Under the pieces are notes generated by a model, which worked only from the letters and a program-made list of their open reading frames with translations, did not search any database and was not told where the DNA came from. From positions 806,001-870,000 of the forward strand of contig JARGXX010000006.1 in the NCBI GenBank assembly GCA_030374765.1: a stretch of 64,000 nucleotides of DNA, read 5' to 3'. This document shows, piece after piece, positions 1 through 64,000 of this stretch (positions within the stretch are counted from its first letter, which is position 1; each line of letters starts with the position of its first letter). Origin of the DNA: Agarophyton chilense. Taxonomy: Eukaryota; Rhodophyta; Florideophyceae; Gracilariales; Gracilariaceae. Both the position numbers and the translations under genes were made by a program.

Positions 1-210
1 GGGTTGCGCGACGGTTGGTCGTCAGAGCCTTTTGATTGGCTCGGTGCCATTCGACGTGGGCCACATAAATGCGCGGGCGCCGGTTGCCACTCCGCAAGCG
101 GATATGAGGTGGCGCTTTAGGCACGCGCTAGCACTCTTTTGAGCTGTCCCCGACGGGTCTCACTCATTTCTTTCCCATTCCTGAGGGTTCCAGTGTCTCC
201 ATAGGAGTTC

Positions 211-1047
211 CTATTCCCATTCCATAACGAAGAGCCAAATTTGGTCAACCTCGTCGTCGAGATCTTCCCCGTGCGGGTCCGCTGACACAGCTCGTTCCCG
301 AGAAAGCGGGGTTTGAGTGTGCGACACCTCCGTGTCTCTTCCGCGGCGGCAGGTGATCGTCGGCTCTGTAGGCGTTCCGGGTGCGGAGTTCTCCACACGA
401 CTCTCCCTAGGCGGGGTTTCGTCATCTTTTCTGACGTCGTGCTCGGCTGGGTCGGCGGTGATGTCGCTACCCATACGCTGGGGTTGTGACTTCTCTGTCG
501 CCGGCTCGGTCGGGCTCGCCGTCTCACTGTGAGAACTAGATTCCCTGTTAGGGCGACTGGCCGACGCCGAAACATCGTCCTGCGAAGGAACTAAGTCCTC
601 CTCCCCCTCCTTAGGCGGAGAGCCAGGAGGCTTGACTACCTCCGGTGGGGGAGTAACTCTGTAAGAGTTCGTTGGCTGGGCCCTTGAGGGAGCGGGCCCA
701 GGTTCGGGAGTATCCGAAGTTTCCGGTAGGTCGGTTAAACCACGTTCCAGGTGCGGAAGTATAACGGGGCGGGTGTTCGAATCTCCGCCTGACGGGTTAA
801 CTTCCGGTGAATCATCCCCTGTGGAGGGCGTTGGTGCCGACACCACTTCCACATTTGGGTTGGGCGCTCGTGTGATGCGGTCCCTGGAGATCCGTTCGTG
901 GCGGTTAGCGATATCCAATACCACCGTGTCCGGGTCTACAGAAACCACCCGATAGGGTCCGTTCACAATTGGCGAAAGCTTGTGCCTACGTTCCTTTTCA
1001 GGATTGTAGTATTCCTTTCGAAGGAAGACGAAGTCGTCGGGCTCCAC
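211..1047 (-). CDS. Integrase C-terminal GPY/F region and extension of element 1 Pol
   Basis: 278 codons directly in frame with pol across the TAG at 1048-1050, opening with GTG. The first 60 residues match the integrase C-terminal GPY/F module (hydrophobic-rich, with NGPYRVV followed by an LDI strand and RISRDRI). The remaining about 200 residues are a Pro/Ser/Thr/Glu-rich low-complexity tail with no recognised domain. Translation by itself is unlikely; it is best read as the severed end of Pol. Confidence 0.75.
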   Translation of the reverse strand: MEPDDFVFLRKEYYNPEKERRHKLSPIVNGPYRVVSVDPDTVVLDIANRHERISRDRITRAPNPNVEVVSAPTPSTGDDSPEVNPSGGDSNTRPVILPHLERGLTDLPETSDTPEPGPAPSRAQPTNSYRVTPPPEVVKPPGSPPKEGEEDLVPSQDDVSASASRPNRESSSHSETASPTEPATEKSQPQRMGSDITADPAEHDVRKDDETPPRESRVENSAPGTPTEPTITCRRGRDTEVSHTQTPLSRERAVSADPHGEDLDDEVDQIWLFVMEWE

Positions 1048-4000
1048 CTAAGGTAGAGGTTTACGAACCCGATTGTCAAAGTCCTTCTTGTAGGCGCGTT
1101 GAGCTTTGTCCATTGCTTTCCGGGCTATCGGCACCATCTTCGTAAGCCACTCCTTCCAGGCTTCTCGGTACAATCCCGGTGACGGGTACGTCGACAGCGT
1201 CGGTTGAGCCTCGATAGCGACCGGCAGCGGTGTCCTCGACAGTACCAGTTCGAATGGGGATAAAGATGTAACCCGATGTACCTGGGTGTTGTATGCATAC
1301 GTGATAGCGTCTGTGTACAAGTCCCAATTTTTGGGGTGATCCGCAACATACGATCTCAAAGCGTTGAGTATCGTGCGGTTAAACCTCTCCACCTGGCCAT
1401 TCTCCTGAGGGTGATACGTAGTAACAAATAAATTCCTTACATCAAGGATTCGACATACATCCTGAAAGAACTTTGATGCGAATTGCCCTCCGTTGTCGGA
1501 TAACAACTGCACCGGCGGTCCATATACGAACACCCAATGGGTCACGAACGCTTGCGCGACGGTAGCGGCGGTGATCCGCTTCAGCGGCACAGTTCTCGTT
1601 AACTTAGAGAATCTGTCAGAAATGACAAGCAGATACCGATGACCTCGGGGCGTTCTGATAAACTCCCCTAGGATGTCTATGGCCACAAATTCGAGTGGAG
1701 CCCGTGCCGGGAACAGCGTCAACTTCTTAGAGTGCTGCCGAAGTTTGACGTCATTCTTGGCGCAATTGGCGCAGGCCCGTCTGACGGCGTAACAATCGAA
1801 TGCCATTGCCGGCCAGTGAAATTCCCTTCTCAACCTGAGGTACAGTTTTCTTCCCCCGGGGTGGGCGCCAACCTTCAAATAGTGAGTGAGGTGTAATACC
1901 CTCTGTTGTAGGGTGTGCGGCACCACTATCCTCGGGCGAGGTCCAACGGTCCTGATTAGGTAACCCTGATCGTCGTCCTCGAAAGGTAACTGAAATCCTC
2001 CGTTGAGGCGAGCCCGAATCCGTGTACAGAATGGGTCGAGCTGTTGCTCGCGTATCATCTCCTCTGGAGAGATAGGTATAAAAGAGCCGGTCGGCGAATC
2101 CAGACTCTCGTTGACGAGTATATCGTCACAAACATCATCCGTCAGCGGTTGAGCTCCTCCCTCGAGGTCCGATACCATAAAGCATGGGATGTCATCGTCC
2201 TCGTAGGGTTCCGTTTCCGCTGTTGTTCCCAAGCGGGATAGTGCATCAGCCTGAGTGTTCAGCTTCCCTTTCATGTACAGGATCTCAAAGTCGAATTCCG
2301 ACAGTCGGAGACGCCAGCGCATAAGGCGGCCCGACGGTTCGGAGATCTCCAGGAGCCAACGCAAGCATGCGTGGTCCGTATGGACTTTGAAACGAGTACC
2401 CATCAGATAGGGGCGAAGTGTGGCTAAGGCCCACACAACGGCTAAACATTCTTTCTCGGAGACCGAGTAGTTCCTTTCATGGACATTCAGGGAACGTGAC
2501 CAGTACACAATAGGGTGAAGTTCACCATCCTCAGAGGATTGGAACAGTGCACACCCTACTTGGTTTGCACTAGCATCAGTGTCCACTTCGTAAGGGAGCC
2601 CAGGATTGGGTAGAGCCAAGATTGGCGGTGATGTTACGGCATTCACCAGTGCCGTGAAGGCAGACTCTTCCGCGTCGCCAAAAGGTTCCAGTTCGACTGG
2701 TTGTCCCTTCGTCAGGAGCCTGTTGAGGGGGGTGGCAATATCCGCAAAGTTCGGGACGAATCGGAGATACACGTTACACAGACCTAAGAAGGATCGCAAC
2801 TCCGTTTGAGTTTTCGGGTGTTTTGCTTCCTTCAAGGATTTCACTCGTACTTCATCGATTGAAAGCTGTCCGGGACGGATGATATGACCCAGGTATTTAA
2901 CCGCATCGGTGAAAAACTCGCACTTCTTGAGTTTCAAGGTGATTCCCGCGTCGCGGAGTATCTTCATTACGTCCCTGACGTGTTCGAGGTGGTCATCCAG
3001 GTTGTTGGAGAAGACAATAATGTCGTCTAAATACACTAGACACGTCCTCCACTTGAAGGGAGCCAACAGAATGTCCATCGCCCGTTGAAACGTTGCGGGG
3101 GCATTTGTCAACCCAAAAGGCATCCTCCGGAATCGGAAAAGTCCTTGATGACACACGAAAGCCGTTTCGTCTCGATCTTCCCCCCTAATAGGGACTTGCC
3201 AGTAGCCCGAATTGGCGTCGAGGGTAGAGAAAACAGTAGCGCTCCCAAGGGAGTCGATGTATTCGTCCATCCGAGGGATCGGGTACACATCCTTAATGGT
3301 TACCTCGTTCAGGCGTCTGTAATCGATGCAGAAACGCCACGATCCATCCGGTTTCGGAACTAACACCACTGGTGAGGCCCAAACGGACTGGGCAGGTTCA
3401 ATTACGCCCGCTTTAAGCATCTTCTCCACCTGAGATTTCTCCTCTTCCCGAGCTTTCGGTCCAGCCCTGTAAGGGTGTTGGGCAATAGGCCGAGTGTTCG
3501 GTAACAAGTCGATGCGGTGTTCTGTAATCCCAATAGTTCCAAGGGAACCATCCCACATGGGGGTAAATTCACGAAGCATGTGCCTCAGCTTCTCCCGATG
3601 AGATGCGGGTACATGGTTGAGATCCCATTTTTCCAATTCCTGAACAGGATCCGTCTGGTCTGCTCCTGTGATAGGGGCCGTAACCTCCTGAGGTTTAAAG
3701 TGTTCAGCGTGTGGAGCTGCAGTCGTATGCTCACCGTCTTCCGCGATTTCGGCAGTGTCCTCCCCCTCCTTAGGGTCCGCCACACCAAGGAACTCTGCGA
3801 TAGAGATCTTTGTAGGTACGATAGCATGCAGGTGTGGAAGAACAGAACCCAGGATCTGGTGTTTGACCAAATGCTGCGTTGTCTTTCCAAAGTTGGCTAC
3901 CAAAACCTTGAAAGGTTTATCCGGTTCCACAGAGACAATCCCATTCGCAAGGGCGAGTTGACGCCGCGTATACAGAGACGGGTTCGGTTGTACCACATGC

Positions 4001-4743
4001 ACACCAATTTTCTTGGTAACAACTGTGAACCAAACCTGGGTTTCTGGCGGGATAGTTACTGACTTCGCAACCTTTACCCGTGTAGACACCGGGTCCTTTC
4101 TCACAGATTTCTGCGCGACGGGGAGAGGAACGCGTGTTCGCGCTGCTCCCTGTAAGGGTTTACGAACGATTGGGATCGTAGACCCGTCTTCGAGTTCCAC
4201 AGTTCTATTCCGGGGACGGATGGCTTCCACGAAGCGGTCGCAAAAGTCACAACCCAGTATGACTGGTGCTGCAAGTGACTTGCATACAATAAACTCCAGT
4301 TGAACGAGATAGGAGCCTAACCTCACCATGAGGGAAATTGTACCCAGTGTCCGTAGCGGGTTGTTGTTCGCATCGGCGATATCCAAACGTGGACCGGTAC
4401 AAACTTGAACCCGGAGCAGCGGGGGTAACAATTCAACATGAATTAAGTTAGGAGCGGCTCCTGTATCCAGGACAGATATTTGACGAACCATAAACTGGTT
4501 GGACAGGCCGAAGTCGGCGAATACTTTATAATTCCGCTTGGCCATTACCATAACTCGATCCGGAATACGGAGATTACGGGACCGTATCCACGGGCGACGG
4601 AGGACACTAAAGTATCCCGAGTTAACGTCGGTGTCAGCCGTTTTCCTTGAAAGGATTGTCACAGCTGGGGAGCGAAGCTGGAGCGCCTCGGGCGTCTTCA
4701 ACTCCGGCTCAGAAGACGCCCCTCCAGCAGGGGAGACTCCCAA
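1048..4743 (-). CDS. pol: Pol polyprotein of element 1 (protease, RT, RNase H, integrase)
   Basis: 1231 residues counted from the TTG at 4743; the frame is really open from about 4839, just inside gag. Visible landmarks are aspartic protease DTGAA at residues 93-97, reverse transcriptase about 440-650 with YLDD at 571-574, RNase H starting near DTDAS at 721, and integrase with an HHCC zinc region (about 954-994) and D1023, D1083, E1119 as the DDE triad. All catalytic motifs are intact. The frame ends at TAG 1048-1050, but the same frame continues without any other break into 211-1047, which carries the usual integrase tail. I take the TAG as a recent lesion, or possibly a leaky stop. Confidence 0.9.
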   Translation of the reverse strand: MGVSPAGGASSEPELKTPEALQLRSPAVTILSRKTADTDVNSGYFSVLRRPWIRSRNLRIPDRVMVMAKRNYKVFADFGLSNQFMVRQISVLDTGAAPNLIHVELLPPLLRVQVCTGPRLDIADANNNPLRTLGTISLMVRLGSYLVQLEFIVCKSLAAPVILGCDFCDRFVEAIRPRNRTVELEDGSTIPIVRKPLQGAARTRVPLPVAQKSVRKDPVSTRVKVAKSVTIPPETQVWFTVVTKKIGVHVVQPNPSLYTRRQLALANGIVSVEPDKPFKVLVANFGKTTQHLVKHQILGSVLPHLHAIVPTKISIAEFLGVADPKEGEDTAEIAEDGEHTTAAPHAEHFKPQEVTAPITGADQTDPVQELEKWDLNHVPASHREKLRHMLREFTPMWDGSLGTIGITEHRIDLLPNTRPIAQHPYRAGPKAREEEKSQVEKMLKAGVIEPAQSVWASPVVLVPKPDGSWRFCIDYRRLNEVTIKDVYPIPRMDEYIDSLGSATVFSTLDANSGYWQVPIRGEDRDETAFVCHQGLFRFRRMPFGLTNAPATFQRAMDILLAPFKWRTCLVYLDDIIVFSNNLDDHLEHVRDVMKILRDAGITLKLKKCEFFTDAVKYLGHIIRPGQLSIDEVRVKSLKEAKHPKTQTELRSFLGLCNVYLRFVPNFADIATPLNRLLTKGQPVELEPFGDAEESAFTALVNAVTSPPILALPNPGLPYEVDTDASANQVGCALFQSSEDGELHPIVYWSRSLNVHERNYSVSEKECLAVVWALATLRPYLMGTRFKVHTDHACLRWLLEISEPSGRLMRWRLRLSEFDFEILYMKGKLNTQADALSRLGTTAETEPYEDDDIPCFMVSDLEGGAQPLTDDVCDDILVNESLDSPTGSFIPISPEEMIREQQLDPFCTRIRARLNGGFQLPFEDDDQGYLIRTVGPRPRIVVPHTLQQRVLHLTHYLKVGAHPGGRKLYLRLRREFHWPAMAFDCYAVRRACANCAKNDVKLRQHSKKLTLFPARAPLEFVAIDILGEFIRTPRGHRYLLVISDRFSKLTRTVPLKRITAATVAQAFVTHWVFVYGPPVQLLSDNGGQFASKFFQDVCRILDVRNLFVTTYHPQENGQVERFNRTILNALRSYVADHPKNWDLYTDAITYAYNTQVHRVTSLSPFELVLSRTPLPVAIEAQPTLSTYPSPGLYREAWKEWLTKMVPIARKAMDKAQRAYKKDFDNRVRKPLP

Positions 4744-4826
4744 GTTTAGTTTTTCGAAGCGGACCCCACCAAATTCGGTGCAGCTGCCTCGAAGGAAACC
4801 GGTTGTTCCCCGTTCGCGAGTACAAG

Positions 4827-6776
4827 TTATGTATCCCTGTCAGTAAGGTGAGCTCGGAGTATCCTTTGTTCCTCATAGGACCTACTCAAGACTCGAGCTT
4901 TCTCCTCAGGGGTCAGAGCCTCGTACTGAGCGATAATTCGTGAACCCTCCCGCAGGGGAAATGTGCAGTCTGGTGCTTTGTGACCACGGAGGTAACACAA
5001 ATAGCAAATCAGCTCTGCCGGGTTCGGTTGTGGACCTGAATCCACGCGACGTGGTGCTGTATCCCTCCATCCGGGGCGAAAGAACCGAGCAGCGGTATTC
5101 GCAAAAGGTAGCGATGCGGCTGGCACCCGCCGTCCTTGGGTATAGAGCGCAGGGTCTTCATCCGTAGTCGGAGCGGATGTCGACGGCAACTCAGACGTAC
5201 CCATAGATTCGGGGTTACTTCCCATGAAGTGAATGTTATCATTGACCCCCACAGGGGCAGGGCCTCCTGCGAGTGACAAAGACGAGTTACCTCCATCGGC
5301 GAGGAGTGCACTTGTCGGCCGACTCTTTCGGTTCTGCCGGGCACGGAGAGTATCCCCCTCAGCCTGGGCGTACTGAACCAGTTCCAAGTAGGTCAGCTTG
5401 CGCTTCTCTTCCCGATGTCGGGCAACCAATGCCCTTATCGAGGGGTCCAAACCATCCACAAACATGGAGCATCTCTCGTAGGCGGGGAATACATTCCCGC
5501 ATCGATGAAACGCTTTATTCAAGCGAGTTGAATACACCGTTTCGGTTTTCATCGGCTTCTGCCGCGTATCCCTTAATGCAAGGATTGCTTCCTGAATCGC
5601 ATTTCCAGTAGCGTATGACCTCAAGAGGTACTGCACCGCTTCGGGCCAGCACGTGACTCCCCCTTCCGAGGCTCGGGATGATCCACGGACGGAGTTGAAC
5701 TGGTCTTCAACCATTCCCTTTAAGAAATAGGGTAATGCAAGATACGCTTGCGCTTCACTCATACCGAGGATGTCAGCCTCCTGGACGAACCTCGCAAGGA
5801 AATCGAGCACCAGAATTGGGTCTGTTCCTGTGAACTCCCTCTTCTGTAGGGTGATGCTCAGCCTTTTGATGTAGTCCTTGACCTTACCCGTTCCGCGGGA
5901 TGTTCGATCTCCCGATGGGTTATCCAACCGGTAATAGCGGTTCGATAGCAGCTTCCGATAGAGAGGATTCGTCGGCTTCAGCTCCCTTAATCCAAGGTGT
6001 TTCCTACCCTTCTTCCGGGTACGGATTGCCCCTTGAGAGGTGTAAGTAGCCTTCGACCGAGTCGCCCGGGATGACCGGCGTCCATCTTCACTATCCGAAG
6101 ATTCGGAGGACGAACTCGATGACGAGCGATTGGGATCGGAATCCGATAAATCCTCTTGGAGGTGAACCCTCTTCTTTGACTTGCGGCGGTCCCGTTTAGC
6201 GGAGCGGTGTTCTTCGTCTTCCGAAACGTCGGGTTTATCCTTCGAGGCTTCTGCGTCTCCGTCCATACGGATAATGGCCTCGAGGGTGTCCACCCGAGCT
6301 CGGAAGCGTTCCGCTTGCACGCGGTGTTCCTCCACGAGGCTCCGGTACTCCTGGATAAAGACCCCAGGGGTACCAAAGCTTTCCAAAAGGGAGTTCACAT
6401 CCCTCCTCAGGGTACGAAGGTCATCGGCGACTCCCCGCACCTGGGCGTCCTCCACCTTGAGGCGGAGGGTAGTAACCTCCTGCAGGAGCTCGATGTGAGC
6501 CGCGTTGGCGATATCAATTCGAGTCTCCAGGCGCTGTAATTCAGGGTCGGCCCGACTTCGGGGTGCTGCTGAGGGGGTCTCCACCACTGGAGCTGGGCCC
6601 ACAGCCACGACCTCTCGAGGACCTGAAACCACTGAGGGTGCTCTCCAAGTGTCCGGATCGATACCGGAATCGTTCCGACCTTCGGGAATAGAGCTCCTCG
6701 ACCTAGGCGGGGCCGGGGGCACTGAATCCGCTTGACGGTTCGATCCAGTCCTGGAACCACGGGTAGGCGGCGACAT
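4827..6776 (-). CDS. gag: Gag polyprotein of Ty3/gypsy element 1
   Basis: A 649-residue ORF. The N-terminal third is rich in Arg, Ser and charged residues, with a coiled-coil-like stretch and an acidic Ser/Asp/Glu block. The middle resembles a retrotransposon capsid. Residues 591-604 form a CCHC zinc knuckle (C-x2-C-x4-H-x4-C), the nucleic-acid-binding hallmark of Gag. ATG at 6774-6776 follows the PBS by about 200 nt. The stop codon TAA (4827-4829) lies inside the beginning of the open pol frame, which is read in the -1 frame with about 13 nt of overlap, so Pol is made either by -1 frameshifting or by restarting. No perfect X-XXY-YYZ slippery heptamer is evident. Confidence 0.85.
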   Translation of the reverse strand: MSPPTRGSRTGSNRQADSVPPAPPRSRSSIPEGRNDSGIDPDTWRAPSVVSGPREVVAVGPAPVVETPSAAPRSRADPELQRLETRIDIANAAHIELLQEVTTLRLKVEDAQVRGVADDLRTLRRDVNSLLESFGTPGVFIQEYRSLVEEHRVQAERFRARVDTLEAIIRMDGDAEASKDKPDVSEDEEHRSAKRDRRKSKKRVHLQEDLSDSDPNRSSSSSSSESSDSEDGRRSSRATRSKATYTSQGAIRTRKKGRKHLGLRELKPTNPLYRKLLSNRYYRLDNPSGDRTSRGTGKVKDYIKRLSITLQKREFTGTDPILVLDFLARFVQEADILGMSEAQAYLALPYFLKGMVEDQFNSVRGSSRASEGGVTCWPEAVQYLLRSYATGNAIQEAILALRDTRQKPMKTETVYSTRLNKAFHRCGNVFPAYERCSMFVDGLDPSIRALVARHREEKRKLTYLELVQYAQAEGDTLRARQNRKSRPTSALLADGGNSSLSLAGGPAPVGVNDNIHFMGSNPESMGTSELPSTSAPTTDEDPALYTQGRRVPAASLPFANTAARFFRPGWRDTAPRRVDSGPQPNPAELICYLCYLRGHKAPDCTFPLREGSRIIAQYEALTPEEKARVLSRSYEEQRILRAHLTDRDT

Positions 6777-6983
6777 GCTGCAGACACGACACCGACGATT
6801 CGGGGTAACAATGAAATTCGATCACGAGATTCCCGGAGAACGGATGACGTAACACAAAACAAAAATAAAAACCAATTCCACCCTTTCCAAAGGGGACCAC
6901 TACAACAAATCTTCACGACGGTGCTTCCTCTTCCAAGAGATATTCCAACACGTGAATGACCAACCCAAAAGTCCGAGAACGGA

Positions 6984-7001
6984 TTCTAAGTCGGGAGACC
7001 A
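6984..7001 (-). other. putative primer-binding site of element 1
   Basis: Two bases inside the LTR end (minus strand) there is a TGG followed by TCTCCCGACTTAG. This is the expected position and form (TGG pairing with the CCA end of a tRNA) for minus-strand priming. I did not identify which tRNA it matches. Confidence 0.6.
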
Positions 7002-7003
7002 CT

Positions 7004-7917
7004 TGTGGAGCAAAACCCGGCGACGGGAAGTGCTCTCAAGGTGTTCGAAGCCTTGCTCCCTGGGGGAGGCAGACTCAGAGACAGAGCCCTCCGTTCCACC
7101 CGTAGTGTGGGGTGTAACTCCCACGGGGGATTCCGGCAGTACCGACGGAGGTGAAGGGTAGAAACCGTTGGATCGGGAATGGGTATGGGTATCCCAAAGA
7201 ATGGGGGAAAATCCGGCGAAGAGGAAAAACGGGGCGAGGGTCGGGCACTAACAGGCACCGGACCCGAGAACCAGAAAAGGGGCGAAACAACAAAAGAAAC
7301 CCAATACAGGGGCGAAAACCTGTCCTCGAAAGGAAACACAAAAAGAACGCAACAAGTAAGCAGAACCCCCACGGGGTATCGTGCACGCAGGTCGTCTGAG
7401 CGGTCCCAAGGGGGTGGTTGCACGGATCCCAAACGTGGGCACTCTCCAAGTGGAGTCGTGTCCCTACGCAGGCGTTGCTAACCAGAGCCCGTTCCGGGTT
7501 GTAAGGCCGAAACGATGGCGACGAAGAACCTCTAAAGGTATCGAAGACCAACCTTGGTTACCATTTACTCTGAGCTTCGGACTGTCAGATCTCATCTCCC
7601 TAAGTAGGGCCCACTAACTAAACTCTACAGTAGTGCACACCTGCTCAGGGCCATACACGTGGAGATCCCACTGCCAGGGCCCAAAAGTCCAACGTTCTAC
7701 AAATATCCGAAAATCGGTGCCAAAATTAAGCCACGTGTATCACGGGGCCAATCCAACCATGGGCCATCCGAATTTTCCCTTATAGGCGAAATATAACCAG
7801 AAAACAGTGCCACCTCAGCACACCTTAGAAGGGATCATAATCATAACCCTCGGAGGGTTCAATCCTCATCCTATGAGTTACATCTTCAAGTATCCCCTGA
7901 CTGGGCGTTGCTCTACA
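7004..7917 (-). repeat. 5' LTR of element 1 (914 bp)
   Basis: On the minus strand it starts TGTAGAGC at 7917 and ends CACA at 7004. Its limits come from comparison with the near-identical, inverted 914-bp solo LTR at 36530-37443: similarity stops at the same bases in both. A TATA-like TATAAGG sits at 7784-7778 (minus strand). The five bases outside the LTR, ctttg at 7918-7922, are the candidate target duplication, but the partner copy is outside the window. ORFs of 148-158 codons inside the LTR are shared by both copies and are probably chance. Confidence 0.88.
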
Positions 7918-8025
7918 CTTTGGGTTACGAAAGTGCTACTTCTACACTACGACCTAATACGGCTAGGCCGTTCGAATTAATGACCAATCTAGCCAGCACT
8001 AGTATGCGTTGCCATCAACAAACAT

Positions 8026-8631
8026 CTAATCGGTTTTGAACGAAGATTTTGTAACCAACCTCAACATCATTTTCATCAATTTTTCATGGCGTCTGTTCTC
8101 GTCAAGACGGTGTAGACGATTTTTTTCTCTTCTTTCTTTGCTCCTTTCCGTATCTTCTTCTCTACGCTTCTGATCGTTAAGCACAGGTACTTTAAGAATT
8201 ACCATGAGGTCATTTTCATACTTAACAGCAGGTGTTCGAAAACAAGATGGCACTAGTGGGCGAGGTGAAACGGAGGTTTCGAGAGCTTTCCCTTTCTCTT
8301 CTTTCGCATCGGTGAGAGAGTCGACAGGTCTCCAATTATCAGTCGCATTGTCATAGCCACTTTGAAATGCGGAAACCAGAGTCTCCTGAACGTTTACTCC
8401 TTCACCAATATCTGAGCTTTCAGTGATTGGTTCACGAATTTGCTTGACATTTTCCACGTCATTGGGAACAAACGAAAATCCGGTAGGCAAGCGGCGGCGG
8501 TGCAAGGTAGCGAATTTTCTTTTAAATCTATCGACAATGCGCTGCTCTTTTGCGAAACCAAGCAACTTTAGCTGGCAGATGAGACGTTCTGATGGCTCAG
8601 ATAGGGGTTTCAGTAGCTGCTTTTGTGCCAA
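8026..8631 (-). CDS. hypothetical protein, charged C-terminal helix
   Basis: A 201-residue single ORF with no recognised family. The N-terminus contains a basic helix (about 25-50). The last 50 residues are a highly charged Arg/Glu/Lys helix, likely coiled coil. That layout resembles the C-terminal tail of the Myb/SANT-like protein at 49136-50463 and of Harbinger-associated Myb-like proteins, but the similarity is compositional only. It sits about 110 bp beyond the LTR of element 1 and about 800 bp from a Tc1 relic, so it may be a fragment of another transposon protein. No signal peptide, membrane segment or promoter was identified. Confidence 0.35.
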   Translation of the reverse strand: MAQKQLLKPLSEPSERLICQLKLLGFAKEQRIVDRFKRKFATLHRRRLPTGFSFVPNDVENVKQIREPITESSDIGEGVNVQETLVSAFQSGYDNATDNWRPVDSLTDAKEEKGKALETSVSPRPLVPSCFRTPAVKYENDLMVILKVPVLNDQKRREEDTERSKERREKNRLHRLDENRRHEKLMKMMLRLVTKSSFKTD

Positions 8632-8691
8632 TTATGACGTTTGCGTCCCAGAACAAATGCTCTGGGCCATAACCACTTTGATAAAGTTTAG

Positions 8692-8730
8692 TACACTCAA
8701 ATAGCCTGAATCGTTGAATTTGAGTGTACA
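8692..8730. repeat. perfect 12-bp inverted repeat (hairpin)
   Basis: GTACACTCAAAT (8692-8703) and its exact reverse complement (8719-8730) are separated by a 15-nt loop. It lies just upstream, in minus-strand terms, of the ORF at 8026-8631. It could be a terminator, a protein-binding site or the fused ends of a small inverted-repeat element. Confidence 0.6.
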
Positions 8731-9427
8731 CAATTTGCGATTAGGAATTTCAGGAGCGACCCTTTCTCACCGTAAACACAGTGTACGAAAATCCATTTTG
8801 TTCAAATGCACTGAATTGGGTTAGATTTCAGCTTCTGCTGCCAATTTGATTCATTCTACCATGTGGCGCACCATGCTTCAATGCTGATGCATTTTGTTCG
8901 CCAAATAGTGCCGCAGTTATCTCTTTGAAAACTTTATGACCTCGCCTGTCAGGGGCACAAAATCTCAATCAAAAGGAGTGCAAGATCGCATCGGCGCAGT
9001 ATTCTGCCTTTAAGAAACACTGATCTTCCTTGTAGCCTTGAAAAAAACCGAAATACCCAGGATTCGTCAACAACTTTGTGATTGTATTTAATTGTCGTGA
9101 GATTGAAATTTTAAATCATCAAGACGTGTAACACCTTTTTGTGATGTAAAAACTGTTTCAAAATCATATCACTCGCGCAAATTTCCAAAAATGGACGTTT
9201 AGAATACACTTAAACTAAAAAATTCAGTGTGAAAAATTTGAAGCAAAAATATTGTTTCGAAAATATAACCTTTATTGCATCCTTATTATTCTAATGCGAG
9301 TTTAGTAGTTTATTTTTGCTTCTTATGCATGTAAAAAACTTATACAACGCTTTGGCATTGATTCTATAAAAGAACTGATAACATTACTGTCAATCGTTTC
9401 CTAACAATACTTAATACAATTTTTTTA
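8731..9427. other. intergenic, no gene seen
   Basis: AT-rich sequence with stops in all frames, lying between the hypothetical ORF and the Tc1 relic. Tc1 terminal repeats were looked for here and not found. Confidence 0.5.
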
Positions 9428-10359
9428 TTAAAAAAATGTGTCAAACTGCCTTCTTTCCCAATAAAGCATTCGGCCCAACATTCCCCAAATATTTTCTATA
9501 GGGCTGAGGGCAGGAGAGCGCGCAAGCCACTCCACAACCGACATATTTATAATATTAAACCACTGTATCATAGAATTAGAATTATGCACAGGTGCTTTAT
9601 CTTGCTGAAAAATGAATTTTTCTTTGTGCCCACAGTATGCAAAACGTAGAATATAGTTTTCTGGAACCTCAGCATTCTTTCCAGAGTATATAGTAATTTC
9701 AACAAAAGCCATATCAGTTGCGCTTTTCGTAGAAATTATAGCCTATACCATTACTGATACCCTTTTTTAGTGCTTCTTCATAAATTATTTCTCATTCTTT
9801 TGTAGATCAGGCGAAAAAAATTTATAACAATCTAAACAATCACGGTGAAACATTTTTTCTTCGGAAAACATAACATGGTTCCATTCAGTCTTCGCATAAG
9901 ATTCCTAAGCACACCATTACACACCAGTTCTATTGTGAGTACCTTAAAAAAGGGTTTACTCATGTTTGTGTACTTTGACAAAGCTTAACGGTTAGCTTTA
10001 GATCATAAGGTAGATTTCGATAGAGATAAATTGAGGTTTTTAACACTTTATCCGCAAGATGAAGCATTACGTCATAGTTATCCCTTGTTTCTACTTTTAT
10101 CTGCTGGTGATTGTGACGTAAAACGGTAGGTTAAACACTTTTTTTTAAATGAAGCGGGGCTGATTATGAAGGTGCTGATTTGTTTTGGGCTGTGCTTGAC
10201 TTTTCGGGCTACACCTGCTGGAATCATACCCTGACCTACTACTTCCATGATTTCCAGATGTTCATAACGTGTCAGAGGCGGTCCACGAGCCATAATTGAG
10301 CTAATGATTGTATTAAACATATACTTTTGAAATAGTGTTCTTGACTCAGTGGTTTCCAT
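9428..10359 (-). pseudogene. Tc1/mariner-type transposase, degenerate
   Basis: Three pieces in order on the minus strand make up a Tc1-like transposase. 10359-10078 encodes the N-terminal helix-turn-helix region (MARGPPL start, then an 'I-M-E-V-V-G-Q-G' helix). About 9900-9790 holds the VMFSEEK block, where the first catalytic Asp of the usual SDEK is Glu. 9712-9428 holds QQDKAPVH (second Asp) and SPIENIWG (third acidic residue). Frameshifts and stops separate the pieces, so the copy is dead. Terminal inverted repeats and TA duplications were not located. Confidence 0.8.
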
Positions 10360-11041
10360 TTGCTATGAAAGTGCTCTACAGTACGTGAAATGCCTTTTTG
10401 GCGCAGTTTTTGTAAAGGGATGTGTTTTTGAAACGCACTGTATTAAAGGCAATGCTAGACTTATTATCACCTGCTCTTTTCGCACTGTAGAATTGCTCAG
10501 ATCTGAGCGATCCTTTGATATCGTACTTTTTGAGTGTGATGTGTAATCGGGAGGATTTTGCTATGAAATTGGGCCATTATTCTTATGCTCAGAAACTCGC
10601 AAACAATGCACATAGCAGCGCGAGAAACAAGTAATATTGAAAATCTCGTGTGATATCGGTTCACTCGACAGTAAATCCGACCTTCTCTCCTACGGCTCGG
10701 GACCAATTTGGTACTGTTTCTTGCCCGGCTTTCTGTACTCGGTTTTAGATAAAACTCATACATGAATCCCCTCTTTTACAATGTAGATTTTAATAAAAGG
10801 GTTTTTTGGCCGATGGATTTTTTTAACTCCACACTTTCAAGAACAATTTAGTGTCACGGCCACCACTGGGTCAGTGCAAATCACTATGAAACATTCTTTC
10901 AAAAGCTTAAGCCACATTGTATGCTAAATCTCTTTTCACCATCCCCGATGCAGCTTCTATCGTAGGTACTTACAGTTTATAAAAAATAAAGGCTGCAAAA
11001 TAAAAAACAACAAATCTCTATCCCTGTAGCCGTTTCGCTGC
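10360..11041. other. intergenic, no gene seen
   Basis: AT-rich spacer between the Tc1 relic and the 3' end of the GH16 gene. No ORF with convincing composition. Confidence 0.5.
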
Positions 11042-11911
11042 TTATATTCGAGCCATTTGGTAGCTACGCACATAATAAATGGTCCAAGCGTTTGGAAGCT
11101 TTTTTCCACCGAACTGCCCGGGCTCCCCAAACCAGTTAGGAAATACTTCGGAGTCAAGTTGAAGGTATAAAGGAACATGAAAATCATGGTTACGTTCCCT
11201 GCGTACCTCACGATCATTGAGAAACCAAACAAGGACATCTGGTTTCCAGAGTAGTCCGACTTTTATCTTTTCCTGACTCAAATCGCGTCCAACATCAATC
11301 TTGAGTGGGTTTGATCGAACATTTTCACCATTAGGTCCCGAGTACACCAAAGCATTCATGTTAAACTTACGCTTAAACGGAACATAGGAACCGTCGTAGA
11401 TATCCGGTACTTTTTCACTCGTGGAATACTCGAACACGTCTATCTCAGTGTCACGGGGATTGATAAACCAGAATGCACAACTGACCGGACAATCCATGAG
11501 TTTGCAAGCAATTTCAAAATACCCATATTTACGCTTCTCAGTTGTGCGGATGAAACCAGTAGAGAAACGGCGACTTTTTCCGATACGGCGTCCTTGATTC
11601 TCGTTCAAATACTCCTGAGATGGAGATTCTTCTCGAGTTTCTAACCATAATGCACCATCGCGGATGTAGACGTTTTTCTTTGAGAAATAACTCGGTTCCC
11701 GCCCGACCCATAGAGGATTGTGGCGAACCCATTTGTTTGACCCATACCAGTTTTGGACAGGATAAGAATCGAATTCATCAGACATATTCCAGTCCTTTAC
11801 CCATTTCATGTTCCGAGGCACTTCTTGTTGGAGATAGAAAGGCAATGGAGTATCGTGTTTAGTGGTTGATGGATCATATGGAAGCGGAGGCACATTTTTT
11901 GGAACCGTCAT
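11042..11911 (-). CDS. GH16-family glycoside hydrolase
   Basis: An intact 289-residue single-exon ORF. The catalytic signature of GH16 is at residues 156-161 (E-I-D-V-F-E: nucleophile E156, D158, acid/base E161), preceded by the aromatic strand 'KYGYFE' at 128-133. A C-terminal block has the form 'PNWFG', shared with the second GH16 at 61808-62641. GH16 retaining enzymes cleave beta-1,4 or beta-1,3 glucans and galactans. In red algae, members are suspected of remodelling agar or carrageenan of the cell wall; the substrate here is not predictable from what I see. There is no signal peptide: the protein starts with a Pro-rich segment. ATG 11911 is the first ATG after the TATA box at 12033-12040, which supports this start. 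Confidence 0.85.
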   Translation of the reverse strand: MTVPKNVPPLPYDPSTTKHDTPLPFYLQQEVPRNMKWVKDWNMSDEFDSYPVQNWYGSNKWVRHNPLWVGREPSYFSKKNVYIRDGALWLETREESPSQEYLNENQGRRIGKSRRFSTGFIRTTEKRKYGYFEIACKLMDCPVSCAFWFINPRDTEIDVFEYSTSEKVPDIYDGSYVPFKRKFNMNALVYSGPNGENVRSNPLKIDVGRDLSQEKIKVGLLWKPDVLVWFLNDREVRRERNHDFHVPLYLQLDSEVFPNWFGEPGQFGGKKLPNAWTIYYVRSYQMARI

Positions 11912-12032
11912 TGTGGGGTCGTTTGATGCAGCACTTGATTTCTTAAGATTTAAAACTTCTGTCCTGGACTCTCAGAAGGTTATTGAGATCTGTGAGGTGA
12001 AGCTTGATAGAGGAGGAAGTCAGAAAACTGGT

Positions 12033-12040
12033 CTTTTATA
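12033..12040 (-). promoter_or_regulatory. TATA box of the GH16 gene
   Basis: TATAAAAG on the minus strand, about 120 nt before the GH16 start codon, with no intervening ATG. The spacing gives a leader of roughly 90-95 nt. Confidence 0.6.
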
Positions 12041-12158
12041 TGGATGATATGAAGGACCATGGTTTCACTTTGGAGTTTTTGGCGAGTGAACAAATCATAA
12101 TTAGCTTGGACAACGAAAGAGAGAAAACTCTGTATAGATTGTTGTTCACATCGCATGT

Positions 12159-12191
12159 CACAGCAGTGAAACTACGAATTTCACTGCTGTG
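12159..12191. repeat. perfect 13-bp inverted repeat upstream of the GH16 promoter
   Basis: CACAGCAGTGAAA (12159-12171), 7-nt loop, exact reverse complement (12179-12191). It lies about 120 bp upstream of the TATA box, so it could be an operator-like site or simply a small repeat remnant. Confidence 0.65.
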
Positions 12192-13150
12192 AAGAGTGTA
12201 TGGCATTTACGAAAATGATCACGAGACAGAAGATGAGGTACGCAACACGTCAAAAAAAAAAAATCAAAACTTGCGTTTCGCCTCATTTACCTTCTGGATA
12301 AACTATTCGCAACGGAAGCAGTTGGGCTTCCCCTGTTTCACCACGATCAACAGAAGTTTTGTGCTTTTTTAAAAAAAAACTTGGCAGAGGATATGTTGGA
12401 ATGCCCGAGAACTGGCACCACTACGGAAAGATGGTGATGTAAATGGTGATGTAAATGGATATAGATATCAATAGAATTTATGAATTTCCTTTCTGGAATT
12501 GAAGTGCAGTAATGCCGAGTACAAGTGCACGGAAACTTAGTCTGGACAGTTAAGTACACAATCCTAGATTGTAATCAGAGGTGACATACAACTTCGATGT
12601 GAGATGGGAGAACAAGACGTTGTGATGGATGCTTAGTTTTTGGTTGGTGCATTAATCGCTCCCGCTAGCAAAAGCCAATGACGACGATGCGACAAAGATT
12701 GAGCTCATACGATACAGCAAATGCAACATGAAGGGCACTTGGCAACAACGTGATGTTTTGTTACTTTCGACATGGCATCGTCTGTTTGGCGACAAGGAGA
12801 GAAGACGAGCACGAACGTAATTCTGGGGAATTGTGAAGGTTCTTTAATGTCATGATGCTGCAGATCATCGCCGGCTGTTGTGCGGAAGACAAGAGTCAAA
12901 GTAAAGGTATCAGCGACATACACGTCTTGCAGCTTGCTTGCGCAGATGGCCTTGCTAGGTGCGCAAGAAAAAGTTATTGAAGAGGTTTTAGCTGAGACAC
13001 GTACTGTGCTCGTGAGCTGACGAAGCTGGCGACTTTGCGAAGATAAAACTTGTGCTCGCCTCAGTTGTGGAAGAAAAGCAGATTAGGCCCGACAACAAGA
13101 GTGTGTGAATTAAAGAGAAGTTTGGGGTGCCAGGTGAACACCTTCTCAAT
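12192..13150. other. intergenic, no gene seen
   Basis: No convincing ORF. It contains short A-runs and a direct repeat of 'ggtgatgtaaat' near 12435-12455. Confidence 0.5.
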
Positions 13151-13238
13151 GGGTCTGTAGCTCAATTGGTAGAGTGCTCCCTTAGCATGGGAGAGGTACC
13201 GGGATCGAATGCGAGAGCAGATTGGCCCGGCAGATCCA
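13151..13238 (+). tRNA. tRNA-Ala (AGC) with a 15-nt insertion in the T-loop
   Basis: The cloverleaf is complete: acceptor GGGTCTG/CAGATCC (one G-T pair), D-arm, anticodon stem CTCCC/GGGAG with loop TTAGCAT (anticodon AGC), and T-stem CCGGG (13199-13203) with CCCGG (13226-13230). Between the T-stem halves there are 22 nt instead of 7. The normal loop ATCGAAT is followed by an extra 15 nt (13211-13225). Removing 15 nt gives a 73-nt mature tRNA with discriminator A at 13238. A Pol III terminator (T5) is at 13250-13254. The insert is probably an ectopic intron removed by tRNA splicing endonuclease; the exact splice points are ambiguous. Confidence 0.88.
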
Positions 13239-13494
13239 TCACACGTGTGTTTTTGTTCAATCTGCACTATCAGCCTGACAAGTGTCCACAGTTCTGGCGA
13301 CAGTCAAAAATGTAGTGAAAAAATTTTCAACTATTCGGTCGATATTTAGAAAGAAAATTTGTTTTGTATTTCTAGGCTTACAGTGAATCCTTTCGCAGCA
13401 GTCAGGCGAATCTGAACGCCTACCAAGAATGAATCAGAAAACGAGCCATGGCAGCTTGCTGGGCCTTTAGCACGAGGAGCAAAAAAGGACGGAC

Positions 13495-13582
13495 TGGATC
13501 TGCCGGGCCAATCTGCTTTTGCTTTCGATCCCGGTACCTCTCCCATGCTAAGGGAGCACTCTACCAATTGAGCTACAGACCC
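13495..13582 (-). tRNA. tRNA-Ala (AGC), second copy with a 15-nt T-loop insertion
   Basis: Same cloverleaf as 13151-13238, on the opposite strand and converging towards it (256 bp apart). It also has 22 nt between the T-stem halves. The insertion differs from the other copy at two positions (GCAAAAG against GCGAGAG at its start), while the mature arms are the same. A T6 terminator follows (13481-13486, read on the minus strand). Conservation of the arms together with variation in the insert argues that the insert is removed from the mature tRNA. Confidence 0.88.
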
Positions 13583-13632
13583 ATACATCTGACATCTTCA
13601 TGGGTGAAAGCAAACTTATATAGACTACATGC

Positions 13633-13791
13633 TGCGAATCGGGGGGCGACCGCTGGCAGATTTAGACTACCCCGGGGGGGGGGGGGGGGGGGACACTCTC
13701 TGTAGTAGAGGTTTTAGAGGTTGTTTCCACCTGTTACCCTCAGGGTGGTATAAACCTGCAAGCGGTCACCCCCCCAATCGCACAATCTCCC
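13633..13791. mobile_element. MITE-like inverted-repeat element, copy A
   Basis: The left end GCGAATCGGGGGGCGACCGC and the right end (reverse complement, starting TGCGATTGGGGGGGTGACCG) form a terminal inverted repeat that extends into a second arm with 'TTTAGACTACCC'. The interior has the family motif 'GGTTGTTT-CACCTGT'. A run of 19 G (13674-13692) sits in the left arm. Related copies lie at 22713-22883 and 23113-23250. It has no coding capacity. Confidence 0.75.
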
Positions 13792-15314
13792 ATATATATA
13801 TATATATTTCAATTATCGACGATCGAATTTAATACTCTAGTAGCACAGGAAAACTCTCAGGCAATACCTGAAAGAGAGTCGTCAACTGTTCGCTGAAATG
13901 GAACGCAACGATATTCGGGTTTAACCGCAGGTCATTGGCGCTCACGTGTACTTTGCCGAATCGGCTGCTTCTCGAAGCACTCTGAAAGAGTGCAAGCACG
14001 CCATCTCACCGCCTTCCCAAAATGATCATCGTGCGCGAAAACCGCAAACCGCTCTGAAACGAACAAAATGGCTTCTTCATTCGAACGCGACATCATATAA
14101 TAGTAACCCGCGTTGTTCACTAGGCTCCACAGACCAAAACTCTGTTTTTAAACTCTGCGGAGGACCAATTTGCCCTGTCCTTTTAGAGCCAAAGCTCTCA
14201 TGATGTGGCGTTCACCACATTGATAGAAACAGACTCGAGACAATTGGATGTGCGCTACAACAAGGGGTTCGACTTGTCTCAAAAAGACGCGTCATCATTT
14301 CTGTGCGCACTGTCATTGTAGAGAGTATCAAAAGTTTTGAGTATCGCAAGATAATCTGTTCATCGCTTTGATTTGCATCAGATTGTAGCAAAACACCGAA
14401 ATAACTTAGCGCCGCCGGCCTTTGCTCCAATTCTCAGCCCTGGGAGCAACAAGATACGGGCTTCGTTCATGACACACGCAACTGTACGACACGTTTAGTT
14501 TCCGAGCTGTCACTCACCGAAACTTCTGAAAACGTGAAGGCGAAAATATTAAAAAAACCCAATCTTCAAGGCTTGTTTGTGTATTTATGCATTAGAGCTA
14601 AGTGACAAGAATCACTAAAACGCACAGAAATATTGATATCATTGATAGACATAAAAGTTGCGTGGAATAAAGCAAAGATGGGTTCCCATTGTGTAAAAGT
14701 TAAAACATTTAGAGCCATTGTTTCCAAACCAAATAGCGACATTTTCCGTAGATCTGAAAAGTCTCTTAGGATATTTAAGAAACACATCAGCGGGGACAAG
14801 GAATAGGAAGAAAGAAGCGAAACTTGCCAAGCCTACGGCCACGCATATCACGAAATCCAGGGGGCTTTTGGATGTTTAATGACGTAGTATGATGAATAGT
14901 CATTTTTTTAAAAAATGAGAAAGCACTTCCACCCGCCCACCATTTTGCCCCCCTAACCTTCAATCAGAGTACTCGCCCTCCTCAGCGGTTGCAAGCAGTC
15001 AGGCGACCGTTTTCTAACCTCCAAAGTTCCATTTATGAATCGTTATCTGCTGAAATTCCTTTTTTGTACCCCGAAGCTGCTTGTTGCGATATCCATGCTG
15101 CCTTTCGTTTCCAAAAAGATTCTTCCTGTCCCGGACATAATCTTATATGTACACTGCTTTCAGTTTTGAAGTCTATTTAAAAGGTTCATCCATCACAAAT
15201 TTGGTACAAAGCACCTCAAGATCTTCCATCTCTTGTTCTGTGCTCGAGAAAAGATCGGTATACATAGAGATATAGAGATATAGAGATATATTTTTTTATA
15301 TAACTGCATTTACA
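13792..15314. other. intergenic; (AT)n microsatellites, no gene seen
   Basis: An (AT) tract follows copy A directly (about 13792-13806). An imperfect 'atatagag' repeat precedes the zinc-finger gene at about 15260-15300. No ORF between them has recognisable content. Confidence 0.5.
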
Positions 15315-15857
15315 ATGGATTTTCCTCCCCGGTTTCCTAAGCTACCCCCTGGCTTCTTTCACAAAATAGACGAGAAAATCAATGCAGCAAAGCCTAATCG
15401 TGACCCTAGTGAAACATGGATTCCTTGTGACTATTGCGAATTGGTTTTCGACACTCATGATAAACTTTTGGATCACGCTTTTCACCACAGTCCAAGAGAC
15501 AGGGTTTCGGAGTGCAAAGAATGTGGGAAGCTTATTGATAAGATGTGTCTAGAAGATCACCTCAAGGTAAGTTTTCAACGCTTTTCTCTCGTGAACAACG
15601 GTTTTTAGCGGATTACTAATTTCCATTGTGTTTAGGCTCATTATGTGAAAAGAGTGTTCATCTGCAACAGATGTGGATTCAAAAACAGTGATATGCGCGC
15701 TTTAATGTCTCACACAAAAAACGATCATCGATACATTCGATGTAGATTCTGTCAAATTCATTTTACTAGACGAGAAATGCTTCACCATCTCCAAATATGT
15801 GAAAAAGAGAAAAAGGAAATGAATCACATAGAACAAGCGCTCAGTAGACTTAATTAG
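15315..15857 (+). CDS. C2H2 zinc-finger protein (two exons)
   Basis: CDS join 15315-15566 and 15636-15857, 157 residues. The 69-nt intron has donor GTAAGT, a branch-like TTACTAAT and acceptor TTTAG; the splice is in phase 0. Four finger-like units follow each other: C38-C41-H54-H58, C67-C70-H82-H86 (spanning the exon junction), then CNRC with two His, and a final CRFC unit ending H-x4-C. Spacing C-x2-C-x12-H-x3-5-H fits classical nucleic-acid-binding fingers. The N-terminus is Pro-rich. The family could not be narrowed further. The intron in the middle of finger 2 and the coherent joined frame make this one of the safest gene models in the window. Confidence 0.8.
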
Positions 15858-17582
15858 ACTACGCACAGCACCTAAAAGCACAAACTGTAAAGATGCGTGA
15901 GGGGCGTTGTACAAATGCGGGAAAATGTGCTGATTCTTGAAGAAGGTTGCTTGTTTCGTCCTTCGGGTCGTCCGGGTCGCGCTTGTCGTCCGAGATGGAG
16001 AGCACGGCGAGTCGGGATCTCTAGTGTAGTCTAATATCTAGTCTAACTTAGTAGCCGTTAGGGCCTGTTGCGAAGCTGTTAGCCCTGATCTGAAAACTAA
16101 CGAAAACTAGGTAGGGCTGCTTCAAGCCTTGGACTAGATACGTAGCTTTAAGCAGACCAGGCCACGACGCTCTTCTTTCTAGAAACTAACGCTACGTTAC
16201 AATCGCTTCTTCTTTAGACCGGAAAGTCTTTGTTGTGGATTCGCGCGATAAAAGGATGCAACTGCATCTTTGGAGTTGTTAAGAGCGTTGCCCTGTAGCC
16301 GTCGCTTCGCGCCAAAAAACATCTCACATGCCAACCTCTGTTGCTCAGAGACTCGTGACAAACAGGGCACATTTCTGCCCAGTTTGTCACAAGTCTGAAA
16401 CAGTTTTCTTTAAATCTGTGATTTTGTCAAAATGTAATTTACAAAACCCCTAACGAAACCTTCCTCTACTTGAAGAGACGTTATAATGATCAAGAGTAAT
16501 GTTCCAAAGTCGGCTTTTAGAGGCAAAAATCCGTTTTGAACACATCAAGAGTTCCAACAAGCAACGTACGTAGAACATACGTCAGATTCTGACTTTGTCA
16601 AATTTTCCGTAGGCCATATCTCTCCTTCAGCCATTCAGGATTTTCCAAAAGAGCATGATGCTCTTAATTGACAAAGTGCTCACAACTCGTTGTCATTATT
16701 GCAAGATTGCAAAAGTTCAATGCGCCATTTTATTATACACCACAATACAGCACCTTTTCGTTCTCCTCTACCACCTTGTACCATTTGGCATGACTTTTCG
16801 GCTCTAAATTTTCTTTTGTTGTGCTTTCTGCCTATCACATCACTTCCGCGCCCGATCTACCATTTTATCAGCGCATCGCGACGTTGTTGTATCACCGCAA
16901 TGAGCCATCCAGCGCATCATCGCGAAGTCGTACCCTGGCAACATCGGAACTTAACGTATTTAGATTCAGCGCAGCACACGGTGTACGTCGCCATTGCAGC
17001 ACACTTGAAGGTTGGCCTACGGGTTTCGTTGCTCAATTAAACAAACTACTAACTTCTATGTTGAACCAGCTTTAAACATTCAATTACTAGCTCTACGAGT
17101 ATATAAGGGTAGAACCGATACAAGGTTCAGCCAAATAAGAGAGCTAAAATCCAAGAATTAAAAGTGAATTAACGTTCAGTAAGCTACTCTTACACGGAGA
17201 GCAAAGCGCGGGAGGGAGCGTTAAGAAGAGCGTAAGAGAGTACAGCAGCAAAAGTTCGAGCTAAAAAAAGGTTAATGCTACGATGGAGGTTCTGAGACAA
17301 AAGAATTAGCACACGTGTTGCGTCGTCGATTTTTCTTGCATGCCATTTTTCTTTTTTCTTTTTCGGATAAGCTTATTGCCCTCTTCATGCGCGTAGCACA
17401 GCGACGGCAACAACACATGGAAACTCTCATTGAAATGCATTGAATATTTTCTGCTTGTAATGAGCGTACTCCTCTAGCGAAGGCGGTCGGCATTGAAGGT
17501 ACTGCGATATGTGATTCGAATATATGCAATTGTAGTAGTTTGATAGGAGCATCGCCCTCAGATAAAGGTTTCCACCCGGAGC
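15858..17582. other. intergenic, possibly an unrecognised LTR-like promoter
   Basis: No coding sequence recognised. A TATATAA at about 17099-17105 is followed by a purine-rich, stop-filled stretch, as in LTR promoters or untranslated leaders. No partner repeat was found within the window. Confidence 0.35.
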
Positions 17583-18047
17583 CTAAAGGACTTTCATAAT
17601 TCTTCCGAAGTTTACTGTGGCGAAGTGCATTTTGATTTCCTTAAACAACCACTTACGGTTATTCGTTCCGAGGACATTGCTTTGTTTAAGGATTGTTAAG
17701 GCAGCAACAGATTTGCGGCCTGGAACGGTGTCTTTAAAAAGCATAGATCTAAGCATCCCGAGTCCGCGGCAATGTTGCGTTCCCATGACATCAAAAATAA
17801 TTCAGAGGACATAATCAAGGCCGCTCTCTACTTATAGAGTCCATTCATGAATCGTTTCTTCTAGAGGTCCCTGATCATGTTGGATTAGCCCATCCGGTGT
17901 ATTGGTCGCTTGAAACTTGATCGCATGCTTTCTCTTCTGCCAGTTATGTAATACGCGCTGTGCTAAATGCCCTTTTGGTCGGGTAATTCCGAGCACTGTT
18001 CCATCGATAAAGCCTACACGGTTTTGGCAAAGCGTCCTTATTATCAT
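17583..18047 (-). pseudogene. PIF/Harbinger-type DDE transposase fragment
   Basis: 18047-17832 encodes a block with 'GFIDGT', then RP, then 'HAIKFQA' and 'PDGLI', the pattern around the first catalytic Asp of HARBI1/DDE_Tnp_4 proteins. 17786-17583, in another frame, continues with a DPA-region remnant and a final VEWLFKEI-like helix ('KWLFKEIKMHF'). Only the C-terminal half of a transposase is present and the frame is broken, so it is inactive. Harbinger elements normally also encode a Myb/SANT-like partner; a decayed protein of that type lies at 49136-50463, too far away to be the same copy. Confidence 0.65.
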
Positions 18048-21000
18048 AGATACACACCACTTACAAGTCTAATAATGCCTCTATGAGAAAAGTACTAATA
18101 GAAGTCGTTAAACGATGCTCTCTTTTATGGAGAAAGTGGTCTATATCTTTCCAAAACATTAAAAATAGATGCAGTCCCTGTTTTCAAAGAACATTACCAG
18201 ATCCATACACCTTGTAGAAGCAGAAAGTCTACGAAGAACGACACGAAGCGTAGGTACTTGGTCTACAGCGTAACGTTTTTTTGTTGTTCTTTTCTTTCAT
18301 CTTGGCAATCCCATTATGGCGATGAGTCTCCCTACATGTTGCTCACGGAAAAGAAATTTCAAAAGACAGTCAAGCTCTGAAAATAGGTTGAAATTAAATG
18401 TGAATTTAACGAAAGAAGTGCGATTTCGACGCTCAAGAAGATGGTTTTTGTCAGTCTGCGTGGCGAAAAACCGAGTTGCCTCTTTGAAAATGGTTTTGGT
18501 TGAGAAAAGAGGATGTGGCATGCGTTGATCTTCGCTCGAAAAGCGCCCAGAGCATTACAGAGGTTTTATCTACTCTATATCGCACTTTGATCGGAGCAAA
18601 GTCTTTTTGTGTGCTAGGAGGTGCAATAGTTGGGGAAAAAAGGTGGTGCCTCGATGGGCCGAGTAGAAGAGCTGAGCCTTCTATGTGTAATACTCACAAA
18701 GACTGAATTCTACCGCGACGGCGGAAGCTGACTTGTCACTGCCAATTGCCAAATTTCGGAAACCCCATCTCTCTTGCGGTATATCAAAATTTCTGAGTTT
18801 GGAATTTGTGAACACCTACTTTGCGTAAGCTCTCAATTGTGTGGGCTTTCTTCTCTGCCGATCCCACCTTAATCCGCCGCTGCTTTGACATTGTGCATAT
18901 TATTCTCTTTCGAGCCGCACCATAAACAACCGAATGACCTTGCCCAGCCAAGCCGATATTCTTTTGTTTCGGTGGGTATTACTGTAAAAGTTCCGTTCTA
19001 CAATGTCAACAGTAGAAGGCATTCTTTCTCATCGGAAGCGTGGTAGAGGATATCAGTGGTTGGTGCTGATGGAAAACTCAACTACGCACGAAGCTCAATG
19101 GCAGCCCACTCGGGGCTTTTTGAACGCAGATGGAAAGCTGACTGAGGTATTCCACTAGTATATTGTTCAAAAAAAGTTGCTTACACATCTACATTGAATG
19201 GATTGTCGCGGATATCACTACGAACTTGGGGGATAATAGTGTATCAGTTGATACTGTCTTTGTAATTGTAATTGAAGTAGTCGTGTTTGGAAGGGGTGTT
19301 GCAGGTCTACATGGTCGCCGAGAAAGGGAGCAGGCATTTAAAGCTGTGACGATGCTCGAAAGGTGCTGGATTAAAAAGAGCATCGATCAGTCATAAGAAC
19401 AATTCCGTTGAAGACTATTCCATCCGTTGCACTGACCTTCTTAAGCTTTGCTGGTAGTCAATTCAACCAAGACGTACGACGATCAAGTGCAATGTATTGA
19501 TAATCTGATTTTTCTGTTGGTTGTTCGTCACTGTGCGTCGTGTTACAGAGCCCCCTAATTTTGCTGAAAAGACATATGTCGCAACCTACGTACGGCCTCA
19601 CTAGGCGCTGTTTGTTCAACAGTATCTCTTTTCTGATTTGGACAGCTAGACTACAAAAAAACAAAATAGATCGAATGCACGATGCTCAATCCGTTTAAAG
19701 CGGGCTTGCTGCCGAGCGACAACATATTATTTAACTGGTCTTGAAATTATGTGAACGTTCAGTTGCGTTTGGAGATCATCAGAGAGACCAAATGCTTCAA
19801 ATGGATTGATTTTAAGAATGGCATCGTCCTAGAGACATGGTGAATTCGGGGGACAGCTCACCCAAAAGCAGCTTAGAATACTAAATGATTGACTCTAAAC
19901 ATGCTGGGCACGAACATTACAGCATCTCCATCGGCGGTGTGTGGAAATCAACACAACAGCATATTATTCCTCCACTAGTCAATTTGTTATTATGAGTTGC
20001 AAAATTGCTTTTTTGGTTATTTGCTCAAAACATCGATTTTCGCACCGGTGCAGTACATATCAACTCCAATCGCAACCGACGCATGCACAATGTGGGCCTA
20101 CAAAACAGGTATCTGATGGTCAACAGACCTCATTGTAGTTTTGCTCGAGTCCAGCGGTGGCGAAAAGCTACTCTGCCAAGAAGGCTCAAAGTCCGGCTAA
20201 GCTACAAAGATTGAAGCTGCTGCAAAGCGATCATTCCTCTCCTACTTTGCCGCAAAATGTGTGCATAAATTTATGTAGTTCAAGTCGTTTAAGGCTCTCG
20301 TTATCGGTGTTTCATCGCGTAGGAGTTAATAAGAAACATGATCCATTTTTTACGCAGAGAAAAATGATTTGTACACAAATTGACCAATACGCAGCTGGCA
20401 CGTTTTTGCTTCGATGGAACTCGGGCAAAGGAGGATAATTCGCTCCATTTACACGATTGAATCTTGCCGATGCATTGACGCATGCCCGGTGGAGTTGCTC
20501 TTGCCCATCATTACTTTCCGATTTCAAAGCAAATTCGAACACCCAGAAATGAAATCCAAGTGCACATGAAGCATGACACAAGGCCAGCAGTCGTGTAAAG
20601 GTCCGCGTCGCGAGACTGTGGCTGGATAAGACCACGGACGCGGATCGTTGATCAAGATGAGGAGGCTGGAAGACAAGCTGTCATAAAGCAGATTCAATTT
20701 GTGGTTCGATTTCTACTTCGCGTATCGGTGATGCGCCGCTGCATGTCGTCGCGGACGTGGCCGTGCTTTGTTGTGCAATGTGGATATGTTTGGGCGTTCG
20801 GTTGTTACGAACCCGGATCATGGGTTTGGAGAGGCCCATGTGTAGCAAAAAGCCCCGCACAGCGGCGCGTTTGTAGTAAGTTCAGTTCAGTCAGGGCGCT
20901 ACGGCTGGGGCACGCAATATTATGTTGTGGATTAGGAGTTGGAGTTTTGGTGAAGAGGATGGATCAATTGACAATGAGAATGGCATTGATCAAGCTAGTT

Positions 21001-21129
21001 TAGACAACAACAAAACACATATATTTGTTTACTTGCGATGGAAGCGCTAATGAAAACGCCACAATTCTAAGATGAAGAAGGCAAAAGAGAGCAGACTGGT
21101 TTGATTAAAAAGCAGTGAACGAACGAGAT
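18048..21129. other. intergenic, no gene recognised
   Basis: 3 kb of mixed composition. Several ORFs of 60-107 codons occur on both strands, overlap each other and show no family feature, signal peptide or splice pattern. Confidence 0.45.
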
Positions 21130-21459
21130 CTACCACGGTACAAACTCGAACGGCGTAGCAAGCACATCCTCAAATTCAGGCGTAACGGTGGGTTCAACAT
21201 CGTCGCCGTGCATGTCTTCCGCGCCCGGTGTGACGGTGGGTGCGACAAACATATCCGTCGGCATTGGAGACGGACGTGTGACGAAGAGGGAGGGACGCGG
21301 CGGCGGAGTGACCACGGTGGCGGTGAACACAAGAGGGGATGACGGAGGCGGCGGCAAGGGTTGCAATTTGTCGACGCCGACACCCTCGGCACTCGGCGGC
21401 TGCGCCAGCGCCACCTGCAGTAGGGCGAACACGACGATCAAAGAGGAGACTTTGGACAT
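21130..21459 (-). CDS. small secreted proline-rich protein (copy 1)
   Basis: 109 residues, single exon. Residues 1-20 form a clear signal peptide ending in ALA, then the mature protein starts Q-P-P. The mature N-terminus carries GVG, one acidic residue, L and the block PLPPPPSS. The rest is Pro/Thr/Val-rich with repeats of 'VTP'. The same architecture occurs in the divergent ORF at 24052-24462, so the two form a family. A TATAAAGG box lies about 95 nt upstream (21554-21561, minus strand). Function is unknown; a cell-wall or extracellular-matrix protein is a reasonable guess from composition. The ATG at 21459 is the first after the TATA box. Confidence 0.75.
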   Translation of the reverse strand: MSKVSSLIVVFALLQVALAQPPSAEGVGVDKLQPLPPPPSSPLVFTATVVTPPPRPSLFVTRPSPMPTDMFVAPTVTPGAEDMHGDDVEPTVTPEFEDVLATPFEFVPW

Positions 21460-21553
21460 TAAGCGATTTTGATAAGGAACGGGGGAAGAGTTTGGGCGAG
21501 TGAGGAAGATGGAGCAAGTGAAATGGTGTACGGGGGGGTGATGGTGATGCGTC

Positions 21554-21561
21554 CCTTTATA
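21554..21561 (-). promoter_or_regulatory. TATA box of secreted proline-rich gene, copy 1
   Basis: TATAAAGG on the minus strand, about 95 nt before the start codon at 21459. The paralogous gene at 24052 has TATAAA at a similar distance. Confidence 0.6.
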
Positions 21562-22712
21562 GTGGCGCCAAAGGCGGCGGCAATCTGCCGTGCGCCAGTG
21601 ACAGGCGGTGTTTCGACCCCTCTACCATCGGAGACCAGTAGGCACAAAGAATCTGACGGCGCGTCAACGACGCCCCGATTTCTCCGAGGGCATGCGTCGC
21701 TGAAAGAAGTTTGGCTTTTTTTTCAAAACTGGGACGAGCGGGCGCTGCGGTTAAACAATACCAGTCGAAACGTCGTCCCCCCTTTTCGCCCACCTGATTA
21801 GAAAACTTTGTCGACGCACTCCTATAGCATTTCTGCTTGAAGCCAAAGCAGATCTGCCACGTGCCAAGCCGCCGTTTCTAAACGCATTTTTGAAAAGATT
21901 GTACCGCTCTTCATTGTGCTTTTTTTTCTACGCTTCGTTGCTTGTACGTGCGTTCACAGTTATTCAGCCTCTATTTGTGTAGGCAATCAACTTGAGCGAG
22001 GCAAAAATTCAAAGAATGCATCGCTCTTGGAAAATCTATTTGAACTGTTGCAATTAAGGCTACTGAATATTTGCTTTGAAATCAGTGGCGCCGTTAGGCT
22101 ACAGTGCACTAGTCACTGTCTTTCAAAAGTGCAGGAACAGTATAAAGTACAGAGATGTGAAAAAATTATAATTATAATAACTCTTCAACACAGTGTAGTG
22201 TCTGCACCAGAGTAGAAACGGGTTTTATTAACTCTATTTTTAATTTAAAAAAAACACATCGAACAAACGTAAGCTACAGAATAACATATAACGCCCGCGT
22301 CAAAAGTAAAAAAACTTTTCTTTTTGCTACTAAGGTTCTATACATTGCAAGGTTTGTAACTATTTTGAGGCTGCCAAGTTTATTTCTTTTTGTCATTGTT
22401 TGGAACGTTTAAATACCTTTTCAGAAGTTGAAAGTATGAATGAAAACGAGTTGTATTACACATGCGCTTTGTTTATTGTGTTGTGTATGTAGAACACTAG
22501 TTGTTGCTTTTTTAAATCGTTTTAATATTTTTGCACTTTTCTAGAATAAGAGCTTGTAACACTGTATCGAAAGTATATGCTTTTGGCCTAAATTGATTGA
22601 ATTGTGTTTATTGATGATATTTCAGATTGCTTTTCTCTAAATCTTTTCTATATCTGGCTCCCGGAAGCCCTTGTTTGTTTAATAAACACACCGCTTATAT
22701 TTGGCTAAATGA
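21562..22712. other. intergenic, no gene seen
   Basis: AT-rich, with stops in all frames over most of its length. Confidence 0.5.
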
Positions 22713-22883
22713 TACGATTCGGGGGGTGACCGCTTGCAGGATTAGACCACCCTAGGGGTGACACTGCCTGCAGGGGTTGTTTTGGCAGTTTAGCTTTAGG
22801 GGTTTTTGGGGTTGTTTGCACCTGTCACCCCCAGGGTGGTCTAAATCTGCAAGCACTCACCCCCCGAATCGTACAATCTCCCC
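22713..22883. mobile_element. MITE-like inverted-repeat element, copy B
   Basis: The left arm begins TACGATTCGGGGGGTGACCG and the right arm is its near-perfect reverse complement ending at 22873, followed by CAATCTCCCC, which is also shared with copy A. The inverted repeat spans about 50 bp per arm and includes 'TTAGACCACCCT'. The whole element can fold into one long hairpin. It has no ORF. This is the best-preserved copy. Confidence 0.8.
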
Positions 22884-23112
22884 TTATTTTTTTGCACACC
22901 ACTGTATGCGGTAAATTTAACTTGATTTCCAAAGTCAGGGAGCGCGGCAAGTTATGTACCCTTCGTAGCTCTTTCTTTTTACAGCTGTGCAAGGGCGCTT
23001 CTGGACACGATGACACTATACCACGCGTCCTGGTCACACACGTACACCACTTCGAGTTGTATCGAGAGATGCTTACAAACAAGACAGCAGTTTTGACACG
23101 TTCGAGCAGACA

Positions 23113-23250
23113 GGGGATTCTGGTTGTTTTAGGGGTTTACGAAGGGTAGCAATCTAGCTTCAGTGGTTTGGGGTTGTTTGCAGCTGCCACTGCCAGGGTG
23201 GTGTAATCCTCCTGCAAGCAGTCACCCCTCGAATTGTACAATACCCCATT
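23113..23250. mobile_element. MITE-like element, partial copy C
   Basis: It carries the interior ('GGGGTTGTTTGCAGCTG') and the right arm (CAGGGTGGTGTAAT ... GCAAGCAGTCACCCCTCGAAT ending GTACAATACCCC) of copies A and B. The left arm is reduced to a GGGG-containing remnant. It lies 230 bp from copy B in the same orientation. Confidence 0.6.
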
Positions 23251-23972
23251 TGGCTAAAATTTAAGCCTTCATCGCCCGTCGAATGGAGACGAAGTCTCTC
23301 GGTGTCGACTCCCGACAGCTCCCTTTTCTCCCAACCTTTGTGTGCCCCACGTAAATGTCAAAAAGATGCTCAAAGTGATGACGAAATGTCGCAAAGTGGA
23401 TGCATTCAGTTATTTCAACAGAATTTAACAGGTAAATAAAATGGTGTACGAAAGGTACGCTTGGTGGTTCCTCTGGAGTTTCGTTGAGAAACTCATTTTG
23501 AAATGCCCCCCACACAATTCATCCATCGTAATTACACCTTCTTTCCTTACCACCCATGCGCGAATAGGTTAAATTATTTAAGCCCTCAAATGCGGCGACT
23601 ACTGCCCAGATCGTGGCCTACAGTATGGTTCTGATGATGTGGAATTCCATCGCTGCGCATCCTGCTCCTGTGAAGGAGAAGTACGCAAAACATGTATGCT
23701 TCGTGCATGCCACTGCATATTTGTAGCCCCCACAGTTTCTACTCCTCAAACGTGTCGAAACGCTTTCCCCCCTACTCGTCCACATTCTTTCCCAATCAAT
23801 TTTCAGAGAATGGTTCCTTGACTCCACTTGCGCAGCTAACCTGCAACATCTCCAAACCCATGTGTGGATCATTCATTTGAACACGTCAATTTTCCTTACA
23901 CTTTATCAAACTTCAGTTCTCAATACCTCAAATCCTCCCAGTCTCGCGATCGAGCTCACCACCTCACTACCT
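23251..23972. other. intergenic upstream of the secreted-protein gene
   Basis: No gene recognised. The last 300 bp are C-rich, unlike the AT-rich flank before them, and lead into the TATA box at 23973. Confidence 0.45.
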
Positions 23973-23978
23973 TATAAA
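23973..23978 (+). promoter_or_regulatory. TATA box of secreted proline-rich gene, copy 2
   Basis: TATAAA 74 nt before the ATG at 24052, with no ATG-led competing ORF between them in the gene's frame. Confidence 0.6.
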
Positions 23979-24051
23979 CCACGCTCATGCCCCCATCCGC
24001 CAGAAGAAGGAGGGCCATCAGGAGCCAACCGTCCTAAGCAAGCCCACTAGA

Positions 24052-24462
24052 ATGAAGTCAATCATCCGCATCGTACTGCTGTTCTCCATGGGGTCCATTA
24101 TCGCAGCCCAAGCCCCGCGCCCTGTCGGAGTCGGTGCAGAATTCTTGCGACCTCTCCCTCCTCCTCCGTCCCAATTGTCTGCATCTTCAGTTGTGGCACC
24201 TTCCTCCATCCCGCAACAAGGCCCAGTTACAATTGTCACGAGACCGCCAACAACAACAATGCCGCGATCTCGCCCTTCTTCTACTACCGCCCGTCCTACG
24301 CCGATGGCTGCCTCAACGATACTAGTAGTGGAATCCACTCCAATGCCTTCCCCGGAGGTGCAAGGAACGCCCGAGAAATCTGCTGTGCCTGCAAAGGGCA
24401 TTCCATTTTTCACGTATTATCGACCGAGATTTTATCACAGCCATCACATCCGCTATTGGTAA
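24052..24462 (+). CDS. small secreted proline-rich protein (copy 2)
   Basis: 136 residues, single exon. The signal peptide is about residues 1-18, followed by A-Q-A-P. The mature start has GVG-A-E and the PLPPPPS block that defines the family with 21130-21459. The middle is Pro/Ser/Thr-rich with TTT and RPSS runs. The C-terminus is different from copy 1: it is aromatic and basic, with Tyr, Phe and a His pair near the end. The two genes are divergently transcribed and 2.6 kb apart, with MITE copies B and C between them. Function unknown; extracellular matrix or cell wall is inferred only from secretion and composition. Confidence 0.78.
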   Translation: MKSIIRIVLLFSMGSIIAAQAPRPVGVGAEFLRPLPPPPSQLSASSVVAPSSIPQQGPVTIVTRPPTTTMPRSRPSSTTARPTPMAASTILVVESTPMPSPEVQGTPEKSAVPAKGIPFFTYYRPRFYHSHHIRYW

Positions 24463-26939
24463 AAGAGATGGCTCTTCTGAGACAGACTACGACACGGAAT
24501 GTTTGGAAATGGATATGAAATCGTTAGGGGAATGCGTGAGACTGCTGCAAAGATTTCCATCAATTCCTTCGCCATTGAATATGCTTGTAAACTCTATATC
24601 AACCAGTTGACCAAAAAAAACATGCAAAGTTTTCTCTTTATCTACCAGCAAAGGCTTCTGGTTTGCAGCGAATTAACATACGTATTTGAACTGCGGTTTT
24701 CTCTTTGGGAGGTTCATGGGGCATGGAAGAAGCGTGGACGCTATGCTACTGTAGCTCTCGAAATAAATAAATACAATATATCCTCCGAATCTCATGCACA
24801 CTTGAAGAACTCTATATTGAACGAGAGTGAACAGGAGGATGCGGTAAAGCCGTGCTCTTACTGAAATACAAAGATAGTGTTTTGTAACTCTGGTAATAGA
24901 ATCACATGAAGAGTACAGTATAAGTTTCTATTAAAAACGCAGATCTTTACGCTTCAGCGGAACCAGCACGTACCTTATAGAAAGTTGCCAGTGTAAGCTT
25001 TGCATTTTGTGCCTAGTGTGCATGCAAAATGTAAGGGGTTTGACATCTGCTATGGAACAATTTGATTGCATAACCGGTGCCTATCTTCAAAAGCGCACTT
25101 TTGGCGTCCACTATCCCTCGAGATTTTGAACATGTACTTGCTCTCTCAATGTACCCTCAGGGATGTTGGGTTTTAAAGGTTGCATTGTTAGCTTTTTCAT
25201 GTAGTATTTGAAGATCTTGTTTCTTTTTTCTGAAACCAAGTTCAAATAAAAAGGAATTAGCTAAAAGATATTGATAATTTCAAGCAGTGTGTATACCTCT
25301 TTTTAGGTGAAGTTATCAGTTTTAAGAAGCTTAAATCTTCGTTTAAAATGAATATTTCGCTAATATTTGAAAAGCGTGCTCTTCAATAGGATTGGTAGCT
25401 GGAAGACTGAGTAGAATTTATGAAACCTATTCCATATCAAAGATATGGGGCATAACATTTTTGTCTAATGTTGAGGTAAATTCGAATTCGCATTATGTCG
25501 CAGTAGTCGTGCCTTATTCTACGAGGCGACAAAGGGAAAGCACAAAGGCCCGAGGACTGCGTCCTCTTCTTGTTTAATCGTAGTTCGAGGCTGTTGGTCG
25601 TCGCTCTCGCTCCCCCTTTTCCCCCCGTTCCGTCCTGCTTATGTACTCTCGTCATTCTATTGCAACGGGCGCTCAGGTAGCCTTAGCATTTGTCAGCATT
25701 CAGAGCTGGTTGGCTATAACCGCTCTTTCAGTTCATTTCTGTATGCGATATAAAAATGTCAGAGGTGCTGTCCGATATGGAAGTTTGGCCCCGACAGTCC
25801 AAGATGGACGTTTGGCTTCAACACTGCGCTCAATTTGAAGAACTGGGCAATGCAACACAACTTCTCAGAGACTAGTAGGCTGGACGACAAGTTGCTAGAA
25901 CAAGGGATGCTCAATACCCTAGCTGAGCAACATCGCGACAGTAAATCATCGGCAGCTTCGATGCAACAACTTCTGCCTCTACGATAAGAAAAGGTAGGAG
26001 TACTTCCGTTATGGCCATGAAGGTCCATCGGCCACCCTCCATGGCTTTCGAATTCAATAGTTTTTTTGCATTGCTGTATAAAATTTTCTGACCTCAATTT
26101 CCCTTTTCTTCGTTTAGACTTCTCTTTCCGGGTATTACCGCATTCCGGAAACCCTATGGTAATTTAGTACAAATACCTCCAATACAGTCAAGGCACGGAA
26201 CCAGCACAGGGACAACCGACTTTTACTGTTTTTCTATCTTCCGCTACCTTGACCTCTGATCGTCTATTTTAAAGTTCAAACCGAACCTCTTCTATCTCGA
26301 CACCGACTGCCCCAACAACATTTAGTATGTATCAGAACAGATCAATTCCTTCGTCGTGGTCATCCAAAAACTTTACCAATGTAATTCGACACTTAAAATT
26401 CAAAGCGAAAAGAACTATTCCAATAGATTTCTCAAGACGAAGATCTACTCATTGCGTGGATCTCAACGATTGTTTGGATTGAAATTGTCCGATATGAACA
26501 AAAGCGTTTCAAAAAGAACTTCTCTCTGTCTCTGTTTAAAATTTTCTTTTGTCTTAGTTCTTGCCCCAGTATTTCATTTTCTTTGCACGACCTATAGGTT
26601 TTCGAAAACCCGAAGAAATGGCTTTTTGAGCTATTTGCAACCGATTGGGCGCAAGTTTCTCTCGATTGCTGGTTCCGTCCGGTCCCGACATTCCAACTCC
26701 AGTTTCTCGTCATGCTCATGATCTTGTATCCTTACCAGTGCCTTCTCTTTAAGAAGATCACCACACTCATGATTTAGATGACTGCAAAGGCGAACTGCCC
26801 CCACACAAGAAACGTAAGCAACTAATTGCTACCAAGAACGTTCTCATTTTGCAACAAACATGTACAGATAGTACATCTTTCAAGCAACATCATTGTAGAG
26901 ATGTTGCATCATTTGTGTAATATTGTTGCATATGTTATG
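24463..26939. other. intergenic, no gene recognised
   Basis: AATAAA-type motifs around 24762-24772 could serve polyadenylation of the secreted-protein gene. An ORF of 121 codons at 24499-24864 has no recognisable feature. The remainder is AT-rich. Confidence 0.4.
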
Positions 26940-26949
26940 CATTTAGAAC

Positions 26950-27056
26950 TATCTAGAAGTTTCTCTCTCTATTCTAGAAACTTCTTAGATGAGTCTAGAA
27001 TATTCTAGAAAATATGCGTTTAAGGGCTATTTAGAGGGGGTCAAAAGTCTATATAA
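26950..27056 (+). promoter_or_regulatory. heat-shock-element-like cluster with TATA box
   Basis: Within 100 bp there are several alternating GAA/TTC arrays spaced by 2 nt: GAA-GT-TTC near 26955, TTC-TA-GAA-AC-TTC near 26974, and GAA-TA-TTC-TA-GAA near 26996-27011. A TATATAA follows at about 27050. This is the architecture of a eukaryotic heat-shock promoter (nGAAnnTTCn units). No credible coding sequence follows within 300 bp, so this may be a promoter inside a solo LTR or a decayed gene. Confidence 0.5.
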
Positions 27057-27795
27057 GGAGGACCTGGTCCCCGACTTTAGTGACTTTTGGGGGATAAGAT
27101 CTCAGACGGTAGGAAAAGTAAAGTACAACACATTGCATCACTCGAACATCGCACCGCGCTCCCCGATAGCCACCCTAGCCCAGTTGCCTTCGTTGCACTC
27201 ATTTGGAGTCAACAATGTTCAAATAAGTACCCTCTCCAACTATCCGGGAAAGGGAAGTAACTCCCTCAACGTAATGGTCGAGCAACTCATGGGTCCCGCC
27301 ATTTTCTCCCTCCTCTCCCATGGGACAGACATCCCAACCTTTCTCCAGCATTCTTTTAAGCAATAGAGGCGGTGTGCCTCGGGCCAGCCCTCTCCGGGTA
27401 GAGATCTATTTTCAATTTCAATGAAGACAAAATTCCAAAATTTGAAAGTACTGCTATGTGGTGCCGGCGCACTGTAATGCTGGTTGACAGGATGGCCAGC
27501 TTAGCCTCTAGCTAGAGCATCTCCAAGGTACGGATCAATTACACTCGATTTTGAAAAAATTCAATTCAATTTATATTAGAAACTAATCGCTATCTCTAGA
27601 TAAGGTTACCACTCTCTCCTCTAATTTCCCAAACCCGACTTCATGTAAATGAAAAATCTCCATCTTGACAATTTACACCTTTATGCATGTATAGGCTACT
27701 ACTAACAATTGCTAGCGATCGCTACCGCTTGAACGTAATGCAAACGCGACCATGTCATTGCTTAACAGCCGCGGGTACTAAAACAATCATTATGG

Positions 27796-28395
27796 TCAGA
27801 ACGGCGATGGAAGACAAGCATATTGTCCTTCTTCCGTGAACCATTCAGCAAAACAGCCTCCACAATAATTGTCCACGCATTTCGCCGCCTCATCACAAGG
27901 TGGCTCTTCGGGAGGCGAACAGGGTTGTCTGAAACAGTTCACTAAAGGAGCATTCACACATTTGCAACTACCATTGCAACACACTTGACGTGTATTCAAG
28001 AATTGAATATCCTCATTTGTCAACGTATTAAACTTGCGGATGAATTGGCACAAGTTCAAGCTCGAAATGTCACCGGCAGGTAGAGGCAAAATGTAAGAAG
28101 TGCCCTGTTGCAGATTGATTCCACATGTGGCCGATTGCACAGGAGATGTTGCGAATACAATGTTCGGAACATTACATCCTTTGTAGATCTCCTCTGTACG
28201 GATGACGAAAAAGCGAGTGGCATCTGGGGCAGAGCCGCCGCCACCGGCGAATAGAACCTTCCCTTTAATGACGCGCTCGGTGTTGGGGGAGAAAAAGTCC
28301 CTTTTCAGCGTGGTAGGGAAGCAACTACACGCATTAGCGACGAAGATCACACAGGAAAGCATCAACCCGACCTTGAAAGGATTCATGATGTGCAT
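27796..28395 (-). CDS. secreted NTR/TIMP-like cysteine-rich protein
   Basis: 199 residues, single exon. A signal peptide (1-22) ends just before C-S-C (C23, C25). In TIMPs and netrin-like (NTR) domains the mature chain likewise begins with a CxC motif. The next about 110 residues follow the NTR pattern: a beta-barrel-like stretch, 'YKG', then 'TCGI', a 'G-x-S-Y-I-L-P-L' strand and a late Cys with a helix. The last 60 residues form a second Cys-rich domain with about 13 Cys. TIMPs inhibit metalloproteinases by the free N-terminal Cys, but many NTR proteins do other things, so the activity is not assured. The ORF is intact. A TTTAAA at about 28482 may act as its TATA element. Confidence 0.75.
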   Translation of the reverse strand: MHIMNPFKVGLMLSCVIFVANACSCFPTTLKRDFFSPNTERVIKGKVLFAGGGGSAPDATRFFVIRTEEIYKGCNVPNIVFATSPVQSATCGINLQQGTSYILPLPAGDISSLNLCQFIRKFNTLTNEDIQFLNTRQVCCNGSCKCVNAPLVNCFRQPCSPPEEPPCDEAAKCVDNYCGGCFAEWFTEEGQYACLPSPF

Positions 28396-29866
28396 CTCGG
28401 TAAAACAAGTTTGACAGAAATGGACAAGTACAGAGGCGTAGTATGATGGGTAGAACGATCCACCCGGTCAAGCTGTACTCTTTAAAAAGGCTACAGATGC
28501 AATCTGACGTAGCTTGATGATTTCTGAGCCATCTTTTTTCAACATTAAAATTACATTGCATGGTTTCGTACAACGGATATGACAGGGGTGCCTTGTTGCT
28601 GCTAGAATTGAAAGATAGTGGAATCGTTAAAAGACGTTTCGTTCTCAACAAAACGAATTTGACTTGCGGGGAGACGGGCACCTTCCATTCCATCGACAAT
28701 CATTCTATGCATGTCGGCGGTCGCGGTTTCTGGGCTGCCCAGTCCATGATGGCATATCTACAACGGAGTTTAACTTTCGTTTACCGTTTCCGAAGCTGGA
28801 CCAGGTTTTCTGCATGCAGTGAAGCAACAACAACAACGTGTCCTGTCTACTGCTGGTCGCATCCTAGAGTATCGAACACTCGATAACTGCGATTGTGTTT
28901 TGTAGAACTTGATATTATTCTGATACAGCGTTGCCAACGACTAGGAATCCAGAATTTGTGCTGCCGTAGGGAGTTTATTCGTTGTTTTCGTTTGAGATCT
29001 TACCTTATTGTAGCCAACATGACTTGAACTGTTTGTATATGCGTTTCTGGGTGATTATTTTTAGAAACAAGAAACGGACGATTTCATGCCAACAAGTATT
29101 CCACACCTGTTCTTGGGTTTGCACGCCCCAAGTTCAAATCTACCGCAGAGCTCCAAGCAATCATTTAATTTTTCCGATTGTTTCTCTTTTGCACGCCGGC
29201 GAATAGCTCCGTCGAGCAAACGGCACCACAGCGTTGAACAAATGTCTTGCTACGCTCCCCGGCGCTACGACCGTTGTGGAGCAAGAGATAACTTCGGGTT
29301 ATTTCAAGATGGCTCCCATCTTTGTTTTAAACGGAAAAGACTGCTCTGGGAGATTCGTAGTGGAATTCTGTCAATATGTTCCCGTTACATGCCGTACCAT
29401 TTCTGGCTCGTGATCCTGTCGTAACGGCTCATTGCTCTGTACTTGAGGTGTGCCAAATATGGACACGTATATTCTGCGCAACAACTCCATAAACTGTGAA
29501 CTTCTTGACATACGTGAGTCGCCACAAAAAGGTTCAGTTTATCGAAAATTTACTCCGTAGCTCTTTTCTCGAGACTTCAGAAAAAGATTCTGTCCGTTGA
29601 ATCTATTTGCGGCGCTTTTAATGATTTTGTCCTGCTGATGAAAACATATTCCTCAAGCCTCGTGCGATATTGAGCTTAATATAGAAGCTTATGGGCTGCC
29701 GATCAAAAGCCAGGAAACGCCAGACCTCAGGCTTTGTATTGATCTACAATTACGATCTAGGTTCTACAAGCTATCTATTACACTTCTTTGCTGGCGATAG
29801 TACTCGAAGACAGCAGCTTGTAGACCCACTAGGGTTTGCAGCTTTATGTCGTCCGACTTTAGAAAT
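28396..29866. other. intergenic, no gene recognised
   Basis: Several ORFs of about 100 codons occur on both strands, without family features. Confidence 0.45.
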
Positions 29867-32065
29867 TCATGCAATTGCCCCCCCAAATCCAAAAGAAAAG
29901 TCTGCAGTATTACGCTTCAACCTCGTATTAGACTCTACGTTAAGATCCTTCATGTTGTTAATTTGGATTTGCTGATATGAAAGGGACCATATGTGATCGC
30001 CTCCGATGACAATGTTTCGTTCAATTGAAGTGGAATGAAAGTTTGAGTTTCCATTTGCGGACTGATGGGTAATTCTCCCACGCTCTTTGATCTCATCGTC
30101 TGAAACTTCGAGCACCACAGATCCAACGAAGTGGGTTGAAGAAAAGTATGTAGAGACCGGCAAAATAGCGATCCCTTCTGGTTTCCAATACAGGAATGCT
30201 CGATGATCCCAGTCAACAGAAGAACTGCTTCCTTGCAATGTCCATGATGACAGCTCCTTCGGGTTCGACTTATCTTGCACGTCGAATAGTGTTACCTTAG
30301 CCCCAGTCCTCCGCCCCACTAGTGTTGCATCTTGTCCGACGCCAAGAATACGCCCAGGCGCAATGGGATGAAGATAAGAACTAAACCCGGGGATCTTCAG
30401 CTCTCCTGTTACTTTCAGTGCCCGTGGATTGGAAAGATCAACGATGTACAAGGGATCTACTTGTCTGAAAGTTACTACATAAGCGGTATTTTCAATGTAT
30501 CGAACAGAGTAAATACGCTCACCAATTCCAAGCGCACCCACTTCGCCGGTCTTAATCAGTTTTCGAGTATTCAAATTGGTATCAAAACAAGTCACTTTGC
30601 TTGCACTCAAGTCCCGACTCCCCCACCAAGGTGCACCATCTGTGGTTGCTATATAAAAGAATCCTTGGTAGTCATGCATTGAGAACTGATTTAGCACACT
30701 TCCAGAGACCTCTCCGCTGGCAACGTATTGAACTCCACTGTTCGACATACTAAACTTATGAATCGACGTTTTGAAATCACTTCCAGAGCTAATTAAAGAC
30801 CCAAATACATTCCATTTGTATTCTGTGGTAGTGACATACATTTGAGTGGCCGTCGAATACACAGTGCGACCTTCAGAGCTGATAGAGACACCACCAGCCG
30901 GTATTAGGTTTCCAGAGACTGAAATGCTGACTACAGTGAGAAGCTCAAACCCAGAGAAGGATGGAGTATGATAAACATTGTTACAGGACGAAACTGAACC
31001 AGAAGATTCAGTGCCATCGCTCTCTACCTTCAGGTGGAAGCGGGGATACCAGTCTGCTTCGGTAGAGTTGCGAATCAAGTTTTTGTTATGCTCTGTGGCA
31101 CCTCCAAATGTTAGAGAACAGCTTGGCGAGGTGAACTGGAACTTCAGAGCAGGTTGGTACGACAGAACTATGCGAGCAGTGCCATCAACTTCTCTTGAAT
31201 TCACATATCGACCTTCCATTCGTAGTGTAGCGAGCAATGTGGGTTGGTTGCCACGAATCTTGACTTGATACACAAAAGTCTCAGATGAACCGAAGGGAAT
31301 AAAGCCAGGGCCACCAAAGCCGCCAGGATAGCTGGAAAAGCCCCTGGCGATAATAAGCAAATGATCACCATCAATGAGCATTTCAGAAGCAGTCTGTGGC
31401 AATTTGAGGGTACCAGCTTCCTGAGCGTATCTACCTCCAAATAGAACAGTGAGGACCGTAAGAGTATCACCACGAACAATGTAAACCTGGTTTCCATTTG
31501 TCTTAATGATATCCGGCTCGTCAACGCCTTCAACTTGATTATTAGTCTCTGAAAAGTCTGCTCCTGGTACAGGCTCTGCACTCTGTTGACCTCCCGAGAA
31601 ACCACCCGATACGGCGCCGGAGCCACCGTTTCCTCCCGAGAAATCACCCGATACGGTGCCGGAGCCACCGTTTCCTCCAGCGCCGCCACTCCCACCATTT
31701 CCGAAGCTTCCAAGAAGCCCTCCGTTGCCGCCAATAACACCCACTCCAGATCCACCATACAAACACCAGCTTGGGAAAGAGTTGGGGTCTTCAACTGTTT
31801 CAAGGAAAGTATTTCCTCTATTCAACCCATACGGACCAACACGTGCTAGCGCATTGTCTCTGTAATAATTCGCAAGTGCAGAGCATGACGCAAACTGCTG
31901 AAGCATTTCGGCTCCAGCATTTTGAAAAAGGATGAAGATGACAAGGAGTTTGCACGCCAAGCAAGTGAGATGGTAAGGGAAAAGAAGACTCATGGTAAAG
32001 AAAAGCTGCAACCTTTCAACAAAACTACGATGGAAGGTTTGAGACGCTGATAGGAAGATGTTCAC
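29867..32065 (-). CDS. secreted beta-propeller domain protein (PF09826-like)
   Basis: 732 residues in one exon. Two possible starts exist: M1, or M25, which gives a more typical signal peptide with a hydrophobic core at about 35-50. Residues 100-160 are a Gly/Ser-rich low-complexity linker. Residues 173-191 carry the hallmark 'ETNNQVEGVDEPDIIKTNG' of the 'secreted protein containing C-terminal beta-propeller domain' family (PF09826), known mostly from bacteria and archaea. Later conserved strands include 'ENTAYVVTFRQVDPLYIVDL' followed by a GELKIPGFSSYLHP block. An intact, intron-free gene of a mainly prokaryotic family suggests horizontal transfer, though that cannot be shown here. It is presumably extracellular; ligand unknown. 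Confidence 0.82.
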   Translation of the reverse strand: MNIFLSASQTFHRSFVERLQLFFTMSLLFPYHLTCLACKLLVIFILFQNAGAEMLQQFASCSALANYYRDNALARVGPYGLNRGNTFLETVEDPNSFPSWCLYGGSGVGVIGGNGGLLGSFGNGGSGGAGGNGGSGTVSGDFSGGNGGSGAVSGGFSGGQQSAEPVPGADFSETNNQVEGVDEPDIIKTNGNQVYIVRGDTLTVLTVLFGGRYAQEAGTLKLPQTASEMLIDGDHLLIIARGFSSYPGGFGGPGFIPFGSSETFVYQVKIRGNQPTLLATLRMEGRYVNSREVDGTARIVLSYQPALKFQFTSPSCSLTFGGATEHNKNLIRNSTEADWYPRFHLKVESDGTESSGSVSSCNNVYHTPSFSGFELLTVVSISVSGNLIPAGGVSISSEGRTVYSTATQMYVTTTEYKWNVFGSLISSGSDFKTSIHKFSMSNSGVQYVASGEVSGSVLNQFSMHDYQGFFYIATTDGAPWWGSRDLSASKVTCFDTNLNTRKLIKTGEVGALGIGERIYSVRYIENTAYVVTFRQVDPLYIVDLSNPRALKVTGELKIPGFSSYLHPIAPGRILGVGQDATLVGRRTGAKVTLFDVQDKSNPKELSSWTLQGSSSSVDWDHRAFLYWKPEGIAILPVSTYFSSTHFVGSVVLEVSDDEIKERGRITHQSANGNSNFHSTSIERNIVIGGDHIWSLSYQQIQINNMKDLNVESNTRLKRNTADFSFGFGGAIA

Positions 32066-33381
32066 TGGCGAACGCGGAGGGTGGGAATCCGAATGGGAGA
32101 TGATCAGGTCTGCTGCTTTTAACAGCCTGTTGATGATGTTTGAGTAGGAAATTCATACCCTAGGGCGGGCTGCGACAGATATGAGTTACTACTCGAAAAT
32201 TAATGCATTTTAACATTCAACAACAAGACGGTGGCACAGGGTCCGAGTTGCAATGAATGAACAACTAAGGAACGTGTATCGTCTTAACAGCAAAAACTAG
32301 GCGGCAGCGAGACACGTGAATTTGGGAACAAAGGCCAGCGAAAACAACCAGTGACGACTGCAAAAGATAACATGAATAGAAAAAGCCGTCCTCCTACCCG
32401 AGGGTATTCTCTGCAATAATCTATCCCTGTCGTTGCAAACAACAGGCAGAAGCTACATAGTCAGACCTACAAACTTTTTCTCATTGTTCTCCCCCACGCT
32501 TCATCTTGCGAAGAATGAAATGAATCTGGCCCTTCAAAGCCATACACGAAGGCTGAAACACTTGGAATTACGAGCTCTGGCATACAAACAACAACAATGA
32601 TAGAGGGATATCTGTAAATAGTGCGGGTTCGCTAAATAACTTGCTTATCGCATTGCTGTGTGCATAGCTCGTGAGTATTTGAGCATATGAATAAGGCCCG
32701 ATTTTATATCTCACTCAAAAAGTGTGATATCAGAGGACGGCTCTGATATCTGCACTTTTACAGTGCGTTAAGTAGACACATCTCGAGTGCCCCCACACAA
32801 ATTCATGTGAAGGAAGACAGCGGGTGAAGAAAGAATGTCCTTTCTTAAAAGAACAACTTGCGTTGGGAGTTCTTGTCCACTGAGTAAAACGTTGATAGCA
32901 TACAGTGTGCTCGGTATAAGACTCCACTTAAGAGTCCATGGAGGAAAGTCAGGTACAAATCCGACCATGTTTGCTTGCCAAATCATGCCGAATACAAATT
33001 TTATATCAAATAAATCTTTCTTTTAAAATTTTTAAATTTGTCTCCATTGAAATTGAAAATAGATCTCTACCAAGATCAAGAGTACTGTAAACGTCATATC
33101 CGTTCAAATTTAGTTTGGGGACACAACGCGGGTGGCTACAACCCAAGGAGACACAAGTAGTAGAAATGCTCTCGAGAGTACCAGCCCAGGATAGGGCAAA
33201 GAAAAGAAGTCAATGAAAGACGACAGAAAGAGTGAGTGTAATGGGTAAAGAGTGCGAATGATAAGATGACCAATATATATGTTGCAGACAGAAACGAAGG
33301 TATAAAATTGTGATGTAATCAATGAAATGGGTAAAGGCCTATACTACGATTTAAAGACTGGATTTATATATCGAAAACGTT
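32066..33381. other. intergenic with one strong hairpin
   Basis: No gene recognised. An imperfect inverted repeat lies at 32718-32759. Confidence 0.5.
32718..32759. repeat. inverted repeat around GATATCAGAG
   Basis: The arms are AAAAGTG-T-GATATCAGAG and CTCTGATATC-TG-CACTTTT around a 5-nt loop: 17 paired positions with one small bulge. It could be a non-coding hairpin or fused ends of a short transposon. Confidence 0.6.
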
Positions 33382-33717
33382 CTAAAAAATATTATTATTC
33401 TCATTTATGACGCCGGCACGATGAAGACGACTTTTATAATGAACTCGGAGATCGTGGGCTTTGGGGAACTTGATATCGAATACACGGCACCAAACGTCGG
33501 TTTCTTTGTAGAAGGCGCGTCGTAGTGCGTTTTGGTGCTTTCTACCGCCTTTGGGTACCTCTACTTGGCGCTGGCTCTGCAAGTTGATGCTACAAACGGC
33601 AAAGCGCTTAAGGGAGAGTTTAAGAGATGGAGGACGGTGGCGACGCTTCCCACGCTGAGTAACGACCCGAAGGATGTGAAAGGCGCGCGGGTTGCTAAAG
33701 GATTCGCTAGAAGGCAA
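33382..33717 (-). pseudogene. zinc-finger-like ORF truncated near the LTR insertion
   Basis: 111 codons. The C-terminal third reads like one C2H2 finger of the 'DIKFPKAHDLRVHYKSRLH' kind, with two His in place, but the second Cys of the pair is replaced (W-C-R-V-F). The upstream side ends about 45 bp from the LTR of element 2 at 33762, and no matching upstream exon is seen beyond the element at 45540. It is probably a fragment of a host gene damaged before or by the insertion. Confidence 0.4.
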
Positions 33718-33761
33718 AAAGTAGGTGAGGGGTGTGGCTTCCTTGGTGACGCTGACAACTT

Positions 33762-34229
33762 CCTATACCGTGTAGGTGAAAGATGGTAGGCGTCGACGCG
33801 CGGGAGAGCCTGTGTCGTAGTTGAGAAACGATGAACCAAAAGGTATAGTCGTGACCCAAGTGGTGCCTGTCTTTATCAGATTAGGATGGGGGAGGTGCAG
33901 TTCCCTATATGCATTGGACTGCACTCTCCAGATCACCCGGGAGGTGCCAGCAAGGCACGGTCTCTGACCTAGTGTCAGAGAACTGGCCAACACTGGCTAC
34001 AGTGCCAGGTGGCCACTCAACTACTGTACTAAAATACATCTAATTACAATTACTATTTCTCATAATTACTCCACAAGAAGGTACATGTCAACACTACACG
34101 TGGCTGACAACACCTAGATGGTAGCTCGCTCGGAGCTGCATGGCCGATGATCCCTCGCATCCATCACCTACAAGGTCAGTGTAGTATATCGACAACCTCA
34201 AAGGTCAAACTTTCCGCCACTATACGACA
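33762..34229 (-). repeat. 3' LTR of element 2 (468 bp)
   Basis: Directly repeated at 45072-45539. On the minus strand it begins TGTCGTATAGTGG right after a purine tract. The other end is less certain: both copies end ...CACGGTATAGG, which lacks the canonical CA. Confidence 0.85.
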
Positions 34230-34241
34230 AACCCCCTTCCT
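34230..34241 (-). other. polypurine tract of element 2
   Basis: AGGAAGGGGGTT on the minus strand abuts the 3' LTR start TGTCG, the standard position for the plus-strand primer. Confidence 0.7.
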
Positions 34242-34419
34242 ATCCTTGAGACACGCCCCGTGTCTCCTTTTATCAACCCATCGAGGTGTAGCGAGCGACA
34301 GCGGCGCGGGCATCGAAGTGGTGTCTGTGCGCGACGCACGATCCTTTGAGGTTCAGAACTCGACGCCAGTGTTGGTTGGGGAGGGCGCGCGACGACGTCG
34401 GCGCACGAATTGAGCGACA

Positions 34420-35250
34420 ACCATTGAGGTAGGGACTTTCATGAGGGCAATGCAGTGTCAATAGCGCGTTCGCGGACACCTTTTCGGTAGTGGACCTGCT
34501 TGCTTGCGGTTCTGCTTCGGCATAGCCCACTGTCTAACCAAGTTGGTATCTCACCCTTCCTGGTTACTCAAACTTCAGTTCCCTCCTAGGTCCCTGCGCA
34601 GCGCCGTCCCGCCTGCTCGTTCCCACGGCTCGACAACCATTCAGGTAGTGCTGCCCTTATTTGGCGGCGTCGCGACCGTAAATGTTTGTCCGACTTTTCC
34701 CTGAAGGTTTCCTGGCTTCTCGACCTTTCAGGTTTCGTCTACCTTGTAAGGGTTGACTCGTGGCGCCAATGGGGCCTGAGCCTACGTCGATACAACCATT
34801 GAGGTGTTGGCCTGGGTCCGTGGTGGAAGCTTCCGGTTGTGAGACCTTATTGGTGTTGAGCGGCCCCGTCCGTAATCACGCGACCTTTTTCCGGTTTTGC
34901 ATTCCGGTTTACCCTCAAGACAATGACAGGATCGCGCCGCCTCCGCGCAAGCGTTCGAACCCATTCGGTACCACGTCGGTGCACCTCGCGCCGTATCGTG
35001 GATTCGTCACCTATACCTCGAAGGGGTGGGTCGTCCCCACAAGCAGCACCAGCGCTCGAGAGACGTGAGATGCTGGTTACCATTGAGGTTGAAGAAGTCG
35101 GAGATTCCGAGGGGATTGATACCCCTGCCGTTATGCCTTTAAGGTAGGATTGGTCCCGTTCCACGATACCTCAAAGGTCTGGACCCGCTCGCGACCGCAC
35201 GCCGGCCACTGTTGTACCCGAAAGGTCAGTGTCGGTACTACCGGAAAGGT
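34420..35250. repeat. array of ACC-N5-GGT interrupted palindromes (element 2)
   Basis: Exact 11-bp ACC-N5-GGT sites start at 34420, 34478, 34537, 34636, 34723, 34795, 34844, 34959, 34970, 35079, 35168, 35216 and 35240. Two more at 34166 and 34195 lie inside the LTR. Near-matches (CCC or TCC for ACC, spacer 4, 6 or 7) fill many gaps, so the sites often fall at about 27-30 nt or multiples. The spacer favours A/T with a final A (ATTGA, TCAAA, TTTCA). The region is not coding for any recognised protein. Confidence 0.75.
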
Positions 35251-38038
35251 TGGATCCGTTGGCCGTCTCCTCAGAACGGACCGAGGAGGCTCTACTTCAG
35301 AAGGATGAATACTCGCTGGTGTTCACCGCGGCGGTGGAGGTCGAGTCATCACCTCGTTCGTCGGGTCGAGCTACGGCCTTCCCAACCATGTCAGGTAGCG
35401 GCCCATCTCGTGGCCGTGGACGCGGTGGTATTACCAAGAGGGTGACTCGCTCGACTTCGCGAACGCCTACCAACATTGGGTTTCGCAGCATGCCTATCCC
35501 TGCGACTCAGTTCTCCCCTGGGACTCCGGCTGACCCGTACCAAAGCAGTGGTGGACTTCGTTCGACGATTCAAACCAATTGGGCTCACAATCTTGCGTTC
35601 GGTGCGGCGAACCGGACGACGAGTCAGTATGGACCTTTTGGTATTACCTTCGACCAGGTGACGAACAATGACCTGTTGAAGCACAATTGGCCTGTGGCGG
35701 TGGGGAATTCGTCCCTGCCAGCAGCTCTTACCAGACCACAATTTGATACCTACTTGGGTTTGTCCCGTTGGGACTGCGAGAGCCTTCGCTCCGTTCCATT
35801 GCTTTTGAAGAAACGGGACCAAGATTCTCAACCTCGTCAGGGTCGACTGGGATGTTACCAGAGTCGGCAGCGTCATACACCTTTGAGGTATTTCATTCCA
35901 CCGATATATCCGAGCGACTTGCCGTATGTGCGCATCGAACCGGAGCTGGATTATTACCGTAGATTTGTGGTGCAAGTTTGCCAGTACCCGTCTATTCCGG
36001 AGACTTACCTTCCGGTTTCAACTGACTTGGTTTCCCTGGATCAGCCTTTCACCATTATCAATTGGGCTGACCGTAGTAGGTGGGGCGAGGATGCAGCGAC
36101 GGAGAGTCGCGTTCGCACTCGCTACTCGTACACTCGCGTCATGCATATGTTTCATAACGTCGAGTACTTCTCACAACCTACGAAGGACAGACGCGATTGG
36201 AACGTGCTTCGACCAGAGTGGTAGGAGTCCTATGAGGTTCCGTTATCACTGAGCGTGCCCACTCCGCCGGTCTTGGCGTACTTCGGGAGTCAGATTTCCC
36301 GGAACCTAGAGCGGTATTACCTCATTTGGTCGATTGACCTCTCGGAGTGAACCGTATTGGTTGCCATCCTGGCTCTGGAGGCCGCCCGTTACGGTATCGA
36401 TTGGGATTGTCGCAATCCTGATTCTGACATATACCGAAATGGTGTTCAACCTGTAGGTCGCATCTTCTTCATACCTCCGAAGGTTGCTCAGGATATTTCC
36501 CTATTTGGTTACGAGAACATTGTAGAGGGTGTAGAGCAACGCCCATTCAGGGAATACTTGAAGATGCAACTCATAGAATGAGGATTGAACCCTCCGAGGG
36601 TTATGATTATGATCCCCTCTAAGGTGTGCTGAGGTGGCACTGTTTTCTGGTTATATTTCGCCTATAAGGGAAAATTCGGATGGCCCATGGTTGGATTGGC
36701 CCCGTGATACACGTGGCTTAATTTTGGCACCGATTTTCGGATATTTGTAGAACGTTGGACTTTTGGGCCCTGACAGTTGGATCTCCACGTGTATGGCCCT
36801 GAGCAGGTGTGCACTACTGTAGAGTTTAGTTAGTGGGCCCTACCTAGGGAGCTGAGATCTGACAGTCCGAAGCTCAAAGTAAATGGTAACCAAGGTTGGT
36901 CTTCGATACCTTTAGAGGTTCTTCGTCGCCATCGTTTCGGCCTTACAACCCGGAACGGGCTCTGGTTAGCAACGGCTGCGTAGGGACACGACTCCACTTG
37001 GAGAGTGCCCACGTTTGGGTTCCGTGCAACCACCCCCTTGGGACCGCTCAGACGACCTGCGTGCACGATACCCCGTGGGGGTTCTGCTTACTTGTTGCGT
37101 GCTTTTTGTGTTTCCTTTCGAGGACAGGTTTTCGCCCCTGTATTGGGTTTCTTTTGTTGTTTCGCCCCTTTTCTGGTTCTCGGGTCCGGTGCCTGTTAGT
37201 GCCCGACCCTCGCCCCGTTTTTCCTCTTCGCCGGATTTTCCCCCATTCTTTGGGATACCCATACCCATTCCCGATCCAACGGTTTCTACCCCTCACCTTC
37301 GTCGGTACTGCCGGAATCCCCCGTGGGAGTTACACCCCACACTACGGGTGGAACGGAGGGCTCTGTCTCTGAGTCTGCCTCCCCCAGGGAGCAAGGCTTC
37401 GAACACCTTGAGAGCACTTCCCGTCGCCGGGTTTTGCTTCACAGAGGGGACCGATTATACCGTGAAGTATTTGGACTTGTATCTCGATCAGAGAAAGAAT
37501 TACCACTGGGGTTCCCATCAAGGTTGGGAGGCTTTTGAACCGCAACTTGGAAGATTGTGCCTTGCCACGCCCATTACTATCCTGGGGAGCCTCCTGTTTA
37601 TGGAGCTCCCGCGAGCCCCGAACCTTATGACGGTACTGTAAAGACACCAGTTGGCCGTTATGCTGGTCCCTTCCCGTCCGGTCGGTTTGCTGGCTCGAAT
37701 TCGCCAGTCTTGCGTCACTAACTTTCAGAGGGCTGTGCCTACCTCCGTGGTTGCTGCATTAACGCGAGTTCCGGAATCAGTTCCAGGTGGACATGTACCA
37801 ACTGCCCACCCGTCAGGTTGCCAATCTGGCAAGCGTCTCTGCTGCTGCACCATCTGATCCTTTGACGGATCCCCTTCTAGGTGCAAACTTGAACCCTGCA
37901 GTTTTGCCACCTGCTGCGGCGGTTCCTTTCGTTCATCCTCTTTTGGTTTCGACTCTTCTCCCCAGTGCCGGGGCTACCACTCCTTCGCTACCTCTTAACT
38001 CGATGGCTCCTAGTATTTCCGCAGGTTTTCCTCCGTGA
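35229..38038 (+). pseudogene. antisense ORF of element 2, interrupted by a solo LTR
   Basis: On the strand opposite gag-pol, 35229-36224 is open for 331 codons (a later in-frame ATG at 35388 starts an Arg/Gly-rich segment). The same frame continues past TAG (36222) and TGA (36348) to 36529, where the 914-bp solo LTR begins. Deleting the LTR and one copy of the GAGGG duplication rejoins the frame at 37449 for another about 60 codons. A further frame change leads to a Pro/Ala-rich end at 37787-38038. No known domain was recognised. Antisense ORFs between integrase and 3' LTR are known in some plant Ty3/gypsy elements, so this is likely an extra gene of the element. Confidence 0.6.
36530..37443 (+). 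repeat. solo LTR of element family 1, with GAGGG target duplication
   Basis: 914 bp, starting TGTAGAGC and ending CACA, near-identical and inverted relative to the LTR at 7004-7917. GAGGG at 36525-36529 is repeated at 37444-37448, an exact 5-bp target duplication. It arose by insertion of a full element 1 copy into element 2 followed by LTR-LTR recombination. A TATAAGG lies at 36663-36669. Confidence 0.92.
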
Positions 38039-38369
38039 GTAGTCACTAACACGGGTCCTCCTGATTCCATTGCTCCTAACCCGACAGGTCCTTCTTAAAG
38101 TAAATTGTTGTCTCTTCTTGTCTCTTCTCCTGTTACATTTGGTTGTTCTTTCGTGTCCTCCCTTATAGGTAATCTGACACGCATATGCGTCCACCTTCTG
38201 CGGAAAAAGACGTTTTCTCTCCACCTTCCTTAGGCCTGAGTACCACGAAGGTCTAAGGTTCGCCGTCTGCAGGCATCGGCTCCTTGCGACAGCGCCAATA
38301 CCTAATACGGAAGTGTGGGGGTATTGCAGTTGGGGGTTCGAGGGTGTCCCCTTCTGGGCCCCAGCCGTA

Positions 38370-38951
38370 CTACCTGACGGTGTACTTCAGGCCATTGTAG
38401 GTTCGCGTGTGGCCCACAAGACGGTCAACGGGAAATGTCTCTGCGGTTTGGTCCTGATCTTTCGGGGGAACGCCACCTCGAGAGTTCATATGATCCGAGT
38501 TGGGAGCTTCGTTTGTGGGCGTCGGGTCGGGAGCTCCCGCTGTTACCGTGTGAGGTTCCATTTCCTTCCCTGTTAGAGGGTTGTAATCCGGATCATTCCG
38601 TTTTAGTTCATCATACACCTCAATTGGGGTGGGGTTCGCCGAGGGTCGAGTGCGCAGAGCTACCGCTCTGGGCTCTCGGGCTGAGGTGCCTGCCTCCATG
38701 CGATGTTGAACCGTTTCAGGTGCTACCGTAATACGGTCAAATGATATCGTATTCGGTATTCCATCTTGGTCAACCGCAACGGTGTGGTCTGATGCGTTCA
38801 ATACCTTATAAGGCCCCACTGATTTGGGTAAATGCTTCGAATTGATATCTCTGTCAATAGCTTCATCGTATGCTTCATCACCCGGTCGTGGTCTTTTACC
38901 TGAAGGTGGGTTTTCTATGTAGACATATTGTCCCGAAGATACAGAGACCAC
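38370..38951 (-). pseudogene. integrase tail of element 2 Pol
   Basis: 193 codons in frame with the integrase. The first half has a 'KSVGPYKVLNASDHTVAVD' GPY/F-type module; the second half is Pro/Glu/Thr-rich, as in the tail of element 1. Confidence 0.65.
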
Positions 38952-38969
38952 TTTGGTTACCCTACGGTC

Positions 38970-39884
38970 TTAGTCGGCCTTGTACCGCCTCTGGGCTGCA
39001 GTGAGGCGGCTCTCTGCATATTTGAGAGCCCTCCTTAACCTCACAAGGGTATTCCGCTCGACCTGGGCAGGGTTCAGTGTGCCAGCTGCCGTGCTGGTGG
39101 TATGATCTCCCTGCACTACAATACCTGGGGGGTGTCGCGAAAGAACCAAATGAAAGGGAGTGGTCTGCGTTGAGGGGCGTACCTGAAGGTTATAGGAGTA
39201 GGTGAGCGGTTGCACCAGCTCATCCCACCCAGTTTGGTGCTCTTCCGTATAGTGTCGTACCCTTGATACCAAGATGTGGTTAAATCGCTCGCCTTGTCCG
39301 TTCGTCTGCGGGTGGTAGACAGTAGTGAAATAGTGCTTTATACCCAAGAGGGTACAGACTGCTTCGAAGAACTTCCATGCCAAGGTTGAACCATTATCGG
39401 TAAGTAGGTACAGTGGTGCACCATACGGGTAGACCCAATTGTTGAGGAACGCGATCTCCAGCGTGGTTGACTTCGTCTCCTTTAAAGGTATCGCTCTCGT
39501 GAGCTTCGAGAACCAGTCAGTGATCACTAGAATGTGCTGATGCCCATTCTTGGTTTTGGGAAGTGGTCCTAGAAGGTTTATCGCAACAAACTCCAGTGGA
39601 CCCGCTGCTGGGAACAGCTTGAGGTACTTTCGATTCTTTCGAATACCACCGCGGGTACGAACACAAGATTCGCATTGACCTACAAAGTGGTAGACATCAT
39701 GGGCCATATGAGGCCAATAGGACCGTTGCCTCAAGGTGTAATACATCCTGGTGGCACCGGGGTGTCCCGATAGTTGCGGGTAGTGCGCGAGATACAAGAC
39801 TTTCGGGCGCAGTGCCTTCGGAACCACCTTTGGAAGGCTACCATCCAAGGTTGACCTTCTCACGATGTACCCATTGTGTTTCAC
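38970..39884 (-). pseudogene. integrase of element 2 Pol
   Basis: 304 codons. The zinc-binding HHCC region (LAHYPQLSGHPG ... QCESC) is intact. The DDE core has Asn in place of the first Asp ('FVAINLLGPL' against 'FVAIDILGEF' in element 1), while the second Asp ('LTDNG') and the Glu ('QGERF') remain. Loss of the first catalytic Asp should abolish strand transfer. It ends in TAA, and the frame continues into 38951-38370. Confidence 0.8.
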
Positions 39885-39929
39885 ATCGGACGGTGATACT
39901 TTGAAACCAATTTGGTAAGTAAGGGTTCT

Positions 39930-41363
39930 TCAGTGCGGATCTTGGGCCTGTTCTCGCAGAAATTCCTCTCGGGTTACGGGCATGACGTTCGTTTCCTCTA
40001 GGGCCGGTATCTGCGTTGCCATGTCAGTGTTCCGCAAAGCGCCTTCTTCAGATAAGTCCCAACATCCATCTATGTGTTCGCCGGTACCATTTTGGTTTGA
40101 TGACACCAAAAAGAAAGGGATATCATCGTCCCCGGGTTCTTTCTCTAACCCTGAGATTTTTGAGCGTGACATAGCGTCAGCTATGTTGTGCTTTATACCT
40201 GGACGGTACTGTACGTCGTATTCAAACTCCGAGAGTCTCAACCTCCAACGGGCAAGTCTACCAGACGCATATGCGAGTCCGAGGATCCACCTTAAGGCGT
40301 CGTGGTCCGTGCGCAACGTAAAGCGCTCACCATAAAGGTATGCACGGAGCATCAACATGCTCCACACTACTGCTAGACATTCTTTTTCGGTTACCGTGTA
40401 GTTCTGCTCCGCCTCAATCATAGTGCGGCTCCAGTATCCTATAGGTAATTTGTCTCCGGTGTGCTGCTCCTGCATGAGACCACAACCAATTTGGGCATGG
40501 GATGCATCTGTACCCAGCATGTATGGTAGACCTGTTTTCGGTAATGCTAAGATCGGCGGTGACAACAGCGCTCGTTTCAATTCCTCAAAGGTGTCCATTT
40601 CTTCGTTCGATAGATTCTCAAACCGTTCAGGTTCACCTTTTTGGAGCTTCTTGTTGAGGGGAGCCGCTATTTTCGCGAATCCCTTCACGAACCGACGATA
40701 GACGTTACATAAACCTATAAAGGATCGTACGTCTGTCTGGGATCTTGGCAACTTGACCTCCTGTACGGCGCTAATGTTGCTCGGTGCAACCTCTAGGTTA
40801 CCAGGGCCTATGATGTGGCCCAAGTATTCAACCGTTCTGATAAAGAAGACGCATTTGCGTAGCTTCAGCGTCACCCCCGCCTCAGCTAGGAGGGTTAGTA
40901 CGGTGCGTACGTGTGCAAAATGCTCTTCTGCAGATTTGGAATAGATGATTACATCATCGATGTTTACCAAGGCGGTTGTCCATTTAAACTTCGAAAGGAT
41001 GAAGTCCAGCGCCCTTTGAAAAGTGGCTGGAGCATTGCACAACCCGAAAGGCATCCGTGTGATGTAAAACAAACCTGCATGGCACGTGAAGGTCGTTTTG
41101 TCTCTATCTTCCTCACCTACGGGTACCTGCCAATACCCACAATTGGCATCCAACGTGGTAAATATCTGCGCATCTCCCAAGGAGTCGATGCACTCATCCA
41201 TTATAGGTATCGGGTACGAATCCCTGATGGTCACGCTATTGAGCCTCCTGTACTCCACACAGAACCTCATATGGTTATCCTCTTTCTTCTGAACCAGATC
41301 CACGAGACTAGCCCAATCTGAGTTGGCTGGTTCAATAACACCTTCTTGGATCATTCGCTCCAC
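39930..41363 (-). pseudogene. reverse transcriptase/RNase H of element 2 Pol
   Basis: 477 codons open. RT motifs 'YRRLNSVTIRDSYPIP', 'FTTLDANCGYWQVP', 'MPFGLCNAPATFQ' and RNase H 'GTDASHAQIGC' ... 'TDHDALRW' are present. The active-site YxDD is NIDD here (Tyr to Asn, a single base change), unlike YLDD in element 1, which should impair polymerisation. It ends in TGA, after which the same frame continues into the integrase piece at 39884. Confidence 0.8.
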
Positions 41364-41402
41364 TTCTTTGAGTTCTACATCTCTCGCCTTCTGATCTGTA
41401 CG

Positions 41403-41995
41403 TTATGGTTGCTGATAAATCGGCTTCGATTCAAGGAGGAGCTCGATGCGATGCTGTGTGGCCTTAATTTGGCCCAGATGGCCTGACCACATGGTTTCGA
41501 ACTCCTCCAGAAGGTCCATAATACGTCCCCGCAGTTGGCCGTTTTCTTCACTGATCTGGACTATATCTTGCCATTGTCTCTCAGGGTCAGGTTCTTCTTC
41601 ATTGTCTACCGATGCCTTATCGGTTAGCTTCGCTTCCAAGTTGGTATTTATCGATACCTTTGTGGTTGTGGACGCATTTGCGCACCCCCTTCCTTCCCGA
41701 AGGCGACCTCGCTGAGATCAGTGTGAGCTACGGTGAAGACCCCTTGTGGTGCCGGTAGTGCTATGCCAACATTGGTATTTTTCGGCAACTTCACGTCGTG
41801 ACTGCTGAACTTGCTGAGACACACCTTAAAGGGTTGATTTGGGATGTTGTCGACAATCCCGTTGGCCATCAAAGTGAGGTGTCGATGTGCTAACCTCGGA
41901 TGGTTTTGTAGTATAACCAGACCGGGGGTCGCACACGACACCGGTACCAGTATTTGGTGCATTGGCGGGATAAAAACCTGTTTGGTAATGCGCAC
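41403..41995 (-). pseudogene. protease-RT linker of element 2 Pol, interrupted
   Basis: Two ORF pieces (41995-41648, 115 codons; 41639-41403, 78 codons) align in order with the linker of element 1 Pol. Shared landmarks are 'LMANGIV', 'PFKV' and then the conserved 'TQHRIELL' before the RT domain. A stop closes each piece. Confidence 0.65.
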
Positions 41996-42065
41996 TTTGT
42001 TGGAGACCGTTTCGGTGGATATCGTCTTCTTCGGTTTGACGAACCATCTCCGTTTGGTTTCCGTA

Positions 42066-42560
42066 TTACCTTAAAATGGCAATTCGTCCCCCCTGACATA
42101 GGGCGACGGTGTGGGAACCAGGAAGGATTGCTTTGACATGTCTGTCAATGAATTTCGTACCTAGAAGGCAGTCTGTTGGTAAACGGTTGACAACAAAGAA
42201 TTGCAGTCTTACCTTGAGGTGTCCGAGCTGCACCACAGTGGTGATCATACCTCGAAGGTTTAATGGGCGCTCATTTGCATCCACCAGCGGGTTGTTGTCG
42301 GGAGATCGGCTCAAGTTCCAAAGTACGGCCTCAGGTATGACGCGGGAGTTCAGCACGTTTGGGCTGGCCCCCGTATCCAACACGCAGTTGACCGGAACCG
42401 CAAGGCGATCGGAGAAACACATTGAAGCACGTACTTTATAGTTGTTGTACTTCATATGACAAACCGGAACTGGTTGTGACGTGTTCTCTTCCACCTTCAA
42501 GGTTCTGGGTATCGATTGGCCTTCCAATTGCAGATTGGATTCGGCTATTACGCCATCCAT
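42066..42560 (-). pseudogene. aspartic protease region of element 2 Pol
   Basis: 164 codons with VLDTGASPN (active-site DTG, intact) and a later 'LGTKFIDRHVKAI' strand that corresponds to the same place in element 1. ATG 42560 lies in the overlap with gag. The following part of Pol continues in broken pieces at 41995-41648 and 41639-41403. Confidence 0.75.
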
Positions 42561-43126
42561 TCGGTATTTTCTTCCTGTACGGGAGGGGTTGAGTCCAAGT
42601 TTGGTGTTTCCTCGATGGTATTGACCTGAACTGGTGTACGGGGTTGGAACCTATTTGGTGCTTGCGTTAAAGACCCAGAGAGGCGTTGGTGATTCTGCAT
42701 GCGAGCCTGAATCAACTGGTCTCTCATCCCTGGAGGTAAGTTAGTGCAATTGTTTGCCAAATGGTCTGTCGCAAGACGGAACCAGCGAACGAAGCCTCCT
42801 GTTTGGGGGTCTCGCGTTACCATTGAGGGGGGCTTCGAAACCTGGTTGGTAGGAGCAGTGGCGTAGGATGTGGGTGGCAAGTTATGGGAGCTCGCTCCCT
42901 GCATCCTCTGCGAGCTCATCGCACTTGGCGGCGATGGTACCGAGTTTGGTATATGCGTTGACGACCAATTTCCTACCGTCGAAGGTTTCGAGAACCGCCC
43001 CTGGGTCGCTACCGAGTGGATAGCGGTTACTGTAGGTACTTCGATGTGCGAGCTACCCTCTGAGGTTGTTGTGTCTTCAATTTCCAAGACCGACATTTTC
43101 GGTTTATCCGTCGAGGTTGGAGGCAC
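42548..43126 (-). pseudogene. Gag C-terminal part, element 2
   Basis: 192 codons, in frame with the preceding gag piece across the TAA at 43157. Ser/Thr/Pro/Gln-rich. A short LATDHLANNC segment near the middle is the only place reminiscent of a nucleocapsid, without a full zinc knuckle. Its stop at 42548-42550 overlaps the start of the protease frame by 13 nt, in the same -1 relation as in element 1. Confidence 0.65.
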
Positions 43127-43156
43127 GGCTAGTCTCTTTCCCAGCCGAAGGGTATC

Positions 43157-44919
43157 TTAAAGTCCCTGGGAGTACCGAGCCAGTCCATTGTAGTCTACCT
43201 TTCGGTTGGTGGCCAGGTAATTGCGTACCTTGGAACGGGTCGCTTTGTCGACATTGTCGGCAAATAGCGACTTTAACCTAGAGGTTGTGAACACATTACC
43301 ACAACGGGCTGCCAGATTCCAAAGCGCGAGCGAAAACTCCGATTCGGCTTGCCCAGACCTTTCATGGTAAGCGAGGACTTTCGAGTAATCCTCATGGATA
43401 ACCTCATCGGTGGCGTATGTTTCCAAAAGAAAATTGACCACCTCTGGGTATAACTCCAACATCTCTGTGCCATCCTCACCCATCCCTAAGGTATTGCCGC
43501 GGAGCTCACCCTGCAGCAAGTAGTGTGCCTGTCCTCTAAGGTAAAACTGAAATAGCCACATAGCAGCGCCCTCGGAAAAATCATTTTGGTCACATGCAAT
43601 CTTGAACTTCTGTGGAAACTCAATCACCGCAATAGGATCCCTACCTGTGAAGGTTGTGTCACCCATTTGGAAGCTGAGCTTCTTGTGGTGCTTAGTAATC
43701 TTCTGAGCGACCTCTTGCGTGTATTCAGAAGACTTGTTGATCAAACGATAAGTCCTGTAATCAACCGCTTTGGTGAACATATCGTTCAACGGTTGGTGCA
43801 CCTCCAGGTCTATTTCGGTGTCCGACTCAGAGTCGGGCGACTCATTGTATCTCTTTTTACCCTTTCGGTTCTTATTCGACGACTTCTTCGTCGAGCTGTT
43901 CGGTTTCTTCTTCTTCTTACCTTTACGGTCATCATCCGACGATGAACTCGTATCGGAACTGGAGTCTGACGAGTCGGGGCCTGTATCATCCTCTCGATTC
44001 TTTCCCCTCTTCGTCCTCCGCTTCTTCCCTTTGCGGTTTCTTCGTCGCTCATCCAAAGAGTCAGACGAATCGTCCTTGGGACCACCTACATGGGTATCCT
44101 TTTGAACGAGACCAGTAAGTGGTGGCAGATAGATGTCTTGAGGATCTACCTTCCCCGGGACCTCTTGACTTTGCCTTGGACCTTGTAGGTGCTCACTATC
44201 AGTAGGTAAGTGTTTGAAATGGGTGGAATGACCCATTTGGAACCCTTGTGGTATGCGCTTTGCGACGTTCACCTGTGTAGGTCGGGATCCTGCGAATTCC
44301 TCGGAAACCCAAAGGTCCTGCACGGCACGGTAAACATGCTCCCTAGCATCTGTGAGGAGATACTGTTTTACCATTTCAGGTATCCTGTCAGATAGCTCTT
44401 AAGCTGCTCGGTCAACCACAATACGGGTAAATTCATCGACGTCCATTGAGGGCGGAACCATCCGGGTATCCGACTTCTCCTTTAAGGTTAATGCATCCTC
44501 GACCGCGAGGGTGACGAGCACTGTCCCTCGCTCTTCGAGCTGAGGCTATAGCTCCTCCGCTGCAACCTCAATTGGTAATTCCCTTTGAGGTTCCGTTGCC
44601 ATAGGCGGCAGACCATGTACCTTTACGGTTTTGTACCGAGGGTGCCGGAGCAGCTCCTCAGGGTTTTCCAGAATCTTCAGAGCCCATGGGGCTCCTTCAG
44701 GACCTTTATGGCTTGGCGGGGCGCTCGCACGAGGCGAATTCCTTTTAGGTCGTTCCATTTGTGACCAATAGTGGTATCCTGTATTGCTTTGCGGGATTTC
44801 CTGAAACCAAATAGGTGTACGAGCGTCCAATCCTTCTCAGAATCTCGTGTGAACCGTGAAGGTACGACGAAACCTAAAAATACATTCGAAGTCAGGAGAC
44901 CAAAATGTCGTACAATCAC
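43157..44919 (-). pseudogene. gag: Gag, N-terminal and central part, element 2
   Basis: The longest piece is 44374-43157 (405 codons), with an acidic/basic low-complexity middle (Lys-, Ser- and Asp-rich) and then a capsid-like helical region. In the same frame upstream, the sequence stays protein-like through TAA and TAG codons up to about 44730. A frame change then leads into the piece starting at 44919. The piece ends in TAA at 43157-43159 and the same frame continues at 43126-42548. All three of these stops could be CAA or CAG codons changed by C-to-T. No CCHC knuckle was seen, unlike element 1. Confidence 0.75.
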
Positions 44920-44948
44920 CTCTGGGGTATGCTATTGTCTTGTCTCGG

Positions 44949-44989
44949 GAGCGTTGTGACGCTCAACCGTAGGGAGCGTGTTGACGCTC
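44949..44989. repeat. tandem hairpins in the leader of element 2
   Basis: GAGCGT-4 nt-ACGCTC occurs twice, 25 nt apart (44949-44964 and 44974-44989), in the untranslated leader between the 5' LTR and gag. Paired leader hairpins are typical of RNA dimerisation or packaging signals; that role is inferred. Confidence 0.5.
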
Positions 44990-45071
44990 AACCTTAGAAG
45001 GTGGAAGTAGTAAACCTCGATGGTAACAGGGCACCTTGAAAACCCGCAGGGGCAAACGGCGGGTCAACTAG

Positions 45072-45539
45072 CCTATACCGTGTAGGTGAAAGATGGTAGG
45101 GGTCGACGCGCGGGAAAGCCTGTGTCGTAGTTGAGAAACGATGAACCAAAAGGTATAGTCGTGACCCAAGTGGTGCCTGACTTTATCAGATTAGGGTGGG
45201 GGAGGTGCAGTTCCCTATTTGCAGTGGACTGCACTCTCCAGATCACCCGGGAGGTGCCACCAAGGCACGGTCTCTGACCTAGTGTCAGAAAACTGGCCAA
45301 CACTGGCTACAGTGCCAGATGGCCACTCAACTACTGCACTAAAAAATATATAATTACAATTACTATTTCTCACAATTACTCCACAAGAAGGTACATGTCA
45401 ACACTACACGTGGCTGACAACACCTAGATGGTAGCTCGCCCGGAGCTGCATGGCCGATAATCCCTCGCATCCATCACATATAAGTTCATTGCAGTATATC
45501 GACAACCTCAAAGGTCAAACCTTGCGCCACTATACGACA
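45072..45539 (-). repeat. 5' LTR of element 2 (468 bp)
   Basis: Same length as the 3' LTR. The differences are all substitutions or balanced changes, so the two LTRs have diverged since insertion. Beyond it (45540 onward) lies non-element DNA. Confidence 0.85.
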
Positions 45540-47315
45540 TATAGACAATTTGGAGGAAGGCCGGCGCGAGAATTCGTGCGGCTTACGGCCCGGTACCGGC
45601 CAGCCTGTCCAAATTGCGCGTCTTGCTCGACGCAAAACGCATTTGCGGTTCGTACTGATTTGTGGCTTTAAATAAGTCTTCTTTCTACAGCGTTGCGTCC
45701 AAATAATAGCTTAATTCCTATATTAGTTGAGTGAAACTGTAGGACCGATGTGCGTCGTATACGTTCATATAAAGGAAGCGGCACGCGTTTGACTCGTGCG
45801 TTTTATACGCCTCATAAGTACCATCTTGATGATCGTGACCATATTCAGTCAGAACGAACCCGGTAGTATATAAAAGGCAGGTGCAAAACAAAAACAGCAC
45901 GTACGGAGGGGTTCAAAATTGGTCCAAATTCATCCTAAAATTACATTGCTGACGAACCCCGTCAATCCCGACCGCCCATTCTACCCCGGTCGTCTCCTCC
46001 GCGAGGTAAAGCCCTTACTTATTTAAAGCTCAATAGCGTTTCTGCAACAATTGCCAGGCGCGTCTGCGCAGAAGACGAAGCTTTCTATCAGCTTCGCTAG
46101 TTGTATCTGCCCTTTGAGGCTCATGAAGCCGTAAAAACCCGACACCGTCGCTACACAGAAAATACCCGTTCCGGGAGCACGTTAGCTGCTAAAGCTCATT
46201 TTCGTACTTTCCGAACATGTTAAAAAGAGGATCTGGAGTCTGCGACGTATCAATAGCGATTAGAGATGGAATGGCCGCGTCGCGAATCTGTGACTTTTTT
46301 AAAGGGTTAATTACTCACCTCATCTTCGGACGTAGTTCTTCTGTACACCTCCTAGAAGCGAAAAAAGATGGCAGTCTTGGATATTTAATTCGAAACACAC
46401 TAAGCCTTTCACAAAGAGATGGCCTTGTAACGGCGTGATGAAATTGTTATCCTTTTCTGCCAACAGCTATTTGATTCGTTCCGGGGCCGTCTCATGTTAG
46501 CAAAATATCAACACCCTACATCCACTATTTATTCTACCGCCGCGTTTAGATCGAATCAAAGCATTCAACATTGTCCTGTACAACTTATGCACATGATGAA
46601 CTCTCATTGATCAGTCCTGTCAGGTCTGTTTTTACATCTTGAGCAACTAGCCCATGAACCGAGTCACCAGAAATGGCTCCTTCCAGCTATTTGCCCGTAG
46701 TAATGCTCGTCAGAAACTACGTTCCATCCTCTCTGATCTGAACGACAATGCACGCATAGAAGGAAAAGTGCGGGTACAAGTCCCACGAATGGGTTTGGAT
46801 ACGGGGAAGTATTAACTTTTTGCCGTTTCTTGAATTTGTTCTCCGAGATGTAGAAGTAATGATGAGGCCGATTAGCGAACGAATGTGAACGAGCCATAGC
46901 GAAATGTGATGAAAATTGTATAGAGATTTCCGCGACGAATTGTTTGACTGTATGCATTGTCGCAACTCACTTTTGCCGAATAGCCTTTCAAGACTTTGTG
47001 CAGAGCTGTGTTATTGGTTGACGCACTATTTCTAGATTTCAATGCGTCGTCGCAAGTCGCACGGAGGCAAGGCGGCTTATGCATTTTACAAGAGAGATGA
47101 ATAGTGTAGAGCCGAGAAAAAGGGACGGAAATAACCTCTAGTAAGTTTTTTTTGGGGACGACCAAATCTGACTTTTACGGAGGTATGAAAACCCCTTTTG
47201 CACTATCAGTGGAGGCTTCGTACGGACTGTACCGTCCCAAAGTCGTGTTAAAAACGATCATAAGCGTAATACAATCCCGAACCGTCGACTTCCAAAACAT
47301 CGTTCCAAACCGCTT
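45540..47315. other. host DNA right of element 2, no gene recognised
   Basis: Short overlapping ORFs only; nothing with a domain, signal peptide or splice pattern. Confidence 0.45.
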
Positions 47316-47642
47316 CTAATTGCATTTTGTAGCTTTTTGGGGTTCAATTTTTTCCGCAAAGCATGGTATACACGCATTCGCTTCAAACGACCACGGAGAG
47401 AATTCGGCCAAATCACAGAGGTTTTGTCTGAAAAAGACTTTTAAAAATGCTTCCACCTTTTTTGCGGTTTGTTCAGAAATCTTTTGAAGTTTTTCAAACC
47501 GTTCATATTGCGCTTTGAAGATTTCGAGGGATGATTTGAGCTTTGAGCTCATGTGCAAGGCCATAATGTGGATGCTGCTACCAAACGTTGTGTATTTTGC
47601 GCCTAATGGCTGATGGGAGCTATCAGGATCTTTGTTTGTCAT
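47316..47642 (-). CDS. hypothetical small protein
   Basis: 108 codons, single ORF. The middle (about 28-72) is an amphipathic, Lys/Glu/Leu-rich helix, likely coiled coil; the C-terminus has a C-x2-C pair. It is not recognised, and may be a fragment or a chance ORF. No promoter identified. Confidence 0.25.
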   Translation of the reverse strand: MTNKDPDSSHQPLGAKYTTFGSSIHIMALHMSSKLKSSLEIFKAQYERFEKLQKISEQTAKKVEAFLKVFFRQNLCDLAEFSPWSFEANACIPCFAEKIEPQKATKCN

Positions 47643-49135
47643 TTAAACAGGCTCGATAGACTATGTAAAACATATTTGATGCAGTTTTAGTTTCGTACGA
47701 CTCTTTTCTTTTCTTTGACGAGTTTTCAGAAAAGTAGAATTTTGAGACATATTTTGACAGAACAATTGAATTTTAGACCTCTTTGAGGCACTTTAATTCA
47801 CTTCCTGGCTGTGTCTGAGCAGTTGATGGTAATCTTATATATTTGAAGAAACCGTCGCGAGAAGTACACAATCAACAGTTCTATACAAGTAAGGGTGCGA
47901 TTTATGTGCCTACGCAGGCTCTCGTCTCCTCAAAATAAATTTTTGTGGACAGTTTTACGATTATCTGTTGACTCGACTGTAGATCGAGTAGCTCTGGCAC
48001 ATTTCAACATCGGAAAAATATTGGACCAAGTTCGATTATTGGTTGATTTCTGTATTGCTTGCGATGAAGGTTATCAGTGTACAAACGTTTTTTTTCTGCT
48101 GTTTTGAGTAGGGAGTCTGATTTCTATGGCCAGTGATATAACATGTTACTCTCATTTCATAGAAATTCAAATAAAGCAGGCCTTCGGTCGTTTGTAAAGA
48201 TTTTCGGGGTGAAAATTGTGGAAGCCTCTAAACTACGACTAACAGCGATCATTGATGATGGTAAATGTTCCAAAAAAACTGGAGAATCTGTGTACAAACA
48301 ACAATGAGATATTTGAAAATATGCCATGTATGGCGTACAAAATATGCGGGAAGCACATAACAGTTTATTTCGATAAACAAAGTAGAATCTGTCTTGTTCT
48401 GAATCTTCTTTGATCCAGTTTAGGACATTAATTTCGAAGATGAGAGCAAGTTTTTAGAGATTTTTCCAAAAAAACAAGTACTCTGTGATATAAACCAAAA
48501 CGGTAGCGGTGGTTTAAGACCTGTTGGTTCTAAGGAGCGCACAATGGGCTCGACCTAGAAGGCGGAGATGAAGAATATCTGTAACGTGTAGAAGCACCAG
48601 CTTCTGTAGAGTGCAATACGAGTGGCAGGCGTTCTAAGAACACGTTGGTAGACGGTGATTTGCAGCGCAAGAGGGTCTGGAAAACGGCAAGACCACTATA
48701 ATTGCCTTTTTAGTCGACTGTAGAGACTAAAAGGGGTAATAATATTCTATTAGGTGCTTCACTTAGCAAAAATGAGCAGTGTGTCCATGCTTCGGTCAAG
48801 ACTAGCAGTGCGCTATAGTGTGCAATATATCTTTATTATAGAGTTTTCGTCGCTTGTGGCATCCCTTTCAGTGTGCTTTACCTATATTTCGAAGCTAAAA
48901 TTTTGCCTCCAGCTCTATATCGATCTCCATCTCGCAGCAATATAGAGCTGAATATAGAACGCGACCCCTCTCCAAATCATGGCAAATTAAGAATGCTGAA
49001 GCCAATGAGAACTCAAACGCTATATCTGCGACAAAGAATCTTTTTCCAAAGGCTTCCACGCCTTGGCGCGCAAACTTTTGGCGCCAGAGCTTTCTCTAAG
49101 ATCTCCCCCACCACCCACGGCAAAGACGTGAAACA
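47643..49135. other. intergenic, no gene recognised
   Basis: AT-rich with scattered stops. A short ORF near 48873 overlaps the start of the Myb-like relic and has no features. Confidence 0.45.
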
Positions 49136-50463
49136 ATGCCTAGTATCCCACCCCCCAGGGTTCTCGGACCTCCATCATCATCGTCGCCTTTGCAGGCTCA
49201 ATTTTCCACTGCACCACGGTCCTCGCCAAGGCAAACTCAGAATGCCTCACAGCCACTACAAGAGCCAGAAACGGCTGCTCCGATTCTCGTAGTTCCTAAA
49301 AGAGCGCTTGGATTCCAATTATTGCCTCAATCAGCGACTGAACAGAAGGAAGAGAAATATACCAGATTTCTCCGCCTTCGACATCTCCAAAAAGCAAAAT
49401 ACTACCAGTTTCTACGCAATAGACATCTGCAGATGAATCCGTTAACGTACAAGCGTCACCCATTCCTTATGATTCAATTTCTAACGCCGATCAACTAACT
49501 ACTTTCTATCCATCGCCCCAGCACGCCCTGCAGATTCAAGAGAATTGCACACCCACGTCAAAGAAAAAACGGCAGGGCAGAGGTCCCTCATTTACGGATG
49601 ACGAAGTTTTGTTCTTGGCAAAAGCGTGGATCGAACAATCTGCAAAGGGCCGTAATCAACACGACAGAACACTTTGGGGTGGTGTGGAGAAAATATGTCA
49701 AGAAAAGTACAAAATGAGACGTTCTTCGGCTTCATTACGCAGCACATGGCAACGAGTAACACGAGAAACTCAGCATTTTATTGCAGCAAAACGAAAAGTG
49801 CAAGCACTACATATATCAAGTATTAGTGATGAAATGATTTAACATCTTTCACAAGAGCAGTATCAAGTGCGAGCAGGGAAAAAGATGAGAGATGGAACCA
49901 CCAATTACGCACCACCGTTCAGATGGCTGTCAACTGCGGAGTATTTGTCAATGAAAGACAAGTTTTTTGATGATACTAAGAACAAACCGGTAAAGACTCA
50001 CGACCACATGAAACGTATGACACAAAAATGTGAATTTTTGGATCAAAAGGGAGCTATTGGGGAGGAAGGTTTGCCAGGTGAGAGCAAAAGCGTTGGATGT
50101 GCCGAGGTTGTTGGGAAAGGAAAGGATTCGGACTCTGTGGTAAACAAAACTGTGACAGCATCTACTAATGAGGAAGATAGTTGGCCGATGGGTATAAAGA
50201 GGAGAAAGTTGGAAGAAAGAATGGCGAAAGATGCAGTGGACGTGAATGAGAGCCTAAGAGAAATTAGTGAAGGTATTACAAAGGGCAACAGGCTAATACA
50301 GGAGGAACAAAAAGCACAGAGAGAAGACCGAAAGGACGCAAGAGATATAGAGCTCCTGAAGCTGCCGGAACCAAATTCATCGGAGTTTAAAGAGATTATG
50401 AGGAGTTTGATGGAACGCCGCAAAGCTGAGTGGAGGACAGAACGTGGTTCTTCACTTAGGTAG
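49136..50463 (+). pseudogene. Myb/SANT-like (Harbinger-associated type) protein, decayed
   Basis: Protein-like reading runs through three pieces. 49136 to about 49350 is a Pro/Ser/Gln-rich N-terminus. After a frame change, 49355-49842 leads into 'FTDDEVLFLAKAWIEQS', a trihelix/Myb-like DNA-binding domain with the expected three Trp-bearing helices ('TLWGGVEKIC', 'RSTWQRV'). After an in-frame TAA (49840-49842), 49843-50463 gives the C-terminal charged helical region. A further in-frame TAG lies near 49420. This layout matches plant and algal proteins that accompany PIF/Harbinger transposases or derive from them. The breaks make it a pseudogene unless an unrecognised splice repairs it. Confidence 0.65.
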
Positions 50464-51209
50464 ACAGTTAAAAAAATAAAAAGGTATTCCTTGAAGTAGA
50501 AATACCCAAGGAATGTCCTTCATTGTTTGCCTACCGCGATGGCTTGTACGCCATTTGGAGGGAGTATGATTCAGAATACGTTTTGTGAATATTCCATTAT
50601 GATCTTTGGCTTGTGGCTTCAATTGCAGTGTTTCTTTCCCTGAATACTGAGAAGGCAGTTCCTTGCGATCACATCGAGGTAGTGTACGCTAGAAGAAACA
50701 TCTTTTGTACGCGACTGAGTCTTTCTTCCATTGCTTCCCGAAGCTTAACCACTGATGCTCCAATTAGCACGTTCGTGACAAATACAGTTCAGCGCTGCCC
50801 CCCACCGTATCTAGCACACGAGTATTCTCACACAATGAAAGGCTTAGGTGTGTTGCTCATCGAAGGTTTGTAGTTGAAACGAAACCTTGAACTTAATCGT
50901 GAATCTTTCTGTAAACGAAACCTTGACTCAATCATGTAGGAATCCTTCAATGAACCTTCAGGGGGTGTTGCTCATCATGGCACAAAGGGTTTGGTTTGAT
51001 ATGGTGTACCATCCGAAGACAGGATCTCGGAAGCCAGCACAATCGAGCAATAATCTATAACGGTGCTTTCCCCACCTTGTACATCAGCAGAAACGCTTCG
51101 TGCAACACACGACCAAGCCAGAATGCGGCTGTCCTCCTGCATCTCAACGTACAAAGCTTTTTATGCGGACGCACGCCGAAGAGAGACGAGATCGGTTGAT
51201 TCTCCGGGC
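50464..51209. other. intergenic, no gene recognised
   Basis: Contains a short imperfect direct repeat ('gaaacgaaaccttgaac' / 'taaacgaaaccttgact', about 50876 and 50914) and otherwise no coding signal. Confidence 0.4.
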
Positions 51210-51780
51210 AGCTGCACGTCCCACATGATGCGAAACAGCCACAAGGCGCTGGTACTCGCCGGGCATCACCAGCTACAGTCAGTCGGCGGCGTCGGGAACA
51301 CAGCACTGCGACAGCTGGCGCAGACGCAGCAGATGCTGCTCAGGCAACAGGCGCGCCAGCTCATTCTCCACGAAGACGGCGCACGGCGGCGGCGGCGCCT
51401 TGACCTACGTCTTGACGGAGCGAGCAACGCGCATCTTTGCCGACGAGTCCAGCCCCGTGTACAGGCAGCGCACGGTTGATATGGCGCGCGGCTGGGACGG
51501 CTCGCTCCCAGCTGCGGAATAGGACGATGGCTCGGAGAAACGCTCGGTGCGCGTCAATGGCTTCGTGCGCGAACAGCGGCGGCGGGGAGGGTCGGTTGAA
51601 GAGGCGTCGTCGTCGTCGATTGTCCCCATTTGGACGCGCGCCCGGCTTGGGGAGGTATCTTCGCCGGAAGCGTGGGCAGCTGCACACACGCGGAAGGCCG
51701 TTGCCGCTTCCAGCCGCCGTTAGATGCCGTCCCCCGCAGAAAATCGAATTTTTCAGCGAGAGACCAATTGCCTTCTCGTC
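51210..51780 (+). pseudogene. possible WD40-protein traces (CAF-1 p60-like?)
   Basis: GC-rich DNA in which fragments from different frames, in order, look like WD40 repeats: 'VGGVGNTALRQL' (about 51285), 'TYVLTERATRIF' (about 51400), 'WDGSLPAAE' then a stop, and 'LPLPAAVRC' (about 51700). The order and spacing recall the chromatin assembly factor 1 p60 subunit, where a 'DGS-LL-PAG' and a 'LAVRCCPV' block follow each other. The evidence is weak and frames change repeatedly, so this may be coincidence in biased sequence. Confidence 0.22.
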
Positions 51781-52235
51781 GTAAAAACCCGATTTTTTCG
51801 GCGAGAGGGCGATCAGCTGAATAGCTCCGCCTGCAGGAGGCGCCTTGGCACCGCGCAACGCGTCGTCGCTCTCGAGCGCGCGCCACATACGCCCCGCCCC
51901 TACCCCTTGCTCTCCCAACACTGCGCCATGGCGCTCCAGCCCCCCCCACCATCTCAGCCACCCCCGCGCGCGTCCCGTGATGACGTCATGTTTGCTTTCC
52001 GCTCTGCGCTTGCCACCCCCCTGCTCGCGGGCTGCTCTTTGACGTACACTGTCCGCCAGCTGCCTCCGCCGCGGCCGCCCGCTAATCGCCCAGACCTAGC
52101 TGCGCGGCTACTGCGCGTGCTGTCCGCCAACTAAGCGCTTTTCTCTGACTCGTTCGCCATCGCCAACCCAATCTGCGTCTTCTACCGTTACTGTCTGCGC
52201 CGCCGCCTTCTCTCCCCCTCGCGCCCGCGCGCCCG

Positions 52236-52870
52236 CGCGCCGCCCTCAGCGCCTTGGCGGATGCTTCCGCGATCATCCTGTCGGCGCGCAACATCGTCGC
52301 GCTTGTCCGCGCAGGCGTCTCAGTCGCGTCCTGTATTCTGGACTTTTGCTCCTCGAGCGGTGTGTACGACGCTGTGATGGAGCGCTTCGACCTGTATGGC
52401 CCGCAGCAGATCTTCTTTCTAGAATAGTTCTGAGATGATCGGTCCATGTTCTTCGAGTTTGCCTCATACGTCATGCTGCAGCCGCCCGGGAAGCCTTCGT
52501 TCACCCACAGCTACATCGCTGACCTGCAGCACAGCAACTAGCTGCTGCGCCTCTACTCACAGAACATCGACGGTCAGGCGCGTGCCACGGGCGTGTCAGA
52601 GGACCTTAAAGTGTTGTTTCACGTCTCCTTTCTCACCGCCACGTGCATGCGCACGGTGTGCGCCCGCCACGTTCCCGATTCCACCATTGCCTCGGACGTC
52701 AGTCGCTAATGTCTGGCGCTGCCCCGCCTGCCGCTGCGGTGTGCTCAAGCCAAACATAGACTTCTTTGGAGAGCGCTAGCCCGATTGCGTGGCCAAGAGT
52801 ATTACCATCGATGTTACCCGAGCTGAATTGCTACTCGTGATGGCACTCAGCTTATGTGTTGCACCCATGG
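52236..52870 (+). pseudogene. sirtuin (SIR2 family NAD-dependent deacylase), decayed
   Basis: Read in one frame from about 52240, the sirtuin order is visible: 'NIVALVRAGVS' (GAGxS motif, first Gly lost), 'DFCSSSGVYD' (DFRS motif, Arg lost), 'FFEFASYV', 'PSFTHSYIADL', 'LLRLYSQNID' (QNID kept) and 'HVSFLTATC' (HGS motif, Gly lost). After a frame change come 'CPACRCGVLKPNIDFFGE' and 'AELLLVMALSL'. At least four in-frame stops (TAG, TGA, TAG, TAA) and one frameshift are present. Substitution of NAD-binding residues means it could not be a functional deacylase. A class II/III assignment is not attempted. Confidence 0.82.
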
Positions 52871-52968
52871 TCTTTTTCATTTTCACTTTTCTACTGCCGA
52901 TCCGGATTGCATCTTCATCAAGCTCTTTTTGGCACAACATGAAGTAAACTACTCGTTCCTCTACGGCC

Positions 52969-54292
52969 ACGCTCGGTTACCAGCACATTGGGTGTAGCAA
53001 AGAAACCAAGGAGGCTTGAAAAACTACTGGACCGACATCATTACGGAGGCCTCTCTTTCTGCCATTTCCGATTCTATCATAGAATGATTCTCAACTATTT
53101 GTTTTAGACGCAGCCCTCTCTGGCGTAAAAGCCGTTGCTGTGGGAGAACACACCTTGTATGACCATGTGCTTGATTGGACAGTTCATCTTGGCTGCATTC
53201 CGTCTCGTTTCCAGCAAGTGCCAAAGGGCTTGCCCACCGACTTCGTTATGGCTCGTGGTGTTGATGATGCCCCTGCGTTGAATATGTCCAAATAATTGGT
53301 GCAAACTATCATTATCTTATGCCGGAGCTGAATGCAGCTATCACTCCGTCTTCTAACTTTGACAATTTCCTTCGTCAGATTGGTATTGCACAGAAGGAGA
53401 TTGATGTGGACCATGTCGCACCTGCTGTGTCTGGGCCCGTCACCTATGTGCATATCGCTGGTCTCACCGCCATTGAAGCGTTTTAGAAGTTGGAAAACTG
53501 CTTAAGCTTTACAAGAAGCTTTTGTGTTTTCTCAAGTCTCGCAATGTTCCAGAAGTGCATCTTCACAAGCCACCACTTGCTGTTACGGCAGCACAGTTCT
53601 TACAATCGCTGGTTCAAACGGCCTTCCAAGATCTGGCCGCATCTAAGGTCCCACTCAGCCTCATCACTTTCTTCGCTGATGTTCATGTCGATGTGTTCTC
53701 TTGGATAAGTAAGCTACCCGGTTTTTCTGCCATTTCTCTCGATTTTACTCGAGGTGCCAACATTGGGAATCTTAAAAAATGCGGCTTACCTTCTAACCTA
53801 CGCCTTGGGGCTGTTGTTATCTATGGTTGCTCCATGTTGTCCGATGAAGTCTCTGCACCGGCACTCCTTTCTGGAATGAGATTTGTCGTTGGCAAAAACG
53901 TCAAGGTCAAAATGCAACCCAGTTGCTCGTTGCGATACGTACACATCCACGTGGACGTTGAGGCTAGCCTACTGGAAGAAGTTCGCCCCAAGCTCAGTTT
54001 TGTCTTGCAAAAATTGAAGACGTTCTATACTGTTGCATCGAACGCAGACTCTCAGTCCCTGTCGAGCATTGCTGGAGTTTTCCAAGAAGCTGTGAGCACT
54101 ACGGTGGAAGAATCTCTCTTCAATCGTGTACCTGACTGTGAGGAACGTCTGCCACAACAGTTCACTGTTCTGGGTGGTTACGGCACTACAAACATCGGCT
54201 TTTTTCCTCAGACACCTGAGCTTTGTCGTTTGCCGCCGCCAAGCTTGCTCGCTGCAAACCAAACAACACCACACGCGCTTTATACGTACCGC
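52969..54292 (+). pseudogene. metE: cobalamin-independent methionine synthase (METE), N-terminal half only, decayed
   Basis: In order: 'TLGYQHIG' (start of METE, usual TLGFPRIG), 'LKNYWTDIITEASL', then a TGA, 'YDHVLDWTVHLGCIPSRF', 'VMARGVDDAPALNMSK', a one-base loss where the conserved WF should be, 'GANYHYLMPEL', 'VSGPVTYVHIAGLT', a TAG, 'LHKPPLAVTA', 'FSAISLDFTRGA' and finally 'NIGFFPQTPEL', the linker that normally opens the C-terminal domain. The sequence then stops at 54292. The C-terminal barrel with the zinc-binding His/Cys/Glu/Cys residues is absent. METE makes methionine without vitamin B12, so loss of a sole copy implies dependence on B12 through METH. Confidence 0.88.
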
Positions 54293-55069
54293 TGAAAGAA
54301 CTAATGAATCCGTGTCATGTGATTTAACCCCCAAACCTGGCGCTGTCTGTACTGCATTGGAGTGCTGCACTAACGTCTGTGTTTTCGGAAAGCTAGTATT
54401 GGGTGCTAAATTTCTAGTTTTAGTGTGCTAGAAAGTCTATGGTTAGCATTCAAACATTCGCAGAATTTTGATGTCAGAATATCCAGCGCAAAAATACTAC
54501 CTCAAGTGAATGTTGGGGAGAATGTAGAAAACCAGCAAACTGCCGTACTAACATCGGTACACTAGGAAGAATGGAAGAGAACTTGGGATATCTCTTTCGA
54601 TACTACTTAATCATAGACCATGAATTCTATCGATAATGAAAAGAATACTGAACGCTATCTAGCGCATGATCATTCATTTCGCGCATGTATCGCAGCTAGT
54701 ATGAACCGTTCAAATGCCCTGCACATTCAATTTATTGTCCTCTAATGACCCTAATGGCCAGTGTATAATACGGCGATCCTGCAACTGAGACCCAAAAAGG
54801 GTCCCCGTTGCACGTGAAATGAGATCTTCCCAATTCAAATGCGCTTTACATCACTTCCTCCGATCGTTGTGCTTCACTTTGCGTCGCGCTTCGCGCGACG
54901 CGAAGAACCCTCCATTCTCTGAAAACCGTCCAAGCGGTACACGAGTTCACCCTTCATTAATCACAAATTCCTATATAACTAGATAGGCATTACAAACTCA
55001 CACAAGTTAGAGCCCAATTCCTCGCTTCATGCAAGCAAATTCCATATTAACAAACTCATCTCTGCGAAA
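54293..55069. other. intergenic with two GC-rich hairpins
   Basis: No trace of the METE catalytic domain. Hairpins: GCAAC/GTTGC around GACCC-A5-GGGTC (about 54782-54811) and GCGTCGCGC-TTC-GCGCGACGC (54881-54901). Confidence 0.55.
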
Positions 55070-55850
55070 TATGTGCACCCTTTCTTGCTCAAACTTTGTG
55101 CATTCGCATCAATAAATAGACAAAAGTCAGATCTCAGTCACAAAACAAACCCAAACCACATCAGCACGACACTCACCTCGATAGCGACCACTTATCTCAC
55201 ATCTCGCCCAATCTTGCCTCCCTGTTCTCTTGCAGCAGCAAACAAAGACAAGTTAGGTCTCCTTCCCTAAAGCATACAAGATACGATTGCAGCTCGCACT
55301 TTCCTGTGAATGCCAACACTGCCCGTTCAATCACTGTCGTAACAAGAAGGAAATATAATTCAGACTTCCACCAAAAATCGAAACCAGATTACTTCAATGA
55401 CGCACTCACCTCCGAAGAACCTTGCTTGGCCCAGTCCTTCTAGAATGTCCGTCTCCTCACCCAATCGTTCCTTTCTGTCGCTTCGCAGCAGCAAAAAATA
55501 ACATGTCAGAACTCATTCCCAAATCAATACCATACACCAGTAGCACTCGCACTTACCCGCACTTCCATCACTCCCCCTTCGTACAGCGTCGCCCTCACTG
55601 TCGTAACAATAAACAAATACAAGTCAGATCTCCGTCAATAATAGAAAGAAATTTCCTCAGCGACGCACTCACCTCCTAAGCAACTTGCTTGATTCACTTC
55701 CTTCAAGGAGGTTCCCCTCCCAACCCAATCTTTCCTCTCCGTCGTTTCGCAGCAGCAAACAAGAACATGTCAGATATCCTTCCAAAATCTCTACGAGACA
55801 CCAGTAGCACTCGCATTCAACTTTAACTCAACGAATCCTGCCCCCAAAGC
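55070..55850. repeat. degenerate tandem repeat, period about 260 bp (two about 130-bp half-units)
   Basis: The block around 'CGCAGCAGCAAACAA' with a following 'GTCAGATCTCC'-like segment recurs near 55232, 55487 and 55752. The alternate block 'CACTGTCGTAACAA' ... 'GACGCACTCACCTCC' recurs near 55335 and 55596. The repeats are 75-85% alike by eye. No ORF spans them. Confidence 0.65.
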
Positions 55851-56110
55851 GAAACAATCCATCACATATGTTGAGCAATACTGACGGTCATTCCGAATCG
55901 GGGAATTGAACCAGCCATAATCCAGTTCGGATCATTTGAAGATCGAAGGTCGGAAGAGGATACCGTGAGTGCAATCGAACACATGTCATTTGTTGAAGGC
56001 ATTAATGTCAATCTCGGCTGGTTCACAAGAAAGAACACACCTGCATCTCATTCTCGTTTGTTTCTTGCATCACCTTTGCCAAACATACCTCTTCGGCGCG
56101 TATATTGCAT

Positions 56111-56533
56111 TTAAGCCTTTTTGAAGGATGATAACATGGTTACATTCAGGAGATCTCCTGAAAAGAATGAAGGTTCGGCGTTTGAGAATAAAGAGACACG
56201 TTTTCCGTGACTCTTTTCAATTGAACGGAATGGTTGCATTCTTCGTCCGTTTCTTTTCTGCTTTCCTTGTTCCCTTCCTTTTCTATCCGGAATTGCTGTG
56301 GGTCGAGGTCTCATTTCGTCTAGCACTGTCTGTGAGAACTTTCTGATTGGTGATTCTTCGACAAGCCTGCGAGGACTTTCGAATGCTGGAGAAACTATGG
56401 TTCTTGGAATCATGCGCTTTGCCCGTTTTCGAGGAGGCCCTGTTTCCCCCGCAGTTTTTTCTGCTATTATCTGATGTAAACTGGATTCCTCATCCCTTGT
56501 GGAAACTAAAGTCTCTGTTTCCTGGGATATCAA
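56111..56533 (-). CDS. hypothetical basic protein
   Basis: 140 codons, rich in Arg, Lys, Ser and Pro, with a 'RKRAKR' nuclear-localisation-like cluster near residue 36. No domain recognised. It lies just downstream of the RBR relic on the same strand and could be its eroded 3' end, or a chance ORF. Confidence 0.25.
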   Translation of the reverse strand: MISQETETLVSTRDEESSLHQIIAEKTAGETGPPRKRAKRMIPRTIVSPAFESPRRLVEESPIRKFSQTVLDEMRPRPTAIPDRKGREQGKQKRNGRRMQPFRSIEKSHGKRVSLFSNAEPSFFSGDLLNVTMLSSFKKA

Positions 56534-56568
56534 TTTTCACATTGGATACATTCTAGAGCGATCGTTCT

Positions 56569-57224
56569 TCACAGGGTTATTAGAGATAATCGAGATATTG
56601 GACAATTTCTGGTGTGAACCCTCTCCCAGATACGGGAGAGTTTCTTTTCTAGGACGGCCACGGTAGGTACTGGACACTTGTCATCTCCATGACCTTCGCT
56701 GAAGCATCGAGGGCACACCTGCGTGTCGCAATCCGGGCAGGTCATGTTCGCGGTATTGACGCATAGTTTTGCGCACATTGCACCGCAACAGTTTCCAACA
56801 TCCCACCTTTGAACACCATGCTGCGGTAGGGTCGCTTCCATGCTTCATCTTGGAGCGAAAGAAAAGACACCTTTTGTATTCGAGCTCTCCCCGCGATATT
56901 TCTCACATCGGCGTTGGGGATGAGCTCATGGCACAGAAAACAGGAGAGATGGTTGACATCACCGTCCTCGATTTTGACGCGAAACCACGAGCGGAGACAG
57001 TGATGACAGGCGGTGGTGCGGCATTGCGGGCATGGGCGTAAAGGGGACGAATCTGGATGAAAACAGATTTCGCATCTTGCGTCGTCGGATTAGGGAGGGG
57101 AGGGCACACCAGTGTCGGTGAGAAAGTCAGGGTCGTGGGGGTGGAAGCGCGCCAAACTGAAGTGGTGAGCGACGGACTGAAACTGCACGGGCAGGAAGTC
57201 GGGAAACTCGGCATCGTCGGCGCT
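56569..57224 (-). pseudogene. RBR (RING-between-RING) E3 ubiquitin ligase-like gene, decayed
   Basis: An exon beginning after a TTCCTTCCAG acceptor (57225) reads an acidic/aromatic stretch, hits TAA at 57090-57092, then gives 'CEICFHPDSS', 'CPQCRTTACHHCLRSWF', 'KIEDGDVNHLSCFLC', a RING1-type Cys/His array with the I-x-x-G spacing of RBR ligases. After a frameshift near 56830 it continues with 'TCPDCDTQVCPRCFSEGHGDDKC', an IBR-type Cys cluster. A likely first exon with a hydrophobic start (57619 to about 57290) precedes it. The TAA and the frameshift indicate a pseudogene. RBR proteins transfer ubiquitin through a Cys in RING2, which is not visible here. Confidence 0.6.
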
Positions 57225-57983
57225 CTGGAAGGAAGAGAGGCATCGGTTTGCACAAGAACGTCAGTAGGGCCAAACCGGCCGGAGAGGCGATGCGGCGCCA
57301 TGCTAAGCGACGGAGGAGGGAGGAGGAATAAGGAGTGAGGGGGCGAGGGGGGCAGATGGGGCAGATGAGGTGCGGTGCCGGATGATAGATCGATGCTTTG
57401 GGATCCGGGGCCTGTTCGAGGTGGCGGCACGTTGAGAGGTGAAGAAGATAGGCTCAGAATCTGGTCCGAAGAGCTGCCTCCGTCATCCGCCTCAGAAATT
57501 GAAAAAAATGGATGGCCATCACTTGGTTGAGACTGACTCAGATGAAAAAGTGAAAAGGTACACAAAAAAAAGATGAATCCAGCCCTCATGATCTTCGGTG
57601 AAGTCGATACCCGTACCAAACCTTGATCAAGACATAGGCACAGTTATTGTATCATTTGCAGTAAGGCGCTAAAGAGAGTTTTTCCGGCTCTCAATGCAGA
57701 GGGCATTCAGGTGATCGCTCTGCCCTCCATCTTTTTTCGGCGGCAGATTCATACGATGGAACGAAGGTTCAGGAGGCTTGGCTGTCAGTGCATGAAATCA
57801 AGACCCGAGACTTTGACTTAAAACTGCTGAGGAGTTGTTTTTTGCATCACATGGAAGTGGAGCGTGATGACTGGTGGGGGTACTTGAAGTTCGAATGAAT
57901 TCTGATCCTGAAGTTCCAGAAAAGACCATTGGATGTGACCTGAGTTCATGTTGGCCAAGATTTCTGATACCACCGCCCAATAA

Positions 57984-60146
57984 CTATTCTTGAAATCTAG
58001 GGTTAGATCGACTTCGGAAATAGGCTGGTTTTCGATATGAGTTCGCGAACCATCGAAAGGTATTCCCTCCCAAAATGTGGGAATGGCCAGTCGGAAGACC
58101 GAAATAATTGATTGAGTGATTTTCTGTAGAACCTAACCTGTCTTCGCCCGGCTTGTTGCTCTTTTGGGGCGAAGGAACAAAAATCGGGCGGCCTCCGTCA
58201 AGGTTTTCATTTCGCTCTTCTTCAACTCTTAGCATTGAAAAGTGCTTTGTCGTTTCCCCAACAAATGAAGCAACCTCGGACACCATTCGCAAACAATTTG
58301 CTTCCATGCTATCTGTCATAAATAATCTCACAGCGCCGAAGGCTGCTTTGATGTCCACCTCAAGACAGCTCTTAGATTTGGCATCGTTTGGTTTCCTGGA
58401 TGAGCTGGTCTTACAAAGAAACACATTTACGTGTACCAATTCTTGTCCACTGATCTTCAGCGAGATATTACGTAAGGCCAAATCCATGGATTCTATACAA
58501 TGAACCTCTTCATCTCGCAAAGTGCCGACTATGAACCATTGTGGCGGATCCCTCTCGGTGAGTGTTTCTCGCATTTCATTGAATCGAACTCCGCTGCCCA
58601 CTTTCTTGAAGCATTTCTCACATCCAAAAAAAAGATAAACATCTGCTACATTTCTTTGGTACACAGCAGGTAATGTTGTGGATAGATATCTATTCCATAC
58701 GCTTTCCAGTACTTCCATTTGAAGCTGCTGTAGTGAACCATAGTTAAGAGCTAGAGTTCTAAGAATGAGAAGAAGCACTGAGGCAGCTTTCCCGAAAGCG
58801 GTGTACGCTGAAAGAGAGAAATCCTTCGACCCAAGAGTGAACGACTAAATTTGGATATTAAAGTGTTGTTCTTTTGCTTTTGGTGATTGAGGCGGTAGTT
58901 CTTTTCATACCTATCATTGTTACCGATAACATGATTGCGTAAAATGAACAAAATCCTCTGGGCAACTCCGATTTCCTTAATATCGATTTCTCGCCAGTAA
59001 TACTGGAGAACAATTGAAGGGATGGAGCTGCATGATACTGTTCTCATTGAGGAGAACCCAGGTACTGTTTCGGAGATGGTGTTTGATTGCTTGCTGCAGC
59101 GTTTCTGATCGCCTTCGGATGCATTTAACAAAACAGAACTGAAGCAATGCATCCCTTGCGGAAATGCCAAAATAAATGTAGCCGCACCTCTTCGTGCACT
59201 CGCGAATCTATTTGCATCCATTGGATTCACGTCTGCGGGAGGAAGATCGTGTACTGATACTTCGGCGGTCTCAAGTGTTTTGATAGAATAAGAGTGAGGT
59301 GCGTGAAGCAACAACTGTTCTGAAAGTTCAGTTCTTCTCTTTGATTCATAACCGGTCCACAAGGTTAATAAGCCGTCAACATCCTGGGAAATATCTCGAT
59401 TATTACCGTCAATTTCCAAACCATGGTTGTACCGTGACAATCTTTCTTGCATTCGAGTTATAATGTCATTAACGACATCTACTCAGGACGGAAATATCCT
59501 CACAACTATGGGGCTGGGAAGTGATACCGATATTGATACAACTCGCGTCAAGGCTGTGTCAAAGTCTTTCTTCTGAGTCTTAGAAATGGGCATCTTTTTC
59601 GCATTCGAGACGAAATCCCACCAATCTTGATTAGCAGCAATGGTTGCTTGAGGTTCTGTGGAGCCTGTAGTTGTAGAAACGGCTTTTGTTATTCATCGTG
59701 GAATGTGCTTTCTAAAACTCATCAGAAAGCGCCGTTATATGCCCTTCTGGAAGTAACTTAATGCGAGAGGACCAGATTGAGGGTCTGTACTCCATTCGGG
59801 TATCCAGATTTGCTCTTCTACATTACCCTATTTTCCTTAGGACTCCCATGGTGTTGAATAGATTTGAAGAAGATTTTGTTCCGAGTGCAGTCGCATGTGA
59901 CACTTGGGCTAGCATAGTTGCCTCATCTACCCATGGAGGAAGATTCTCGTCCCAAGAAATCATGACTTCAAGTGTTAATTCCTGAATCAAGAAAAGGCTT
60001 CGCGAGGCTAGGCTTTCGGTGGCAAATGTAGAGGTGACAAAACGCATGCCTGAACAAATGGAAACGTGCGAAATAGCTCGGAGTAATTTAGGGACTGCTG
60101 TTTGCCAAAAGAGATCGTTTGGACCTCTTTCGGCACGGTTCGACAT
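57984..60146 (-). pseudogene. unidentified conserved-looking gene with intron, decayed
   Basis: Continuous protein-like reading from 60146 to 57984. The first part is helical ('LFWQTAVPKLLRAISHV'), crossing TAA (59823-59825) and TAG (59712-59714). After a frame change it passes 'ANQDWWDFVSNAKKM' and TGA (59483-59485) and is then open from 59452. A 116-nt intron (58923-58808, donor GGTAACA, acceptor CTCTTTCAG) joins the two long ORFs in phase to give about 445 codons. A 'CEKCFKKV' Cys pair near the middle recalls the zinc ribbon of RPA1-like OB folds, but I do not recognise the family. The good intron shows it was a real gene; the three stops suggest loss of function upstream. A shorter product from 59452 is possible. 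Confidence 0.5.
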
Positions 60147-60336
60147 TGCCAGCTAGCGGATATACGTAGATGGCATGTATTACGAGGCGTAATTTATCTC
60201 CCAGTGCGCGATTGGTGAAGAATAAAACGGCGGGACCTAGAAGACGTAGGAGAACAATAACGACCGCTATGATCCATAGCACGAGCGCAAAAAGGAACAG
60301 AGCAAATGGGAAGAACGAAGCGTCCTGAGAAGACAT
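60088..60336 (-). CDS. small putative membrane protein
   Basis: Starting at the internal ATG 60336, 82 codons give a single strongly hydrophobic segment (about residues 8-38, Phe/Ala/Leu/Ile/Val) followed by a basic tail. The longer ORF from 60672 adds 112 codons of Cys/Arg/Ser-rich sequence that does not look coding. Its 3' end overlaps the start of the decayed gene at 60146. Function unknown; it could be chance. Confidence 0.3.
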   Translation of the reverse strand: MSSQDASFFPFALFLFALVLWIIAVVIVLLRLLGPAVLFFTNRALGDKLRLVIHAIYVYPLAGNVEPCRKRSKRSLLANSSP

Positions 60337-61807
60337 GGACGGGTGGGCGGCATCTATGCTGCCGGCGGAGCTGTATAATTCCGAAAAAGAAAACAACACA
60401 GCAACACGTGGACAACGGCGAACGGGGGGCTCGGAAAAGACGGCGGCAGTTGAGCAGCGATGGGAAGCAGAAGCGAGGATAACAGTGAATGGTTGTAAGG
60501 GACTACGGAAAGGTTGAGGAAGCACAAGCAGCAGCGCGCACACGCGGTTATGGCGAAGATGAAGCATACCATTCACTCGCAAGCGAAGAAGGGACCCAGA
60601 ATGAGCCGTGATTTCGAATGAGGCATCCGCGCAGAAGAATGCTTGGCGGCGGCATCGCACAGCGCGCAACATTGTACCGGTGGAGATGTGCTTGCGGGCC
60701 GTGAAGAGCAGCTACATTTCAAAAATGATCAAAGCCACGATTTCACCGCCGATATCCGCCAGTAGCAGCCAGTAGCAGCCAGTAGCCGCAACATCTACTT
60801 TTCTCGCGCATTTCTCCTACTCGCCTTGCCATCAACGTTGCTCACTGGAATTGATCTCTTTGTTGCGCAGCAGCTCTTCGCTAGCTCTGCGTAGGCCCCG
60901 TGGTGTAGCGGCTTCGCGTGTCTTCTGTGTGACCATTGCCCCTGTCCGTCCGTGTGCTCACCTCCTTCATTTGCGTTCATGGTGAAGCTTCCTGACGCGG
61001 CGCACGGTAGCTGGCGTTCCCGACGACACTTTGTTCGACGCCATTTCGTTCGTGATGGCCTGCGATGAGACCTCTCTTCTGTTTCTTCCTTGCGCCCCGA
61101 CCTTTCGCACGGCCATGGCCCATGGTCGTGGTCGCATGGTCATGGCCGCACGGTTTTGGTTGCCTGGTTCTCTACCCTCCTGCCGCACTCTTCTTGCACT
61201 CCCGTCAGCTTCTCCGCAGCATGTTTTCACCAGTCTCACCCTGATCGCTGCTCTCGTCGCTCCACAAGCATATCGATAATGCCGCTATGTGAGGCAAAGC
61301 TCGACAAAGCGTTACAAACCTCACACGGTGGAAAGCTATTTCATCCGCGCTCTTACTAACTATCTATCTTTTATATCGTCCAATTTCCCACAGAATCAAG
61401 TCCCAACACTGAATCGTGTGCGAAATCACCACGCGGTATATCGCTTTGAGTTCACTTTGGGTGGCCATGAATCCCACGTCCACTGCAAACACTGCACATT
61501 TCCCCTCCGCTCGGTGGATCCCGAGTGCGTCTTTGAGCACATAAAATCTTGAACGCGACGCTTGCGTCTCTCACCAGGCTCCTCTTGCGGGTCTTTCCTC
61601 ATGAGCCTGTAGTGTATCATCTTTGGAGCGATACCCACCGTTGCAACCGACTGTAGAATCTTATGAATCCGGGAGTCATGCACAGAGGAGAGCGAAACCG
61701 CCATGTTCTGCGAAACTCATGACCATTGGCTCAACCGCCCGTATCGCGATCCTCACTCCCTCCACCAAACAGGCATGCGCTGCGCTCTCATATGCCACAT
61801 GTTAGAC
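60337..61807. other. no gene recognised
   Basis: Contains a triplicated 'CAGTAGC' cluster near 60758-60786. ORFs at 61031-61279, 61289-61552 and 61703-61990 (plus strand) have no family features; the last is the shadow of the GH16 relic on the minus strand. Confidence 0.45.
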
Positions 61808-62641
61808 TCCACCCGTTTGGAGTTTGTAAGAGTTTATCAGCTGCACTACGACGCTCGGCATCCCGAACCAGTTAGGCATCGTCTCACAATCGAACTGTAC
61901 CCACATTTCCTCGTGCCAGTGTTCATAAGGAAGTTGTCGAACGACATTGCCATTCACAATGCGTCTAATGTATTCCAGCGTCTAGTGTAGTGCCGCGATG
62001 AATGTCTCATCAGAAACTGGGAACGGCAATGTTGTGGCTTGAGGGTGATGCAATTTTCTTTCCAGAATTTGACCACCCTTGCGGAACACATGTGCGTTTA
62101 TGGTGTACTTACGGTCGTAACTGCACTTTCCACTCACCTCGAACACATCGATTTCGTTCCACGTCTGAGGGTCGTTGCGGGCGAACCAGAAAGAACTTGC
62201 AACACAGGAGTCTGCCGGCTCCACTTTTGCTTCGAAATATCCATATCTCACCTTTGTCGTGCTTCAAACAAACGCGTTTGTGAATATGTGGTAGTCCGGG
62301 GGATAACCAGCCAGAGGCGCTTGTAGACGCGAGTGAAGCTGCAGACAATCGTCTCCAACCGTCACATTCTCCCTGTTAATCCATCCAGGAGGTCGGCTCT
62401 TCCAATTTCTGTTGAATGGCTCCCGCTTGTCGGGGTTCAGGGCATTGCCTTCGAAGTCGTCACTTACGCTCTCTATCAAAGTCCAGTCTCCTTCCTTTCC
62501 AGAGGGCCGCGAAGGAACTCGATCCAATAATCGATCCAGTAAGCCCATTGTCTCGTGCTTGACGTTGTGCCACTTTTCTTGACGCGATTGGTTTTCAACG
62601 CCCCCGAGCCTTTCAACAGTTTTTTCATATCTGAGTTTCAC
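61808..62641 (-). pseudogene. second GH16 glycoside hydrolase, two premature stops
   Basis: One reading frame runs from 62641 to 61808 with a TGA at 62264-62266 and a TAG at 61982-61984. Landmarks match the intact GH16 at 11042-11911: 'DDFEG', then 'KVRYGYFEAKV', the catalytic 'NEIDVFE', and after the TAG 'YIRRIVNGNVVRQ' and 'MPNWFGMP'. The TAG stands where GH16 proteins usually have Trp (TGG to TAG). Because the frame is otherwise intact and the catalytic residues survive, the loss is recent. The N-terminal 40 residues are basic with no signal peptide. Confidence 0.82.
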
Positions 62642-62958
62642 AAAAATCCGCTTTCCGGCCGGTGTCAGTACCTAGCTAGCAACTGGCCAGCGCAAACCGC
62701 GTCACCATTGAAGACTTAGCACACACCATGACCGGCTGCTGAATTGCACCGTGAACGAGAATATGAGCGGTCTCGGCCAACTTTGGAGTCGAACATTTTC
62801 ACACAACGCTTACATGCGCCCTTGTGCATGGCTCACGCTGTTTGGATATCGGAGGCGCGATGGGGACTTTTCACGTAGTTTGTTGGTCAGTCTCTCAGTT
62901 GCCCCTCTCGCGTCTGTTTTCGTCTTCACTGCTTTGGAGCACCCGTCTTTGAAGCAAT

Positions 62959-64000
62959 ATGTACAACTACGTCGTCACCACGCACAAGGCGTCGTGCGTC
63001 TGATACACAGCCGTGGGAAGCTTCTTGGATCCGGATCAGCGTAACCTGCTCGTTGCTAAGGTCAGCTACATTCAAGTGTATACCGTAACCAAGGAAGGGC
63101 TGGCATGTGTCATTGAACTTCCAATTCATGGAACTATTTCCGGTATGCACCTCATGCGAGTCCCGGGTGAGACACAGGACCAACTTATCGTCATCACGGA
63201 AAAGTACAAGTTATGTATATTGCGCTGGAACTCCGTCGAGTCTCGATGTCATGTTGTGTCGTTCGGCGATATACAAGACCATTTTGGTTCTAGTGTAGTT
63301 GCCGAGCGTATGAGCATTGTCGACCCCAAGGCCAAATGTATGGCGCTTCATCAGTACAAGCGTCTGCTAGAAGTAGTTCCCACCGAACGTGATGCTGACA
63401 AAACCGCCTTTAACGCCAGGCTCCTTGAGGACACCATCTTCGACATGGTGTTCCTCCACGGCTTTCAGTATCCCACTGTAGGCGTCTTGTGTGCTCATGG
63501 AAAAACAAGCCGCGAGTTGCGAACGTACGAAATCCGTATGAACGACCAAGACGTTGCGGAGGGTTCGTGGAAGAGCGCAACGCTGGACATTACCGCCTCC
63601 AAACTCATTGCTGTCCCAGATCCCATAGGCGGCGTTCTCATATTTGGAAAAGACTTTGTGACATACCTTACGGCTCATGGTGGGCAAATATCGCAACCAT
63701 TCGAGGCCGCAATCATAACTGCCGTGGGCAAATTGGGTGAGCAAGGCACAAGGTACCTCATCTGTGATCAGAAGGGCTGTCTTAGCATTCCTTTGCTTAT
63801 CACAGACCAAAAGAATACCATTACCAGTATCAAACTAGAAGCAGTTGGCGAGAAAAGTACTGCCTGTTGCATCTCTTGTTTGGACAGTGCGTTCGCGTTC
63901 ATCGGATTTAATACCGGCGATTCACAGCTTCTTCGTCTAGGACGTGAGAGAAACGAAGAAACTGAAAATTTTGTGGAAATTGTACAAACTTACCCTCACT
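62959..64000 (+). CDS. DDB1: DDB1 (UV-damaged DNA-binding protein 1), 5' part, one in-frame TGA
   Basis: From ATG 62959 the product begins MYNYVVTTHKASC, matching the MSYNYVVTAQKP start of DDB1. After TGA at codon 15 (63001-63003) the frame stays open to the window end (332 codons). It carries the beta-propeller A pattern: 'NLLVAK', 'VYTVTKEGL', 'RMSIVDPK', 'LLEVVPTERD', 'FNARLLEDTIFDMVFLHG', 'TYEIRM', 'LIAVPDPIGGVLIFG', 'RYLICDQKG' and 'GFNTGDSQLLRL'. DDB1 is the adaptor of CUL4 E3 ligases and part of the UV-damage sensor. No intron is seen in this part. The TGA could be a lesion, an assembly error or a site bypassed by using another start; the rest shows no decay. Confidence 0.85.

Follow-up and report, generated by a model that had tools for sequence, protein, structure and literature searches.

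The window, the whole stretch of 64,000 nucleotides that was analysed, contains a Ty3/gypsy LTR retrotransposon (the focal element, family B) whose sense strand is the minus strand. Protease, reverse transcriptase-RNase H and then integrase follow one another in minus-strand order between LTRs, and short target duplications were found as 5-bp duplications at other family B copies. The two LTRs of the focal element are identical at 445 of 468 positions, and the 3' LTR is without 166 bp of the outer end that is present in other copies. A dense array of interrupted palindromes at 34166..35250 had been placed in a retroelement by the sequence-only reading. This placement holds, with the correction that the element is a Ty3/gypsy with minus-strand sense; the stretch therefore begins within the 3' LTR, at its inner end, continues through the 3' non-coding region and reaches into the first part of an antisense gene (ASP) region. 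The parts of the element are listed below, with the strand where a feature has one; the spacer is the number of bases between ACC and GGT.

33762..34229, minus strand: 3' LTR, truncated, with 6 exact ACC-N5-GGT
34166..35250: stretch of the original finding, with 15 exact ACC-N5-GGT dyads
34230..34921: 3' non-coding region, with 7 sites at spacer 5 and 4 at spacers 6-7
34923..38370 (ends approximate), plus strand: ASP region, with 17 exact sites, those of the nested LTR not counted
36530..37443: solo LTR from Ty3 family A, 914 bp, nested inside the ASP region and foreign to family B
38371..44398: gag-pol half, with 24 sites at spacer 5 and 69 at spacers 4-7
38970..39884, minus strand: integrase (H2C2 zinc binding and rve core), by domain match
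39930..41363, minus strand: reverse transcriptase and RNase H, by domain match
42066..42560, minus strand: gag-type aspartyl protease, by domain match
43157..44374, minus strand: gag-like ORF, by similarity to the family A gag ORF
44399..44905: 5' untranslated region, with 5 sites at spacer 5
44906..45539, minus strand: 5' LTR of family B, full length (634 bp), with 7 exact ACC-N5-GGT

The gag-like ORF at 43157..44374 had no match in a Pfam scan and shares 30% identity over 217 aa with a stretch of the family A gag ORF. The nested family A solo LTR is flanked by a 5-bp target duplication (GAGGG). Elsewhere in the genome, match positions show an apparent case of self-nesting, with one family B copy inside another of opposite orientation (L019, G000:C3:53780-64737). 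The window also holds a tandem repeat at 55331-55815 (264-bp unit, 1.8 copies) and, at ~51800-55850, unclassified repeated DNA that is common to the random stretches L039 and L040 (86-89% identity, longer matches).

All 15 exact ACC-N5-GGT sites that had been claimed for 34166..35250 are present (starts 34166 to 35240), and the further sites named in the same reading are exact matches as well (40086, 40197, 40329, 41976, 42006, 42249 and 42493). Over the whole window 77 sites stand against 12.1 expected, and none of 100 dinucleotide shuffles reached this number (top value 21), which bears out the claim of a density beyond chance. The excess lies in the element: positions 33701-45600 hold 66 sites (7.9 expected per offset) and the remainder of the window 11 (8.7 expected). 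With the nested LTR removed, the element again gave 66 sites, compared with a mean of 3.5 and a maximum of 10 in 500 block Markov-1 sequences. Chance or base composition as the cause is thus rejected by the shuffles and the Markov-1 controls. Among all triplet pairs at spacers 0-16 in 33701-45600, ACC/GGT at spacer 5 had the highest z (20.7). The near-matches in spacer length that had been reported are raised too (19, 35 and 19 sites at spacers 4, 6 and 7), and no other spacer within 0 to 56 yielded more than 17 pairs. In 20 random 10-kb genome stretches we counted 54 spacer-5 sites (~39 expected), 7 of them in one stray family B LTR; with a total this near expectation, a genome-wide motif is rejected. 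Nor did window positions 8001-33000 and 46001-64000 show an excess of CC/GG dyads (0.6-1.2 times expectation).

The spacer is non-random, as had been noticed: 212 of 330 spacer bases are A/T (48.4% for the element) and 26 of the 66 spacers end in A. Of 65 centre bases of spacer-5 sites, read on the plus strand, 4 are C and 19 are G, an asymmetry absent at other spacers. The sequence flanking the sites is nearly flat. When the dyad is reduced to CC-Nk-GG, enrichment in family B is at k 5, and variants of the outer base are partly enriched (CCC-GGT, 12 vs 4.4; ACC-GGA, 18 vs 6.4; ACC-GGG, 14 vs 4.2).

The spacing of 27-30 nt that the sequence-only reading had described was not recovered. Within 34166..35250 only one of 14 gaps between spacer-5 sites measured 26-31 nt, and one of 19 when spacers 4-7 were pooled; a 28-nt period is not present. 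The suggestion that the array is the relic of a short tandem repeat is not supported either, given the lack of a period, the flat flanks, the lack of a tandem array in the stretch and the turnover of sites between family D copies described below. The pooled sites are more even than random in both element parts (CV 0.62 and 0.70; 5% limits 0.76 and 0.83), where part of the evenness is trivial since the null permits overlapping sites. Spacer-5 sites alone were not even at 33762-36529 (CV 0.87, within 0.70-1.23) and were borderline at 37445-45539 (CV 0.77; limit 0.76). The same two parts have more site distances of 80-87 nt than gap-order shuffles do (25 vs 19.4, a number reached by 2.0% of the shuffles), an observation made post hoc.

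That coding constraint does not explain the pattern had likewise been proposed, and our controls agree. Synonymous-codon shuffles of gag-pol, which covered six ORF pieces of the window copy, gave a mean of 16.1 and a maximum of 25 sites (n=500), compared with 56 observed; at the control spacers 12-15, 9 sites were observed vs 10.0. For the ASP frame of copy L009 the shuffles gave 6.4 (maximum 13, n=300) and the observed number was 31. Coding constraint as the cause is therefore rejected. In the LTRs, the 3' non-coding region and the 5' untranslated region together, the 35 sites at spacers 4-7 include 25 with spacer 5. This dominance is relaxed in gag-pol, with 14, 24, 21 and 10 sites at spacers 4, 5, 6 and 7, which looks like a compromise between the best site and the demands of the protein sequence.

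The assembly (79.8 Mb, 135 contigs) has 9 matches to light-harvesting proteins and 13 to phycobilisome linkers, the latter on 7 contigs, which indicates a red alga. We searched it for further copies; of 818 first-look candidates 40 were scored and every one matched, so there are at least 40 family B matches. Twenty copies were compared, namely the window copy and 19 others, including two near-identical pairs. Each carries 16-25 spacer-5 sites per 4.2 kb (1.8-2.6 expected), and the expectation that other copies keep the sites was thus confirmed. The companion idea that sites are more conserved than their flanks was not: single-copy changes per column amounted to 0.54 in half-sites, 0.38 in spacers and 0.45 elsewhere (18 of the 20 copies, two near-identical ones being left out). 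Differences between copies are mostly confined to a single copy, and half-sites are hit as often as the rest. Shared changes stood at 5 of 270 vs 75 of 2160 columns, numbers too small for a test. Selection on individual B copies left no sign in the single-copy change rates. Since the array is common to the copies and single-copy changes are unbiased, we conclude that the array is ancestral and then decayed neutrally. Such decay is compatible with selection, or with none, in the active lineage; it neither proves nor excludes it.

A second Ty3 element, of family A, is cut by the window start and has the following parts.

1..7917, minus strand: family A Ty3 element, with an inverted-repeat array of its own
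214-1047, minus strand: ORF3, in sense orientation, without Pfam match
1051-4839, minus strand: pol, a long open frame
4830-6821, minus strand: gag ORF, a long open frame
7003-7917, minus strand: LTR, with 7 sites XCCY-N4-Y'GGX'

Its unit is a 4-bp inverted repeat with covarying pairs. Window positions 1-7000 hold 33 sites XCCY-N4-Y'GGX', and codon shuffles of the three ORFs gave 3.9 (maximum 11, n=500) where 31 were observed. CC-Nk-GG is enriched at k 6-10 in family A and at k 3-4 in family D; GG-Nk-CC is hardly enriched. Among 98 CC-N6-GG sites of family A, 57 have a Watson-Crick inner pair (24.9 expected) and 50 a Watson-Crick outer pair (27.4 expected), and the sites use all four pair types with loops that are nearly all different. 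Spacing is more even than random here too (CV 0.69; 5-95% range, 0.74-1.25).

Two family D relatives (L034 and L039, 78% identity) have 30 k 3-4 sites in common, of 55 and 71, respectively. At k 8-15, 33 of 84 (L034) and 33 of 93 (L039) are common. Hence the sites turn over while their density is kept. Base-level conservation is weak, at 0.845 and 0.787 for half-sites compared with 0.780 and 0.776 for CC/GG that belong to no site. Families E and F show a weak dyad, with maximum z of 4.7 (L022) and 2.5 (L024) in E and of 4.3 (L026), 3.2 (L034) and 1.7 (L033) in F; the reverse dyad is likewise raised in L022, L024 and L026. No array was present in two stretches of Copia, 4.0 and 2.5 kb long (maximum z 1.7 and 1.9), and a general property of retroelements is not supported by them. 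The comparison with other retroelements that had been proposed was therefore split: Copia was without an array, as the claim would have it, but other Ty3 families carry dyads of a different form. Each of families A, B and D has its own CC...GG dyad geometry, and E and F have theirs weakly.

We then considered whether the dyads behave as half-sites or as hairpins. In family B the outer pairs at spacer 5 are A-T in 66 sites, T-A in 2, G-C in 7 and C-G in 1. The outer A and T are near independent (A-T, 66 vs ~62 expected by arithmetic from the margins), and all Watson-Crick outer pairs together number 76 vs 66.8 expected. Core variants at spacer 5 were not enriched, neither those with G-U (2 and 4 seen; 3.4 and 3.4 expected) nor those with A-C (5 and 2; 4.5 and 3.6). 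Outer-base independence and the lack of G-U core enrichment are as for half-site contacts. Just outside ACC/GGT, complementary bases are rarer than expected (z -3.6) and identical ones commoner (z +4.3). The bases adjoining ACC and GGT are identical in 57 of 134 cases (33762-45539). In the 4-bp arms of family A, counts with one G-U vs one A-C were 68/65, 55/80 and 66/65 at loops 3, 4 and 5. The hairpin-based RNA feature offered by the sequence-only reading thus keeps in its favour the covariation in family A and the strand asymmetry of the B centre base, and has against it the lack of a G-U preference and the like folding of the two strands reported below. Pairing and folding appear to fit recognition at the level of DNA somewhat better than at the level of RNA.

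An open frame runs along the family B element in antisense, from ~34923 to ~38370. The window copy has it only in pieces, the longest of which spans 35148-36224 from stop to stop; in copy L009/L061 it stays open over 876 codons. Families A (L025, 520 aa), D (L038, 463 aa) and F (L026, 611 aa) likewise have an antisense ORF that lies downstream of integrase or ORF3, so that this placement is established in four families (A, B, D and F); family E (L022/L024) has a homologue by protein similarity alone. The proteins are linked by matches between B and D (25.6% over 133 aa, E 5e-9), B and E (L022; 35% over 92 aa, E 1e-6), A and E (42% over 402 aa, E 8e-78) and A and F (35% over 470 aa, E 4e-60), and direct comparison of A with D gave no match. 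For the family F gene we found at least 72 matches (1811 candidates), of which 14 of 72 are stop-free, query included. Between L022 and L024 (289 codons) dN was 0.33 and dS 1.44; the low dN/dS is confined to this one pair, other pairs having pN/pS of 0.59-0.76 with dS near or past saturation.

Comparison of ASP with the PDB gave no relative; Pfam scans gave chance-level matches only, none above the cut-off, and TRP28 (PF04195) was absent among the Pfam matches of the scanned ASPs, also at E up to 1. Profiles of the Plant mobile domain (PF10536) and searches for Zn2Cys6 proteins had no match in the genome, where control genomes gave none either; among viral contigs no relative was confirmed. 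A single-sequence structure model (pLDDT 30) was worthless. Within the ASP genes, the dyads are weak in two families: the family E frame had no stem excess (1 vs 0.9) and a raised CC-N5..8-GG count (108 vs 81.5, maximum 107), and in family D the dyad count was 33 vs 24.2 (maximum 39).

Our best explanation, which we advance tentatively and at less than even confidence, is that the dyads are family-specific self-recognition sites read by a putative element-encoded protein, most likely the antisense ASP. A dispersed recognition array specific for one family would pervade the Ty3 element, its unit in family B being two facing ACC half-sites across ~5 bp. A dimer encoded by the element itself would read many of these dyads along the element's length, and the reader would most likely be the orphan ASP from the opposite strand, between integrase and the 3' LTR. 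A high density of sites would let the reader tell DNA (or RNA) of its own family from other sequence, and the outcome might be, e.g., sustained expression, marking or packaging of the element's own DNA or RNA. The array of binding sites for a dimeric protein that the sequence-only reading had listed among its options is kept as the best account of family B, with a putative binding protein. A protein that reads the code is the simplest mechanism in view of VANC, which according to PMC5735166 reads its arrays. The comparison set includes no Ty3 element lacking ASP, and Gag or another protein therefore fits equally. As ASP had no Pfam match above the cut-off and no PDB match, nucleic-acid binding by it is not implied by homology. 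Several observations count against the best explanation: covariation of inner and outer pairs in family A is unlike fixed half-sites, avoided complementarity outside ACC/GGT in B goes beyond a simple dimer, the spacer centre of B at spacer 5 is asymmetric between strands, family E combines an ASP homologue with a weak array, and the D dyad is weak inside ASP. In its favour are the enrichment and geometry of the sites, the codon-shuffle results, the half-site behaviour of the B dyad, the differing dyads of sister families, the ASP homologues in other Ty3 families, the two Copia stretches without arrays and, within the limits given above, the dN/dS of L022/L024 and the evenness of pooled sites.

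The main rival is that Gag reads a code in RNA. Each site would be a small stem-loop in the genomic RNA, and the sites would serve as dispersed packaging or assembly signals recognised by Gag of the same family. RNA viruses have such dispersed signals, many short stem-loops over the RNA genome that are specific for one coat protein; to our knowledge none are known in LTR retrotransposons, and a search of literature titles and abstract openings, covering few subscription journals, retrieved no such arrays in these elements. Covarying inner and outer pairs of four types around varied loops in family A are what this rival would predict, and the centres are of loop size (5 in B, 3-4 in D and 3-5 for the 4-bp arms of A). 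The sites span the entire element, the sense-strand centre base in B is almost never G at spacer 5 (4 of 65), and a CCHC knuckle is encoded in the family A gag ORF; neither the B copy of the window nor the D stretches gave a match to such a knuckle. RNA of A and B folds better than shuffles by 0.8-1.1 kcal/mol per 60 nt, but the sense and antisense strands do so alike, and the D sense strand folds no better than shuffles (+0.17 and -0.36 per 60 nt, errors 0.2). Further, G-U is not preferred in the A arms, the B outer bases are near independent, and stems measure only 3 bp in B and 2 bp in D. Unlike the viral signals, then, the arrays have no strand-wide or G-U signature and stems of 2-4 bp. 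We regard recognition by Gag as a minority possibility.

A host DNA-binding protein, whether it serves the element as a transcription factor or silences it, appears unlikely as the reader: dyad symmetry and a preferred spacer would suit any dimer on double-stranded DNA, but the geometry differs by Ty3 family, coding DNA is filled with sites, and window positions 8001-33000 and 46001-64000 are without excess. Quite unlikely, too, is a purely mutational origin, in which template switching during reverse transcription or replication perfects imperfect palindromes without any function. It would account for the Watson-Crick arms of varied sequence and without G-U bias in family A. It does not account for the sequence specificity of the B outer pairs, for the preponderance of CC-left over GG-left arms in A (81 vs 13 at loop 4) or for the two Copia stretches without an array, and arm extension, the outcome of copying, is avoided in B. 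Finally, the dyad could be a preferred integration target with the 5-bp duplication at its centre, as the target duplication is just as long as the preferred spacer. Eight insertions with both flanks readable were inspected by eye, of which four had an exact 5-bp duplication, one had one with a single mismatch and three had none. None of the five duplications was flanked by ACC before and GGT after, and the family A LTR nested in the window did not insert into such a site either. Integration into the dyad is therefore not supported and highly improbable.

VANDALs are DNA transposons. In Arabidopsis, VANC proteins bind dense YAGTATTAY arrays of VANDAL elements and act in anti-silencing (PMC5735166). 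As described there, a dense short motif marks one family, relatives have other motifs, and the motif is rare elsewhere; family B likewise has a dense family-specific array that is rare elsewhere. For VANDALs the same source reports that the element's own protein binds the motif and that density gives specificity, a role that ASP may play here. It describes the VANDAL motif as mainly non-coding, in one orientation and spread by tandem repeats, whereas family B is an LTR retrotransposon whose palindromic dyads occupy coding as well as non-coding parts, with tandem-repeat origin not seen (no tandem array in the stretch, no 28-nt period, and 69 gag-pol sites at spacers 4-7). A second likeness is to Retand Ty3/gypsy elements of flowering plants, in which antisense ORFs between pol and the 3' LTR mostly have a TRP28 domain and the antisense proteins are predicted to bind DNA (PMC11963269). 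The focal element shares the antisense ORF between pol and the 3' LTR and, with it, a long region that holds a gene for a possible DNA-binding protein. Its host is a red alga, ASPs had no TRP28 match, and the description of Retand elements in PMC11963269 mentions tandem repeats but not dyad arrays.

Self-recognition by transposons and its divergence between families are understood in few cases. In this one genome, families with different dyads (over a span of >10 kb in the focal one) and diverged ASPs provide natural protein-code pairs for direct testing. A strong nucleotide-level signal over codon choice across a whole retroelement also bears on element dating and on dN/dS work. More broadly, it is possible, if doubtful, that red-algal Ty3 elements write a family-specific palindromic address code over their full length that would be read by a co-diverging orphan antisense ASP for self/non-self recognition. 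The arrays and the opposite-strand gene suggest a labelling of the element's DNA or RNA, to be recognised by a protein of its own.
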